Origin: Brachycybe producta
Taxonomy: Eukaryota > Arthropoda > Diplopoda > Playtdesmida > Andrognathidae
Direction of reading: 5' to 3'
Assembly (NCBI GenBank): GCA_036925085.1
Contig: JAUPFP010000156.1
Span: 62,001 to 126,000 of the forward strand
Length of the DNA stretch: 64,000 nt
Below the pieces are notes generated by a model. It did not search any database. It had not been told where the DNA came from and saw nothing but the letters and a program-made list of their open reading frames with translations. The translations under genes and the position numbers were made by a program. Shown piece by piece: positions 1 to 64,000 of the stretch; the stretch's first letter is position 1; the number at the start of each line of letters is the position of its first letter.

Positions 1-1500
1 CCTTAATTGTTCAACCTTAAACGTTCAACCTTAAACATTCAACCTTAAATGTTCAACCTTAAATGTTCAACCTAAAACGATGAACCTTAAATGTTCAACC
101 TTAAACTTTCAACCTTAAACGTTCAACCTTAAACGTGAAACCTTAAACGTTCAACCTTAAACGTTCAACCTTAAACGTGAAACCATAAATGTAAAACCTT
201 AAACGTTCAATCTTAAACGTTCAACCTTAAACGTTCAACCTTAAACGTTCAATCTTAAACGTTCAACCTAAAACGTTCAACCTTAAACGTTCAACCTTAA
301 ATGTTCAACCTTAAACGTGAAACTTAAACGTTCAACCTTAAACGTTCAACCTAAAACGTTCAACCTTAAACGTTAAACCTTAAACGTTCAACCTTAAACG
401 TTCAACCTTAAACGTGAAACCTTAAACGTGAAACCTTAAATGTAAAACCTTAAACGTTCAATCTTAAACATTCAACATTAAACGTTCAACCTTTAACGTT
501 CAATCTTAAACGTTCAACCTTAAACGTTCAACCTTAAACGTTCAACATTAAACATTCAACCTTAAATGTTCAACCTTAAATGTTCAACCTTAAACGATGA
601 ACTTTAAATGTTCAACCTTAAACGTTCAACCTTAAACGTTCAACCTTAAACGTTCAACCTTAAACGTTCAACCTTAAACGTTCAACCTTAAACGTTCAAC
701 CTTAAACGTTCAACCTTAAAAGTTCAACCTTAAACGTTCAACCTTAAAAGTTCAACCTTAAACGTTCAACCTTAAACGTTCAACCTTAAACGTTCAAGCT
801 TAAACATTCGACCTTAAACGTTCAAAATTAAACGTTCAACCTAAAACGTTCAACCTTAAACGTTCAACCTTAAAAGTTAAACCTTAAACGTTCAACCTTA
901 AACATTCAACCATAAATGTTCAACCTTAAACGTTCAACCTTAAACGTTCAACCTTAAACGATGAACCTTAAATGTTCAAACTTAAACGTTCAACCTTAAA
1001 CGTTCAACCTTAAATGTTCAACCTTAAACGTTCAACCTTAAATGTAAAACCTTAAATGTTCAATCTTAAACGTTCAACCTTAAACGTTCAACCTTAAACG
1101 TTCAATCTTAAACGTTCAACCTAAAACGTTCAACCTTTAACGTTCAATCTTAAACGGTCAACCTTAAACGTGAAACCTTAAACGTTCAACCTTAAACTTT
1201 CAACCTAAAACGTTCAACCTTAAACGTTCAACCTTAAACGTGAAACCTTAAACATTCAACCTTAAACGTGAAACCTTAAACGTGAAACCTTAAATGTAAA
1301 ACCTTAAACGTTCAATCTTAAACGTTCAACATTAAACGTTCAACCTTAAACGTTCAATCTTAAACATTCAACCTTAAACGTTCAACCTTAAACGTTCAAC
1401 CTTAAACATTCAACCTTAAATGTTCAACCTTAAATGTTCAACCTTAAACGATGAACCTTAAATGTTCAACCTTAAACGTTCAACGTTAAAAGTTCAACCT
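1..1500 (+). repeat. Long-period HOR, copy 1 (partner at 5,768-7,260)
   Basis: Rare markers in this segment reappear in the same order about 5.76 kb downstream. CCTAAAACGATGAAC has its CGATG at 78 and again at 5,845 (offset 5,767). CGATGAACTTT occurs at 595 and 6,366 (5,771). CATTCG occurs at 806 and 6,563 (5,757). CGGTCAACC occurs at 1,155 and 6,916 (5,761). The small offset changes reflect one lost unit and scattered 1-bp indels. The match fades after the AACGTTAAAAGTTC marker near 1,489. Confidence 0.8.
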
Positions 1501-2040
1501 TAAACGTGAAACCTTAAACGTTCAACCTTAAACGTTCAACCTTAAACGTGAAACCATAAATGTAAAACCTTAAACGTTCAATCTTAAACGTTCAACCTTA
1601 AACGTTCAACCTTAAACGTTCAATCTTAAACGTTCAACCTAAAACATTCAACCTTAAACGTTCAACCTTAAATGTTCAACCTTAAACGTGAAACCTTAAA
1701 CGTTCAACATTAAACATTCAACCTTAAACGTTCAAAATTAAACGTTCAACCTAAAACGTTCAACCTTAAACGTTCAACCTTAAAAGTTAAACCTTAAACG
1801 TTCAACCTTAAACATTCAACCATAAATGTTCAACCTTAAACGTTCAACCTTAAACGTTCAACCTTAAACGATGAACCTTAAATGTTCAAACTTAAACGTT
1901 CAACCTTAAACGTTCAACCTTAAATGTTCAACCTTAAACGTTCAACCTTAAATGTAAAACCTTAAATGTTCAATCTTAAACGTTCAACCTTAAACGTTCA
2001 ACCTTAAACGTTCAACCTTAAACGTTCAACCTTAAACGAT
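1..2040 (+). repeat. Variant-rich satellite segment, mostly in phase
   Basis: Units here are mixed: CGATGAACC, CGTGAAACC, ATGTAAAACC, CAATCTT and CCTAAAA variants alternate with consensus. Only a few units depart from 14 bp, for example a shortened one near 320. A block near 824 (CAAAATT followed by AAAAGTTAAACC, CCATAAATG and CGATGAACC) recurs near 1,734, an offset of about 910 bp or 65 units. The first roughly 1.5 kb is homologous to 5,768-7,260. Confidence 0.85.
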
Positions 2041-5000
2041 GAACCTTAAATGTTTCAAACGTAAACGTTCAACCTTAAACGTTCACACCTTAAATTGTTC
2101 AACCTTAAACGTTCAACCTTAAATGTAAAACCTTAATGTTCAATCTTAAACGTTCAACCTTAAACGTTCAACCTTAAACGTTCAATCTTATAACGTTCAA
2201 CCTAAAACGTTCAACCTTAAACGTTCAATCTTAAACGTTCAACCTTAAACGTGAAACCTTAACGTTCAACCTTAAACGTTCAACCTAAAACGTTCAACCT
2301 TAAACGTTCAACCTTAAACGTGAAACCTTAAACATTCAACCTTAAACGTAAAACCTTAAACGTGAAACCTTAAATGTAAAACCTTAAACGTTCAATCTTA
2401 AACGTTCAACATTAAACGTTCAACCTTAAACGTTCAATCTTAAACATTCAACCTTAAACATTCAACCTTAAAACGTTCAACCTTAAACATTCAACCTTAA
2501 ATGTTCAACCTTAAATGTTCAACCTTAAACGATGAACCTTAAATGTCAACCTTAAACGTTCAACGTTAAAAGTTCAACCTGAAACATTCAACCTTAAACG
2601 TTCAACCTTAAAAGTTCAACCTTAAACGTTCATCCTTAAACGTTCAAACTTAAACGTTCAACCCTAAACGTTCAAGCTTAAATGTTCAACCTTAAACGTT
2701 CAATCTTAAACGTTCAACCTTAAACGTTCAAGCTTAAACGTTCAACCTTAAACGTTCAACCTTAACCGTTCAAAATTAAACGTTCAACCTTAAACGTTCA
2801 ACCTTAAACGTTCAACCTTAAACGTTCAAGCTTAAATGTTCAACCTTAATGTTCAACCTTAAACGTGAAACCTTAAACGTGAAACCTTAAACGTGAAACC
2901 TTAACGTGAAACCTTAAACATTCAACCTTAAATGTTCAACCTTAAATGTTCAACCTTAAACGATGAACCTTAAATGTTCAACCTTAAACGTTCAACGTTA
3001 AAAGTTCAACCTGAAACATTCAACCTTAAACGTTCAACCTTAAAAGTTCAACCTTAAACGTTCATTCCTTAAACGTTCAAACTTAAACGTTCAACCTTAA
3101 ACGTTCAAGCTTAAATGTTCAACTTAAACGTCAATCTTAAACGTTCAACCTTAAACGTTCAAGGCTTAAACGTTCAACCTTAAACGTTCAACCTTAACCG
3201 TTCAAAATTAAACGTTCAACCTTAAACGTTCAATCTTAAACGTTCAACCTTAAACGTTCAACCTTAAATGTTCAACCTTAAATGTTCAACCTTAAATGTT
3301 CAACGTTAAACGATGAACCTTAAATGTTCAACCTTAAACGTTCAACCTTAAACGTTCACCTTAAACGTGAAACCTTAAACGTGAAACCTTAAAATGTAAA
3401 AACCTTAAACGTTCAATCTTAAACGTTCAACTCTTAAACGTTCAACCTTAACGTTCAACCTTAAACGTCAAACCATAAATGTAAAACCTTAAACGTTCAA
3501 TCTTAAACGTTCAACCTAAAACGTTCAACCTAAACGTTCAACCTTAAATGTTCAACCTTAAACGTGAAACCTTAAACGTTCAACCTTAAACGTTCAACCT
3601 AAAACGTTCAACCTTAAACGTTCAACCTTAAACGTTCAACCTTAAACGTTCAACCTTAAATGTGAAACCTTAACGTGAAACCTTAAATGTAAAACCTTAA
3701 TGTTCAATCTTAAACGTTCAACCTTAAACGTTCAACCTTAAACGTTCAACCTTAAACATTCAACCTTAAATGTTCAACCTTAAATGTTCAACCTTAAACG
3801 ATGAACCTTAAATGTTCAACCATAAACGTTCAACCTTAAACGTTCAACCTTAAACGTTCAACCTTAAACGTTCAACCTTAAACGTTCAACCTTAAAAGTT
3901 CAACCTTAAACGTTCAACCTTTAAAAGTTCAACCTTAAACGTTCAACCTTAAACGTTCAACCTTAAACGTTCAAGCTTAAACATTCAACCTTAAACGTTC
4001 AAAATTAAACGTTCAACCTAAAACGTTCAACCTTAAACGTTCAACCTTAAAAGTTAAACCTTAAACGTTCAACCTTAAACATTCAACCATAAATGTTCAA
4101 CCTTAAACGTTTCAACCTTAAACGTTCAACCTTAAACGATGAACCTTAAATATTCAAACTTAAACGTTCAACCTTAAACGTTCAACCTTAAATGTTCAAC
4201 CTTAAACGTTCACCTTAAATGTAAAACCTTAAACGTTCAATCTTAAACGTTCAACCTTAAACGTTCAACCTTAAACGTTCAATCTTAAACGTTCATCCTA
4301 AAACGTTTAACCTTAAACGTTCAATCTTAAACGTTCAACCTTAAACGTTCAACCTTAAACGTTCAACCTTAAACGTTCAACCTAAAACGTTCAACCTTAA
4401 ACGTTCAACCTTAAACGTGAAACCTTAAACATTCAACCTTAAACGTGAAACCTTTAAACGTGAAACCTTAAATGTAAAACCTTAAACGTTCAATCTTAAA
4501 CGTTCAACATTAAACGTTCAACCTTAAACGTTCAATCTTAAACATTCAACCTTAAACGTTCAACCTTAAACGTTCAACCTTAAACATTCAACCTTAAATG
4601 TTCAACCTTAAATGTTCAACCTTAAACGATGAACCTTAAATGTTCAACCTTAAACGTTCAACGTTAAAAGTTCAACCTTAAACGTTCAACCTTAAACGTT
4701 CAACCTTAAAAGTTCAACCTTAAACGTTCATCCTTAAACGTTCAACCTTAAACGTTCAACCTTAAACGTTCAAGCTTAAATGTTCAACCTTTAAACGTTC
4801 AATCTTAAACATTCAACCTTAAACGTTCAAGCTTAAACGTTCAATCCTTAAATGTCAACCTTAACCGTTCAAAATTAAACGTTCAACCTTAAACGTTCAA
4901 CCTTAAAACGTTCAACCTTAAACGTTCAAGCTTAAATGTTCAACCTTAAACGTTCAACCTTAAACGTTCAATCTTAAACGTTCAGCCTTAAACGTTCAAC

Positions 5001-5609
5001 CTTAAACGTGAAACCTTAAACGTGAAACTTAAACGTTCAACCTTAAACGTGAAACCTTAAACGTGAAACCTTAAATGTAAAACCTTAAACGTTCAATCTT
5101 AAATGTTCAACTTTAAACGTTCAACCTTAAACGTTCAATCTAAACGTTCAACCTTAACGTTCAACCTTAAATGTTCAACCTTAAATGTTCAACCTTAAAC
5201 GATGAACCTTAAATGTTCAACCTTAAACGTTCAACCTTAAACGTTCAACCTTAAACGTGAAACCTTAAACGTGAAACCTTAAATGTAAAACCTTAAACGT
5301 TCAATCTTAAACGTTCAACATTAAACGTTCAACCTTAAACGTTCAATCTTAAACGTTCAACCTTAAACGTTCAACCTTAAACGTTCAACCTTAAACGTTC
5401 AACCTTAAATGTTCAACCTTAAATGTTCAACCTTAAACGTTTAACCTTAAACGTTCAACCTTAAACGTTCAACCTTAAACGTTCAAGCTTAAACGTTCAA
5501 CCTTAAACGTTCAACCTTAAACGTTCAACCTTAAACGTTCAACCTTAAACGTTCAACCTTAAACGTTCAACCTTAAACGTTCAACCTTAAACGTTCAACC
5601 TTAAACGTG

Positions 5610-5900
5610 AAACCCTTAAACGTGAAACCTTAAACATGAAACCTTAAACGTTCAACCTTAAACGTTCAACCTTAAACGTTCAACCTTAAACGAGAAACCT
5701 TAAACGTGAAACCTTAAACGTTCAACCTTAAACGTTCAACCTTAAACGTTCAACCTTTAACGTTCAACCTTAATTGTTCAACCTTAAACGTTCAACCTTA
5801 AACATTCAACCTTAAACGTTCAACCTTAAATGTTCAACCTAAAACGATGAACCTTAAATGTTCAACCTTAAACTTTTCAACCTTAAACGTTCAACCTTAA
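5610..5900 (+). repeat. CGAGAAACC plus TTAATTG cassette, occurrence 1
   Basis: A fixed order of CGTGAAACC units, one CGAGAAACC unit, several consensus units, TTAATTGTTC, ACATTC, ATGTTC and CCTAAAACGATGAACC. It recurs at about 20,250-20,480, 22,350-22,580 and 63,690-63,940. Confidence 0.85.
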
Positions 5901-7260
5901 ACGTGAAACCTTAAACGTTCAACCTTAAACGTTCAACCTTAAACGTGAAACCATAAATGTAAAACCTTAAACGTTCAATCTTAAACGTTCAACCTTAAAC
6001 GTTCAACCTTAAACGTTCAATCTTAAACGTTCAACCTAAAACGTTCAACCTTAAAACGTTCAACCTTAAATGTTCAACCTTAAACGTGAAACCTTAAACG
6101 TTCAACCTTAAACGTTCAACCTAAAACGTTCAACCTTAAACGTTAAACCTTAAACGTCAACCTTAAACGTTCAACCTTAAACGTGAAACCTTAAACGTGA
6201 AACCTTAAATGTAAAACCTTAAACGTTCAATCTTAAAACATTCAACATTAAACGTTCAAACCTTTAACGTTCAATCTTAAACGTTCAACCTTAAACGTTC
6301 AACCTTAAACGTTCAACATTAAACATTCAACCTTAAATGTTCAACCTTAAATGTTCAACCTTAAACGATGAACTTTAAATGTTCAACCTTAAACGTTCAA
6401 CCTTAAACGTTCAACCTTAAACGTTCAACCTTAAACGTTCAACCTTAAACGTTCAACCTTAAACGTTCAACCTTAAAAGTTCAACCCTTAAACGTTCAAC
6501 CTTAAAAGTTCAACCTTAAACGTTCAACCTTAAACGTTCAACCTTAAACGTTCAAGCTTAAACATTCGACCTTAAACGTTCAAAATTAAACGTTCAACCT
6601 AAAAACGTTCAACCTTAAACGTTCAACCTTAAAAGTTAAACCTTAAACGTTCAACCTTAAACATTCAACCATAAATGTTCAACCTTAAACGTTCAACCTT
6701 AAACGTTCAACCTTAGAACGATGAACCTTAAATGTTCAAACTTAAACGTTCAACCTTAAACGTTCAACCTTAAATGTTCAACCTTAAACGTTCAACCTTA
6801 AATGTAAAACCTTAAATGTTCAAATCTTAAACGTTCAACCTTAAACGTTCAACCCTTTAAACGTTCAATCTAAACGTTCAACCTAAAACGTCAACCTTTA
6901 ACGTTCAATCTTAAACGGTCAACCTTAAACGTGAAACCTTAAACGTTCAACCTTTAAACTTTCAACCTAAAACGTTCAACCTTAAACGTTCAACCTTAAA
7001 CGTGAAACCTTAAACATTCAACCTTAAACGTGAAACCTTAAACGTGAAACCTTAAATGTAAAACTTAAACGTTCAATCTTAAACGTTCAACATTAAACGT
7101 TCAACCTTAAACGTTCAATCTTAAACATTCAACCTTAAACGTTCAACCTTAAACGTTCAACCTTAAACATTCAACCTTAAATGTTCAACCTTAAATGTTC
7201 AACCTTAAACGATGAACCTTAAATGTTCAACCTTAAACGTTCAACGTTAAAAGTTCAACC
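5768..7260 (+). repeat. Long-period HOR, copy 2 (partner at 1-1,500)
   Basis: This is the second copy of the segment that opens the window, in the same orientation and marker order. It carries more 1-bp indels than the first copy, for example CTTTTCAACC near 5,873 and CCTTAGAACG near 6,714. Its left flank holds the CGAGAAACC plus TTAATTG cassette, which is cut off in copy 1 by the window edge. Confidence 0.8.
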
Positions 7261-10200
7261 TTAAACGTTCAACCTTAAACGTTTCAACCTTAAAAGTTCA
7301 ACCTTAAACGTTCATCCTTAAACGTTCAAACTTAAACGTTCAACCTTAAAGTTCAAGCTTAAATGTTCAACCTTAAACGTTCAATCTTAAACGTTCAACC
7401 TTAAAACGTTCAAGCTTAAACGTTCAACCTTAAACGTTCAACCTTACCGTTCAAAATTAAACGTTCAACCTTAAACGTTCAACCTTAAACGTTCAACCTT
7501 AAACGTTCAAGCTTAAATGTTCAACCTTAAACGTTCAACCTTAAACGTTCAATCTTAAACGTTCAGCCTTAAACGTTCAACCTTAAACGTTCAACCTTAA
7601 ACGTGAAACCTTAAACGTGAAACCTTAAACGTCAACCTTAAATGTGAAACCTTAAACATGAAACCTTAAATGTAAAACCTTAAACGTTCAATCTTAAATG
7701 TTCAACTTTAAACGTTCAACCTTAAACGTTCAATCTTAAACGTTCAACCTTAAACGTTCAACCTAAATGTTCAACCTTAAATGTTCAACGTTAAACGATG
7801 AACCTTAAGGTGTTCAACCTTAAACGTTCAACCTTAAACGTTCAACCTTAAACGTGAAACCTTAAATGTAAAACCTTAAACGTTCAATCTTCAACGTTCA
7901 ACCTAAACGTTCAACTTTAAACGTGAAACCATAAATGTAAAACCTTAAACGTTCAATCTTAAACGTTCAACCTTAAACGTTCAACCTTAAACGTTCAACC
8001 TTAAACGTTCAACCTAAAACGTTCAACCTTAAACGTTCAACCTTAAACGTTCAACCTTAAAAGTTCAACCTTAAACGTTCATCCTTAAATGTTCAAACTT
8101 AAACGTTCAACCTTAAACGTTCAAGCTTAAATGTTCAACCTTAAAACGTTCAATCTTAAACGTTCAACCTTAAACGTTCAAGCTTAAACGTTCAACCTTA
8201 AACATTCAACCTTAACCGTTCAAAATTAACGTTCAACCTTAAACGTTTAACCTTAAACGTTCAACCTTAAACATTCAAGCTTAAATGTTCAACCTTAAAC
8301 GTTCAACCTTAAACGTTCAATCTTAAACGTTCAACCTTAAACGTTCAACCTTAAATGTTCAACCTTAAATGTTCAACGTTAAACGAATGAACCTTAAATG
8401 TTCAACCTTAAACATTCAACCTTAAACGTTCAAACCTTAAACGTTCAACCTTAAACGTGAAACCTTAAACGTGAAACCTTAAATGTAAAACCTTAAACGT
8501 TCAATCTTAAACGTTCAACCTTAAACGTTCAACTTAAACGTGAAACCATAAATGTAAAACCTTAAACGTTCAATCTTAAACGTTCAACCTTAACGTTCAA
8601 CCTTAAACGTTCAACCTTAAACGTTCAACCTAAAACGTTCAACCTTAAACGTTCAAACCTTAAATGTTCAACCTTAAACGTGAAACCTTAAACGTTCAAC
8701 CTTAAACGTTCAACCTAAAACGTTCAACCTTAAACGTTCAACCTTAAACGTTCAAACCTTAAAAGTTCAACCTTAAACGTGAAACCTTAAACGTGAAACC
8801 TTAAATGTAAAACCTTAAACGTTCAATCTTAAACATTCAACATTAAACGTTCAACCTTTAACGTTCAATCTTAAACGTTCAACCTTAAACGTTCAACCTT
8901 AAACGTTCAACCTTAAACATTCATCCTTAAATGTTCAACCTTAAATGTTCAACCTTAAACGATGAACTTCTTAAATGTTCAACCTTAAACGTTCAACCTT
9001 AAACGTTCAACCTAAACGTTCAACCTTAAACGTTCAACCTTAAAAGTTCAACCTTAAACGTTCAAAATTAAACGTTCAACCTAAAACGTTCAACCTTAAA
9101 CGTTCAACCCTTAAAAGTTAAACCTTAAACGTTCAACCTTAAACATTCAATCATAAATGATCAACCTTAAACGTTCAACCTTAAACGTTCAACCTTAAAC
9201 GTTCAACCTTAAACGATGAACCTTAAATGTTCAAACTTAAATGTTCAACCTTAAACGTTCAACCTTAAATGTTCAACCTTAAACGTTCAACCTTAAATGT
9301 AAAATCTTAAACGTTCAATCTTAAACGTTCAACCTTAAACGTTCAACCTTAAACGTTCAATCTTAAACGTTCAACCTAAAACGTTCAACCTTAAACGTTC
9401 AATCTTAAACGTTCAACCTTTAAACGTGAACCTTTAAACGTCAACCTTAAACGTTCAACCTAAAACGTTCAACCTTAAACGTTCAACCTTAAACGTGAAA
9501 CCTTAAACATTCAACCTTAAACGTGAAACCTTAAACGTGAAACCTTAAATGTAAAACCTTAAACGTTCAATCTTAAACGTTCAACATTAAACGTTCAACC
9601 TTAAACGTTCAAATCTTAACATTCAACCTTAAACGTTCAAACCTTAAACGTTCAACCTTAAACATTCAACCTTAAATGTTCAACCTTAAATGTTCAACCT
9701 TAAACGATGAAACTTAAATGTTCAACCTTAAACGTTCAACGTTAAAAGTTCAACCTTAAACGTTCAACCTTAAACGTTCAACCTTAAAAGTTCAACCTTA
9801 AACGTTCATCCTTAAACGTTCAACCTTAAATGTTCAACTTTAAACGTTCAAGCTTAAATGTTCAACCTTAAACGTTCACTCTTAATCGTTCAACCTTAAA
9901 CGTTCAAGCTTAAACGTTCAACCTTAAACGTTCACCTTAACCGTTCAAAATTAAACGTTCAACCTTAAACGTTCAACCTTAAACGTTCAAGCTTAAATGT
10001 TCAACCTTAAACGTTCAACCTTAAACGTTCAATCTTAAAAGTTCAGCCTTAAACGTTCAACCTTAAACGTTCAACCTTAAACGTGAAACCTTAAACGTGA
10101 AACCTTAAATGTAAAACCTTAAACGTTCAATCTTAAATGTTCAACTTTAAACGTTCAAGCTTAAATGTTTCAACCTTAAACGTTCAACCTTAAACGTTCA

Positions 10201-10860
10201 ACCTTAAACGTTCAATCTTAAAAGTTCAGCCTTAAAGTTCAACCTTAAACGTTCAACCTTAAACGTTCAACCTAAACGTGAACCTTAAACGTGAAACCTT
10301 AATGTAAAACCTTAAACGTTCAATCTTAAATGTTCAACTTTAAACGTTCAACCTTAAACGTTCAATCTTAAACGTTCACCTTAAACGTTCAACCTTAAAT
10401 GTTCAACCTTAAATGTTCAACCTTAAACGATGAACCTTAAATGTTCAACCTTAAACGTTCAACCTAAACGTTCAACCTTAAACGTGAAACCTTAAATGTG
10501 AAACCTTAAATGTAAAACCTTAAACGTTCAATCTTAAACGTTCACCTTAAACGTTCAACCTTAAACGTTCAACCTTTAACGTTCAACCTTAAACGTTCAA
10601 CCTTAAACGTTCAACATTAAATGTTCAACCTTAAACGAGAAACCTTAAACGTTAGACCTTAAATGTTCAACCTTAAACGTAAAACGTTAAACGTTCAACC
10701 TTAAACGTGAAACCTTAAACGTGAAACCTTAAACGTGAAACATTTAAACGTGAAACCTTAAACGTGAAACCTTAAACGTGAAACCTTAAACGTGAAACCT
10801 TAAACGTTCAACCTTAAACGTTCAACCTTAAACGTTCAACCTTAAACGTTCAACCTTAAA

Positions 10861-11585
10861 CGATCAACCTTAAACGTTCAACATTAAATGTTCAACCTTA
10901 AACGTGAAACCTTAAACGTTCAACCTTAAACGTAAAACGTTAAACGTTCAACCTTAAACGTGAAACCTTAATTGTTCAACCTTAAACATTCAACCTTAAA
11001 CGTTCAAGCTTAAACATTCAACCTTAAACGTTCAAATTAACGTTCAACCTAAAACGTTCAACCTTAAACGTTCACCTTTAAACGTTCAACCTTAAACGTT
11101 CAATCTTAAACGTTCAACATTAAACGTTCAACCTTAAACGTTCAATCTTAAACGTTCAACCTTAAACGTTCAACCTTAAACGTTCAACCTTAAACGTTCA
11201 ACCTTAAACGTTCAACCTTAAACGATCAACCTTAAACGTTCAACATTAAATGTTCAACCTTAAACGTGAAACCTTAAACGTTCAACCTTAAACGTAAAAC
11301 GTTAAACGTTCAACCTTAAACGTGAAACCTTAATTGTTCAACCTTAAACATTCAACCTTAAACGTTCAAGCTTAAACATTCAACCTTAAACGTTCAAAAT
11401 TAAACGTTCAGACCTAAAACGTTCAACCTTAAACGTTCACCTTTAAACGTTCAACCTTAAACGTTCAATCTTAAACGTTCAACATTAAACGTTCAACCTT
11501 AAACGTTCAATCTTAAACGTTCAACCTTAAACGTTCAACCTTAAACGTTCAACCTTAAACATTCACCTTAAATGTTCAACCTTAA
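10861..11585 (+). repeat. Local tandem duplication of about 364 bp
   Basis: CGATCAACC followed by CAACATTAAATG occurs at 10,861 and again at 11,223, an offset of 362 bp. The first copy has a unit two bases short near 11,033 (CAAATTAACG against CAAAATTAAACG), so the original period is 364 bp, or 26 units. Markers downstream of each (AAAACGTTAAACG, TTAATTG, CAAGCTT, CAAAATT) follow in the same order. Confidence 0.8.
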
Positions 11586-11699
11586 ACGTGAACCTTAAAC
11601 GTTGAACCTTAAACGTTCAACCTAAAACGTTCAACCTTAAACGTTCAACCTTAAACGTTCAACCTTAAATGTAAAACCTTAAACGTTCAATCTTAAACA

Positions 11700-14600
11700 T
11701 TCAACATTAAACGTTCAACCTTTAACGTTCAATCTTAAACGTTCAACCTTAAACGTTCAACCTTAAACGTTCAACCTTAAACATTCAACCTTAAACGTTC
11801 AACCTTAAATGTTCAACCTTAAACGATGAACCTTAAACGTTCAACCTTAAACGTTCAACCTTAAACGTTCAACCTTAAACGTTCAACCTTAAAAGTTCAA
11901 CCTTAAACGTTCAACCTTAAACGTTCAACCTTAAACGTTCAACCTTAAACGTTCAAGCTTAAACATTCAACCTTAAACGTTCAAAATTAAACGTTCAACC
12001 TAAAACGTTCAACCTTAAACGCTCAACCTTAAACGTTCAACCTTAAACGTTCAACCTTAAACGTTCAACCTTAAACGTTCAACCTTAAACGTTCAACCTT
12101 AAACGTTCAACCTTAAACGTTCAACCTTAAACGTTCAACCTTAAACGTTCAACCTTAAACGTTCAACCTTAAACGTTCAACCTTAAACGTTCAACCTTAA
12201 ACGTTCAACCTTAAACGTTCAACCTTAAACGTTCAACCTTAAACGTTCAACCTTAAACGTTCAACCTTAAACGTTCAACCTTAAACGTTCAACCTTAAAC
12301 GTTCAACCTTAAACGTTCAACCTTAAAAGTTAAACCTTAAACGTTCAACCTTAAACGTTGAACCTTAAACGTTCAACCTTATACGTTCAACCTTAAACGC
12401 TCAACCTTAAACATTCAACCTTAAACGTTCAATCTTAAACGTTCAAAAATAAACGCTCAACCTAAAACGTTCAACCTTAAACGTTCAACCTTAAACGTTC
12501 AACCTTAAACGTTCAACCTTAAACGTTCAACCTTAAACGTTCAACCTTAAACGTTCAACCTTAAACGTTCAACCTTAAACGTTCAACCTTAAACGTTCAA
12601 CCTTAAACGTTCAACCTTAAACGTTCAACCTTAAACGTTCAACCTTAAACGTTCAACCTTAAACGTTCAACCTTAAACGTTCAAGCTTAAACGTTCAACC
12701 TTAAACGTTCAACCTTAAACGTCCAAAATTAAACTTTCAACCTTAAACGTTCAACCTTAAGCGTTCAACCTTAAACGTTCAACCTTAAACGTTCGACCTT
12801 AAACGTTCAACCTTAAACGCTCAACCTTAAACGTTCAACCTTAAACGTTCAATCTTAAACGTTCAAAAATAAACGTTCAACCTAAAACGTTCAACCTTAA
12901 ACGTTCAACCTTAAACGTACAACCTGAAACGTGAAACCTTAAACGTTCAACCTTAAACGTTCAACCTTAAACGTTCAAGCTTAAACGTTCAACCTTAAAC
13001 GTTCAACCTTAAACGTCCAAAATTAAATGTTCAACCTTAAACGTTCAACCTTAAACGTTCAACCTTAAACGTTCAACCTTAAACGTTCAACCTTAAATGT
13101 TCAACCTTAAACGTTCAACCTTAAACGTGAAACCTTAAATGTAAAACCTTAAACGTTCAATCTTAAACGTTCAACCTTAAACGTTCAACCTTAAACGTTC
13201 AACCTTTAACGTTCAACCTTAAACGTTCAACCTTAAACGTTCAACATTAAATGTTCAACCTTAAACGTGAAACCTTAAACGTTCAACCTTAAATGTTCAA
13301 CCTTAAACGTAAAACGTTAAACGTTCAACCTTAAACGTGAAACCTTAAACGTGAAACCTTAAACGTGAAACATTAAACGTGAAACCTTAAACGTGAAACC
13401 TTAAACGTGAAACCTTAAACGTTCAACCTTAAACGTTCAACATTAAACGTTCAACCTTAAACGTTCAACCTTAAATGATCAACCTTAAACGTTCAACATT
13501 AAATGTTCAACCTTAAACGTGAAACCTTAAACGTTCAACCTTAAACGTAAAACGTTAAACGTTCAACCTTAAACGTGAAACCTTAATTGTTCAACCTTAA
13601 ACGTTCAACCTTAAACGTTCAAGCTTAAACATTCAACCTTAAACGTTCAAAATTAAACGTTCAACCTAAAACGTTCAACCTTAAACGTTCACCTTTAAAC
13701 GTTCAACCTTAAACGTTCAATCTTAAACGTTCAACATTAAACGTTCAACCTTAAACGTTCAATCTTAAACGTTCAACCTTAAACGTTCAACCTTAAACGT
13801 TCAACCTTAAACATTCAACCTTAAATGTTCAACCTTAAACGTGAAACCTTAAACGTTGAACCTTAAACGTTCAACCTAAAACGTTCAACCTTAAACGTGA
13901 AACCTTAAACGTGAAACCTTAAATGTAAAACCTTAAACGTTCAATCTTAAACATTCAACATTAAACGTTCAACCTTTAACGTTCAATCTTAAACGTTCAA
14001 CCTTAAACGTTCAACCTTAAACGTTCAACCTTAAACGTTCAACCTTAAACATTCAACCTTAAATGTTCAACCTTAAACGATGAACCTTAAACGTTCAACC
14101 TTAAACGTTCAACCTTAAACGTTCAACCTTAAACGTTCAACCTTAAACGTTCAACCTTAAAAGTTTCAACCTTATACGTTCAACCTTAAACGTTCAACCT
14201 TAAACGTTTCAACCTTAAACGTTCAAGCTTAAACATTCAACCTTAAACGTTCAAAATTAAACGTTCAACCTAAAACGTTCAACCTTAAACGCTCAACCTT
14301 AAACGTTCAACCTTAAACGTTCAACCTTAAACGTTCAACCTTAAACGTTCAACCTTAAACGTTCAACCTTAAACGTTCAACCTTAAACCTTCAACCTTAA
14401 ACGTTCAACCTTAAAAGTTAAACCTTAAACGTTCAACCTTAAACGTTCAACCTTAAACGTTCAACCTTATACGTTCAACATCAAACGTTCAACCTTAAAC
14501 GTTCAACCTTAAACGTTCAACCTTAAACGTTCAACCTTAAACGTTCAACCTTAAACGTTCAACCTTAAACGTTCAACCTTAAACGTTCAACCTTAAACGT

Positions 14601-15630
14601 TCAACCTTAAACGTTCAACCTTAAACGTTCAACCTTAAACGTTCAACCTTAAACGTTCAACCTTAAACGTTCAACCTTAAACCTTCAACCTTAAACGTTC
14701 AACCTTAAAAGTTAAACCTTAAACGTTCAACCTTAAACGTTCAACCTTAAACGTTCAACCTTATACGTTCAACCTTAAACGCTCAACCTTAAACGTTCAA
14801 CCTTAAACGTTCAACCTTAAACGTTCAATCTTAAACGTTCAAAAATAAACGTTCAACCTAAAATGTTCAATCCTTAAACGTTCAACCTTAAACGTTCAAC
14901 CTTAAACGTTCAACCTTAAACGTTCAACCTTAAACGTTCAACCTTAAACGTTCAACCTTAAACGTTCAACCTTAAACGTTCAACCTTAAACGTTCAACCT
15001 TAAACGTTCAACCTTAAACGTTCAACCTTAAACGTTCAAGCTTAAACGTTCAACCTTAAACGTTCAACCTTAAACGTCCAAAATTAAACGTTCAACCTTA
15101 AGCGTTCAACCTTAAACGTTCAACCTTAAACGCTCAACCTTAAACGTTCAACCTTAAACGTTCAATCTTAAACGTTCAAAAATAAACGTTCAACCTAAAA
15201 CGTTCAACCTTAAACGTTCAACCTTAAACGTCCAACCTGAAACGTGAAACCTTAAACGTTCAACCTTAAACGTTCAACCTTAAACGTTCAAACTTAAACG
15301 TTCAACCTTAAACGTTCAACCTTAAACGTCCAAAATTAAATGTTCAACCTTAAACGTTCAACCTTAAACGTTCAACCTTAAACGTTCAACCTTAAACGTT
15401 CAACCTTAAATGTTCAACCTTAAATGTTCAACCTTAAACGTTCAACCTTAAACGTTCAACCTTAAACGTTCATCCTTAAACGTTCAACCTTAAACGTTCA
15501 ACCTTAATTGTTCAACCTTAAACGTTCAACCTTAAACGTTCAACCTTAAACGTTCAACCTTAAACGTTCAACCTTAAACGTTCAAAATTAAACGTTCAAC
15601 CATAAACGTTCAACCTTAAACGTTCAACCT
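11700..15630 (+). repeat. Homogenised satellite segment
   Basis: Long runs of identical consensus units dominate, for example 12,020-12,320 and 12,480-12,680. Between them sit blocks marked by CGCTCAACC, CAAAAATAAACG, CGTCCAAAATT and TTATACG, which recur inside the segment and again near 31 and 34 kb. Phase is nearly intact; isolated exceptions lie near 14,165, 14,208 and 14,871. This looks like the product of recent local amplification. Confidence 0.8.
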
Positions 15631-15634
15631 TAAA

Positions 15635-16262
15635 CGGTTCAACCTTAAAGGTGACACCTTAAACGATCAAGGTTGAACGTTCAACTTTAAACGTTCAACC
15701 TTGAACGTTCAACCTTGAACGTTCAACCTTAAACGTTCAAAATTAAACGTTCAACCTTAAACGTTCAACCTTAAACATTCAACCTTAAACGTTCAACCTT
15801 AAACGTTCTACCTTAAACGTTCAAACTTAAACGTTCAACCTTAAACGTTCAACCTTAAACGTTCAACCTTAAACGTTCCACCTTAAACGTGAAACCTTAA
15901 ACGTGAAACCTTAAACGTGAAACCTTAAACGTTCAACCTTAAACGAGAAACCTTAAACGAGAAACCTTAAACGTGAAACCTTAAACGTTCAATCTTAAAC
16001 GTTCAACCTTAAACGTGAAACCTTAAATGCAAACCTTAAACGTTCAATCTTAAACGTTCAACCTTAATTGTTCAACCTTAAACGTTCAACCTTAAACGTT
16101 CAACCTTAAACGTTCAACCTTAAACGTTCAACCTTAAACGGTTCAACCTTAAAGGTGAAACCTTAAACGTTCAATCTTAAACGTTCAACTTTAAACGTTC
16201 AACCTTGAACGTTCAACCTTGAACGTTCAACCTTGAACGTTCAACCTTGAACGTTCAACCTT
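15635..16262 (+). repeat. 504-bp local duplication with CCTTGAA units
   Basis: CGGTTCAACCTTAAAGGTG starts at 15,635 and again at 16,139, an offset of 504 bp or exactly 36 units. Each is followed by a run of units reading CCTTGAACG in place of CCTTAAACG (15,700-15,725 and 16,203-16,255). Copy 1 contains a single inverted unit that copy 2 lacks. The CCTTGAA variant recurs as short pairs at about 30,710, 34,210 and 37,230. Confidence 0.85.
15668..15684 (-). repeat. Single-unit inversion
   Basis: Inside the + oriented array the sequence reads AAGGTTGAACGTT, the reverse complement of one unit, then returns to + orientation with CAACTTTAAACG. The switch back creates the perfect palindrome GTTGAACGTTCAAC. 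The matching place in the partner copy 504 bp downstream carries an ordinary CAATCTT unit of the same length, so the event replaced sequence without changing length. Confidence 0.75.
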
Positions 16263-16489
16263 AAACGTTCAAAATTAAACGTTCAACCTTAAACGTTCAA
16301 CCTTAAACATTCAACCTTAAACGTTCAACATTAAACGTTCTACCTTAAACGTTCAAACTTAAACGTTCAACCTTAAACGTTCAACCTTAAACGTTCAACC
16401 TTAAACGTTCAACCTTAAACGTTCAACCTTAAACGTTCAACCTTAAACGTTCAACCTTAAACGTTCCACCTTAAACGTTCAACCTTAAA

Positions 16490-17763
16490 CGTTCAACATT
16501 AAACGTTCAATCTTAAACGTTCAACCTAAAACGTTCAACCTGAAACGTTCAATCGTAAATGTTCAACCTTAAACGTGAAACCTTAAACGTTCAACCTTAA
16601 ACGTTCAACCTAAAACGTTCAACCTTAAACGTGAAACCTTAAACGTTCAACCTTAAACGTGAAACCTTAAACGTGAAACCTTAAATGTAAAACCTTAAAC
16701 GTTCAATCTTAAACGTTCAACATTAAACGTTCAACCTTAAACGTTCAATCTTAAACGTTCAACCTTAAACGTTCAACCTTAAACGTTCAACCTTAAACGT
16801 TCAACCTTAAACATTCAACCTTAAATGTTCAACATTAAATGTTCAACCTTAAATGTTCAACCTTAAACGATGAACCTTAAATGTTCAACCTTAAACGTTC
16901 AACGTTAAACGTTCAACCTTAAACGTTCAACCTTAAAAGTTCAACCTTAAACGTTCAACCTTAAACGTTCAACCTTAAACGTTCAACCTTAAACGTTCAA
17001 CCTTAAACGTTCAACCTTAAACGTTCAACCTTAAACGTTCAACCTTAAACGTTCAACCTTAAACGTTCAACCTTAAACGTTCAACCTTTAACGTTCAACC
17101 TTAAACGTTCAACATTAACCGTTCAACGTTAAATGTTCAACCTTAAACGTTCAACCTAAAACGTGAAACCTTAAACATTCAATCTTAAACGTTCAACTTT
17201 AAACGTTCAACTTTAAACGTTCAACCTTAAACGTTCAACCTTAAACGTTCAACCTTAAACGTTCAACCTTAAACGTGAAACCTTAAACGCTCAACCTTAA
17301 ACGTTCAACCTTAAACGTTCAACCTTAAACGTTCAACCTTAAACGTTCAACCTTAAACGTTCAACCTTAAACGTTCAACCTTAAACGTTCAACCTTAAAC
17401 GTTCAACCTTAAACGTTCAACCTTAAACGTTCAACCTTAAACGTTCAACCTTAAACGTTCAACTTTAAACGTGAAACCTTAAACGCTCAACCTTAAACGT
17501 TCAACATTAAACGTTCAACCTTAAACGTTCAACCTTAAACGTTCAACCTTAAATGTTCAACCTTATACGTTCAACCTTAAACGTTCAACCTTAAACGTTC
17601 AACCTTAAACGTTCAACCTTAAACGTTCAACCTTAAACGTTCAACCTTAAACGTTCAACCTTAAACGTTCAACCTTAAACGTTCAACCTTAAACGTTCAA
17701 CCTTAAACGTTCAACCTTAAACGTTCAACCTTAAACGTTCAACCTTAAACGTTCAACCTTAAA
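16490..17763 (+). repeat. 1,274-bp HOR, copy 1 (91 units)
   Basis: Several rare units fix the period. CCTGAAACG followed by CAATCGTAAATG occurs here at 16,541 and 1,274 bp later at 17,815. CATTAACCG occurs at 17,113 and 18,387. CGCTC occurs at 17,288 and 18,562. All three offsets are exactly 1,274 bp, or 91 x 14, so no indel separates the copies over this stretch. The copy ends in a run of consensus units. Confidence 0.93.
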
Positions 17764-18765
17764 CGTTCAACATTAAACGTTCAATCTTAAACGTTCAACC
17801 TAAAACGTTCAACCTGAAACGTTCAATCGTAAATGTTCAACCTTAAACGTGAAACCTTAAACGTTCAACCTTAAACGTTCAACCTAAAACATTCAACCTT
17901 AAACGTGAAACCTTAAACGTTCAACCTTAAACGTGAAACCTTAAACGTGAAACCTTAAATGTAAAACCTTAAACGTTCAATCTTAAACGTTCAACATTAA
18001 ACGTTCAACCTTAAACGTTCAATCTTAAACGTTCAACCTTAAACGTTCAACCTTAAACGTTCAACCTTAAACGTTCAACCTTAAACATTCAACCTTAAAT
18101 GTTCAACATTAAATGTTCAACCTTAAATGTTCAACCTTAAACGATGAACCTTAAATGTTCAACCTTAAACGTTCAACGTTAAACGTTCAACCTTAAACGT
18201 TCAACCTTAAAAGTTCAACCTTAAACGTTCAACCTTAAACGTTCAACCTTAAACGTTCAACCTTAAACGTTCAACCTTAAACGTTCAACCTTAAACGTTC
18301 AACCTTAAACGTTCAACCTTAAACGTTCAACCTTAAACGTTCAACCTTAAACGTTCAACCTTTAACGTTCAACCTTAAACGTTCAACATTAACCGTTCAA
18401 CGTTAAATGTTCAACCTTAAACGTTCAACCTAAAACGTGAAACCTTAAACATTCAATCTTAAACGTTCAACTTTAAACGTTCAACTTTAAACGTTCAACC
18501 TTAAACGTTCAACCTTAAACGTTCAACCTTAAACGTTCAACCTTAAACGTGAAACCTTAAACGCTCAACCTTAAACGTTCAACCTTAAACGTTCAACCTT
18601 AAACGTTCAACCTTAAACGTTCAACCTTAAACGTTCAACCTTAAACGTTCAACCTTAAACGTTCAACCTTAAACGTTCAACCTTAAACGTTCAACCTTAA
18701 ACGTTCAACTTTAAACGTGAAACCTTAAACGCTCAACCTTAAACGTTCAACATTAAACGTTCAAC
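17764..18765 (+). repeat. 1,274-bp HOR, copy 2 (truncated on the right)
   Basis: This segment repeats 16,490-17,763 marker for marker. In the consensus run before CAACTTTAAACG the offset drops from 1,274 to 1,246 bp (17,463 against 18,709), a loss of exactly two units. After about 18,765 the sequence switches to AAAAGTTAAACC and CCATAAATG units, which belong to a different HOR family seen again near 21.3 and 23.4 kb. Confidence 0.9.
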
Positions 18766-20249
18766 CTTAAAAGTTAAACCTTAAACGTTCAACCTAAAAC
18801 ATTCAACCATAAATGTTCAACCTTAAACGTTCAACCTTAAACGTTCAACCTTAAACGATGAACCTTAAATGTTCAAACTTAAACGTTCAACATTAAACGT
18901 TCAACCTTAAATGTTCAACCTTAAACGTTCAACCTTAAATGTAAAACCTTAAATGTTCAATCTTAAACGTTCAACCTTAAACGTTCAACCTTAAACGTTC
19001 AATCTTAAACGTTCAACCTAAAACGTTCAACCTTAAACGTTCAATCTTAAACGTTCAACCTTAAACGTTCAACCTTAAACGTTCAACCTTAAACGTTCAA
19101 CCTTAAACGTGAAACCTTAAACGTGAAACCTTAAATGTAAAACCTTAAACGTTCAATCTTAAACATTCAACATTAAACGTTCAACCTTTAACGTTCAATC
19201 TAAAACGTTCAACCTTAAACGTTCAACCTTAAACGTTCAACATTAAACATTCAACCTTAAATGTTCAACCTTAAATGTTCAACCTTAAACGATGAACATT
19301 AAATGTTCAACCTTAAACGTTCAACCTTAAACGTTCAACCTTAAACGTTCAACCTTAAACGTTCAACCTTAAACGTTCAATCTTAAACGTTCAACCTTAA
19401 AAGTTCAACCTTAAACGTTCAACCTTAAAAGTTCAACCTTAAACGTTCAACCTTAAACGTTCAACCTTAAACGTTCAACCTTAAACGTTCAACCTTAAAC
19501 GTTCAACCTTAAACGTTCAACCTTAACCGTTCAAAATTAAACGTTCAACCTTAAACGTTCAACCTTAAACGTTCAACCTTAAACGTTCAAGCTTAAATGT
19601 TCAACCTTAAACGTTCAACCTTAAACGTTCAATCTTAAACGTTCAGTTTTAAACGTTCAACCTTAAACGTTCAACCTTAAACGTGAAACCTTAAACGTTC
19701 AACCTTAAACGTGAAACCTTAAACGTGAAACCTTAAATGTAAAACCTTAAACGTTCAATCTTAAATGTTCAACTTTAAACGTTCAACCTTAAACGTTCAA
19801 TCTTAAACGTTCAACCTTAAACGTTCAACCTTAAATGTTCAACCTTAAATGTTCAACCTTAAACGATGAACCTTAAATGTTCAACCTTAAACGTTCAACC
19901 TTAAACGTTCAACCTTAAACGTGAAACCTTAAACGTGAAACATTAAACGTTCAACCTTAAACGTTCAATCTTAAACGTTCAACCTTAAACGTTCAACCTT
20001 AAACGTTCAACCTTAAACATTCAACCTTAAATGTTCAACCTTAAATGTTCAACCTTAAACGTTCAACCTTAAACGTTCAACCTTAAACGTTCAACCTTAA
20101 ACGTTCAAGCTTAAACGTTCACCCTTAAACGTTCAACCTAAAACGTTCAACCTTAAACGTTCAACCTTAAATGTTCAACCTTAAACGTTCAACCTTAAAC
20201 GTTCAACCTTAAACGTTCAACCTTAAACGTTCAACCTTAAACGTTCAAC

Positions 20250-20480
20250 CTTAAACGTGAAACCTTAAACGTGAAACCTTAAACGTTCAACCTTAAACGT
20301 TCAACCTTAAACGAGAAATCTTAAACGTGAAACCTTAAACGTTCAACCTTAAACGTTCAACCTTAAACGTTCAACCTTAATTGTTCAACCTTAAACGTTC
20401 AACCTTAAACATTCAACCTTAAATGTTCAACCTTAAATGTTCAACATAAAACGATGAACCTTAAATGTTCAACCTTAAAC
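20250..20480 (+). repeat. CGAGAAA plus TTAATTG cassette, occurrence 2
   Basis: Same order as at 5.6 kb, with CGAGAAATC and CATAAAACGATG substitutions. It opens the 2.1-kb HOR. Confidence 0.85.
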
Positions 20481-22350
20481 GTTCAACCTTAAACGTTCAA
20501 CCTTAAACGTGAAACCTTAAACGTTCAACCTTAAACGTTCAACCTTAAACGTGAAACCATAAATGTAAAACCTTAAACGTTCAATCTTAAACGTTCAACC
20601 TTAAACGTTCAACCTTAAACGTTCAATCTTAAACGTTCAACCTTAAACGTTCAATCTTAAACGTTCAACCTAAAACGTTCAACCTTAAACCTTCAACCTT
20701 AAATGTTCAACCTTAAACGTGAAACCTTAAACGTTCAACCTTAAACGTTCAACCTAAAACGTTCAACCTTAAACGTTCAACCTTAAACGTTCAACCTTAA
20801 ACGTGAAACCTTAAATGTGAAACCTTAAATGTAAAACCTTAAACGTTCAATCTTAAACATTCAACATTAAACGTTCAACCTTTAACGTTCAATCTTAAAC
20901 GTTCAACCTTAAACGTTCAACCTTAAACGTTCAACATTAAACATTCAACCTTAAATGTTCAACCTTAAATGTTCAACCTTAAACGATGAACCTTAAATGT
21001 TCAACCTTAAACGTTCAACCTTAAACGTTCAACCTTAAACGTTCAACCTTAAACGTTCAACCTTAAACGTTCAACCTTAAAAGTTCAACCTTAAACGTTC
21101 AACCTTAAAAGTTCAACCTTAAACGTTCAACCTTAAACGTTCAACCTTAAAAGTTCAACCTTAAACGTTCAACCTTAAACGTTCAACCTTAAACGTTCAA
21201 CCTTAAACGTTCAACCTTAAACGTTCAAGCTTAAACATTCAACCTTAAACGTTCAAAATTAAAAGTTCAACCTAAAACGTTCAACCTTAAACGTTCAACC
21301 TTAAAAGTTAAACCTTAAACGTTCAACCTAAAACATTCAACCATAAATGTTCAACCTTAAACGTTCAACCTTAAACGTTCAACCTTAAACGATGAACCTT
21401 AAATGTTCAAACTTAAACGTTCAACATTAAACGTTCAACCTTAAATGTTCAACCTTAAACGTTCAACCTTAAATGTAAAACCTTAAATGTTCAATCTTAA
21501 ACGTTCAACCTTAAACGTTCAACCTTAAACGTTCAATCTTAAACGTTCAACCTAAAACGTTCAACCTTAAACGTTCAATCTTAAACGTTCAACCTTAAAC
21601 GTGAAACATTAAACGTTCAACCTTAAACGTTCAACCTAAAACGTTCAACCTTAAACGTTCAACCTTAAACGTGAAACCTTAAACATTCAACCTTAAACGT
21701 GAAACCTTAAACGTGAAACCTTAAATGTAAAACCTTAAACGTTCAATCTTAAACGTTCAACATTAAACGTTCAACCTTAAACTTTCAATCTTAAACATTC
21801 AACCTTAAACGTTCAACCTTAAACGTTCAACCTTAAACATTCAACCTTAAACGTTCAACCTTAAACGTTCAACCTTAAACGATGAACCTTAAATGTTCAA
21901 CCTTAAACGTTCAACGTTAAAAGTTCAACCTTAAACGTTCAACCTTAAACGTTCAACCTTAAACGATGAACCTTAAACGTTCAAGCTTAAACGTTCAACC
22001 TTAAACATTCAATCTTAAACGTTCAACCTTAAACGTTCAAGCTTAAACGTTCAACCTTAAACGTTCAACCTTAACCGTTCAAAATTAAACGTTCAACCTT
22101 AAACGTTCAACCTTAAACGTTCAAGCTTAAACGTTCAACCTTAAACGTTCAACCTTAAACGTGAAACCTTAAACGTTCAACCTTAAACGTTCAACCTTAA
22201 ACGTTCAACCTTAAACGTTCAACCTTAAACGTTCAACCTTAAACGTTCAACCTTAAACGTTCAACCTTAAACGTTCAACCTTAAACGTTCAACCTTAAAC
22301 GTTCAACCTTAAACGTTCAACCTTAAACGTTCAACCTTAAACGTGAAACC
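20250..22350 (+). repeat. About 2.1-kb HOR, copy 1
   Basis: Marker offsets to the next copy are 2,114 bp (TTGTTC at 20,381 and 22,495), 2,044 bp (CCATAAATG at 21,341 and 23,385) and 1,988 bp (CGTTAAAAG at 21,915 and 23,903). These equal 151, 146 and 142 units, so the copies differ by whole units only. The copy opens with a CGAGAAATC unit and the TTAATTG cassette. Confidence 0.88.
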
Positions 22351-22580
22351 TTAAACGTGAAACCTTAAACGTGAAACCTTAAACGTTCAACCTTAAACGT
22401 TCAACCTTAAACGAGAAACCTTAAACGTGAAACCTTAAACGTTCAACCTTAAACGTTCAACCTTAAACGTTCAACCTTAAACGTTCAACCTTAATTGTTC
22501 AACCTTAAACGTTCAACCTTAAACATTCAACCTTAAATGTTCAACCTTAAATGTTCAACCTAAAACGATGAACCTTAAAT
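22350..22580 (+). repeat. CGAGAAACC plus TTAATTG cassette, occurrence 3
   Basis: Same order, with one extra consensus unit before TTAATTG. It opens the second 2.1-kb HOR copy. Confidence 0.85.
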
Positions 22581-23820
22581 GTTCAACCTTAAACGTTCAA
22601 CCTTAAACGTTCAACCTTAAACGTTCAACCTTAAACGTGAAACCTTAAACGTTCAACCTTAAACGTTCAACCTTAAACGTGAAACCATAAATGTAAAACC
22701 TTAAACGTTCAATCTTAAACGTTCAACCTTAAACGTTCAACCTTAAACGTTCAATCTTAAACGTTCAACCTAAAATGTTCAACCTTAAACGTTCAACCTT
22801 AAATGTTCAACCTTAAACGTGAAACCTTAATCGTTCAACCTTAAACGTTCAACCTAAAACGTTCAACCTTAAACGTTCAACCTTAAACGTTCAACCTTAA
22901 ACGTTCAACCTTAAACGTGAAACCTTAAACGTGAAACCTTAAATGTAAAACCTTAAACGTTCAATCTTAAACATTCAACATTAAACGTTCAACCTTTAAC
23001 GTTCAATCTTAAACGTTCAACCTTAAACGTTCAACCTTAAACGTTCAACATTAAACATTCAACCTTAAATGTTCAACCTTAAATGTTCAACCTTAAACGA
23101 TGAACCTTAAATGTTAAACCTTAAACGTTCAACCTTAAACGTTCAACCTTAAACGTTCAACCTTAAACGTTCAACCTTAAACGTTCAACCTTAAAAGTTC
23201 AACCTTAAACGTTCAACCTTAAAAGTTCAACCTTAAACATTCAACCTTAAACGTTCAACCTTAAACGTTCAAGCTTAAACATTCAACCTTAAACGTTCAA
23301 AATTAAACGTTCAACCTAAAACGTTCAACCTTAAACGTTCAACCTTAAAAGTTAAACCTTAAACGTTCAACCTAAAACATTCAACCATAAATGTTCAACC
23401 TTAAACGTTCAACCTTAAACGTTCAACCTTAAACGATGAACCTTAAACGTTCAAACTTAAACGTTCAACCTTAAATGTTCAACCTTAAACGTTCAACCTT
23501 AAATGTAAAACCTTAAATGTTCAATCTTAAACGTTCAACCTTAAACGTTCAACATTAAACGTTCAATCTTAAACGTTCAACCTAAAACGTTCAACCTTAA
23601 ACGTTCAATCTTAAACGTTCAACCTTAAACGTGAAACCTTAAACGTTCAACCTTAAACGTTCAAAATAAAACGTTCAACCTTAAACGTTCAACCTTAAAC
23701 GTGAAACCTTAAACATTCAACCTTAAACGTGAAACCTTAAACGTGAAACCTTAAATGTAAAACCTTAAACGTTCAATCTTAAACGTTCAACATTAAACGT
23801 TCAACCTTAAACGTTCAACC
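22351..23820 (+). repeat. About 2.1-kb HOR, copy 2
   Basis: The markers of 20,250-21,900 recur here in the same order: CGAGAAACC, TTAATTG, CGATGAACC, CCATAAATG and CAAAATT. The copy is progressively shorter than copy 1 by whole units. Its right part passes into the 1,260-bp duplication that follows. Confidence 0.85.
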
Positions 23821-26340
23821 TTAAACATTCAACCTTAAATGTTCAACCTTAAATGTTCAACCTTAAACGATGAACCTTAAATGTTCAACCTTAAACATTC
23901 AACGTTAAAAGTTCAACCTTAAACGTTCAACCTTAAACGTTCAACCTTAAACGTTCAACCTTAAAAGTTCAACCTTAAACGTTCATCCTTAAACGTTCAA
24001 ACTTAAACGTTAAACCTTAAACGTTCAAGCTTAAATGTTCAACCTTAAACGTTCAATCTTAAACGTTCAACCTTAAACGTTCAAGCTTAAACGTTCAACC
24101 TTAAATGTTCAACCTTAACCGTTCAAAATTAAACGTTCAACCTTAAACGTTCAACCTTAAACGTTCAACCTTAAACGTTCAAGCTTAAATGTTCAACCTT
24201 AAACGTTCAACCTTAAACGTTCAATCTTAAACGTTCAGTTTTAAACGTTCAACCTTAAACGTTCAACCTTAAACGTGAAACCTTAAACGTGAAACCTTAA
24301 ACGTTCAACCTTAAACGTGAAACCTTAAACGTGAAACCTTAAATGTAAAACCTTAAACGTTCAATCTTAAATGTTCAACTTTAAACGTTCAACCTTAAAC
24401 GTTCAATCTTAAACGTTCAACCTTAAACGTTCAACCTTAAATGTTCAACCTTAAATGTTCAACCTTAAACGATGAACCTTAAATGTTCAACCTTAAACGT
24501 TCAACCTTAAACGTTCAACCTTAAACGTGAAAAATTAAACGTGAAACCTTAAATGTAAAACCTTAAACGTTCAATCTTAAACGTTCAACCTTAAACGTTC
24601 AACCTTAAACGTTCAATCTTAAACGTTCAACCTAAAACGTTCAACCTTAAACGTTCAACCTTAAATGTTCAACCTTAAACGTGAAACCTTAAACGTTCAA
24701 CCTTAAACGTTCAAACTAAAACGTTCAACCTTAAAGGTTCAACCTTAAACGTTCAACCTTAAATGTTCAACCTTAAACGTGAAACCTTAAACGTGAGACC
24801 TTAAATGTAAAACCTTAAACGTTCAATCTTAAACATTCAACATTAAACGTTCAACCTTTAACGTTCAATCTTAAACGTTCAACCTTAAACGTTCAACCTT
24901 AAACGTTCAACCTTAAACATTCAACCTTAAATGTTCAACCTTAAATGTTCAACCTTAAACGATGAACCTTAAATGTTCAACCTTAAACGTTCAACCTTAA
25001 ACGTTCAACCTTAAACGTTCAACCTTAAACGTTCAACCTTAAACGTTCAACCTTAAACGTTCAACCTTAAAAGTTCAACCTTAAACATTCAACCTTAAAT
25101 GTTCAACCTTAAATGTTCAACCTTAAACGATGAACCTTAAATGTTCAACCTTAAACGTTCAACGTTAAAAGTTCAACCTTAAACGTTCAACCTTAAACGT
25201 TCAACCTTAAAAGTTCAACCTTAAACGTTCATCCTTAAACGTTCAAACTTAAACGTTCAACCTTAAACGTTCAAGCTTAAATGTTCAACCTTAAACGTTC
25301 AATCTTAAACGTTCAACCTTAAACGTTCAAGCTTAAACGTTCAACCTTAAACGTTCAACCTTAACCGTTCAAAATTAAACGTTCAACCTTAAACGTTCAA
25401 CCTTAAACGTTCAACCTTAAACGTTCAAGCTTAAATGTTCAACCTTAAACGTTCAACCTTAAACGTTCAATCTTAAACGTTCAGTTTTAAACGTTCAACC
25501 TTAAACGTTCAACCTTAAACGTGAAACCTTAAACGTGAAACCTTAAACGTTCAACCTTAAACGTGAAACCTTAAACGTGAAACCTTAAATGTAAAACCTT
25601 AAACGTTCAATCTTAAATGTTCAACTTTAATCGTTCAACCTTAAACGTTCAATCTTAAACGTTCAACCTTAAACGTTCAACCTTAAATGTTCAACCTTAA
25701 ATGTTCAACCTTAAATGTTCAACCTTAAACGATGAACCTTAAATGTTCAACCTTAAACGTTCAATCTTAAACGTTCAACCTTAAACGTGAAAAATTAAAC
25801 GTGAAACCTTAAATGTAAAACCTTAAACGTTCAATCTTAAACGTTCAACCTTAAACGTTCAACCTTAAACGTTCAATCTTAAACGTTCAACCTAAAACGT
25901 TCAACCTTAAACGTTCAACCTTAAATGTTCAACCTTAAACGTGAAACCTTAAACGTTCAACCTTAAACGTTCAACCTAAAACGTTCAACCTTAAAGGTTC
26001 AACCTTAAACGTTCAACCTTAAATGTTCAACCTTAAACGTGAAACCTTAAACGTGAAACCTTAAATGTAAAACCTTAAACGTTCAATCTTAAACATTCAA
26101 CATTAAACGTTCAACCTTTACCGTTCAATCTTAAACGTTCAACCTTAAACGTTCAACCTTAAACGTTCAACCTTAAACAGTCAACCTTAAATGTTCAACC
26201 TTAAATGTTCAACCTTAAACGATGAACCTTAAATGTTCAACCTTAAATGTTCAACCTTAAACGTTCAACCTTAAACGTTCAACCTGAAACGTTCAACCTT
26301 AAAAGTTCAACCTTAAACGTTCAACCTTAAACGTTCAACC
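23821..26340 (+). repeat. 1,260-bp tandem duplication (90 units), two copies
   Basis: The copies run from about 23,820 to 25,080 and from 25,080 to 26,340. CGTTAAAAG at 23,903 and 25,163, CGTGAAAAATT at 24,526 and 25,786, and TTAAAGGTTC at 24,731 and 25,991 are each 1,260 bp apart. CAGTTTTAAACG at 24,236 and 25,482 is 1,246 bp apart, one unit less. A further partial copy lies at about 27,640-28,320, with CGTGAAAAATT at 27,900 and TTAAAGG at 28,105, both 2,114 bp after the second copy. Confidence 0.9.
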
Positions 26341-28319
26341 TTAAACGTTCAAGCTTAAACATTCAACCTTAAACGTTCAAAATTAAACGTTAAACCTAAA
26401 ATGTTCAACCTTAAACGTTCAACCTTAAAAGTTAAACCTTAAACGTTCAACCTTAAACATTCAACCATAAATGTTCAACCTTAAACGTTCAACCTTAAAC
26501 GTTCAACCTTAAACGATTAACCTTAAATGTTCAAACTTAAACGTTCAACCTTAAATGTTCAACCTTAAATGTTCAACCTTAAACGTTCAACCTTAAATGT
26601 AAAACCTTAAACGTTCAATCTTAAACGTTCAACCTTAAACGTTCAACCTTAAACGTTCAATCTTAAACGTTCAACCTAAAACGTTCAACCTTAAACGTTC
26701 AATCTTAAACGTTCAACCTTAAACGTGAAACCTTAAACGTTCAACCTTAAACGTTCATTCCTAAAACGTTCAACCTTAAACGTTCAACCTTAAACATGAA
26801 ACCTTAAACATTCAACCTTAAACGTGAAACCTTAAACGTGAAACCTTAAATGTAAAACCTTAAACGTTCAATCTTAAACATTCAACATTTAACGTTCAAC
26901 CTTAAACGTTCAATCTTAAACATTCAACCTTAAACGTTCAACCTTAAACGTTCAACCTTAAACATTCAACCTTAAATGTTCAACCTTAAATGTTCAACCT
27001 TAAACGATGAACCTTAAATGTTCAACCTTAAACGTTCAACAGTAAAAGTTCAACCTTAAACGTTCAACCTTAAACGTTCAACCTTAAAAGTTCAACCTTA
27101 AACGTTCATCCTTAAACGTTCAACCTTAAACGTTCAACATTAAACGTTCAAGCTTAAATGTTCAACCTTAAACGTTCAATCTTAAACGTTCAACCTTAAA
27201 CGTTCAAGCTTAAACGTTCAACCTTAAATGTTCAACCTTAACCGTTCAAAATTAAACGTTCAACCTTAAACGTTCAACCTTAAACGTTCAACCTTAAACG
27301 TGAAACCTTAAACGTGAAACCTTAAATGTAAAACCTTAAACGTTCAATCTTAAATGTTCAACTTTAAACGTTCAACCTTAAACGTTCAACTTAAACGTTC
27401 AACCTTAAACGTTCAACCTTAAATGTTCAACCTTAAATGTTCAACCTTAAACGATGAACCTTAAATGTTCAACCTTAAACGTTCAACCTTAAACGTTCAA
27501 CCTTAAACGTGAAACCTTAAATGTAAAACCTTAAACGTTCAATCTTAAACGTTCAACCTTAAACGTTCAACCTTAAACGTTCAACCTTAAACGTTCAACC
27601 TTAAACGTTCAACCTTAAACGTTCAACCTTAAACGTTCAACCTTAAACGTTCAACATTAAACGTTCAACCTTAAACGTTCAACCTTAAACGTTCAACCTT
27701 AAACGTGAAACCTTAAATGTAAAACCTTAAACGTTCAATCTTAAATGTTCAACTTTAAACGTTCAACCTTAAACGTTCAATCTTAAACGTTCAACCTTAA
27801 ACGTTCAACCTTAAATGTTCAACCTTAAATGTTCAACCTTAAACGATGAACCTTAAATGTTCAACCTTAAACGTTCAACCTTAAACGTTCAACCTTAAAC
27901 GTGAAAAATTAAACGTGAAACCTTAAATGTAAAACCTTAAACGTTCAATCTTAAACGTTCAACCTTAAACGTTCAACCTTAAACGTTCAATCTTAAACGT
28001 TCAACCTAAAACGTTCAACCTTAAACGTTCAACCTTAAATGTTCAACCTTAAACGTGAAACCTTAAACGTTCAACCTTAAACGTTCAACCTAAAACGTTC
28101 AACCTTAAAGGTTCAACCTTAAACGTTCAACCTTAAATGTTCAACCTTAAACGTGAAACCTTAAACATGAAACCTTAAATGTAAAACCTTAAACGTTCTA
28201 TCTTAAACATTCAACATTAAACGTTCAACCTTTAACGTTCAATCTTAAACGTTCAACCTTAAACGTTCAACCTTAAACGTTCAACCTTAAACATTCAACC
28301 TTAAATGTTCAACCTTAAA

Positions 28320-30586
28320 CGATGAACCTTAAACGTTCAACCTTAAACGTTCAACCTTAAACGTTCAACCTTAAACGTTCAACCTTAAACGTTCAACCTT
28401 AAACGTTCAACCTTAAAAGTTCAACCTTAAACGTTCAAAATTAAACGTTCAACCTTAAACGTTCAACCTTAAACGTTCAAGCTTAAACATTCAACCTTAA
28501 ACGTTCAAAATTAAACGTTAAACCTAAAACGTTCAACCTTAAACGTTCAACCTTAAAAGTTAAACCTTAAACGTTCAACCTTAAACGTTCAACCATAAAT
28601 GTTCAACCTTAAACGTTCAACCTTAAACGTTCAACCTTAAACGTTCAACCTTAAACGATGAACCTTAAATGTTCAAACTTAAACGTTCAACCTTAAACGT
28701 TCAACCTTAAATGTTCAACCTTAAACGTTCAACCTTAAATGTAAAACCTTAAACGTTCAATCTTAAACGTTCAACATTAAACGTTCAACCTTAAACGTTC
28801 AATCTTAAACATTCAACCTTAAACGTTCAACCTTAAACGTTCAACCTTAAACATTCAACCTTAAATGTTCAACCTTAAATGTTCAACCTTAAACGATGAA
28901 CCTTAAATGTTCAACCTTAAACGTTCAACGTTAAAAGTTCAACCTTAAACGTTCAACCTTAAACGTTCAACCTTAAAAGTTCAACCTTAACCGTTCATCC
29001 TTAAACGTTCAACCTTAAACGTTCAACCTTAAACGTTCAAGCTTAAATGTTCAACCTTAAACGTTCAAGCTTAAATGTTCAACCTTAAACGTTCAATCTT
29101 AAACGTTCAACCTTAAACGTTCAAGCTTAAACGTTCAACCTTAAACGTTCAACCTTAACCGTTCAAAATTAAACGTTCAACCTTAAACGTTCAACCTTAA
29201 ACGTTCAACCTTAAACGTGAAACCTTAAACGTGAAACCTTAAATGTAAAACCTTAAACGTTCAATCTTAAATGTTCAACTTTAAACGTTCAACCTTAAAC
29301 GTTCAATCTTAAACGTTCAACCTTAAACGTTCAACCTTAAATGTTCAACCTTATATGTTCAACCTTAAACGATGAACCTTAAATGTTCAACCTTAAACGT
29401 TCAACCTTAAACGTTCAACCTTAAACGTGAAACCTTAAACGTGAAACCTTAAATGTAAAACCTTAAACGTTCAATCTTAAACGTTCAACCTTAAACGTTC
29501 AACCTTAAACGTTCAACCTTAAACGTTCAACCTTAAACGTTCAACCTTAAACGTTCAACCTTAAACGTTCAACCTTAAACGTTCAACCTTAAACGTTCAA
29601 CCTTAAACGTTCAACCTTAAACGTTCAACATTAAATGTTCAACCTTAAACGTGAAACCTTAAACGTTCAACCTTAAATGTTCAACCTTAAACGTAAAACG
29701 TTAAACGTTCAACCTTAAACGTGAAACCTTAAACGTGAAACCTTAAACGTGAAACATTAAACGTGAAACCTTAAACGTGAAACCTTAAACGTTCAACCTT
29801 AAACGTTCAACCTTAAACGTTCAACATTAAACGTTCAACCTTAAACGTTCAACCTTAAACGATCAACCTTAAACGTTCAACATTAAATGTTCAACCTTAA
29901 ACGTGAAACCTTAAACGTTCAACCTTAAACGTTCAACCTTAAAAGTTCAACCTTAAACGTTCAATCTTAAACGTTCAACCTTAAACGTTCAAGCTTAAAC
30001 GTTCAACCTTAAACGTTCAACCTTAAACGTTCAACCTTAAACGTTCAACCTTAAACGTTCAACCTTAAACGTTCAACCTTAAACGTTCAACCTTAAACGT
30101 TCAACCTGAAACGTTCAACCTTAAACGTTCAACCTTATACGTTCAACCTTAAACATTCAAGCTTAAATGTTCAACCTTAAACGTTCAACCTTAAACGTAA
30201 AAAATTAAACGTTCAACCTTAAACGTTCAACCTTAAACGTTCAACCTTAAACGTTCAACCTCAAACGTTCAACCTTAAACGTTCAACCTTAAACGTTCAA
30301 CCTTAATCGTTCAACCTTAAACGATCAACCTTAAACGTTCACCTTAAACGTTCAACCTTAAACGTTCAAGCCTAAACGTTCAACCTTAAACGTTCAACCT
30401 TAAACGTCCAAAATTAAACATTCAGCCTTAAACGTTCAACCTTAAACGTTCAACCTTAAACGTTGAACTTTAAACGTTCAACCTTAAACGTTCAACCTTA
30501 AACGTTCAACCTTAAACATTCAACCTTAAACGTTCAACTTTAAACGTTCAACCTTAAACGTTCAACCTTAAACGTTCAACCTTAAA
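28320..30586 (+). repeat. Mixed satellite segment before the inverted HORs
   Basis: Direct-orientation units continue with CGATGAACC, CAAAATT and AAAAGTTAAACC variants to about 29,470, then a consensus run (29,480-29,620) and a CGTGAAACC cluster with the AAAACGTTAAACG marker. From about 29,930 the variants change to TTATACG, CAAGCCT, CGTCCAAAATT and GTTGAACTTT. No unique sequence is seen. Confidence 0.8.
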
Positions 30587-31267
30587 CGTCCAAAATTAAA
30601 TGTTCAACCTTAAACGTTCAACCTTAAACGTTCAACCTTAAACGTTCAACCTTAAACGTTCAACCTTAAACGTTCAACCTTAAACGTTCAACCTTAAACG
30701 TTCAACCTTGAACGTTCAACCTTGAACGTTCAACCTTATACGTTCAACCTTAAACGTTCAACCTTAAACGTTCAACCTTAAACGTTCAACCTTAAACGTT
30801 CAACCTTAAACGTTCAACCTTAAACGTTCAATCTTAAACGTTCAACCTTAAATGTTCAACCTTAAACGTTCAACCTTAAACGTTCAACATTAAACGTTCA
30901 ACCTTAAACGTGCAACCTTAAACTTTCAACCTTAAACGTTCAACCTTAAACGTTCAACCTGAAACGTGAAACCTTAAATGTTCAACCTTAAACGTTCAAC
31001 CTTAAACGTTCAAGCTTAAACTTTCAACCTTAAACGTTCAACCTTAAACGTTCAACCTTAAACGTTCAACCTTAAAAGTTCAACCTTAAACGTTCAACCT
31101 TAAACGTTGAACCTTAAACGTTCAACCTTAAACGCTCAACCTTAAACGTTCAACCTTAAACGTTCAATCTTAAACGTTCAAAAATAAACGTTCAACCTAA
31201 AACGTTCAACCATAAACGTTCAACCTTAAACGTTCAACCTTAAACGTTCAACCTTAAACGTTCAACC

Positions 31268-31310
31268 TTAAACGTTCAACCTTAAACGTTTGAACGTTTA
31301 AGGTTGAACG
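31268..31310. repeat. Entry junction of inverted segment A
   Basis: Orientation changes from CCTTAAACG to CGTTTAAGG units. The flanking units are consensus on both sides, giving a head-to-head inverted repeat whose only central mismatch is the T/G at 31,291-31,292. The same junction recurs at 34,769 and 37,785. Confidence 0.9.
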
Positions 31311-32848
31311 TTTAAGGTTGAACGTTTAAGGTTGAACGTTTAAGGTTGAACGTTTAAGGTTGAACGTTTAAGATTGAACGTTTAAGGTTTCACATTTATG
31401 GTTTCACGTTTAAGGTTGAACGTTTAAGGTTGAACGTTTAAGATTGAACGTTTAAGGTTGAACGTTTAAGGTTGAACGTTTAATTTTGAACGTTTAAGGT
31501 TGAACATTTAAGGTTGAACATTTAAGCTTGAACGTTTAAGGATGAACGTTTAAGGTTGAACGTTTAAGGTTGAACGTTTAATTTTGGATGTTTAAGGTTG
31601 AACGTTTAAGCTTGAACGTTTAAGGTTGAACGTTTAAGGTTGAACGTTTAAGGTTTCACGTTTAAGGTTGAACGTTTAAGGTTGAACGTTTAAGGTTGAA
31701 CGTTTAAGGTTGAACGTTTAAGGTTGAACGTTTAAGTTTGAACGTTTAAGGTTGAACATTTAAGGTTGAACGTTTAAGGTTGAACGTTTAAGGTTGAACG
31801 TTTAAGGTTGAACGTTTAAGGTTGAACGTTTAAGGTTGAACGTTTAAGGTTGAACGTTTAAGTTTGAACGTTTAAGGTTGAACGTTTAAGGTTGAACGTT
31901 TATTTTTGAACGTTTAAGATTGAACGTTTAAGGTTGAACGTTTAAGGTTGAGCGTTTAAGGTTGAACATTTAAGGTTCAATGTTTAAGGTTGAACGTTTA
32001 AGGTTGAACGTTTAATTTTGGACGTTTAAGGTTGAACGTTTAAGGTTGCACGTTTAAGGTTGAACGTTTAATGTTGAACGTTTAAGATTGAACGTTTAAG
32101 GTTGAACGTTTAAGGTTGAGCGTTTAAGGTTGAACGTTTAAGGTTGAACGTTTAAGGTTGAACGTTTAAGGTTGAACTTTTAAGGTTGAACGTTTAAGGT
32201 TGAACGTTTAAGGTTGAACGTTTAAGGTTGAACGTTTAAGGTTGAACGTTTAAGGTTGAACGTTTAAGGTTGAACGTTTAAGGTTGAACGTTTAAGGTTG
32301 AACGTTTAAGGTTGAACGTTTAAGGTTGAACGTTTAAGGTTGAACGTTTAAGGTTGAACGTTTTAGGTTGAACGTTTATTTTTGAACGTTTAAGATTGAA
32401 CGTTTAAGGTTGAATGTTTAAGGTTGAGCGTTTAAGGTTGAACGTTTAAAGTTCAACGTTTAAGGTTGAACGTTTAAGGTTGAACGTTAAGGTTGAACGT
32501 TTAAGGTTGAACGTTTAAGCTTGAACGTTTAAGGTTGAACGTTTAAGGTTGCACGTTTAAGGTTGAACGTTTAAGGTTGAACGTTTAAGGTTGAACGTTT
32601 AAGGTTGAACGTTTGAGGTTGAACGTTAGAGGTTGAACGTTTGAGGTTGAACGTTTGAGGTTGAACGTTTGAGGTTGAACGTTTGAGGTTGAACGTTTGA
32701 GGTTGAACATTTGAGGTTGAACGTTTGAGGTTGAACGTTTGAGGTTGAACGTTTGAGGTTGAACGTTTGAGGTTGAACGTTTAAGGTTGAACGTTTAAGG
32801 TTGAACGTTTAAGGTTGAACGTTTAAGGTTTAACGTTTAAGGTTGAAC
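31292..32848 (-). repeat. Inverted satellite segment A (1,557 bp)
   Basis: All units read TTTAAGGTTGAACG, the reverse complement of the flanking array. Entry is the near-palindrome CCTTAAACGTTTGAACG centred at 31,291/31,292, with a single mismatched central pair. Exit is the perfect palindrome GGTTGAACGTTCAACC centred at 32,848/32,849. Internal markers are TTTCACATTTATGG near 31,388, TTTTGGATG near 31,573, GAGCG units and a GTTTGAGG block. It is nine units shorter than segment C. Confidence 0.95.
32611..32772 (-). repeat. TTTGAGG variant block in inverted segment A
   Basis: Consecutive units read GTTTGAGGTTGAAC, the reverse complement of the CCTCAAA variant, with one GTTAGAGG unit near 32,626. 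It belongs to the same subfamily as the direct block at 33,421-33,630. Confidence 0.9.
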
Positions 32849-32856
32849 GTTCAACC
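32841..32856. repeat. Exit palindrome of inverted segment A
   Basis: GGTTGAACGTTCAACC is a perfect 16-bp palindrome, with the switch inside the AACGTT core of the unit. It recurs exactly at 35,858-35,873 and 39,461-39,476. Confidence 0.95.
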
Positions 32857-33420
32857 TTAAACGTTCAACCTTAAACGTTCAACCTTAAACGTGCAACCTT
32901 AAACGTTCAACCTTAAACGTTCAACCTTAAACGTTCAACCTTAAACGTTCAACCTTAAACGTGAAACCTTAAACGTTCAACCTTAAACGTTCAACCTTAA
33001 ACGTTCAAGCTTAAACGTTCAACCTTAAACGTTCAACCTTAAACATCCAAAATTAAACGTTCAACCTTAAACGTTCAACCTTAAACGTTCAACCTTAAAC
33101 GTTCAACCTTAAACGTTCAAGCTTAAATGTTCAACCTTAAATGTTCAACCTTAAACGTTCAAAATTAAAAGTTCAACCTTAAACGTTCAACCTTAACGTT
33201 CAACCTTAAACGTTCAACCTTAAACGTTCAACCTTAAACGTTCAACCTTAAACGTTCAACCTTAAACGTTCAACCTTAAACGTTCAACCTTAAACGTTCA
33301 ACCTTAAACGCTCAACCTTAAACGTTTAACCTTAAACGTTCAACCTTAAACGTTCAACCTTAAACGTTCAACCTTAAACGTTCAACCTTAAACGTTCAAC
33401 CTTAAACGTTCAACCTTAAA

Positions 33421-33630
33421 CGTTCAACCTCAAACGTTCAACCTCAAACGTTCAACCTCAAACGTTCAACCTCAAACGTTCAACCTCAAACGTTCAACCT
33501 CAAACGTTCAACCTCAAACGTTCAACCTCAAACGTTCAACCTCAAACGTTCAACCTCTAACGTTCAACCTCAAACGTTCAACCTCAAACGTTCAACCTCA
33601 AACGTTCAACCTCTAACGTTCAACCTCTAA
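33421..33630 (+). repeat. CCTCAAA variant block 1
   Basis: Fifteen consecutive units read CGTTCAACCTCAAA or CGTTCAACCTCTAA. The T to C change removes the TAA stop, so pure CCTCAAA units are open in all three + frames, a 14-codon cycle reading RSTSNVQPQTFNLK. There is no ATG and CCTCTAA restores a stop in one frame, so this is not a gene. CGTCCAAAATT units follow at 33,688. Confidence 0.92.
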
Positions 33631-34769
33631 CGTTCAACCTTAAACGTTCAACCTTAAACGTTCAACCTTAAACGTTCAACCTTAAACGTCCAAAATTAAA
33701 CGTCCAACCTTAAACGTCCAACCTTAAACGTCCAACCTTAAACGTGAAACCTTAAACGTGAAACCTTAAACGTGAAACCTTAAACGTTCAACCTTAAACG
33801 TTCAAGCTTAAACGTTCAACCTCAAACGTTCAACCTAAAACGTTCAACCTTAAACGTTCAACATTAAACGTTCAACCTTAAACGTTCAACCTTAAACGTG
33901 AAACCTTAAACGTTCAACCTTAAACGTTCAACCTTAAACGTTCAACCTAAAACGTTCAACCTTAAACGTTCAACCTTAAACGTGAAACCTTAAACATTCA
34001 ACCTTAAACGTGAAACCTTAAACGTGAAACCTTAAATGTAAAACCTTAAACGTTCAATCTTAAACGTTCAACCTTAAACGTTCAACCTTAAACGTCCAAA
34101 ATTAAATGTTCAACCTTAAACGTTCAACCTTAAACGTTCAACCTTAAACGTTCAACCTTAAACGTTCAACTTTAAACGTTCAACCTTAAACGTTCAACCT
34201 TAAACGTTCAACCTTGAACGTTCAACCTTGAACGTTCAACCTTATACGTTCAACCTTAAACGTTCAACCTTAAACGTTCAACCTTAAACGTTCAACCTTA
34301 AACGTTCAACCTTAAACGTTCAATCTTAAACGTTCAACCTTAAATGTTCAACCTTAAACGTTCAACCTTAAACGTTCAACATTAAACGTTCAACCTTAAA
34401 CGTGCAACCTTAAACTTTCAACCTTAAACGTTCAACCTTAAACGTTCAATCTGAAACGTGAAACCTTAAATGTTCAACCTTAAACGTTCAACCTTAAATG
34501 TTCAAGCTTAAACTTTCAACCTTAAACGTTCAACCTTAAACGTTCAACCTTAAACGTTCAACCTTAAACGTTCAACCTTAAACGTTCAACCTTAAACGTT
34601 GAACCTTAAACGTTCAACCTTAAACGCTCAACCTTAAACGTTCAACCTTAAACGTTCAATCTTAAACGTTCAAAAATAAACGTTCAACCTAAAACGTTCA
34701 ACCATAAACGTTCAACCTTAAACGTTCAACCTTAAACGTTCAACCTTAAACGTTCAACCTTAAACGTTT

Positions 34770-35865
34770 GAACGTTTAAGGTTGAACGTTTAAGGTTGAA
34801 CGTTTAAGGTTGAACGTTTAAGGTTGAACGTTTAAGATTGAACGTTTAAGGTTTTACATTTATGGTTTCACGTTTAAGGTTGAACGTTTAAGGTTGAACG
34901 TTTAAGATTGAACGTTTAAGGTTGAACGTTTAAGGTTGAACGTTTAATTTTGAACGTTTAAGGTTGAACATTTAAGGTTGAACATTTAAGCTTGAACGTT
35001 TAAGGTTGAACGTTTAAGGTTGAACGTTTAAGGTTGAACGTTTAATTTTGGATGTTTAAGGTTGAACGTTTAAGCTTGAACGTTTAAGGTTGAACGTTTA
35101 AGGTTGAACGTTTAAGGTTTCACGTTTAAGGTTGAACGTTTAAGGTTGAACGTTTAAGGTTGAACGTTTAAGGTTGAACGTTTAAGGTTGAACGTTTAAG
35201 TTTGAACGTTTAAGGTTGAACATTTAAGGTTGAACGTTTAAGGTTGAACGTTTAAGGTTGAACGTTTAAGGTTGAACGTTTAAGGTTGAACGTTTAAGGT
35301 TGAACGTTTAAGGTTGAACGTTTAAGGTTGAACGTTTAAGTTTGAACGTTTAAGGTTGAACGTTTAAGGTTGAACGTTTAAGGTTGGACGTTTAAGGTTG
35401 AACGTTTAAGGTTGAACGTTTAAGGTTGAACGTTTATGGTTGAACGTTTTAGGTTGAACGTTTATTTTTGAACGTTTAAGATTGAACGTTTAAGGTTGAA
35501 CGTTTAAGGTTGAGCGTTTAAGGTTGAACGTTTAAGGTTCAATGTTTAAGGTTGAACGTTTAAGGTTGAACGTTTAATTTTGGACGTTTAAGGTTGAACG
35601 TTTAAGGTTGCACGTTTAAGGTTGAACGTTTAATGTTGAACGTTTAAGATTGAACGTTTAAGGTTGAACGTTTAAGGTTGAGCGTTTAAGATTGAACGTT
35701 TAAGGTTGAACGTTTGAGGTTGAACATTTGAGGTTGAACGTTTGAGGTTGAACGTTTGAGGTTGAACGTTTGAGGTTGAACGTTTGAGGTTGAACGTTTA
35801 AGGTTGAACGTTTAAGGTTGAACGTTTAAGGTTGAACGTTTAAGGTTGAACGTTTAAGGTTGAAC
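34770..35865 (-). repeat. Inverted satellite segment B (1,096 bp)
   Basis: The entry and exit junctions have the same sequence as in segment A and are centred at 34,769/34,770 and 35,865/35,866. It shares TTTTACATTTATGG with segment C, where A has TTTCACATTTATGG, and starts with four GGTT units as C does, where A has five. It is 587 bp shorter than C: 42 units lost, offset by a 1-bp deletion in C. Confidence 0.95.
35712..35789 (-). repeat. TTTGAGG variant block in inverted segment B
   Basis: A shortened form of the inverted block, with six GTTTGAGG units including one with CpG loss (GAACATTTGAGG). It directly adjoins the site where 42 units are missing compared with segment C. Confidence 0.9.
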
Positions 35866-35873
35866 GTTCAACC
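35858..35873. repeat. Exit palindrome of inverted segment B
   Basis: Same 16-bp palindrome as at 32,841. The switch falls in the AACGTT core, so no base is lost or added at the join. Confidence 0.95.
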
Positions 35874-36437
35874 TTAAACGTTCAACCTTAAACGTTCAAC
35901 CTTAAACGTGCAACCTTAAACGTTCAACCTTAAACGTTCAACCTTAAACGTTCAACCTTAAACGTTCAACCTTAAACGTGAAACCTTAAACGTTCAACCT
36001 TAAACGTTCAACCTTAAACGTTCAAGCTTAAACGTTCAACCTTAAACGTTCAACCTTAAACATCCAAAATTAAACGTTCAACCTTAAACGTTCAACCTTA
36101 AACGTTCAACCTTAAACGTTCAACCTTAAACGTTCAAGCTTAAATGTTCAACCTTAAATGTTCAACCTTAAACGTTCAAAATTAAAAGTTCAACCTAAAC
36201 GTTCAACCTTAAACGTTCAACCTTAAACGTTCAACCTTAAACGTTCAACCTTAAACGTTCAACCTTAAACGTTCAACCTTAAACGTTCAACCTTAAACGT
36301 TCAACCTTAAACGTTCAACCTTAAACGCTCAACCTTAAACGTTCAACCTTAAACGTTCAACCTTAAACGTTCAACCTTAAACGTTCAACCTTAAACGTTC
36401 AACCTTAAACGTTCAACCTTAAACGTTCAACCTTAAA

Positions 36438-36647
36438 CGTTCAACCTCAAACGTTCAACCTCAAACGTTCAACCTCAAACGTTCAACCTCAAACGTTCAA
36501 CCTCAAACGTTCAACCTCAAACGTTCAACCTCAAACGTTCAACCTCAAACGTTCAACCTCAAACGTTCAACCTCTAACGTTCAACCTCAAACGTTCAACC
36601 TCAAACGTTCAACCTCAAACGTTCAACCTCTAACGTTCAACCTCTAA
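36438..36647 (+). repeat. CCTCAAA variant block 2
   Basis: Fifteen units matching block 1 in length and in the placing of the CCTCTAA units, followed by the same CGTCCAAAATT cassette. This supports duplication of the entire composite HOR. Confidence 0.92.
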
Positions 36648-37785
36648 CGTTCAACCTTAAACGTTCAACCTTAAACGTTCAACCTTAAACGTTCAACCTT
36701 AAACGTCCAAAATTAAACGTCCAACCTTAAACGTCCAACCTTAAACGTCCAACCTTAAACGTGAAACCTTAAACGTGAAACCTTAAACGTGAAACCTTAA
36801 ACGTTCAACCTTAAACGTTCAAGCTTAAACGTTCAACCTCAAACGTTCAACCTAAAACGTTCAACCTTAAACGTTCAACATTAAACGTTCAACCTTAAAC
36901 GTTCAACCTTAAACGTGAAACCTTAAACGTTCAACCTTAAACGTTCAACCTTAAACGTTCAACCTAAAACGTTCAACCTTAAACGTTCAACCTTAAACGT
37001 GAAACCTTAAACATTCAACCTTAAACGTGAAACCTTAAACGTGAAACCTTAAATGTAAAACCTTAAACGTTCAATCTTAAACGTTCAACCTTAAACGTTC
37101 AACCTTAAACGTCCAAAATTAAATGTTCAACCTTAAACGTTCAACCTTAACGTTCAACCTTAAACGTTCAACCTTAAACGTTCAACTTTAAACGTTCAAC
37201 CTTAAACGTTCAACCTTAAACGTTCAACCTTGAACGTTCAACCTTGAACGTTCAACCTTATACGTTCAACCTTAAACGTTCAACCTTAAACGTTCAACCT
37301 TAAACGTTCAACCTTAAACGTTCAACCTTAAACGTTCAATCTTAAACGTTCAACCTTAAATGTTCAACCTTAAACGTTCAACCTTAAACGTTCAACATTA
37401 AACGTTCAACCTTAAACGTGCAACCTTAAACTTTCAACCTTAAACGTTCAACCTTAAACGTTCAATCTGAAACGTGAAACCTTAAATGTTCAACCTTAAA
37501 CGTTCAACCTTAAATGTTCAAGCTTAAACTTTCAACCTTAAACGTTCAACCTTAAACGTTCAACCTTAAACGTTCAACCTTAAACGTTCAACCTTAAACG
37601 TTCAACCTTAAACGTTGAACCTTAAACGTTCAACCTTAAACGCTCAACCTTAAACGTTCAACCTTAAACGTTCAATCTTAAACGTTCAAAAATAAACGTT
37701 CAACCTAAAACGTTCAACCATAAACGTTCAACCTTAAACGTTCAACCTTAAACGTTCAACCTTAAACGTTCAACCTTAAACGTTT

Positions 37786-39468
37786 GAACGTTTAAGGTTG
37801 AACGTTTAAGGTTGAACGTTTAAGGTTGAACGTTTAAGGTTGAACGTTTAAGATTGAACGTTTAAGGTTTTACATTTATGGTTTCACGTTTAAGGTTGAA
37901 CGTTTAAGGTTGAACGTTTAAGATTGAACGTTTAAGGTTGAACGTTTAAGGTTGAACGTTTAATTTTGAACGTTTAAGGTTGAACATTTAAGGTTGAACA
38001 TTTAAGCTTGAACGTTTAAGGTTGAACGTTTAAGGTTGAACGTTTAAGGTTGAACGTTTAATTTTGGATGTTTAAGGTTGAACGTTTAAGCTTGAACGTT
38101 TAAGGTTGAACGTTTAAGGTTGAACGTTTAAGGTTTCACGTTTAAGGTTGAACGTTTAAGGTTGAACGTTTAAGGTTGAACGTTTAAGGTTGAACGTTTA
38201 AGGTTGAACGTTTAAGTTTGAACGTTTAAGGTTGAACATTTAAGGTTGAACGTTTAAGGTTGAACGTTTAAGGTTGAACGTTTAAGGTTGAACGTTAAGG
38301 TTGAACGTTTAAGGTTGAACGTTTAAGGTTGAACGTTTAAGGTTGAACGTTTAAGTTTGAACGTTTAAGGTTGAACGTTTAAGGTTGAACGTTTAAGGTT
38401 GGACGTTTAAGGTTGAACGTTTAAGGTTGAACGTTTAAGGTTGAACGTTTATGGTTGAACGTTTTAGGTTGAACGTTTATTTTTGAACGTTTAAGATTGA
38501 ACGTTTAAGGTTGAACGTTTAAGGTTGAGCGTTTAAGGTTGAACGTTTAAGGTTCAATGTTTAAGGTTGAACGTTTAAGGTTGAACGTTTAATTTTGGAC
38601 GTTTAAGGTTGAACGTTTAAGGTTGCACGTTTAAGGTTGAACGTTTAATGTTGAACGTTTAAGATTGAACGTTTAAGGTTGAACGTTTAAGGTTGAGCGT
38701 TTAAGATTGAACGTTTAAGGTTGAACGTTTAAGGTTGAACGTTTAAGGTTGAACGTTTAAGGTTGAACTTTTAAGGTTGAACGTTTAAGGTTGAACGTTT
38801 AAGGTTGAACGTTTAAGGTTGAACGTTTAAGGTTGAACGTTTAAGGTTGAACGTTTAAGGTTGAACGTTTAAGGTTGAACGTTTAAGGTTGAACGTTTAA
38901 GGTTGAACGTTTAAGGTTGAACGTTTAAGGTTGAACGTTTAAGGTTGAACGTTTAAGGTTGAACATTTTAGGTTGAACGTTTATTTTTGAACGTTTAAGA
39001 TTGAACGTTTAAGGTTGAATGTTTAAGGTTGAGCGTTTAAGGTTGAACGTTTAAAGTTCAACGTTTAAGGTTGAACGTTTAAGGTTGAACGTTTAAGGTT
39101 GAACGTTTAAGGTTGAACGTTTAAGCTTGAACGTTTAAGGTTGAACGTTTAAGGTTGCACGTTTAAGGTTGAACGTTTAAGGTTGAACGTTTAAGGTTGA
39201 ACGTTTGAGGTTGAACGTTAGAGGTTGAACGTTTGAGGTTGAACGTTTGAGGTTGAACGTTTGAGGTTGAACGTTTGAGGTTGAACGTTTGAGGTTGAAC
39301 ATTTGAGGTTGAACGTTTGAGGTTGAACGTTTGAGGTTGAACGTTTGAGGTTGAACGTTTGAGGTTGAACGTTTGAGGTTGAACGTTTAAGGTTGAACGT
39401 TTAAGGTTGAACGTTTAAGGTTGCACGTTTAAGGTTGAACGTTTAAGGTTGAACGTTTAAGGTTGAAC
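37786..39468 (-). repeat. Inverted satellite segment C (1,683 bp)
   Basis: The longest of the three inverted segments, with junctions at 37,785/37,786 and 39,468/39,469. It carries a 1-bp shortened unit (GAACGTTAAGG) near 38,291, a long consensus run at about 38,710-38,960 and a GTTTGAGG block at 39,203-39,378. Near its exit it has GGTTGCACG, which mirrors CGTGCAACC just right of the exits of segments A and B. Confidence 0.95.
39203..39378 (-). repeat. TTTGAGG variant block in inverted segment C
   Basis: Consecutive GTTTGAGG units with one GTTAGAGG unit (near 39,218) and one GAACATTTGAGG unit, matching the block in segment A with one more unit. Confidence 0.9.
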
Positions 39469-39476
39469 GTTCAACC
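39461..39476. repeat. Exit palindrome of inverted segment C
   Basis: Same 16-bp palindrome. Here the arms stay matched for roughly 45-50 bp on each side, until GGTTGCACG on the left meets CGTACAACC on the right. Confidence 0.95.
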
Positions 39477-39957
39477 TTAAACGTTCAACCTTAAACGTTC
39501 AACCTTAAACGTACAACCTTAAACGTTCAACCTTAAACGTTCAACCTTAAACGTGAAACCTTAAACGTTCAACCTTAAACGTTCAACCTTAAACGTTCAA
39601 GCTTAAACGTTCAACCTTAAACGTTCAACCTTAAACATCCAAAATTAAACGTTCAACCTTAAACGTTCAACCTTAAACGTTCAACCTTAAACGTTCAACC
39701 TTAAACGTTCAAGCTTAAATGTTCAACCTTAAATGTTCAACCTTAAACGTTCAAAATTAAAAGTTCAACCTTAAACGTTCAACCTTAAACGTTCAACCTT
39801 AAACGTTCAACCTTAAACGTTCAACCTTAAACGTTCAACCTTAAACGTTCAACCTTAAACGTTCAACCTTAAACGTTCAACCTTAAACGTTCAACCTTAA
39901 ACGCTCAACCTTAAACGTTCAACCTTAAACGTTCAACCTTAAACGTTCAACCTTAAA

Positions 39958-40237
39958 CGTTCAACCTCAAACGTTCAACCTCAAACGTTCAACCTCAAAC
40001 GTTCAACCTCAAACGTTCAACCTCAAACGTTCAACCTCAAACGTTCAACCTCAAACGTTCAACCTCAAACGTTCAACCTCAAACGTTCAACCTCAAACGT
40101 TCAACCTCAAACGTTCAACCTCAAACGTTCAACCTCAAACGTTCAACCTCTAACGTTCAACCTCAAACGTTCAACCTCAAACGTTCAACCTCAAACGTTC
40201 AACCTCAAACGTTCAACCTCTAACGTTCAACCTCTAA
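39958..40237 (+). repeat. CCTCAAA variant block 3 (longest)
   Basis: Twenty units of the CCTCAAA/CCTCTAA type, five more than blocks 1 and 2. The extra units lie in the uniform left part, while the CCTCTAA pattern on the right is kept. CGTCCAAAATT units follow. Confidence 0.92.
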
Positions 40238-40950
40238 CGTTCAACCTTAAACGTTCAACCTTAAACGTTCAACCTTAAACGTTCAACCTTAAACGTCCAA
40301 AATTAAACGTCCAACCTTAAACGTCCAACCTTAAACGTCCAACCTTAAACGTGAAACCTTAAACGTGAAACCTTAAACGTGAAACCTTAAACGTTCAACC
40401 TTAAACGTTCAAGCTTAAACGTTCAACCTCAAACGTTCAACCTAAAACGTTCAACCTTAAACGTTCAACATTAAACGTTCAACCTTAAACGTTCAACCTT
40501 AAACGTGAAACCTTAAACGTTCAACCTTAAACGTTCAACCTTAAACGTTCAACCTAAAACGTTCAACCTTAAACGTTCAACCTTAAACGTGAAACCTTAA
40601 ACATTCAACCTTAAACGTGAAACCTTAAACGTGAAACCTTAAATGTAAAACCTTAAACGTTCAATCTTAAACGTTCAACATTAAACGTTCAACCTTAAAC
40701 ATTCAATCTTAAACATTCAACCTTAAACGTTCAACCTTAAACGTTCAACTTTAAACATTCAACCTTAAATGTTCAACCTTAAATGTTCAACCTTAAACGA
40801 TGAACCTTAAATGTTCAACCTTAAACGTTCAACGTTAAAAGTTCAACCTTAAACGTTCAACCTTAAACGTTCAACCTTAAAAGTTCAACCTTAAACGTTC
40901 ATCCTTAAACGTTCAACCTTAAACGTTCAACCATAAATGTTCAAGCTTAA

Positions 40951-40970
40951 ATGATCAACCTTAAAAACGT
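40951..40970 (+). repeat. ATGATCAACC expanded-A unit 1
   Basis: After ATGATCAACC the unit has TTAAAAACG (five A's) where the consensus has TTAAACG, making it 16 bp long. The same unit recurs at about 43,109, 50,296 and 53,238 with five A's, and at 45,351 with six A's. It is a diagnostic marker for this HOR family. Confidence 0.85.
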
Positions 40971-42255
40971 TCAATCTTAAACGTTCAACCTTAAACGTTC
41001 AAGCTTAAACGTTCAACCTTAAACGTTCAACGTTAATCGTTCAAAATTAAACGTTCAACCTTAAACGTTCAACCTTAAACGTTCAACCTTAAACGTTCAA
41101 GCTTAAATGTTCAACCTTAAACGTTCAACCTTAAACGTTCAATCTTAAACGTTCAGCCTTAAACGTTCAACCTTAAACGTGAAACCTTAAACGTGAAACC
41201 TTAAACGTTCAACCTTAAACGTGAAACCTTAAACGTGAAACCTTAAATGTAAAACCTTAAACGTTCAATCTTAAATGTTCAACTTTAAACGTTCAACCTT
41301 AAACGTTCAATCTTAAACGTTCAACCTTAAACGTTCAACCTTAAACGTTCAACCTTAAATGTTCAACCTTAAATGTTCAACCTTAAATGTTCAACCTTAA
41401 ACGATGAACCTTAAATGTTCAACCTTAAACGTTCAACCTTAAACGTTCAACCTTAAACGTGAAACCTTAAATGTGAAACCTTAAATGTGAAACCTTAAAT
41501 GTAAAACCTTAAACGTTCAATCTTAAACGTTCAACCTTAAACGTTCAACCTTAAACGTTCAACCTTAAACGTTCAACCTTAAACGTTCAACCTTAAACGT
41601 TCAACATTAAATGTTCAACCTTAAACGTGAAACCTTAAACGTTCAACCTTAAATGTTCAACCTTAAACGTAAAACGTTAAACGTTCAACCTTAAACGTGA
41701 AACCTTAAACGTGAAACCTTAAACGTGAAACCTTAAACGTGAAACATTAAACGTGAAACCTTAAACGTTCAACCTTAAACGTTCAACCTTAAACGTGAAA
41801 CCTTAAACGTGAAACCTTAAACGTTCAACCTTAAACGTTCAACCTTAAACGTTCAACCTTAAACGTTCAACCTTAAACGTTCAACCTTAAACGTGAAACC
41901 TTAAACGTTCAACCTTAAACGTTCAACCTTAAACGTTCAAGCTTAAACGTTCAACCTTAAACGTTCAACCTTAAACATCCAAAATTAAACGTTCAACCTT
42001 AAACGTTCAACCTTAAACGTTCAACCTTAAACGTTCAACCTTAAACGTTCAACCTTAAACGTTCAACCTTAAACGTTCAACCTTAAACGCTCAACCTTAA
42101 ACGTTCAACCTTAAACGTTCAACCTTAAACGTTCAACCTTAAACGTTCAACCTTAAACGTTCAACCTTAAACGTTCAACCTTAAACGTTCAACCTTAAAC
42201 ATTCAACCTTAAACGTTCAACCTTAAACGTTCAACCTTAAACGTTCAACCTTAAA

Positions 42256-42437
42256 CGTTCAACCTCAAACGTTCAACCTCAAACGTTCAACCTCAAACGT
42301 TCAACCTCAAACGTTCAACCTCAAACGTTCAACCTCAAACGTTCAACCTCAAACGTGCAACCTCTAACGTTCAACCTCAAACGTTCAACCTCAAACGTTC
42401 AACCTCAAACATTCAACCTCTAACGTTCAACCTCAAA
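42256..42437 (+). repeat. CCTCAAA variant block 4
   Basis: Thirteen units with one CGTGCAACCTCTAA and one CATTCAACC member. The downstream CGTCCAAAATT cassette is shortened and has a CGTTAAACC unit. Confidence 0.9.
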
Positions 42438-44231
42438 CGTTCAACCTTAAACGTTCAACCTTAAACGTTCAACCTTAAACGTCCAAAATTAAACGTCCAA
42501 CCTTAAACGTTAAACCTTAAACGTGAAACCTTAAACGTTCAACCTTAAACGTTCAAGCTTAAACGTTCAACCTCAAACGTTCAACCTAAAACGTTCAACC
42601 TTAAACGTTCAACCTTAAACGTTCAATCTTAAACGTTCAACCTTAAACGTGAAACCTTAAACGTTCAACCTTAAACGTTCAACCTTAAACGTTCAACCTA
42701 AAACGTTCAACCTTAAACGTTCAACATTAAACGTTCAACCTTAAACGTGAAACCTTAAACATTCAACCTTAAACGTGAAACCTTAAACGTGAAACCTTAA
42801 ATGTAAAACCTTAAACGTTCAATCTTAAACGTTCAACATTAAACGTTCAACCTTAAACATTCAATCTTAAACATTCAACCTTAAACGTTCAACCTTAAAC
42901 GTTCAACCTTAAACATTCAACCTTAAATGTTCAACCTTAAATGTTCAACCTTAAACGATGAACCTTAAATGTTCAACCTTAAACGTTCAACGTTAAAAGT
43001 TCAACCTTAAACGTTCAACCTTAAACGTTCAACCTTAAAAGTTCAACCTTAAACGTTCATCCTTAAACGTTCAACCTTAAACGTTCAACCATAAACGTTC
43101 AAGCTTAAATGATCAACCTTAAAAACGTTCAATCTTAAACGTTCAACCTTAAACGTTCAAGCTTAAACGTTCAACCTTAAACGTTCAACGTTAACCGTTC
43201 AAAATTAAACGTTCAACCTTAAACGTTCAACCTTAAACGTTCAACCTTAAACGTTCAAGCTTAAATGTTCAACCTTAAACGTTCAACCTTAAACGTTCAA
43301 TCTTAAACGTTCAGCCTTAAACGTTCAACCTTAAACGTTCAACCTTAAACGTGAAACCTTAAACGTGAAACCTTAAATGTAAAACCTTAAACGTTCAATC
43401 TTAAATGTTCAACTTTAAACGTTCAACCTTAAACGTTCAATCTTAAACGTTCAACCTTAAACGTGAAACCTTAAACGTGAAACCTTAAATGTAAAACCTT
43501 AAACGTTCAATCTTAAATGTTCAACTTTAAACGTTCAACCTTAAACGTTCAATCTTAAACGTTCAACCTTAAACGTTCAACCTTAAATGTTCAACCTTAA
43601 ATGTTCAACCTTAAATGTTCAACCTTAAACGATGAACCTTAAATGTTCAACCTTAAACGTTCAACCTTAAACGTTCAACCTTAAACGTGAAACCTTAAAT
43701 GTGAAACCTTAAATGTAAAACCTTAAACGTTCAATCTTAAACGTTCAACCTTAAACGTTCAACCTTAAATGTTCAACCTTAAACGTTCAACATTAAATGT
43801 TCAACCTTAAACGTGAAACCTTAAACGTGAAACCTTAAATGTTCAACCTTAAACGTAAAACGTTAAACGTTCAACCTTAAACGTGAAACCTTAAACGTGA
43901 AAATTTAAACGTGAAACATTAAACGTGAAACCTTAAACGTTCAACCTTAAACGTTCAACCTTAAACGTTCAACCTTAAACGTTCAACCTTAAACGTTCAA
44001 CCTTAAACGTTCAACCTTAAACGTTCAACCTTAAACGTTCAACCTTAAACGTTCAACCTTAAACGTGAAACCTTAAACGTTCAACCTTAAACGTTCAACC
44101 TTAAACGTTCAACCTTAAACATCCAAAATTAAATGTTCAACCTTAAACGTTCAACCTTAAACGTTCAACCTTAAACGTGAAACCTTAAACGTGAAACCTT
44201 AAACGTTCAACCTTAAACGTTCAAGCTTAAA

Positions 44232-44651
44232 CGTTCAACCTCAAACGTGCAACCTCTAACGTTCAACCTCAAACGTTCAACCTCAAACGTTCAACCTCAA
44301 ACGTGCAACCTCTAACGTTCAACCTCAAACGTTCAACCTCAAACGTTCAACCTCTAACGTTCAACCTCAAACGTTCAACCTTAAACGTTCAACCTTAAAC
44401 GTTCAACCTTAAACGTCCAAAATTAAACGTCCAACCTTAAATGTCCAACCTTAAACGTCCAACCTTAAACGTGAAACCTTAAACGTGAAACCTTAAACGT
44501 TCAACCTTAAACGTTCAACCTCAAACGTTCAACCTCAAACGTTCAACCTCAAATGTTCAACCTTAAACGTTCAACCTCAAACGTGCAACCTCTAACGTTC
44601 AACCTCAAACGTTCAACCTCAAACGTTCAACCTCTAACGTTCAACCTCAAA
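44232..44651 (+). repeat. CCTCAAA block 5 with a 280-bp internal duplication
   Basis: Two CCTCAAA blocks (44,232-44,371 and 44,512-44,651) flank a CGTCCAAAATT cassette. CGTGCAACCTCTAACG occurs at 44,246, 44,302 and 44,582, and CCAAAATTAAACG at about 44,417 and 44,697. The offsets of 56 and 280 bp are 4 and 20 units. Confidence 0.9.
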
Positions 44652-45689
44652 CGTTCAACCTTAAACGTTCAACCTTAAACGTTCAACCTTAAACGTCCAA
44701 AATTAAACGTCCAACCTTAAATGTCCAACCTTAAACGTCCAACCTTAAACGTGAAACCTTAAACGTGAAACCTTAAACGTTCAACCTTAAACGTTCAAGC
44801 TTAAACGTTCAACCTCAAACGTTCAACCTAAAACGTTCAACCTTAAACGTTCAACCTTAAACGTTCAATCTTAAACGTTCAACCTTAAACGTGAAACCTT
44901 AAACGTTCAACCTTAAATGTTCAACCTTAAACGTTCAACCTAAAACGTTCAACCTTAAACGTTCAACCTTAAACGTTCAACCTTAAACGTGAAACCTTAA
45001 ACATTCAACCTTAAACGTGAAACCTTAAACGTGAAACCTTAAATGTAAAACCTTAAACGTTCAATCTTAAACGTTCAACATTAAACGTTCAACCTTAAAC
45101 GTTCAATCTTAAACATTCAACCTTAAACGTTCAACCTTAAACGTTCAACCTTAAACATTCAACCTTAAATGTTCAACCTTAAATGTTCAACCTTAAACGA
45201 TGAACCTTAAATGTTCAACCTTAAACGTTCAACGTTAAAAGTTCAACCTTAAACGTTCAACCTTAAACGATCAACCTTAAAAGTTCAACCTTAAACGTTC
45301 ATCCTTAAACGTTCAACCTTAAACGTTCAACCATAAACGTTCAAGCTTAAATGATCAACCTTAAAAAACGTTCAATCTTAAACGTTCAACCTTAAACGTT
45401 CAAGCTTAAACGTTCAACCTTAAACGTTCAACGTTAACCGTTCAAAATTAAACGTTCAACCTTAAACGTTCAACCTTAAACGTTCAACCTTAAACGTTCA
45501 ACCTTAAACGTTCAAGCTTAAATGTTCAACCTTAAACGTTCAACCTTAAACGTTCAATCTTAAACGTTCAGCCTTAAACGTTCAACCTTAAACGTGAAAC
45601 CTTAAACGTGAAACCTTAAACGTGAAACCTTAAATGTAAAACCTTAAACGTTCAATCTTAAATGTTCAACTTTAAACGTTCAACCTTAA

Positions 45690-46828
45690 ACGTTCAATCT
45701 TAAACGTTCAACCTTAAACGTTCAACCTTAAATGTTCAACCTTAAATGTTCAACCTTAAACGATGAACCTTAAATGTTCAACCTTAAACGTTCAACCTTA
45801 AACGTTCAACCTTAAACGTGAAACCTTAAACGTGAAACCTTAAATGTAAAACCTTAAACGTTCAATCTTAAACGTTCAACATTAAACGTTCAACCTTAAA
45901 CGTTCAACCTTAAACGTTCAACATTAAATGTTCAACCTTAAACGTGAAACCTTAAACGTTCAACCTTAAATGTTCAACCTTAAACGTAAAACGTTAAACG
46001 TTCAACCTTAAACGTGAAACCTTAAACGTGAAACCTTAAACGTGAAACATTAAACGTGAAACCTTAAACGTGAAACCTTAAACGTGAAACCTTAAACGTT
46101 CAACCTTAAACGTTCAACATTAAACGTTCAAACTTAAACGTTCAACCTTAAACGATCAACCTTAAACGTTCAACATTAAATGTTCAACCTCAAACGTGAA
46201 ACCTTAAACGTTCAACCTTAAACGTAAAACATTAAACGTTCAACCTTAAACGTGAAACCGTAATTGTTCAACCTTAAACGTTCAACCTTAAACGTTCAAG
46301 CTTAAACATTCAACCTTAAGCGTTCAAAATTAAACGTTCAACCTAAAACGTTCAACCTTAAACGTTCAACTTTAAACGTTCAACCTTAAACGTTCAATCT
46401 TAAACGTTTAACATTAAACGTTCAACCTTAAACGTTCAATCTTAAACGTTCAACCTTAAACGTTCAACCTTAAACATTCAACCTTAAATGTTCAACCTTA
46501 AACGTGAAACCTTAAACGTTGAACCTTAAACGTTCAACCTAAAACGTTCAACCTTAAACGTTCAACCTTAAACGTGAAACCTTAAATGTAAAACCTTAAA
46601 CGTTCAATCTTAAACATTCAACCTTAAATGTTCAACCTTAAATGTTCAACCTTAAACGATGAACCTTAAACGTTCAACCTTAAACGTTCAACCTTAAACG
46701 TTCAACCTTAAACGTTCAACCTTAAACGTTCAACCTTAAACGTTCAACCTTAAAAGTTCAACCTTAAACGTTCAACCTTAAACGTTCAACCTTAAACGTT
46801 CAACCTTAAACGTTCAACCTTAAACGTT
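45690..46828 (+). repeat. 1,134-bp HOR, copy 1 (81 units)
   Basis: CGATGAACC at 45,761 and 46,895, CCGTAATTG (G at 46,260 and 47,394) and a second CGATGAACC at 46,657 and 47,791 are all exactly 1,134 bp apart. The rare CCGTAATTG change in both copies shows recent duplication. Confidence 0.92.
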
Positions 46829-47950
46829 CAATCTTAAACGTTCAACCTTAAACGTTCAACCTTAAATGTTCAACCTTAAATGTTCAACCTTAAACGATGA
46901 ACCTTAAATGTTCAACCTTAAACGTTCAACCTTAAACGTTCAACCTTAAACGTGAAACCTTAAACGTGAAACCTTAAATGTAAAACCTTAAACGTTCAAT
47001 CTTAAACGTTCAACATTAAACGTTCAACCTTAAACGTTCAACCTTAAACGTTCAACATTAAATGTTCAACCTTAAACGTGAAACCTTAAACGTTCAACCT
47101 TAAATGTTCAACCTTAAACGTAAAACGTTAAACGTTCAACCTTAAACGTGAAACCTTAAACGTGAAACCTTAAACGTGAAACATTAAACGTGAAACCTTA
47201 AACGTGAAACCTTAAACGTGAAACCTTAAACGTTCAACCTTAAACGTTCAACATTAAACGTTCAAACTTAAACGTTCAACCTTAAACGATCAACCTTAAA
47301 CGTTCAACATTAAATGTTCAACCTCAAACGTGAAACCTTAAACGTTCAACCTTAAACGTAAAACATTAAACGTTCAACCTTAAACGTGAAACCGTAATTG
47401 TTCAACCTTAAACGTTCAACCTTAAACGTTCAAGCTTAAACATTCAACCTTAAGCGTTCAAAATTAAACTTTCAACCTAAAACGTTCAACCTTAAACGTT
47501 CAACTTTAAACGTTCAACCTTAAACGTTCAATCTTAAACGTTTAACATTAAACGTTCAACCTTAAACGTTCAATCTTAAACGTTCAACCTTAAACGTTCA
47601 ACCTTAAACATTCAACCTTAAATGTTCAACCTTAAACGTGAAACCTTAAACGTTGAACCTTAAACGTTCAACCTAAAACGTTCAACCTTAAACGTTCAAC
47701 CTTAAACGTGAAACCTTAAATGTAAAACCTTAAACGTTCAATCTTAAACATTCAACCTTAAATGTTCAACCTTAAATGTTCAACCTTAAACGATGAACCT
47801 TAAACGTTCAACCTTAAACGTTCAACCTTAAACGTTCAACCTTAAACGTTCAACCTTAAACGTTCAACCTTAAAAGTTCAACCTTAAACGTTCAACCTTA
47901 AACGTTCAACCTTAAACGTTCAACCTTAAACGTTCAACCTTAAACGTTCA
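46829..47950 (+). repeat. 1,134-bp HOR, copy 2
   Basis: Repeats copy 1 almost without change. Visible differences are AAACTTTC near 47,467 where copy 1 has AAACGTTC, and one consensus unit fewer before AAAAGTTC (offset 1,120 bp at 46,751 and 47,871). Confidence 0.92.
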
Positions 47951-50900
47951 AGCTTAAACGTTCAACCTTAAACGTTCAAAATTAAACGTTCAACCTAAAA
48001 CGTTCAACCTTAAACGTTCAACCTTAAACATTCAACCTTAAACGTTCAACCTTAAACGTTCAACCTTAAACGTTCAACCTTAAACGTTCAACCTTAAACG
48101 TTCAACCTTAAACGTTCAACCTTAAACGTTCAACCTTAAACGTTCAACCTTAAACGTTCAACCTTAAACCTTCAACCTTAAACGTTCAACCTTAAAAGTT
48201 AAACCTTAAACGTTCAACCTTAAACATTCAACCATAAATGTTCAACCTTAAACGTTCAACCTTCAACGTTCAACCTTAAACGATGAACCTTAAATGTTCA
48301 ACCTGAAACGTTCAACCTTAAACGTTCAACCTAAAATGTTCAACCTTAAACGTTCAATCTTAAACGTTCAACCTTAAACGTGAAACCTTAAACGTTCAAC
48401 CTTAAACGTTCAACCTAAAACGTTCAACCTTAAACGTTCAACCTTAAACGTTCAACCTTAAACGTTCAACCTTAAACGTTCAACTTTAAACGTTCAACCT
48501 TAAACCTTCAACCTTAAACGTTCAACCTTAAAAGTTAAACCTTAAACGTTCAACCTTAAACGTTCAACCTTAAACGTTCAACCTTATACGTTCAACCTTA
48601 AACTTTCAACCTTAAACGTTCAACCTTAAACGTTCAACCTTAAACGTTCAACCTTAAACGTTCAACCTTAAACGTTCAACCTTAAACGTTCAACCTTAAA
48701 CGTTCAACCTTAAACGTTCAACCTTAAACGTTCAACCTTAAACGTTCAACATTAAATGTTCAACCTTAAACATGAAACCTTAAACGTTCAACCTTAAATG
48801 TTCAACCTTAAACGTAAAACGTTAAACGTTCAACCTTAAACGTGAAACCTTAAACGTGAAACCTTAAACGTGAAACATTAAACGTGAAACCTTAAACGTT
48901 CAACCTTAAACGTTCAACCTTAAACGTTCAACCTTAAACGTTCAACCTTAAACGTTCAACCTTAAACGTTCAACCTTAAACGTTCAACCTTAAACGTTCA
49001 ACCTTAAACGTGAAACCTTAAACGTGAAACCTTAAACGTTCAACCTTAAACGTTCAACCTTAAACGTTCAAGCTTAAACGTTCAACCTTAAACGTTCAAC
49101 CTTAAACATCCAAAATTAAACGTTCAACCTTAAACGTTCAACCTTAAACGTTCAAGCTTAAATGTTCAACCTTAAATGTTCAACCTTAAACGTTCAAAAT
49201 TAAACGTTCAACCTTAAACGTTCAACCTTAAACGTTCAACCTTAAACGTTCAACCTTAAACGTTCAACCTTAAACGTTCAACCTTAAACGTTCAACCTTA
49301 AACGCTCAACCTTAAACGTTCAACCTTAAACGTTCAACCTTAAACGTTCAACCTTAAACGTTCAACCTTAAACGTTCAACCTTATACGTTCAACCTTAAA
49401 CGTTCAACCTTAAACGTTCAACCTTAAACGTTCAACCTTAAACGTTCAACCTCAAACGTTCAACCTCAAACGTTCAACCTCAAACGTTCAACCTCAAACG
49501 TTCAACCTCAAACGTTCAACCTCAAACGTTCAACCTCAAACGTTCAACCTCAAACGTTCAACCTCAAACGTGCAACCTCTAACGTTCAACCTCAAACGTT
49601 CAACCTCAAACGTTCAACCTCAAACGTTCAACCTCTAACGTTCAACCTCAAACGTTCAACCTTAAACGTTCAACCTTAAACGTTCAACCTTAAACGTTCA
49701 ACCTTAAACGTCCAAAATTAAACGTCCAACCTTAAACGTCCAACCTTAAACGTCCAACCTTAAACGTGAAACCTTAAACGTGAAACCTTAAACGTTCAAC
49801 CTTAAACGTTCAAGCTTAAACGTTCAACCTCAAACGTTCAACCTAAAACGTGAAACCTTAAACGTTCAACCTTAAACGTTCAACCTTAAACGTTCAACCT
49901 AAAACGTTCAACCTTAAACGTTAAACCTTAAACGTTCAACCTTAAACGTGAAACCTTAAACATTCAACCTTAAACGTGAAACCTTAAACGTGAAACCTTA
50001 AATGTAAAATCTTAAACGTTCAATCTTAAACGTTCAACATTAAACGTTCAATATAAAACATTCAACCTTAAACGTTCAACCTTAAACGTTCAACCTTAAA
50101 CATTCAACCTTAAATGTTCAACCTTAAATGTTCAACCTTAAACGATGAACCTTAAATGTTCAACCTTAAACGTTCAACGTTAAAAGTTCAACCTTAAACG
50201 TTCAACCTTAAACGTTCAACCTTAAAAGTTCAACCTTAAACGTTCATCCTTAAACGTTCAACCTTAAACGTTCAACCATAAACGTTCAAGCTTAAATGAT
50301 CAACCTTAAAAACGTTCAATCTTAAACGTTCAAGCTTAAACGTTCAACCTTAAACGTTCAAAATTAAATGTTCAACCTTAAACGTTCAACCTTAAACGTT
50401 CAACATTAAATGTTCAACCTTAAACGTGAAACCTTAAACGTTCAACCTTAAATGTTCAACCTTAAACGTAAAACGTTAAACGTTCAACCTTAAACGTGAA
50501 ACCTTAAACGTGAAACCTTAAACGTGAAACATTAAACGTGAAACCTTAAACGTGAAACCTTAAACGTTCAACCTTAAACGTTCAACATTAAACGTTCGAC
50601 CTTAAACGTTCAACCTTAAACGATCAACCTTAAACGTTCAACATTAAATGTTCAACCTTAAACGTGAAACCTTAAACGTTCAACCTTAAACGTAAAACGT
50701 TAAACGTTCAACCTTATACGTGAAACCTTAATTGTTCAAACTTAAACGTTCAACCTTAAACGTTCAAGCTTAAACATTCAACCTTAAACGTTCAAAATTA
50801 AACGTTCAACCTAAAACGTTCAACCTAAAACGTTCAACCTTAAACGTTCAACTTTAAACGTTCAACCTTAAACGTTCAATCTTAAACGTTCAACATTAAA

Positions 50901-53900
50901 CGTTCAACCTTAAACGTTCAATCTTAAAAGTTCAACCTTAAACGTTCAACCTTAAACGTTCAACCTTAAACATTCAACCTTAAATGTTCAACCTTAAACG
51001 TGAAACCTTAAACGTTGAACCTTAAACGTTGAACCTAAAACGTTCAACCTTAAACGTTCAACCTTAAACGTTGAACCTAAAACGTTCAACCTTAAACGTT
51101 CAACCTTAAACGTGAAACCTTAAATGTAAAACCTTAAACGTTCAATCTTAAACATTCAACATTAAACGTTCAACCTTTAACGTTCAACCTTAAACGTTCA
51201 ACCTTAAACGTTCAACCTTAAACGTTAAACCTTAAACATTCAACCTTAAATGTTCAACCTTAAATGTTCAACCTTAAACGATGAACCTTAAACGTTCAAC
51301 CTTAAACGTTCAACCTTAAACGTTCAACCTTAAACGTTCAACCTTAAACGTTCAACCTTAAACGTTCAACCTTAAAAGTTCAACCTTAAACGTTCAACCT
51401 TAAACGTTCAACCTTAAACGTTCAACCTTAAACGTTCAACCTTAAACGTTCAAGCTTAAACATTCAACCTTAAACGTTCAAAATTAAACGTTCAACCTAA
51501 AACGTTCAACCTTAAACGTTCAACCTTAAACGTTCAATCTTAAACGTTCAACCTTAAACGTTCAACCTTAAACGTTCAACCTTAAACGTTCAACCTTAAA
51601 CGTTCAACCTTAAATGTTCAACCTTAAACGTTCAACCTTAAACGTTCAACCTTAAACGTTCAACCTTAAACCTTCAACCTTAAACGTTCAACCTTAAAAG
51701 TTAAACCTTAAACGTTCAACCTTAAACATTCAACCATAAATGTTCAACCTTAAACGTTCAACCTTCAACGTTCAACCTTAAACGATGAACCTTAAATGTT
51801 CAACCTTAAACGTTCAACCTTAAACGTTCAACCTAAAATGTTCAACCTTAAACGTTCAATCTTAAACGTTCAACCTTAAACGTGAAACCTTAAACGTTCA
51901 ACCTAAAACGTTCAACCTTAAACGTTCAACCTTAAACGTTCAACCTTAAACGTTCAACCTTAAACGTTCAACCTTAAACGTTCAACCTTAAACCTTCAAC
52001 CTTAAACGTTCAACCTTAAAAGTTAAACCTTAAACGTTCAACCTTAAACGTTCAACCTTAAACGTTCAACCTTATACGTTCAACCTTAAACGTTCAACCT
52101 TAAACGTTCAACCTTAAACGTTCAACCTTAAACGTTAAACCTTAAACGTTCAACCTTAAACATTCAACCTTAAACGTTCAACCTTAAACGTTCAACCTTA
52201 AACGTTCAACCTTAAATGTTCAACCTTAAACGTTCAACGTTAAACGTTCAACCTTAAACGTTCAACCTTAAACGTTCAACCTTAAACGTTCAACCTTAAA
52301 CGTTCAACCTTAAAAGTTCAACCTTAAACGTTCAACCTTAAACGTTCAACCTTAAACGTTCAACCTTAAACGTTCAAGCTTAAATGTTCAACCTTAAACA
52401 TTCAACCTTAAACGCTCAACTTTAAACGTTCAAGCTTAAACGTTCAAGCTTAAATGTTCAACCTTAAACGTTCAACCTTAACCGTTCAAAATTAAATGTT
52501 CAACCTTAAACGTTCAACCTTAAACGTTCAACCTTAAACGTTCAACCTTAAACGTTCAATCTTAAACGTTCAGCCTTAAACGTTCAACCTTAAACGTTCA
52601 ACCTTAAACGTTCAACCTTAAACGTTCAACCTTAAACGTTCAACCTTAAACGTGAAACCTTAAAAGTTCAACCTTAAACGTGAAACCTTAAACGTGAAAC
52701 CTTAAATGTAAAACCTTAAACGTTCAACCTTAAACGTTCAACCTTAAACGTTCAACCTTAAACGTTCAACCTTAAACGTTCAACCTTAATTGTTCAACCT
52801 TAAACTTTCAACCTTAAACATTCAACCTTAAATGTTCAACCTTAAATGTTCAACCTTAAACGATGAACCTTAAATGTTCAACCTTAAACGTTCAACCTTA
52901 AACGTTCAACCTTAAACGTTAAACCTTAAACGTTCAACATTAAACGTTCAACTTTAAACGTTCAACCTTAAACGTGAAACCTTAAACGTTCAATCTTAAA
53001 CATTCAACCTTAAACGTTCAACCTTAAACGTTCAACCTTAAACATTCAACCTTAAATGTTCAACCTTAAATGTTCAACCTTAAACGATGAACCTTAAATG
53101 TTCAACCTTAAACGTTCAACGTTAAAAGTTCAACCTTAAACGTTCAACCTTAAACGTTCAACCTTAAAAGTTCAACCTTAAACGTTCATCCTTAAACGTT
53201 CAACCTTAAACGTTCAACCATAAACGTTCAAGCTTAAATGATCAACCTTAAAAACGTTCAATCTTAAACGTTCAACCTTAAACGTTCAAGCTTAAACGTT
53301 CAACCTTAAACGTTCAACGTTAACCGTTCAAAATTAAACGTTCAACCTTAAACGTTCAACCTTAAACGTTCAACCTTAAACGTTCAACATTAAACGTTCA
53401 AGCTTAAATGTTCAACCTTAAACGTTCAACCTTAAACGTTCAATCTTAAACGTTCCGCCTTAAACGTTCAACCTTAAACGTTCAACCTTAAACGTGAAAC
53501 CTTAAACGTGAAACCTTAAATGTAAAACCTTAAACGTTCAATCTTAAATGTTCAACTTTAAACGTTCAACCTTAAACGTTCAATCTTAAACGTTCAACCT
53601 TAAACGTTCAACCTTAAATGTTCAACCTTAAATGTTCAACCTTAAACGATGAACCTTAAATGTTCAACCTTAAACGTTCAACCTTAAACGTTCAACCTTA
53701 AACGTGAAACCTTAAACGTGAAACCTTAAATGTAAAACCTTAAACGTTCAATCTTAAACGTTCAACCTTAAACGTTCAACCTTAAACGTTCAACCTTAAA
53801 CGTTCAACCTTAAACGTTCAACCTTAAACGTTCAACCTTAAACGTTCAACATTAAATGTTCAACCTTAAACGTGAAACCTTAAACGTTCAACCTTAAATG

Positions 53901-53990
53901 TTCAACCTTAAACGTAAAACGTTAAACGTTCAACCTTAAACGTGAAACCTTAAACGTGAAACCTTAAACGTGAAACATTAAACGTGAAAC
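47951..53990 (+). repeat. Direct array between the 1.1-kb and 1.5-kb HOR families
   Basis: This stretch mixes members of several families. It holds CCTTCAACC plus AAAAGTTAAACC units (48,170-48,540), a consensus run (48,610-48,740), CCTCAAA block 6 with its cassette, an ATGATCAACC marker set (50,296), and a 50.4-52.4 kb segment that is an outlying copy of the 54-60 kb HOR (TATACG marker at 50,715). 52.4-53.8 kb returns to CAGCC and ATGATCAACC units. No unique sequence is seen. Confidence 0.8.
49443..49652 (+). repeat. CCTCAAA variant block 6 (last)
   Basis: Fifteen units, including CGTGCAACCTCTAACG as in blocks 4 and 5, then the CGTCCAAAATT cassette. No CCTCAAA block is seen after this point, so the subfamily is confined to 32.6-49.7 kb. 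Confidence 0.92.
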
Positions 53991-53999
53991 CTTAAACGT

Positions 54000-55564
54000 G
54001 AAACCTTAAACGTGAAACCTTAAACGTTCAACCTTAAACGTTCAACATTAAATGTTCAACCTTAAACGTGAAACCTTAAACGTTCAACCTTAAACGTAAA
54101 ACGTTAAACGTTCAACCTTATACGTGAAACCTTAATTGTTCAACCTTAAACGTTCAACCTTAAACGTTCAAGCTTAAACATTCAACCTTAAACGTTCAAA
54201 ATTAAACGTTCAACCTAAAACGTTCAACCTTAAACGTTCAACTTTAAACGTTCAACCTTAAACGTTCAATCTTAAACGTTCAACATTAAACGTTCAACCT
54301 TAAACGTTCAATCTTAAAAGTTCAACCTTAAACGTTCAACCTTAAACGTTCAACCTTAAACGTTCAACCTTAAACATTAAACCTTAAATGTTCAACCTTA
54401 AACGTGAAACCTTAAACGTTGAACCTTAAACGTTCAACCTAAAACGTTCAACCTTAAACGTTCAACCTTAAACGTGAAACCTTAAATGTAAAACCTTAAA
54501 CGTTCAATCTTAAACATTCAACATTAAACGTTCAACCTTAAACGATGAACCTTAAACGTTCAACCTTAAACGTTCAACCTTAAACGTTCAACCTTAAACG
54601 TTCAACCTTAAACTTTCAACCTTAAAAGTTCAACCTTAAACGTTCAACCTTAAACGTTCAACCTTAAACGTTCAACCTTAAACGTTCAAGCTTAAACATT
54701 CAACCTTAAACGTTCAAAATTAAACGTTCAACCTAAAACGTTCAACCTTAAACGTTCAACCTTAAACGTTCAACCTTAAACGTTCAACCTTAAACGTTCA
54801 ACCTTAAACGTTCAACCTTAAACGTTCAACCTTAAACGTTCAACCTTAAACGTTCAACCTTAAACGTTCAACCTTAAACGTTCAACCTTAAACCTTCAAC
54901 CTTAAACGTTCAACCTTAAAAGTTAAACCTTAAACGTTCAACCTTAAACATTCAACCATAAATGTTCAACCTTAAACGTTCAACCTTCAACGTTCAACCT
55001 TAAACGATGAACCTTAAATGTTCAACCTTAAACGTTCAACCTTAAACGTTCAACCTAAAATGTTCAACCTTAAACGTTCAATCTTAAACGTTCAACCTTA
55101 AACGTGAAACCTTAAACGTTCAACCTAAAACGTTCAACCTTAAACGTTCAACCTTAAACGTTCAACCTTAAACGTTCAACCTTAAACGTTCAACCTTAAA
55201 CGTTCAACCTTAAACCTTCAACCTTAAACGTTCAACCTTAAAAGTTAAACCTTAAACGTTCAACCTTAAACGTTCAACCTTAAACGTTCAACCTTATACG
55301 TTCAACCTTAAACGTTCAACCTTAAACGTTCAACCTTAAACGTTCAACCTTAAACGTTCAACCTTAAACGTTCAACCTTAAACATTCAACCTTAAACGTT
55401 CAACCTTAAACGTTCAACCTTAAACGTTCAACCTTAAATGTTCAACCTTAAACGTTCAACGTTAAACGTTCAACCTTAAACGTTCAATCTTAAACGTTCA
55501 ACCTTAAACGTTCAACCTTAAAAGTTCAACCTTAAACGTTCAACCTTAAACGTTCAACCTTAAA
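54000..55564 (+). repeat. 1.5-kb HOR array, copy 1
   Basis: Marker TATACGTGAAACC with TTAATTG starts at 54,119. The next occurrence is 1,540 bp (110 units) later at 55,659. This copy lacks the CGATCAACC unit of the later copies and has an intact 14-bp unit where they share a 1-bp deletion. Confidence 0.85.
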
Positions 55565-57173
55565 CGATCAACCTTAAACGTTCAACATTAAATGTTCAAC
55601 CTTAAACGTGAAACCTTAAACGTTCAACCTTAAACGTAAAACGTTAAACGTTCAACCTTATACGTGAAACCTTAATTGTTCAACCTTAAACGTTCAACCT
55701 TAAACGTTCAAGCTTAAACATTCAACCTTAAACGTTCAAAATTAAACGTTCAACCTAAAACGTTCAACCTTAAACGTTCAATCTTAAACGTTCAACATTA
55801 AACGTTCAACCTTAAACGTTCAATCTTAAAAGTTCAACCTTAAACGTTCAACCTTAAACGTTCAACCTTAAACATTAAACCTTAAATGTTCAACCTTAAA
55901 CGTGAAACCTTAAACGTTGAACCTTAAACGTTCAACCTAAAACGTTCAACCTTAAACGTTCAACCTTAAACGTGAAACCTTAAATGTAAAACCTTAAACG
56001 TTCAATCTTAAACATTCAACATTAAACGTTCAACCTTTAACGTTCAACCTTAAACGTTCAACCTTAAACGTTCAACCTTAAACGTTAAACCTTAAACATT
56101 CAACCTTAAATGTTCAACCTTAAATGTTCAACCTTAAATGATGAACCTTAAACGTTCAACCTTAAACGTTCAACCTTAAACGTTCAACCTTAAACGTTCA
56201 ACCTTAAACGTTCAACTTTAAACTTTCAACCTTAAAAGTTCAACCTTAAACGTTCAACCTTAACGTTCAACCTTAAACGTTCAACCTTAAACGTTCAAGC
56301 TTAAACATTCAACCTTAAACGTTCAAAATTAAACGTTCAACCTAAAACGTTCAACCTTAAACGTTCAACCTTAAACGTTCAACCTTAAACGTTCAACCTT
56401 AAACGTTCAACCTTAAACGTTCAACCTTAAACGTTCAACCTTAAACGTTCAACCTTAAACGTTCAACCTTAAACGTTCAACCTTAAACGTTCAACCTTAA
56501 ACCTTCAACCTTAAACGTTCAACCTTAAAAGTTAAACCTTAAGCGTTCAACCTTAAACATTCAACCATAAATGTTCAACCTTAAACGTTCAACCTTCAAC
56601 GTTCAACCTTAAACGATGAACCTTAAATGTTCAACCTTAAACGTTCAACCTTAAATGTTCAACCTAAAATGTTCAACCTTAAACGTTCAATCTTAAACGT
56701 TCAACCTTAAACGTGAAACCTTAAACGTTCAACCTAAAACGTTCAACCTTAAACGTTCAACCTTAAACGTTCAACCTTAAACGTTCAACCTTAAACGTTC
56801 AACCTTAAACGTTCAACCTTAAACCTTCAACCTTAAACGTTCAACCTTAAAAGTTAAACCTTAAACGTTCAACCTTAAACGTTCAACCTTAAACGTTCAA
56901 CCTTATACGTTCAACCTTAAACGTTCAACCTTAAACGTTCAACCTTAAATGTTCAACCTTAAACGTTCAACCTTAAACGTTCAACCTTAAACATTCAACC
57001 TTAAACGTTCAACCTTAAACGTTCAACCTTAAACGTTCAACCTTAAATGTTCAACCTTAAACGTTCAACGTTAAACGTTCAACCTTAAACGTTCAACCTT
57101 AAACGTTCAACCTTAAACGTTCAACCTTAAAAGTTCAACCTTAAACGTTCAACCTTAAACGTTCAACCTTAAA
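55565..57173 (+). repeat. 1.5-kb HOR array, copy 2 (1,609 bp)
   Basis: Bounded by CGATCAACC at 55,565 and 57,174. The length is 115 units minus 1 bp, and the missing base is the shortened unit CCTTAACG at 56,258. Internal order: TATACG, CAAAATT, GTTGAACC, ATGTAAAACC, CGATGAACC, CAAGCTT, CCTTCAACC, CCATAAATG. Confidence 0.9.
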
Positions 57174-58656
57174 CGATCAACCTTAAACGTTCAACATTAA
57201 ATGTTCAACCTTAAACGTGAAACCTTAAACGTGAAACCTTAAACGTTCAACCTTAAACGTAAAACGTTAAACGTTCAACCTTATACGTGAAACCTTAATT
57301 GTTCAACCTTAAACGTTCAACCTTAAACGTTCAAGCTTAAACATTCAACCTTAAACGTTCAAAATTAAACGTTCAACCTAAAACGTTCAACCTTAAACGT
57401 TCAACTTTAAACGTTCAACCTTAAACGTTCAATCTTAAACGTTCAACATTAAACGTTCAACCTTAAACGTTCAATCTTAAAAGTTCAACCTTAAACGTTC
57501 AACCTTAAACGTTCAACCTTAAACATTAAACCTTAAATGTTCAACCTTAAACGTGAAACCTTAAACGTTGAACCTTAAACGTTCAACCTAAAACGTTCAA
57601 CCTTAAACGTTCAACCTTAAACGTGAAACCTTAAATGTAAAACCTTAAACGTTCAATCTTAAACATTCAACATTAAACGTTCAACCTTTAACGTTCAACC
57701 TTAAACGTTCAACCTTAAACGTTCAACCTTAAACGTTAAACCTTAAACATTCAACCTTAAATGTTCAACCTTAAATGTTCAACCTTAAACGATGAACCTT
57801 AAACGTTCAACCTTAAACGTTCAACCTTAAACGTTCAACCTTAAACGTTCAACCTTAAACGTTCAACCTTAAACTTTCAACCTTAAAAGTTCAACCTTAA
57901 ACGTTCAACCTTAACGTTCAACCTTAAACGTTCAACCTTAAACGTTCAAGCTTAAACATTCAACCTTAAACGTTCAAAATTAAACGTTCAACCTAAAACG
58001 TTCAACCTTAAACGTTCAACCTTAAACGTTCAGCCTTAAACGTTCAACCTTAAACGTTCAACCTTAAACGTTCAACCTTAAACGTTCAACCTTAAACGTT
58101 CAACCTTAAACGTTCAACCTTAAACGTTCAACCTTAAATGTTCAACCTAAAATGTTCAACCTTAAACGTTCAATCTTAAACGTTCAACCTTAAACGTGAA
58201 ACCTTAAACGTTCAACCTAAAACGTTCAACCTTAAACGTTCAACCTTAAACGTTCAACCTTAAACGTTCAACCTTAAACGTTCAACCTTAAACGTTCAAC
58301 CTTAAACCTTCAACCTTAAACGTTCAACCTTAAAAGTTAAACCTTAAACGTTCAACCTTAAACGTTCAACCTTAAACGTTCAACCTTATACGTTCAACCT
58401 TAAACGTTCAACCTTAAACGTTCAACCTTAAATGTTCAACCTTAAACGTTCAACCTTAAACGTTCAACCTTAAACATTCAACCTTAAACGTTCAACCTTA
58501 AACGTTCAACCTTAAACGTTCAACCTTAAATGTTCAACCTTAAACGTTCAACGTTAAACGTTCAACCTTAAACGTTCAACCTTAAACGTTCAACCTTAAA
58601 CGTTCAACCTTAAAAGTTCAACCTTAAACGTTCAACCTTAAACGTTCAACCTTAAA
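57174..58656 (+). repeat. 1.5-kb HOR array, copy 3 (1,483 bp)
   Basis: Bounded by CGATCAACC at 57,174 and 58,657; 106 units minus 1 bp. It shares the CCTTAACG deletion (57,909) and the doubled CGTGAAACC with copy 4. It lacks the first CCTTCAACC/CCATAAATG/CGATGAACC stretch present in copies 2 and 4 and carries CAGCC near 58,030 instead. Confidence 0.9.
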
Positions 58657-60300
58657 CGATCAACCTTAAACGTTCAACATTAAATGTTCAACCTTAAACG
58701 TGAAACCTTAAACGTGAAACCTTAAACGTTCAACCTTAAACGTAAAACGTTAAACGTTCAACCTTATACGTGAAACCTTAATTGTTCAACCTTAAACGTT
58801 CAACCTTAAACGTTCAAGCTTAAACATTCAACCTTAAACGTTCAAAATTAAACGTTCAACCTAAAACGTTCAACCTTAAACGTTCAACTTTAAACGTTCA
58901 ACCTTAAACGTTCAATCTTAAACGTTCAACATTAAACGTTCAACCTTAAACGTTCAATCTTAAAAGTTCAACCTTAAACGTTCAACCTTAAACGTTCAAC
59001 CTTAAACATTAAACCTTAAATGTTCAACCTTAAACGTGAAACCTTAAACGTTGAACCTTAAACGTTCAACCTAAAACGTTCAACCTTAAACGTTCAACCT
59101 TAAACGTGAAACCTTAAATGTAAAACCTTAAACGTTCAATCTTAAACATTCAACATTAAACGTTCAACCTTTAACGTTCAACCTTAAACGTTCAACCTTA
59201 AACGTTCAACCTTAAACGTTAAACCTTAAACATTCAACCTTAAATGTTCAACCTTAAATGTTCAACCTTAAACGATGAACCTTAAACGTTCAACCTTAAA
59301 CGTTCAACCTTAAACGTTCAACCTTAAACGTTCAACCTTAAACGTTCAACCTTAAACTTTCAACCTTAAAAGTTCAACCTTAAACGTTCAACCTTAACGT
59401 TCAACCTTAAACGTTCAACCTTAAACGTTCAAGCTTAAACATTCAACCTTAAACGTTCAAAATTAAACGTTCAACCTAAAACGTTCAACCTTAAACGTTC
59501 AACCTTAAACGTTCAACCTTAAACGTTCAACCTTAAACGTTCAACCTTAAACGTTCAACCTTAAACGTTCAACCTTAAACGTTCAACCTTAAACGTTCAA
59601 CCTTAAACGTTCAACCTTAAACGTTCAACCTTAAACGTTCAACCTTAAACCTTCAACCTTAAACGTTGAACCTTAAAAGTTAAACCTTAAACGTTCAACC
59701 TTAAACATTCAACCATAAATGTTCAACCTTAAACGTTCAACCTTCAACGTTCAACCTTAAACGATGAACCTTAAATGTTCAACCTTAAACGTTCAACCTT
59801 AAACGTTCAACCTAAAATGTTCAACCTTAAACGTTCAATCTTAAACGTTCAACCTTAAACGTGAAACCTTAAACGTTCAACCTAAAACGTTCAACCTTAA
59901 ACGTTCAACCTTAAACGTTCAACCTTAAACGTTCAACCTTAAACGTTCAACCTTAAACGTTCAACCTTAAACCTTCAACCTTAAACGTTCAACCTTAAAA
60001 GTTAAACCTTAAACGTTCAACCTTAAACGTTCAACCTTAAACGTTCAACCTTATACATTCAACCTTAAACGTTCAACCTTAAACGTTCAACCTTAAACGT
60101 TCAACCTTAAACGTTCAACCTTAAACGTTCAACCTTAAACATTCAACCTTAAACGTTCAACCTTAAACGTTCAACCTTAAACGTTCAACCTTAAATGTTC
60201 AACCTTAAACGTTCAACGTTAAACGTTCAACCTTAAACGTTCAACCTTAAACGTTCAACCTTAAACGTTCAACCTTAAAAGTTCAACCTTAAACGTTCAA
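58657..60300 (+). repeat. 1.5-kb HOR array, copy 4
   Basis: Starts with CGATCAACC, has TATACG at 58,765 and the shared CCTTAACG deletion at 59,392, exactly 1,483 bp after that of copy 3. The CCATAAATG stretch missing from copy 3 is present near 59,715. Its right end passes into CAGCC units near 60,351. Confidence 0.88.
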
Positions 60301-61680
60301 CCTTAAACGTTCAACCTTAAACGTTCAACCTTAAACGTTCAATCTTAAACGTTCAGCCTTAAACGTTCAACCTTAAACGTTCAACCTTAAACGTTCAACC
60401 TTAAACGTTCAACCTTAAACGTGAAACCTTAAAAGTTCAACCTTAAACGTGAAACGTTAAACGTGAAACCTTAAATGTAAAACCTTAAACGTTCAACCTT
60501 AAACGTTCAACCTTAAACGTTCAACCTTAAACCTTCAACCTTAAACGTTCAACCTTAAAAGTTAAACCTTAAACGTTCAACCTTAAACGTTCAACCTTAA
60601 ACGTTCAACCTTAAACGTTCAACCTTAAACGTTCAACCTTAAACGTTCAACCTTAAACCTTCAACCTTAAACGTTCAACCTTAAAAGTTAAACCTTAAAC
60701 GTTCAACCTTAAACATTCAACCATAAATGTTCAACCTTAAACGTTCAACCTTCAACGTTCAACCTTAAACGATGAACCTTAAATGTTCAACCTTAAACGT
60801 TCAACCTTAAACGTTCAACCTAAAATGTTCAACCATAAACGTTCAATCTTAAACGTTCAACCTTAAACGTGAAACCTTAAACGTTCAACCTAAAACGTTC
60901 AACCTTAAACGTTCAACCTTAAACGTTCAACCTTAAACGTTCAACCTTAAATGTTCAACCTTAAACGTTCAACCTTAAACCTTCAACCTTAAACGTTCAA
61001 CCTTAAAAGTTAAACCTTAAACGTTCAACCTTAAACGTTCAACCTTAAACGTTCAACCTTATACGTTCAACCTTAAACGTTCAACCTTAAACGTTCAACC
61101 TTAAACGTTCAACCTTAAACGTTCAACCTTAAACGTTCAACCTTAAACATTCAACCTTAAACGTTCAACCTTAAACGTTCAACCTTAAACGTTCAACCTT
61201 AAATGTTCAACCTTAAACGTTCAACGTTAAACGTTCAACCTTAAACGTTCAACCTTAAACGTTCAACCTTAAACGTTCAACCTTAAAAGTTCAACCTTAA
61301 ACGTTCAACCTTAAACGTTCAACCTTAAACGTTCAACCTTAAACGTTCAAGCTTAAATGTTCAACCTTAAACATTCAACCTTAAACGTTCAACCTTAAAC
61401 GTTCAAGCTTAAACGTTCAAGCTTAAATGTTCAACCTTAAACGTTCAACCTTAACCGTTCAAAATTAAACGTTCAACCTTAAACGTTCAACCTTAAACGT
61501 TCAACCTTAAACGTTCAACCTTAAACGTTCAATCTTAAACGTTCAGCCTTAAACGTTCAACCTTAAACGTTCAACCTTAAACGTTCAACCTTAAACGTTC
61601 AACCTTAAACGTGAAACCTTAAAAGTTCAACCTTAAACGTGAAACGTTAAACGTGAAACCTTAAATGTAAAACCTTAAAC
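60301..61680 (+). repeat. 1,190-bp duplication (85 units)
   Basis: CAGCC units at 60,351 and 61,541 and the rare CGTGAAACGTTAAACG at about 60,450 and 61,640 are each 1,190 bp apart. Between them lies another CCTTCAACC/CCATAAATG/TTATACG segment of the 1.5-kb family. A related CAGCC block is seen near 52,571. Confidence 0.88.
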
Positions 61681-64000
61681 GTTCAACCTTAAACGTTCAA
61701 CCTTAAACGTTCAACCTTAAACGTTCAACCTTAAACGTTCAACCTTAAACGTTCAACCTTAAACGTTCAACCTTAATTGTTCAACCTTAAACTTTCAACC
61801 TTAAACATTCAACCTTAAATGTTCAACCTTAAATGTTCAACCTTAAACAATGAACCTTAAATGTTCAACCTTAAACGTTCAACCTTAAACGTTCAACCTT
61901 AAACGTTAAACCTTAAACGTTCAACATTAAACGTTCAACTTTAAACGTTCAACCTTAAACGTGAAACCTTAAACGTTCAACCTTAAACGTTCAACCTTAA
62001 ACGTGAAACCTTAAATGTTAAACCTTAAACGTTCAATCTTAAACGTTCAACCTTAAACGTTCAACCTTAAACGTTCAACCTAAAACGTTCAACCTTAAAC
62101 GTTCAACCTTAAACGTTCAACCTTAAACGTTCAACCTTAAACGTTCAACCTTAAACGTTCAACCTAAAACGTTCAACCTTAAACGTTCAACCTTAAACGT
62201 TCAACCTTAAACGTGAAACCTTAAACGTGAAACCTTAAACGTGAAACCTTAAATGTAAAACCTTAAACGTTCAATCTTAAACATTCAACATTAAATGTTC
62301 AACCTTTAACGTTCAATCTTAAACGTTCAACCTTAAACGTTCAACCTTAAACGTTCAACCTTAAACATTCAACCTTAAATGTTCAACCTTAAATGTTCAA
62401 CCTTAAACGATGAACCTTAAATGTTCAACCTTAAACGTTCAACCTTAAACGTTCAACCTTAAACGTTCAACCTTAAACGTTCAACCTTAAACGTTCAACC
62501 TTAAAAGTTCAACCTTAAACGTTCAACTTTAAACGTTCAACCTTAAACGTTACAAACTTAAACGTTCAACCTTAAACGTTCAAAATTAAACGTTCATAAT
62601 AAAACGTTCAACCTTAAACGTTCAACCTTAAACGTTCAACCTTAAACGTTCAACCTTAAACGTTCAACCTTAAACGTTCAACCTTAAACGTTCAACCTTA
62701 AACGTTCAACCTTAAACGTTCAACCTTAAACGTTCAACCTTAAACGTTCAACCTTAAACGTTCAACCTTAAACGTTCAACCTTAAACGTTCAACCTTAAA
62801 CGTTCAACCTTAAACGTTCAACCTTAAACGTTCAACCTTAAAAGTTAAACCTTAAACGTTCAACCTTAAATGTTCAACCATAAATGTTCAACCTTAAACG
62901 TTCAACCTTAAACGTTCAACCTTAAACGATGAACCTTAAATGTTCAACCTTAAATGTTCAACCTTAAACGTTCAACCGTTAAAACGTTCAACCTTAAACG
63001 TTCAACCTTAAACGTTCAACCTTAAATGTAAAACTTTAAACCTTCAATCTTAAACGTTCAACCTTAAACGTTCAACCTTAAACGTTCAATCTTAAACGTT
63101 CAACCTAAAACGTTCAACCTTAAACGTTCAATCTTAAACATTTAACCTTAAACGTTCAACCTTAAACGTTCAACCTTAAACGTTCAACCTAAAACGTTCA
63201 ATCTTAAATGTTGAACCTTAAACGTGAAACCTTAAACGTTCAACCTTAAACGTGAAACCTTAAACGTGAAACCTTAAATGTAAAACCTTAAATGTTCAAT
63301 CTTAAACGTTCAACATTAAACGTTCAACCTTAAACGTTCAATCTTAAACGTTCAACCTTAAACGTTCAACCTTAAACGTTCAACCTTAAACATTCAACCT
63401 TAAATGTTCAACCTTAAATGTTCAACCTTAAACGTTCAACCTTAAACGTTCAACCTTAAACGTTCAAGCTTAAACGTTCAACCTTAAACGTTCAACCTTA
63501 AACGTTCAACCTTAAACGTTCAACCTTAAACGTTCAACCTTAAACGTTCAACCTTAAACGTTCAACCTTAAACGTTCAACCTTAAACGTTCAACCTTAAA
63601 CGTTCAACCTTAAACGTTCAACCTTAAACGTTCAACCTTAAACGTTCAACCTTAAACGTTCAACCTTAAACGTTCAACCTTAAACGTTCCACCTTAAACG
63701 TGAAACCTTAAACGTGAAACCTTAAACGTTAAACCTTAAACGTTCAACCTTAGACGTTCAACCTTAAACGAGAAACCTTAAACGTGAAACCTTAAACGTT
63801 CAACCTTAAACGTTCAACCTTAAATGTTCAACCTTAAACGTTCAACCTTAAACGTTCAACCTTAATTGTTCAACCTTAAACGTTCAACCTTAAACATTCA
63901 ACCTTAAATGTTCAACCTTAAATGTTCAACCTAAAACGATGAACCTTAAATGTTCAACCTTAAACGTTCAACCTTAAACGTTCAACCTTAAACGTTCAAC
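61681..64000 (+). repeat. Right-hand end of the window: mixed array
   Basis: Variant units of the CGATGAACC and ATGTAAAACC type alternate with consensus runs (62,600-62,830 and 63,480-63,680). A few phase breaks occur, for example CGTTACAAAC near 62,548 and CAACCGTTAAAACG near 62,974. The array runs off the window edge. Confidence 0.85.
63690..63940 (+). repeat. CGAGAAACC plus TTAATTG cassette, occurrence 4
   Basis: The cassette reappears about 41 kb after occurrence 3, in the same order, including CCTAAAACGATGAACC near 63,930. HOR families are therefore interleaved rather than confined to one domain. Confidence 0.85.

Follow-up and report, generated by a model that had tools for sequence, protein, structure and literature searches.

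A 14-bp satellite array contains three tandem units that each carry an inverted block, and the middle unit is a hybrid of its two neighbors. Neutral satellite rearrangement, with an inversion, a duplication, and then an unequal crossover, would quite probably explain this locus, and no function is required to explain it. Textbooks treat unequal crossing over as the driving force of satellite evolution, but its predicted product, a middle copy of hybrid origin, is difficult to detect among repeats of such high similarity. At this locus, the inversion and the variants that flank it mark the copies and reveal the sequence of events: a single inversion, then a single duplication, then a single crossover that is placed to 13 bp within the inverted block.

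Three tandem units and their inverted blocks

The window that we analyzed is a stretch of 64,000 nucleotides, positions 62,001 to 126,000 of contig C156. This contig of 138,500 bp is made up solely of the 14-bp unit CCTTAAACGTTCAA, repeated head to tail as one array in the window and in the contig, and the unit has a self-complementary core, AACGTT. The work covered one assembly of 295.3 Mb, where the satellite is estimated to total 2.4 Mb, and all comparisons are between assembled sequences. Of the 28 ways in which the unit can be spelled, 6 were searched in the literature, and no paper came up. Multi-unit blocks in the array are more alike one another than neighboring monomers are, as expected of higher-order repeats (HORs), and duplication is pervasive, since for 79% of 280-bp segments the contig contains, at another place, an ungapped copy with an identity of 96.5% or more. 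As side observations on the same assembly, a COX1 frame, seen with the invertebrate mitochondrial code, points to an animal and probably to an arthropod, the odorant-receptor family gave eight weak matches (best E 5e-6), and ARAGORN, run with the bacterial code on the mitochondrial locus, found no tRNA.

Three tandem units lie on the forward strand: unit 1 (30,587 to 34,092; 3,506 bp), which is the older copy X, unit 2 (34,093 to 37,109; 3,017 bp), a recombinant whose left part matches unit 3 and whose right part matches unit 1, and unit 3 (37,110 to 40,677; 3,568 bp), which is the older copy Y. Aligning these three intervals, as the preliminary description had suggested, gave 99.2 to 99.5% identity in aligned columns, gaps aside (99.2% for units 1 and 2, 99.5% for units 2 and 3, and 99.3% for units 1 and 3). 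The three alignments contain 25 gaps, of which 13 span a multiple of 14 bp, two are one base off such a multiple, eight are single-base gaps, and two of 22 bp lie at the unit end. Copies X and Y have diverged by about 0.7%, with differences at 25 of 3,427 aligned bases, or at 24 sites in another pairwise alignment. A progressive alignment of the three units has 69 variable columns and sets the large gap of unit 2 elsewhere; our comparisons rest on pairwise alignment and exact runs rather than on it.

Orientation was mapped with exact 9-mers of the 14-bp unit in the window and with exact 10-mers across the whole contig, where runs of fewer than eight matches were discarded. The 10-mer map showed satellite from end to end, and orientation is forward throughout the contig apart from three reverse stretches in the window, one in each unit, at 31,290 to 32,851 (1,562 bp), 34,768 to 35,868 (1,101 bp), and 37,784 to 39,471 (1,688 bp). 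The 9-mer map also displays isolated opposite-strand matches of 9 to 13 bp within the forward array, which we took as variant monomers. Orientation mapping and unit alignment together confirm the original claim of an inversion kept inside a tandem HOR in three copies, and the range first given for the inverted part, 1,096 to 1,683 bp, matches the mapped blocks to about 5 bp. The copies had also been said to differ by whole numbers of 14-bp units, namely 9 and 42. For the blocks, the first figure is exact (126 bp), while the second is off by one base (587 bp, or 42 units minus 1 bp).

Junctions and source of the inverted block

All three units switch orientation at the same junctions. An exact match search placed the 24-bp forward-to-reverse junction, CCTTAAACGTTTGAACGTTTAAGG, on the forward strand at 31,280 to 31,303, 34,758 to 34,781, and 37,774 to 37,797 in units 1, 2, and 3, respectively. 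The reverse-to-forward junction, a perfect palindrome, GGTTGAACGTTCAACC, lies at 32,841 to 32,856, 35,858 to 35,873, and 39,461 to 39,476. The preliminary description's identical junctions are borne out, since the forward-to-reverse junctions are identical over at least 64 + 68 bp in every pair (636 + 512 bp between copies 2 and 3) and every pair of reverse-to-forward junctions agrees across 61 bp or more. In the 295.3-Mb assembly, the exact 24-bp junction has three matches, all at the locus, against 0 control matches. Because this junction occurs three times and always here, the inversion most likely arose once, not three times, which supports the single origin that had been proposed for the orientation switch. 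Other orientation switches in the genome are few and have different junctions, their counts being lower bounds because intact consensus units were demanded on both sides; for small inversions on C264 and C256, the closing junctions were visible only in fetched sequence.

Judging by its variant monomers, the inverted block appears to be a relative of the local HOR. In a contig-wide monomer-level scan, which used the unit 3 block only, the two best chunks, both at the locus, scored 166 and 164, compared to 113 for the next best place and at most 85 for an order-reversed control that was itself best at the locus (85.0). The unit 1 and unit 2 blocks scored 88.8 and 105.1 at the monomer level against their own flanks, and a forward-orientation relative at 12,335 to 13,202 scored 109.8 with the unit 3 block. 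This relationship was seen by monomer-marker alignment only, as a nucleotide-level scan of the contig did not set the flanks apart as the closest to the inverted block.

The block that had been described as an inversion appears to be a relative of the local HOR and may be an inverted duplication. If the history proposed below is right, we lean slightly toward such a duplication, made by a switch to the other strand followed by a return, over a flip in place. The unit 3 block is most like forward sequence of its own locus, and the joined flanks align over the join at 12,797 to 13,104 of the window and at 129,514 to 130,045 of the contig. The scores of joined flanks with forward relatives were 84.4 (74.1 without crossing the join) and 62.5. 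However, "flipped back" joins did equally well or better (up to 90.5), mostly via a common run of one variant monomer, and later gains and losses of 14 bp blur this test.

A hybrid middle unit placed by exact runs

Unit 2 is a mosaic, like copy 3 to the left of 35,703 to 35,715 and like copy 1 to the right. Its left part shows 0 mismatches in 1,621 bases with that of unit 3, from which two 1-bp indels distinguish it. Its right part shows only 2 mismatches in 1,393 bases and two 1-bp indels when compared to unit 1, versus 16 mismatches in 1,372 bases when compared to unit 3. At the substitution sites that separate units 1 and 3, unit 2 agrees with unit 3 at all seven on the left and with unit 1 at 16 of 18 on the right (Fisher P = 7.5e-5 for raw sites). 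The P value was 0.0070 after clustered substitutions were collapsed by hand (7/0 versus 2/6), 0.0003 with gaps of at least 13 bp added (12/0 versus 2/7), and 0.0066 once the two contrary left 1-bp indels, which are private to unit 3, were also counted. Exact runs bound the break, with the match to copy Y ending at 38,730 and the match to copy X starting at 32,686, which leaves a crossover tract of 13 bp in unit 2 (35,703 to 35,715) common to Y and X. The inverted block of unit 2 is composed of about 947 bp from Y and about 153 bp from X. Seen as the latest tandem duplication, of ~3,017 bp, the first copy (32,686 to 35,702, forward strand) and the second (35,703 to 38,717) differ by two substitutions and four 1-bp indels in about 3 kb, a count that excludes 5 mismatches at 32,657 to 32,685, left of the crossover tract.

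The triplication, with a middle copy like the third on its left and like the first on its right, has the order that unequal crossing over predicts, and this copy is the product that such an exchange between the two older ones would give. In the aligned sequences, the exchange within the inverted block was misregistered by 560 bp, which corresponds to about 40 units. The amplification by in-register exchange that had been suggested thus stands as unequal exchange, with register kept only at the 14-bp level. Likewise, the 42-unit difference noted for copy 2 is present but traces to one exchange about 40 units out of register. An internal 42-unit deletion in copy 2 was considered and ruled out by the hybrid structure and the exact runs at the break; with a hybrid unit and a misregistered exchange, the shortfall is not internal unit loss.

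We propose the following history. A piece of the local HOR of about 1.6 kb would have been inverted once. Strand or template switching is the probable cause, since the two sides of each junction have few bases in common where they meet (about 1 bp at one junction and AACGTT at the other). The stretch bearing the inversion would then have been tandemly duplicated to give X and Y, whose divergence is seen directly and whose mechanism of duplication is presumed. Finally, as the mosaic shows, an unequal crossover between copies misaligned by one unit plus about 40 monomers in the inverted block produced X, a Y-left/X-right hybrid, and Y, the three copies now present.

Alternative explanations and known systems

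Few sequences are harder to assemble than satellite arrays, which lends some weight to an assembly or library artefact, where the inversions or the extra copy would come from a loop in the assembly graph or from a chimeric read that folds back. Private differences in unit 2 are almost nil, and only the two substitutions and a few 1-bp indels tell it from a duplicate that the assembler made from units 1 and 3. Moreover, the same assembly has switches with fold-back-like arms, on C129 near 13,786 and on C171 near 98,197, where the arms are 99.8 to 99.9% mirror-identical in gapped alignments of 1.0 to 1.4 kb. We nevertheless consider an artefact unlikely. Fold-back reads, which the preliminary description had named as a possible source of the junctions, were addressed indirectly by comparing arms, and they do not fit: near-perfect mirror arms are absent from the locus, where similarity between the arms of the six junctions is 89 to 95%, roughly what 12 random forward-versus-forward pairs show (89 to 94%, highest 94.2%), although one junction, at 95.1% over 1 kb, slightly exceeds the random maximum. 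A fold-back origin was rejected on this comparison. In addition, two substitutions of unit 1 are missing in its supposed copy in unit 2, 1-bp indels vary between copies, X and Y differ as given above, and the 13 exact common bp at the hybrid join were judged very short for an overlap-based join. The mirror-arm test, which sets this locus apart from near-perfect mirror joins in the same assembly, is a practical aid for verifying how satellites were assembled.

Three independent inversions at a hotspot, instead of one that was amplified, could be imagined because the unit has a palindromic core and orientation switches also occur elsewhere in the genome. This is extremely improbable, since identity among the three forward-to-reverse junctions extends for 132 bp or more, the other listed switch sites each have a different sequence, and identity between whole units, gaps aside, is no lower than 99%; recurrent inversion was ruled out by a common junction confined to the locus. 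Selection for dyad structures in a centromere or heterochromatin, either hairpins or cruciforms, might instead keep the inverted units, as has been proposed for the macro-dyads of Tribolium, where putative (peri)centromeric satellites are described as having inverted subarrays and conserved inversion sites (PMC13081366). We regard this as very unlikely, because one three-copy locus in an estimated 2.4 Mb of satellite, with few other switches, is too rare for a hallmark, and no result places the array at a centromere. It is doubtful, too, that the inverted block takes an active part in recombination, with palindromic junctions that trade information between its arms. The reverse-to-forward junction of unit 3 lies two monomers further along with net length unchanged, and the variant monomer [11G] keeps in unit 3 the offset of 42 from the palindrome center that it has in units 1 and 2, yet it lies on the other arm. 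This variant accounts for 16 of 9,882 contig monomers, and 11 of the 16 are among the 714 monomers of the locus, which makes a chance mirror position less unlikely than first thought. Were arm exchange real, inverted blocks of satellites would be small flip/copy elements that seed inversions and promote misregistered exchange. Our preferred reading remains one inversion, duplicated and then recombined by unequal crossover.

Orientation switches kept within a tandem HOR had been called uncommon in short-unit satellites, which is too strong, since a table from 2008 already lists inversions for human satellite arrays with units of 5 bp and 26 bp (PMC2588610). Like those GAATG (5 bp) and hsatII (26 bp) arrays, the locus combines a short unit, orientation switches, and multi-kb HORs, and HORs in both orientations are reported within one hsatII array. 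In contrast, the part of that paper drawn on here does not describe a short inversion that was amplified in a tandem HOR and left a crossover hybrid that can be traced. In Tribolium brevicornis, a satellite of 1,061 bp with ~470-bp inverted segments (as described in PMC13081366), and in TmSat2 of Tribolium madens, the orientation switch belongs to the repeated unit, as it does here. There the switch is in the monomer of an abundant satellite, whereas here it is in three units of one 14-bp array, and the compound unit is no abundant genome satellite of the T. brevicornis type, its exact junction having three copies at one locus. The macro-dyad symmetries of T. madens likewise have subarrays in opposite orientation and conserved junction sequences, but these inversion-site sequences number in the thousands (2,044 and 3,486 for two types) compared to one junction in three copies (PMC13081366). 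In our array, the junction arms are about as alike as random segments, and the likeness to the forward sequence of the locus is at the marker level. Primate alpha-satellite inversions also change orientation within HOR arrays, although with a 171-bp unit, on a large scale (one of 3.2 Mb), and with ultra-long-read validation (PMC11062924). Taken together, these comparisons show that orientation switches of satellites, short-unit ones included, are already in print for human GAATG/hsatII and Tribolium, and that this locus is a well-resolved new example.

Three inversion-bearing units in a 14-bp satellite array

The window spans bases 62,001-126,000 of contig JAUPFP010000156.1 (C156; 138,500 bp). 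Tandem Repeats Finder reports all of it as a single array of the 14-mer CCTTAAACGTTCAA, and the remainder of the contig has the same content. Decomposition of C156 yielded 9,882 monomers, 4,910 of them consensus and 9,734 of them 14 bp in length. From the number of perfect dimers in the whole genome (27,533 + 18,385), scaled by the dimer density in C156, we estimate that this satellite occupies ~2.4 Mb of the assembly (295.3 Mb in 442 contigs). Among the matches listed, further recent tandem duplications with ~99% identity lie outside inverted stretches, at window 45,650-48,000 (offset about 1.1 kb), C156:126,050-135,908 (offset 5.9 kb) and, in pieces, C156:2,862-7,808 versus 14,443-19,491 (offset 11.6-11.8 kb). 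Elsewhere in the assembly, mitochondrial contig C442 (locus L033) carries closely spaced frames for COX1, in which TGA is read as Trp, for what we take to be COX2 directly behind it and for what we take to be ND1 (reverse). The TGA reading points to an animal host, probably an arthropod. A match to COX1 over its full length, containing a single TAA (C1:12,697,416-12,698,753), and COX1 fragments (C17:4,027,703-4,029,047) are probably nuclear copies.

We mapped orientation using exact k-mers of both strands, dropping runs of fewer than eight matching 10-mers. C156 is forward throughout save three reverse-strand stretches at window 31,290-32,851, 34,768-35,868 and 37,784-39,471, one in each of three tandem units (unit 1, 30,587-34,092; unit 2, 34,093-37,109; unit 3, 37,110-40,677). 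Outside gaps, pairwise identity of the units is 99.2%, 99.5% and 99.3%; the 25 gaps comprise 13 whole multiples of 14 bp, two that are one base off, eight of a single base and two of 22 bp. In every pair of units the forward-to-reverse junctions share at least 132 bp without a difference (1,148 bp between units 2 and 3), and the reverse-to-forward junctions at least 61 bp. The preliminary description, which had proposed three tandem units with an inverted part and identical junctions and had suggested aligning them, is borne out in this observation. Runs of CCTCAAACGTTCAA and close forms, at window 33,427-33,640 and its counterparts, count 15, 15 and 20 consecutive monomers in units 1 to 3 and sit in raised-GC stretches; shorter runs are present, inverted, within the reverse blocks.

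Orientation switches were then sought genome-wide as pairs of intact, oppositely oriented units no more than 30 bp apart, which gives lower bounds. The forward-to-reverse pattern gave 13 matches representing at least seven junctions (three at the triplicated locus, one each on C129, C249, C256 and C264), and the reverse-to-forward pattern six matches representing at least four (three at this locus, one on C171). Each of the other listed junctions has its own sequence and was found once, and the exact 24-bp forward-to-reverse junction of the triplicated locus occurs three times in the whole assembly, always at this locus (control matches, 0). The same satellite carries inversions of ~0.3 kb on C264 (locus L031) and ~36 bp on C256 (locus L030), each with its own junction sequence.

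Composition of the middle unit

We next compared unit 2 with units 1 and 3, hereafter copies X and Y. Left of a break in unit 2, it shows no mismatch to Y over 1,621 bases, with two 1-bp indels; right of the break it shows 2/1,393 mismatches and two 1-bp indels relative to X, versus 16/1,372 mismatches relative to Y. Substitution sites separating X from Y number 7 on the left, all shared by unit 2 with Y, and 18 on the right, 16 of which it shares with X; both exceptions are private to X. The Fisher P is 7.5e-5 for raw sites. Because many right-hand sites are clustered (in one variant-monomer run and a 28-bp junction shift), we collapsed them by hand, which gives P = 0.0070 (7/0 versus 2/6). 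Including gaps of at least 13 bp gives 0.0003 (12/0 versus 2/7), and counting the two contrary 1-bp indels on the left as well gives 0.0066.

Exact-run extension places the break in a 13-bp tract at 35,703-35,715: the match to Y runs as far as 38,730, and the match to X starts from 32,686. The tract falls within the inverted block of unit 2, which therefore consists of about 947 bp from Y and 153 bp from X, a composition that accounts for its short length without a deletion. Unequal crossing over in a tandem X + Y would yield X, Y-left/X-right and Y, the order observed, and the sequence comparison indicates that unit 2 is such a product. The latest duplicates, 32,686-35,702 and 35,703-38,717, differ by two substitutions and four 1-bp indels, a count that leaves out five mismatches at 32,657-32,685, left of the crossover tract (the comparison began 36 bp further left). 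X and Y differ at 25/3,427 bases, which makes the first duplication the older of the two.

Origin of the inverted block

On the other strand, and as variant monomers, the inverted block holds much of the marker series of its forward flanks. In monomer-level local alignment against the forward monomers of C156, the unit 3 block scored 166 and 164 in two overlapping chunks at its own locus, compared with 113 for the runner-up position and no more than 85 for an order-reversed control; when each block was aligned to its own flanks, the scores were 88.8 (unit 1), 105.1 (unit 2) and 163.6 (unit 3). Since the control likewise scored best at the triplicated locus, and a plain nucleotide scan for the source of the block did not single out the flanks, the case for this kinship comes from the marker series. 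An inverted duplication, arising through a strand switch and back, was weighed against a flip in place. Joined flanks scored 84.4 (74.1 of it without crossing the join) and 62.5 against forward relatives across the join, and flipped-back joins were as good (90.5 and 56.6). We lean slightly toward the inverted duplication.

A fold-back chimeric read, which the preliminary description had named as what would undo its reading, is expected to leave two junction arms that are mirror copies. In gapped alignments, arms at the six junctions of the triplicated locus are 89-95% alike, versus 89-94% for 12 random forward-versus-forward pairs; those at contig position 93,290 (95.1% at 1 kb) slightly exceed the highest random pair (94.2%). 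With arms this close to the random range, a fold-back does not fit the locus, and an assembly error behind it is improbable. The switches on C129 (locus L021, 12,253-15,309, switch near 13,786) and C171 (locus L032, 96,696-99,695, switch near 98,197) have arms 99.8-99.9% mirror-identical over 1.0-1.4 kb and are large palindromes of very recent origin or else fold-back joins made in assembly; those on C249 (locus L029) are nearly mirror (96.5-97.4%).

At the reverse-to-forward junction the sequence forms a perfect palindrome centered on AACGTT, a core common to both orientations, and the forward-to-reverse junction, as we read its sequence, has an overlap of about 1 bp. In unit 3 the reverse-to-forward junction lies two monomers further along than it does in the other two units, and the overall distance separating the same markers is unchanged. 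At offset 42 from the palindrome center, units 1 and 2 (32,841-32,900 and 35,858-35,917) carry the variant monomer [11G] on their forward arm; unit 3 (39,414-39,520) carries it on its reverse arm and has [11A] at the matching forward position. While [11G] makes up 16 of the 9,882 monomers of C156, 11 of the 16 are within this locus, which makes its mirror position less telling than contig-wide rarity implies. Unit 1 has 28 bp around the forward-to-reverse junction (31,276-31,303) that are missing in units 2 and 3, corresponding to one consensus monomer on each side. Both differences look like palindrome-centered changes, each a single case.

Relation to other satellite inversions

Taken together, the orientation map, unit alignment and shared junctions show that the triplicated inversion is real; in all likelihood it is neutral, and known satellite dynamics account for it. 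We found no paper on the CCTTAAACGTTCAA unit under 6 of its 28 possible spellings. Inversions are listed for human GAATG and hsatII arrays, with higher-order repeats in both orientations (PMC2588610), and reported for primate alpha-satellite arrays (PMC11062924); inverted subarrays with conserved inversion sites are described in Tribolium (PMC13081366, which also cites inverted segments of ~470 bp in a T. brevicornis satellite). The C156 inversion belongs with these cases, from which it is set apart by its 14-bp unit, its single amplified junction and its readable crossover.
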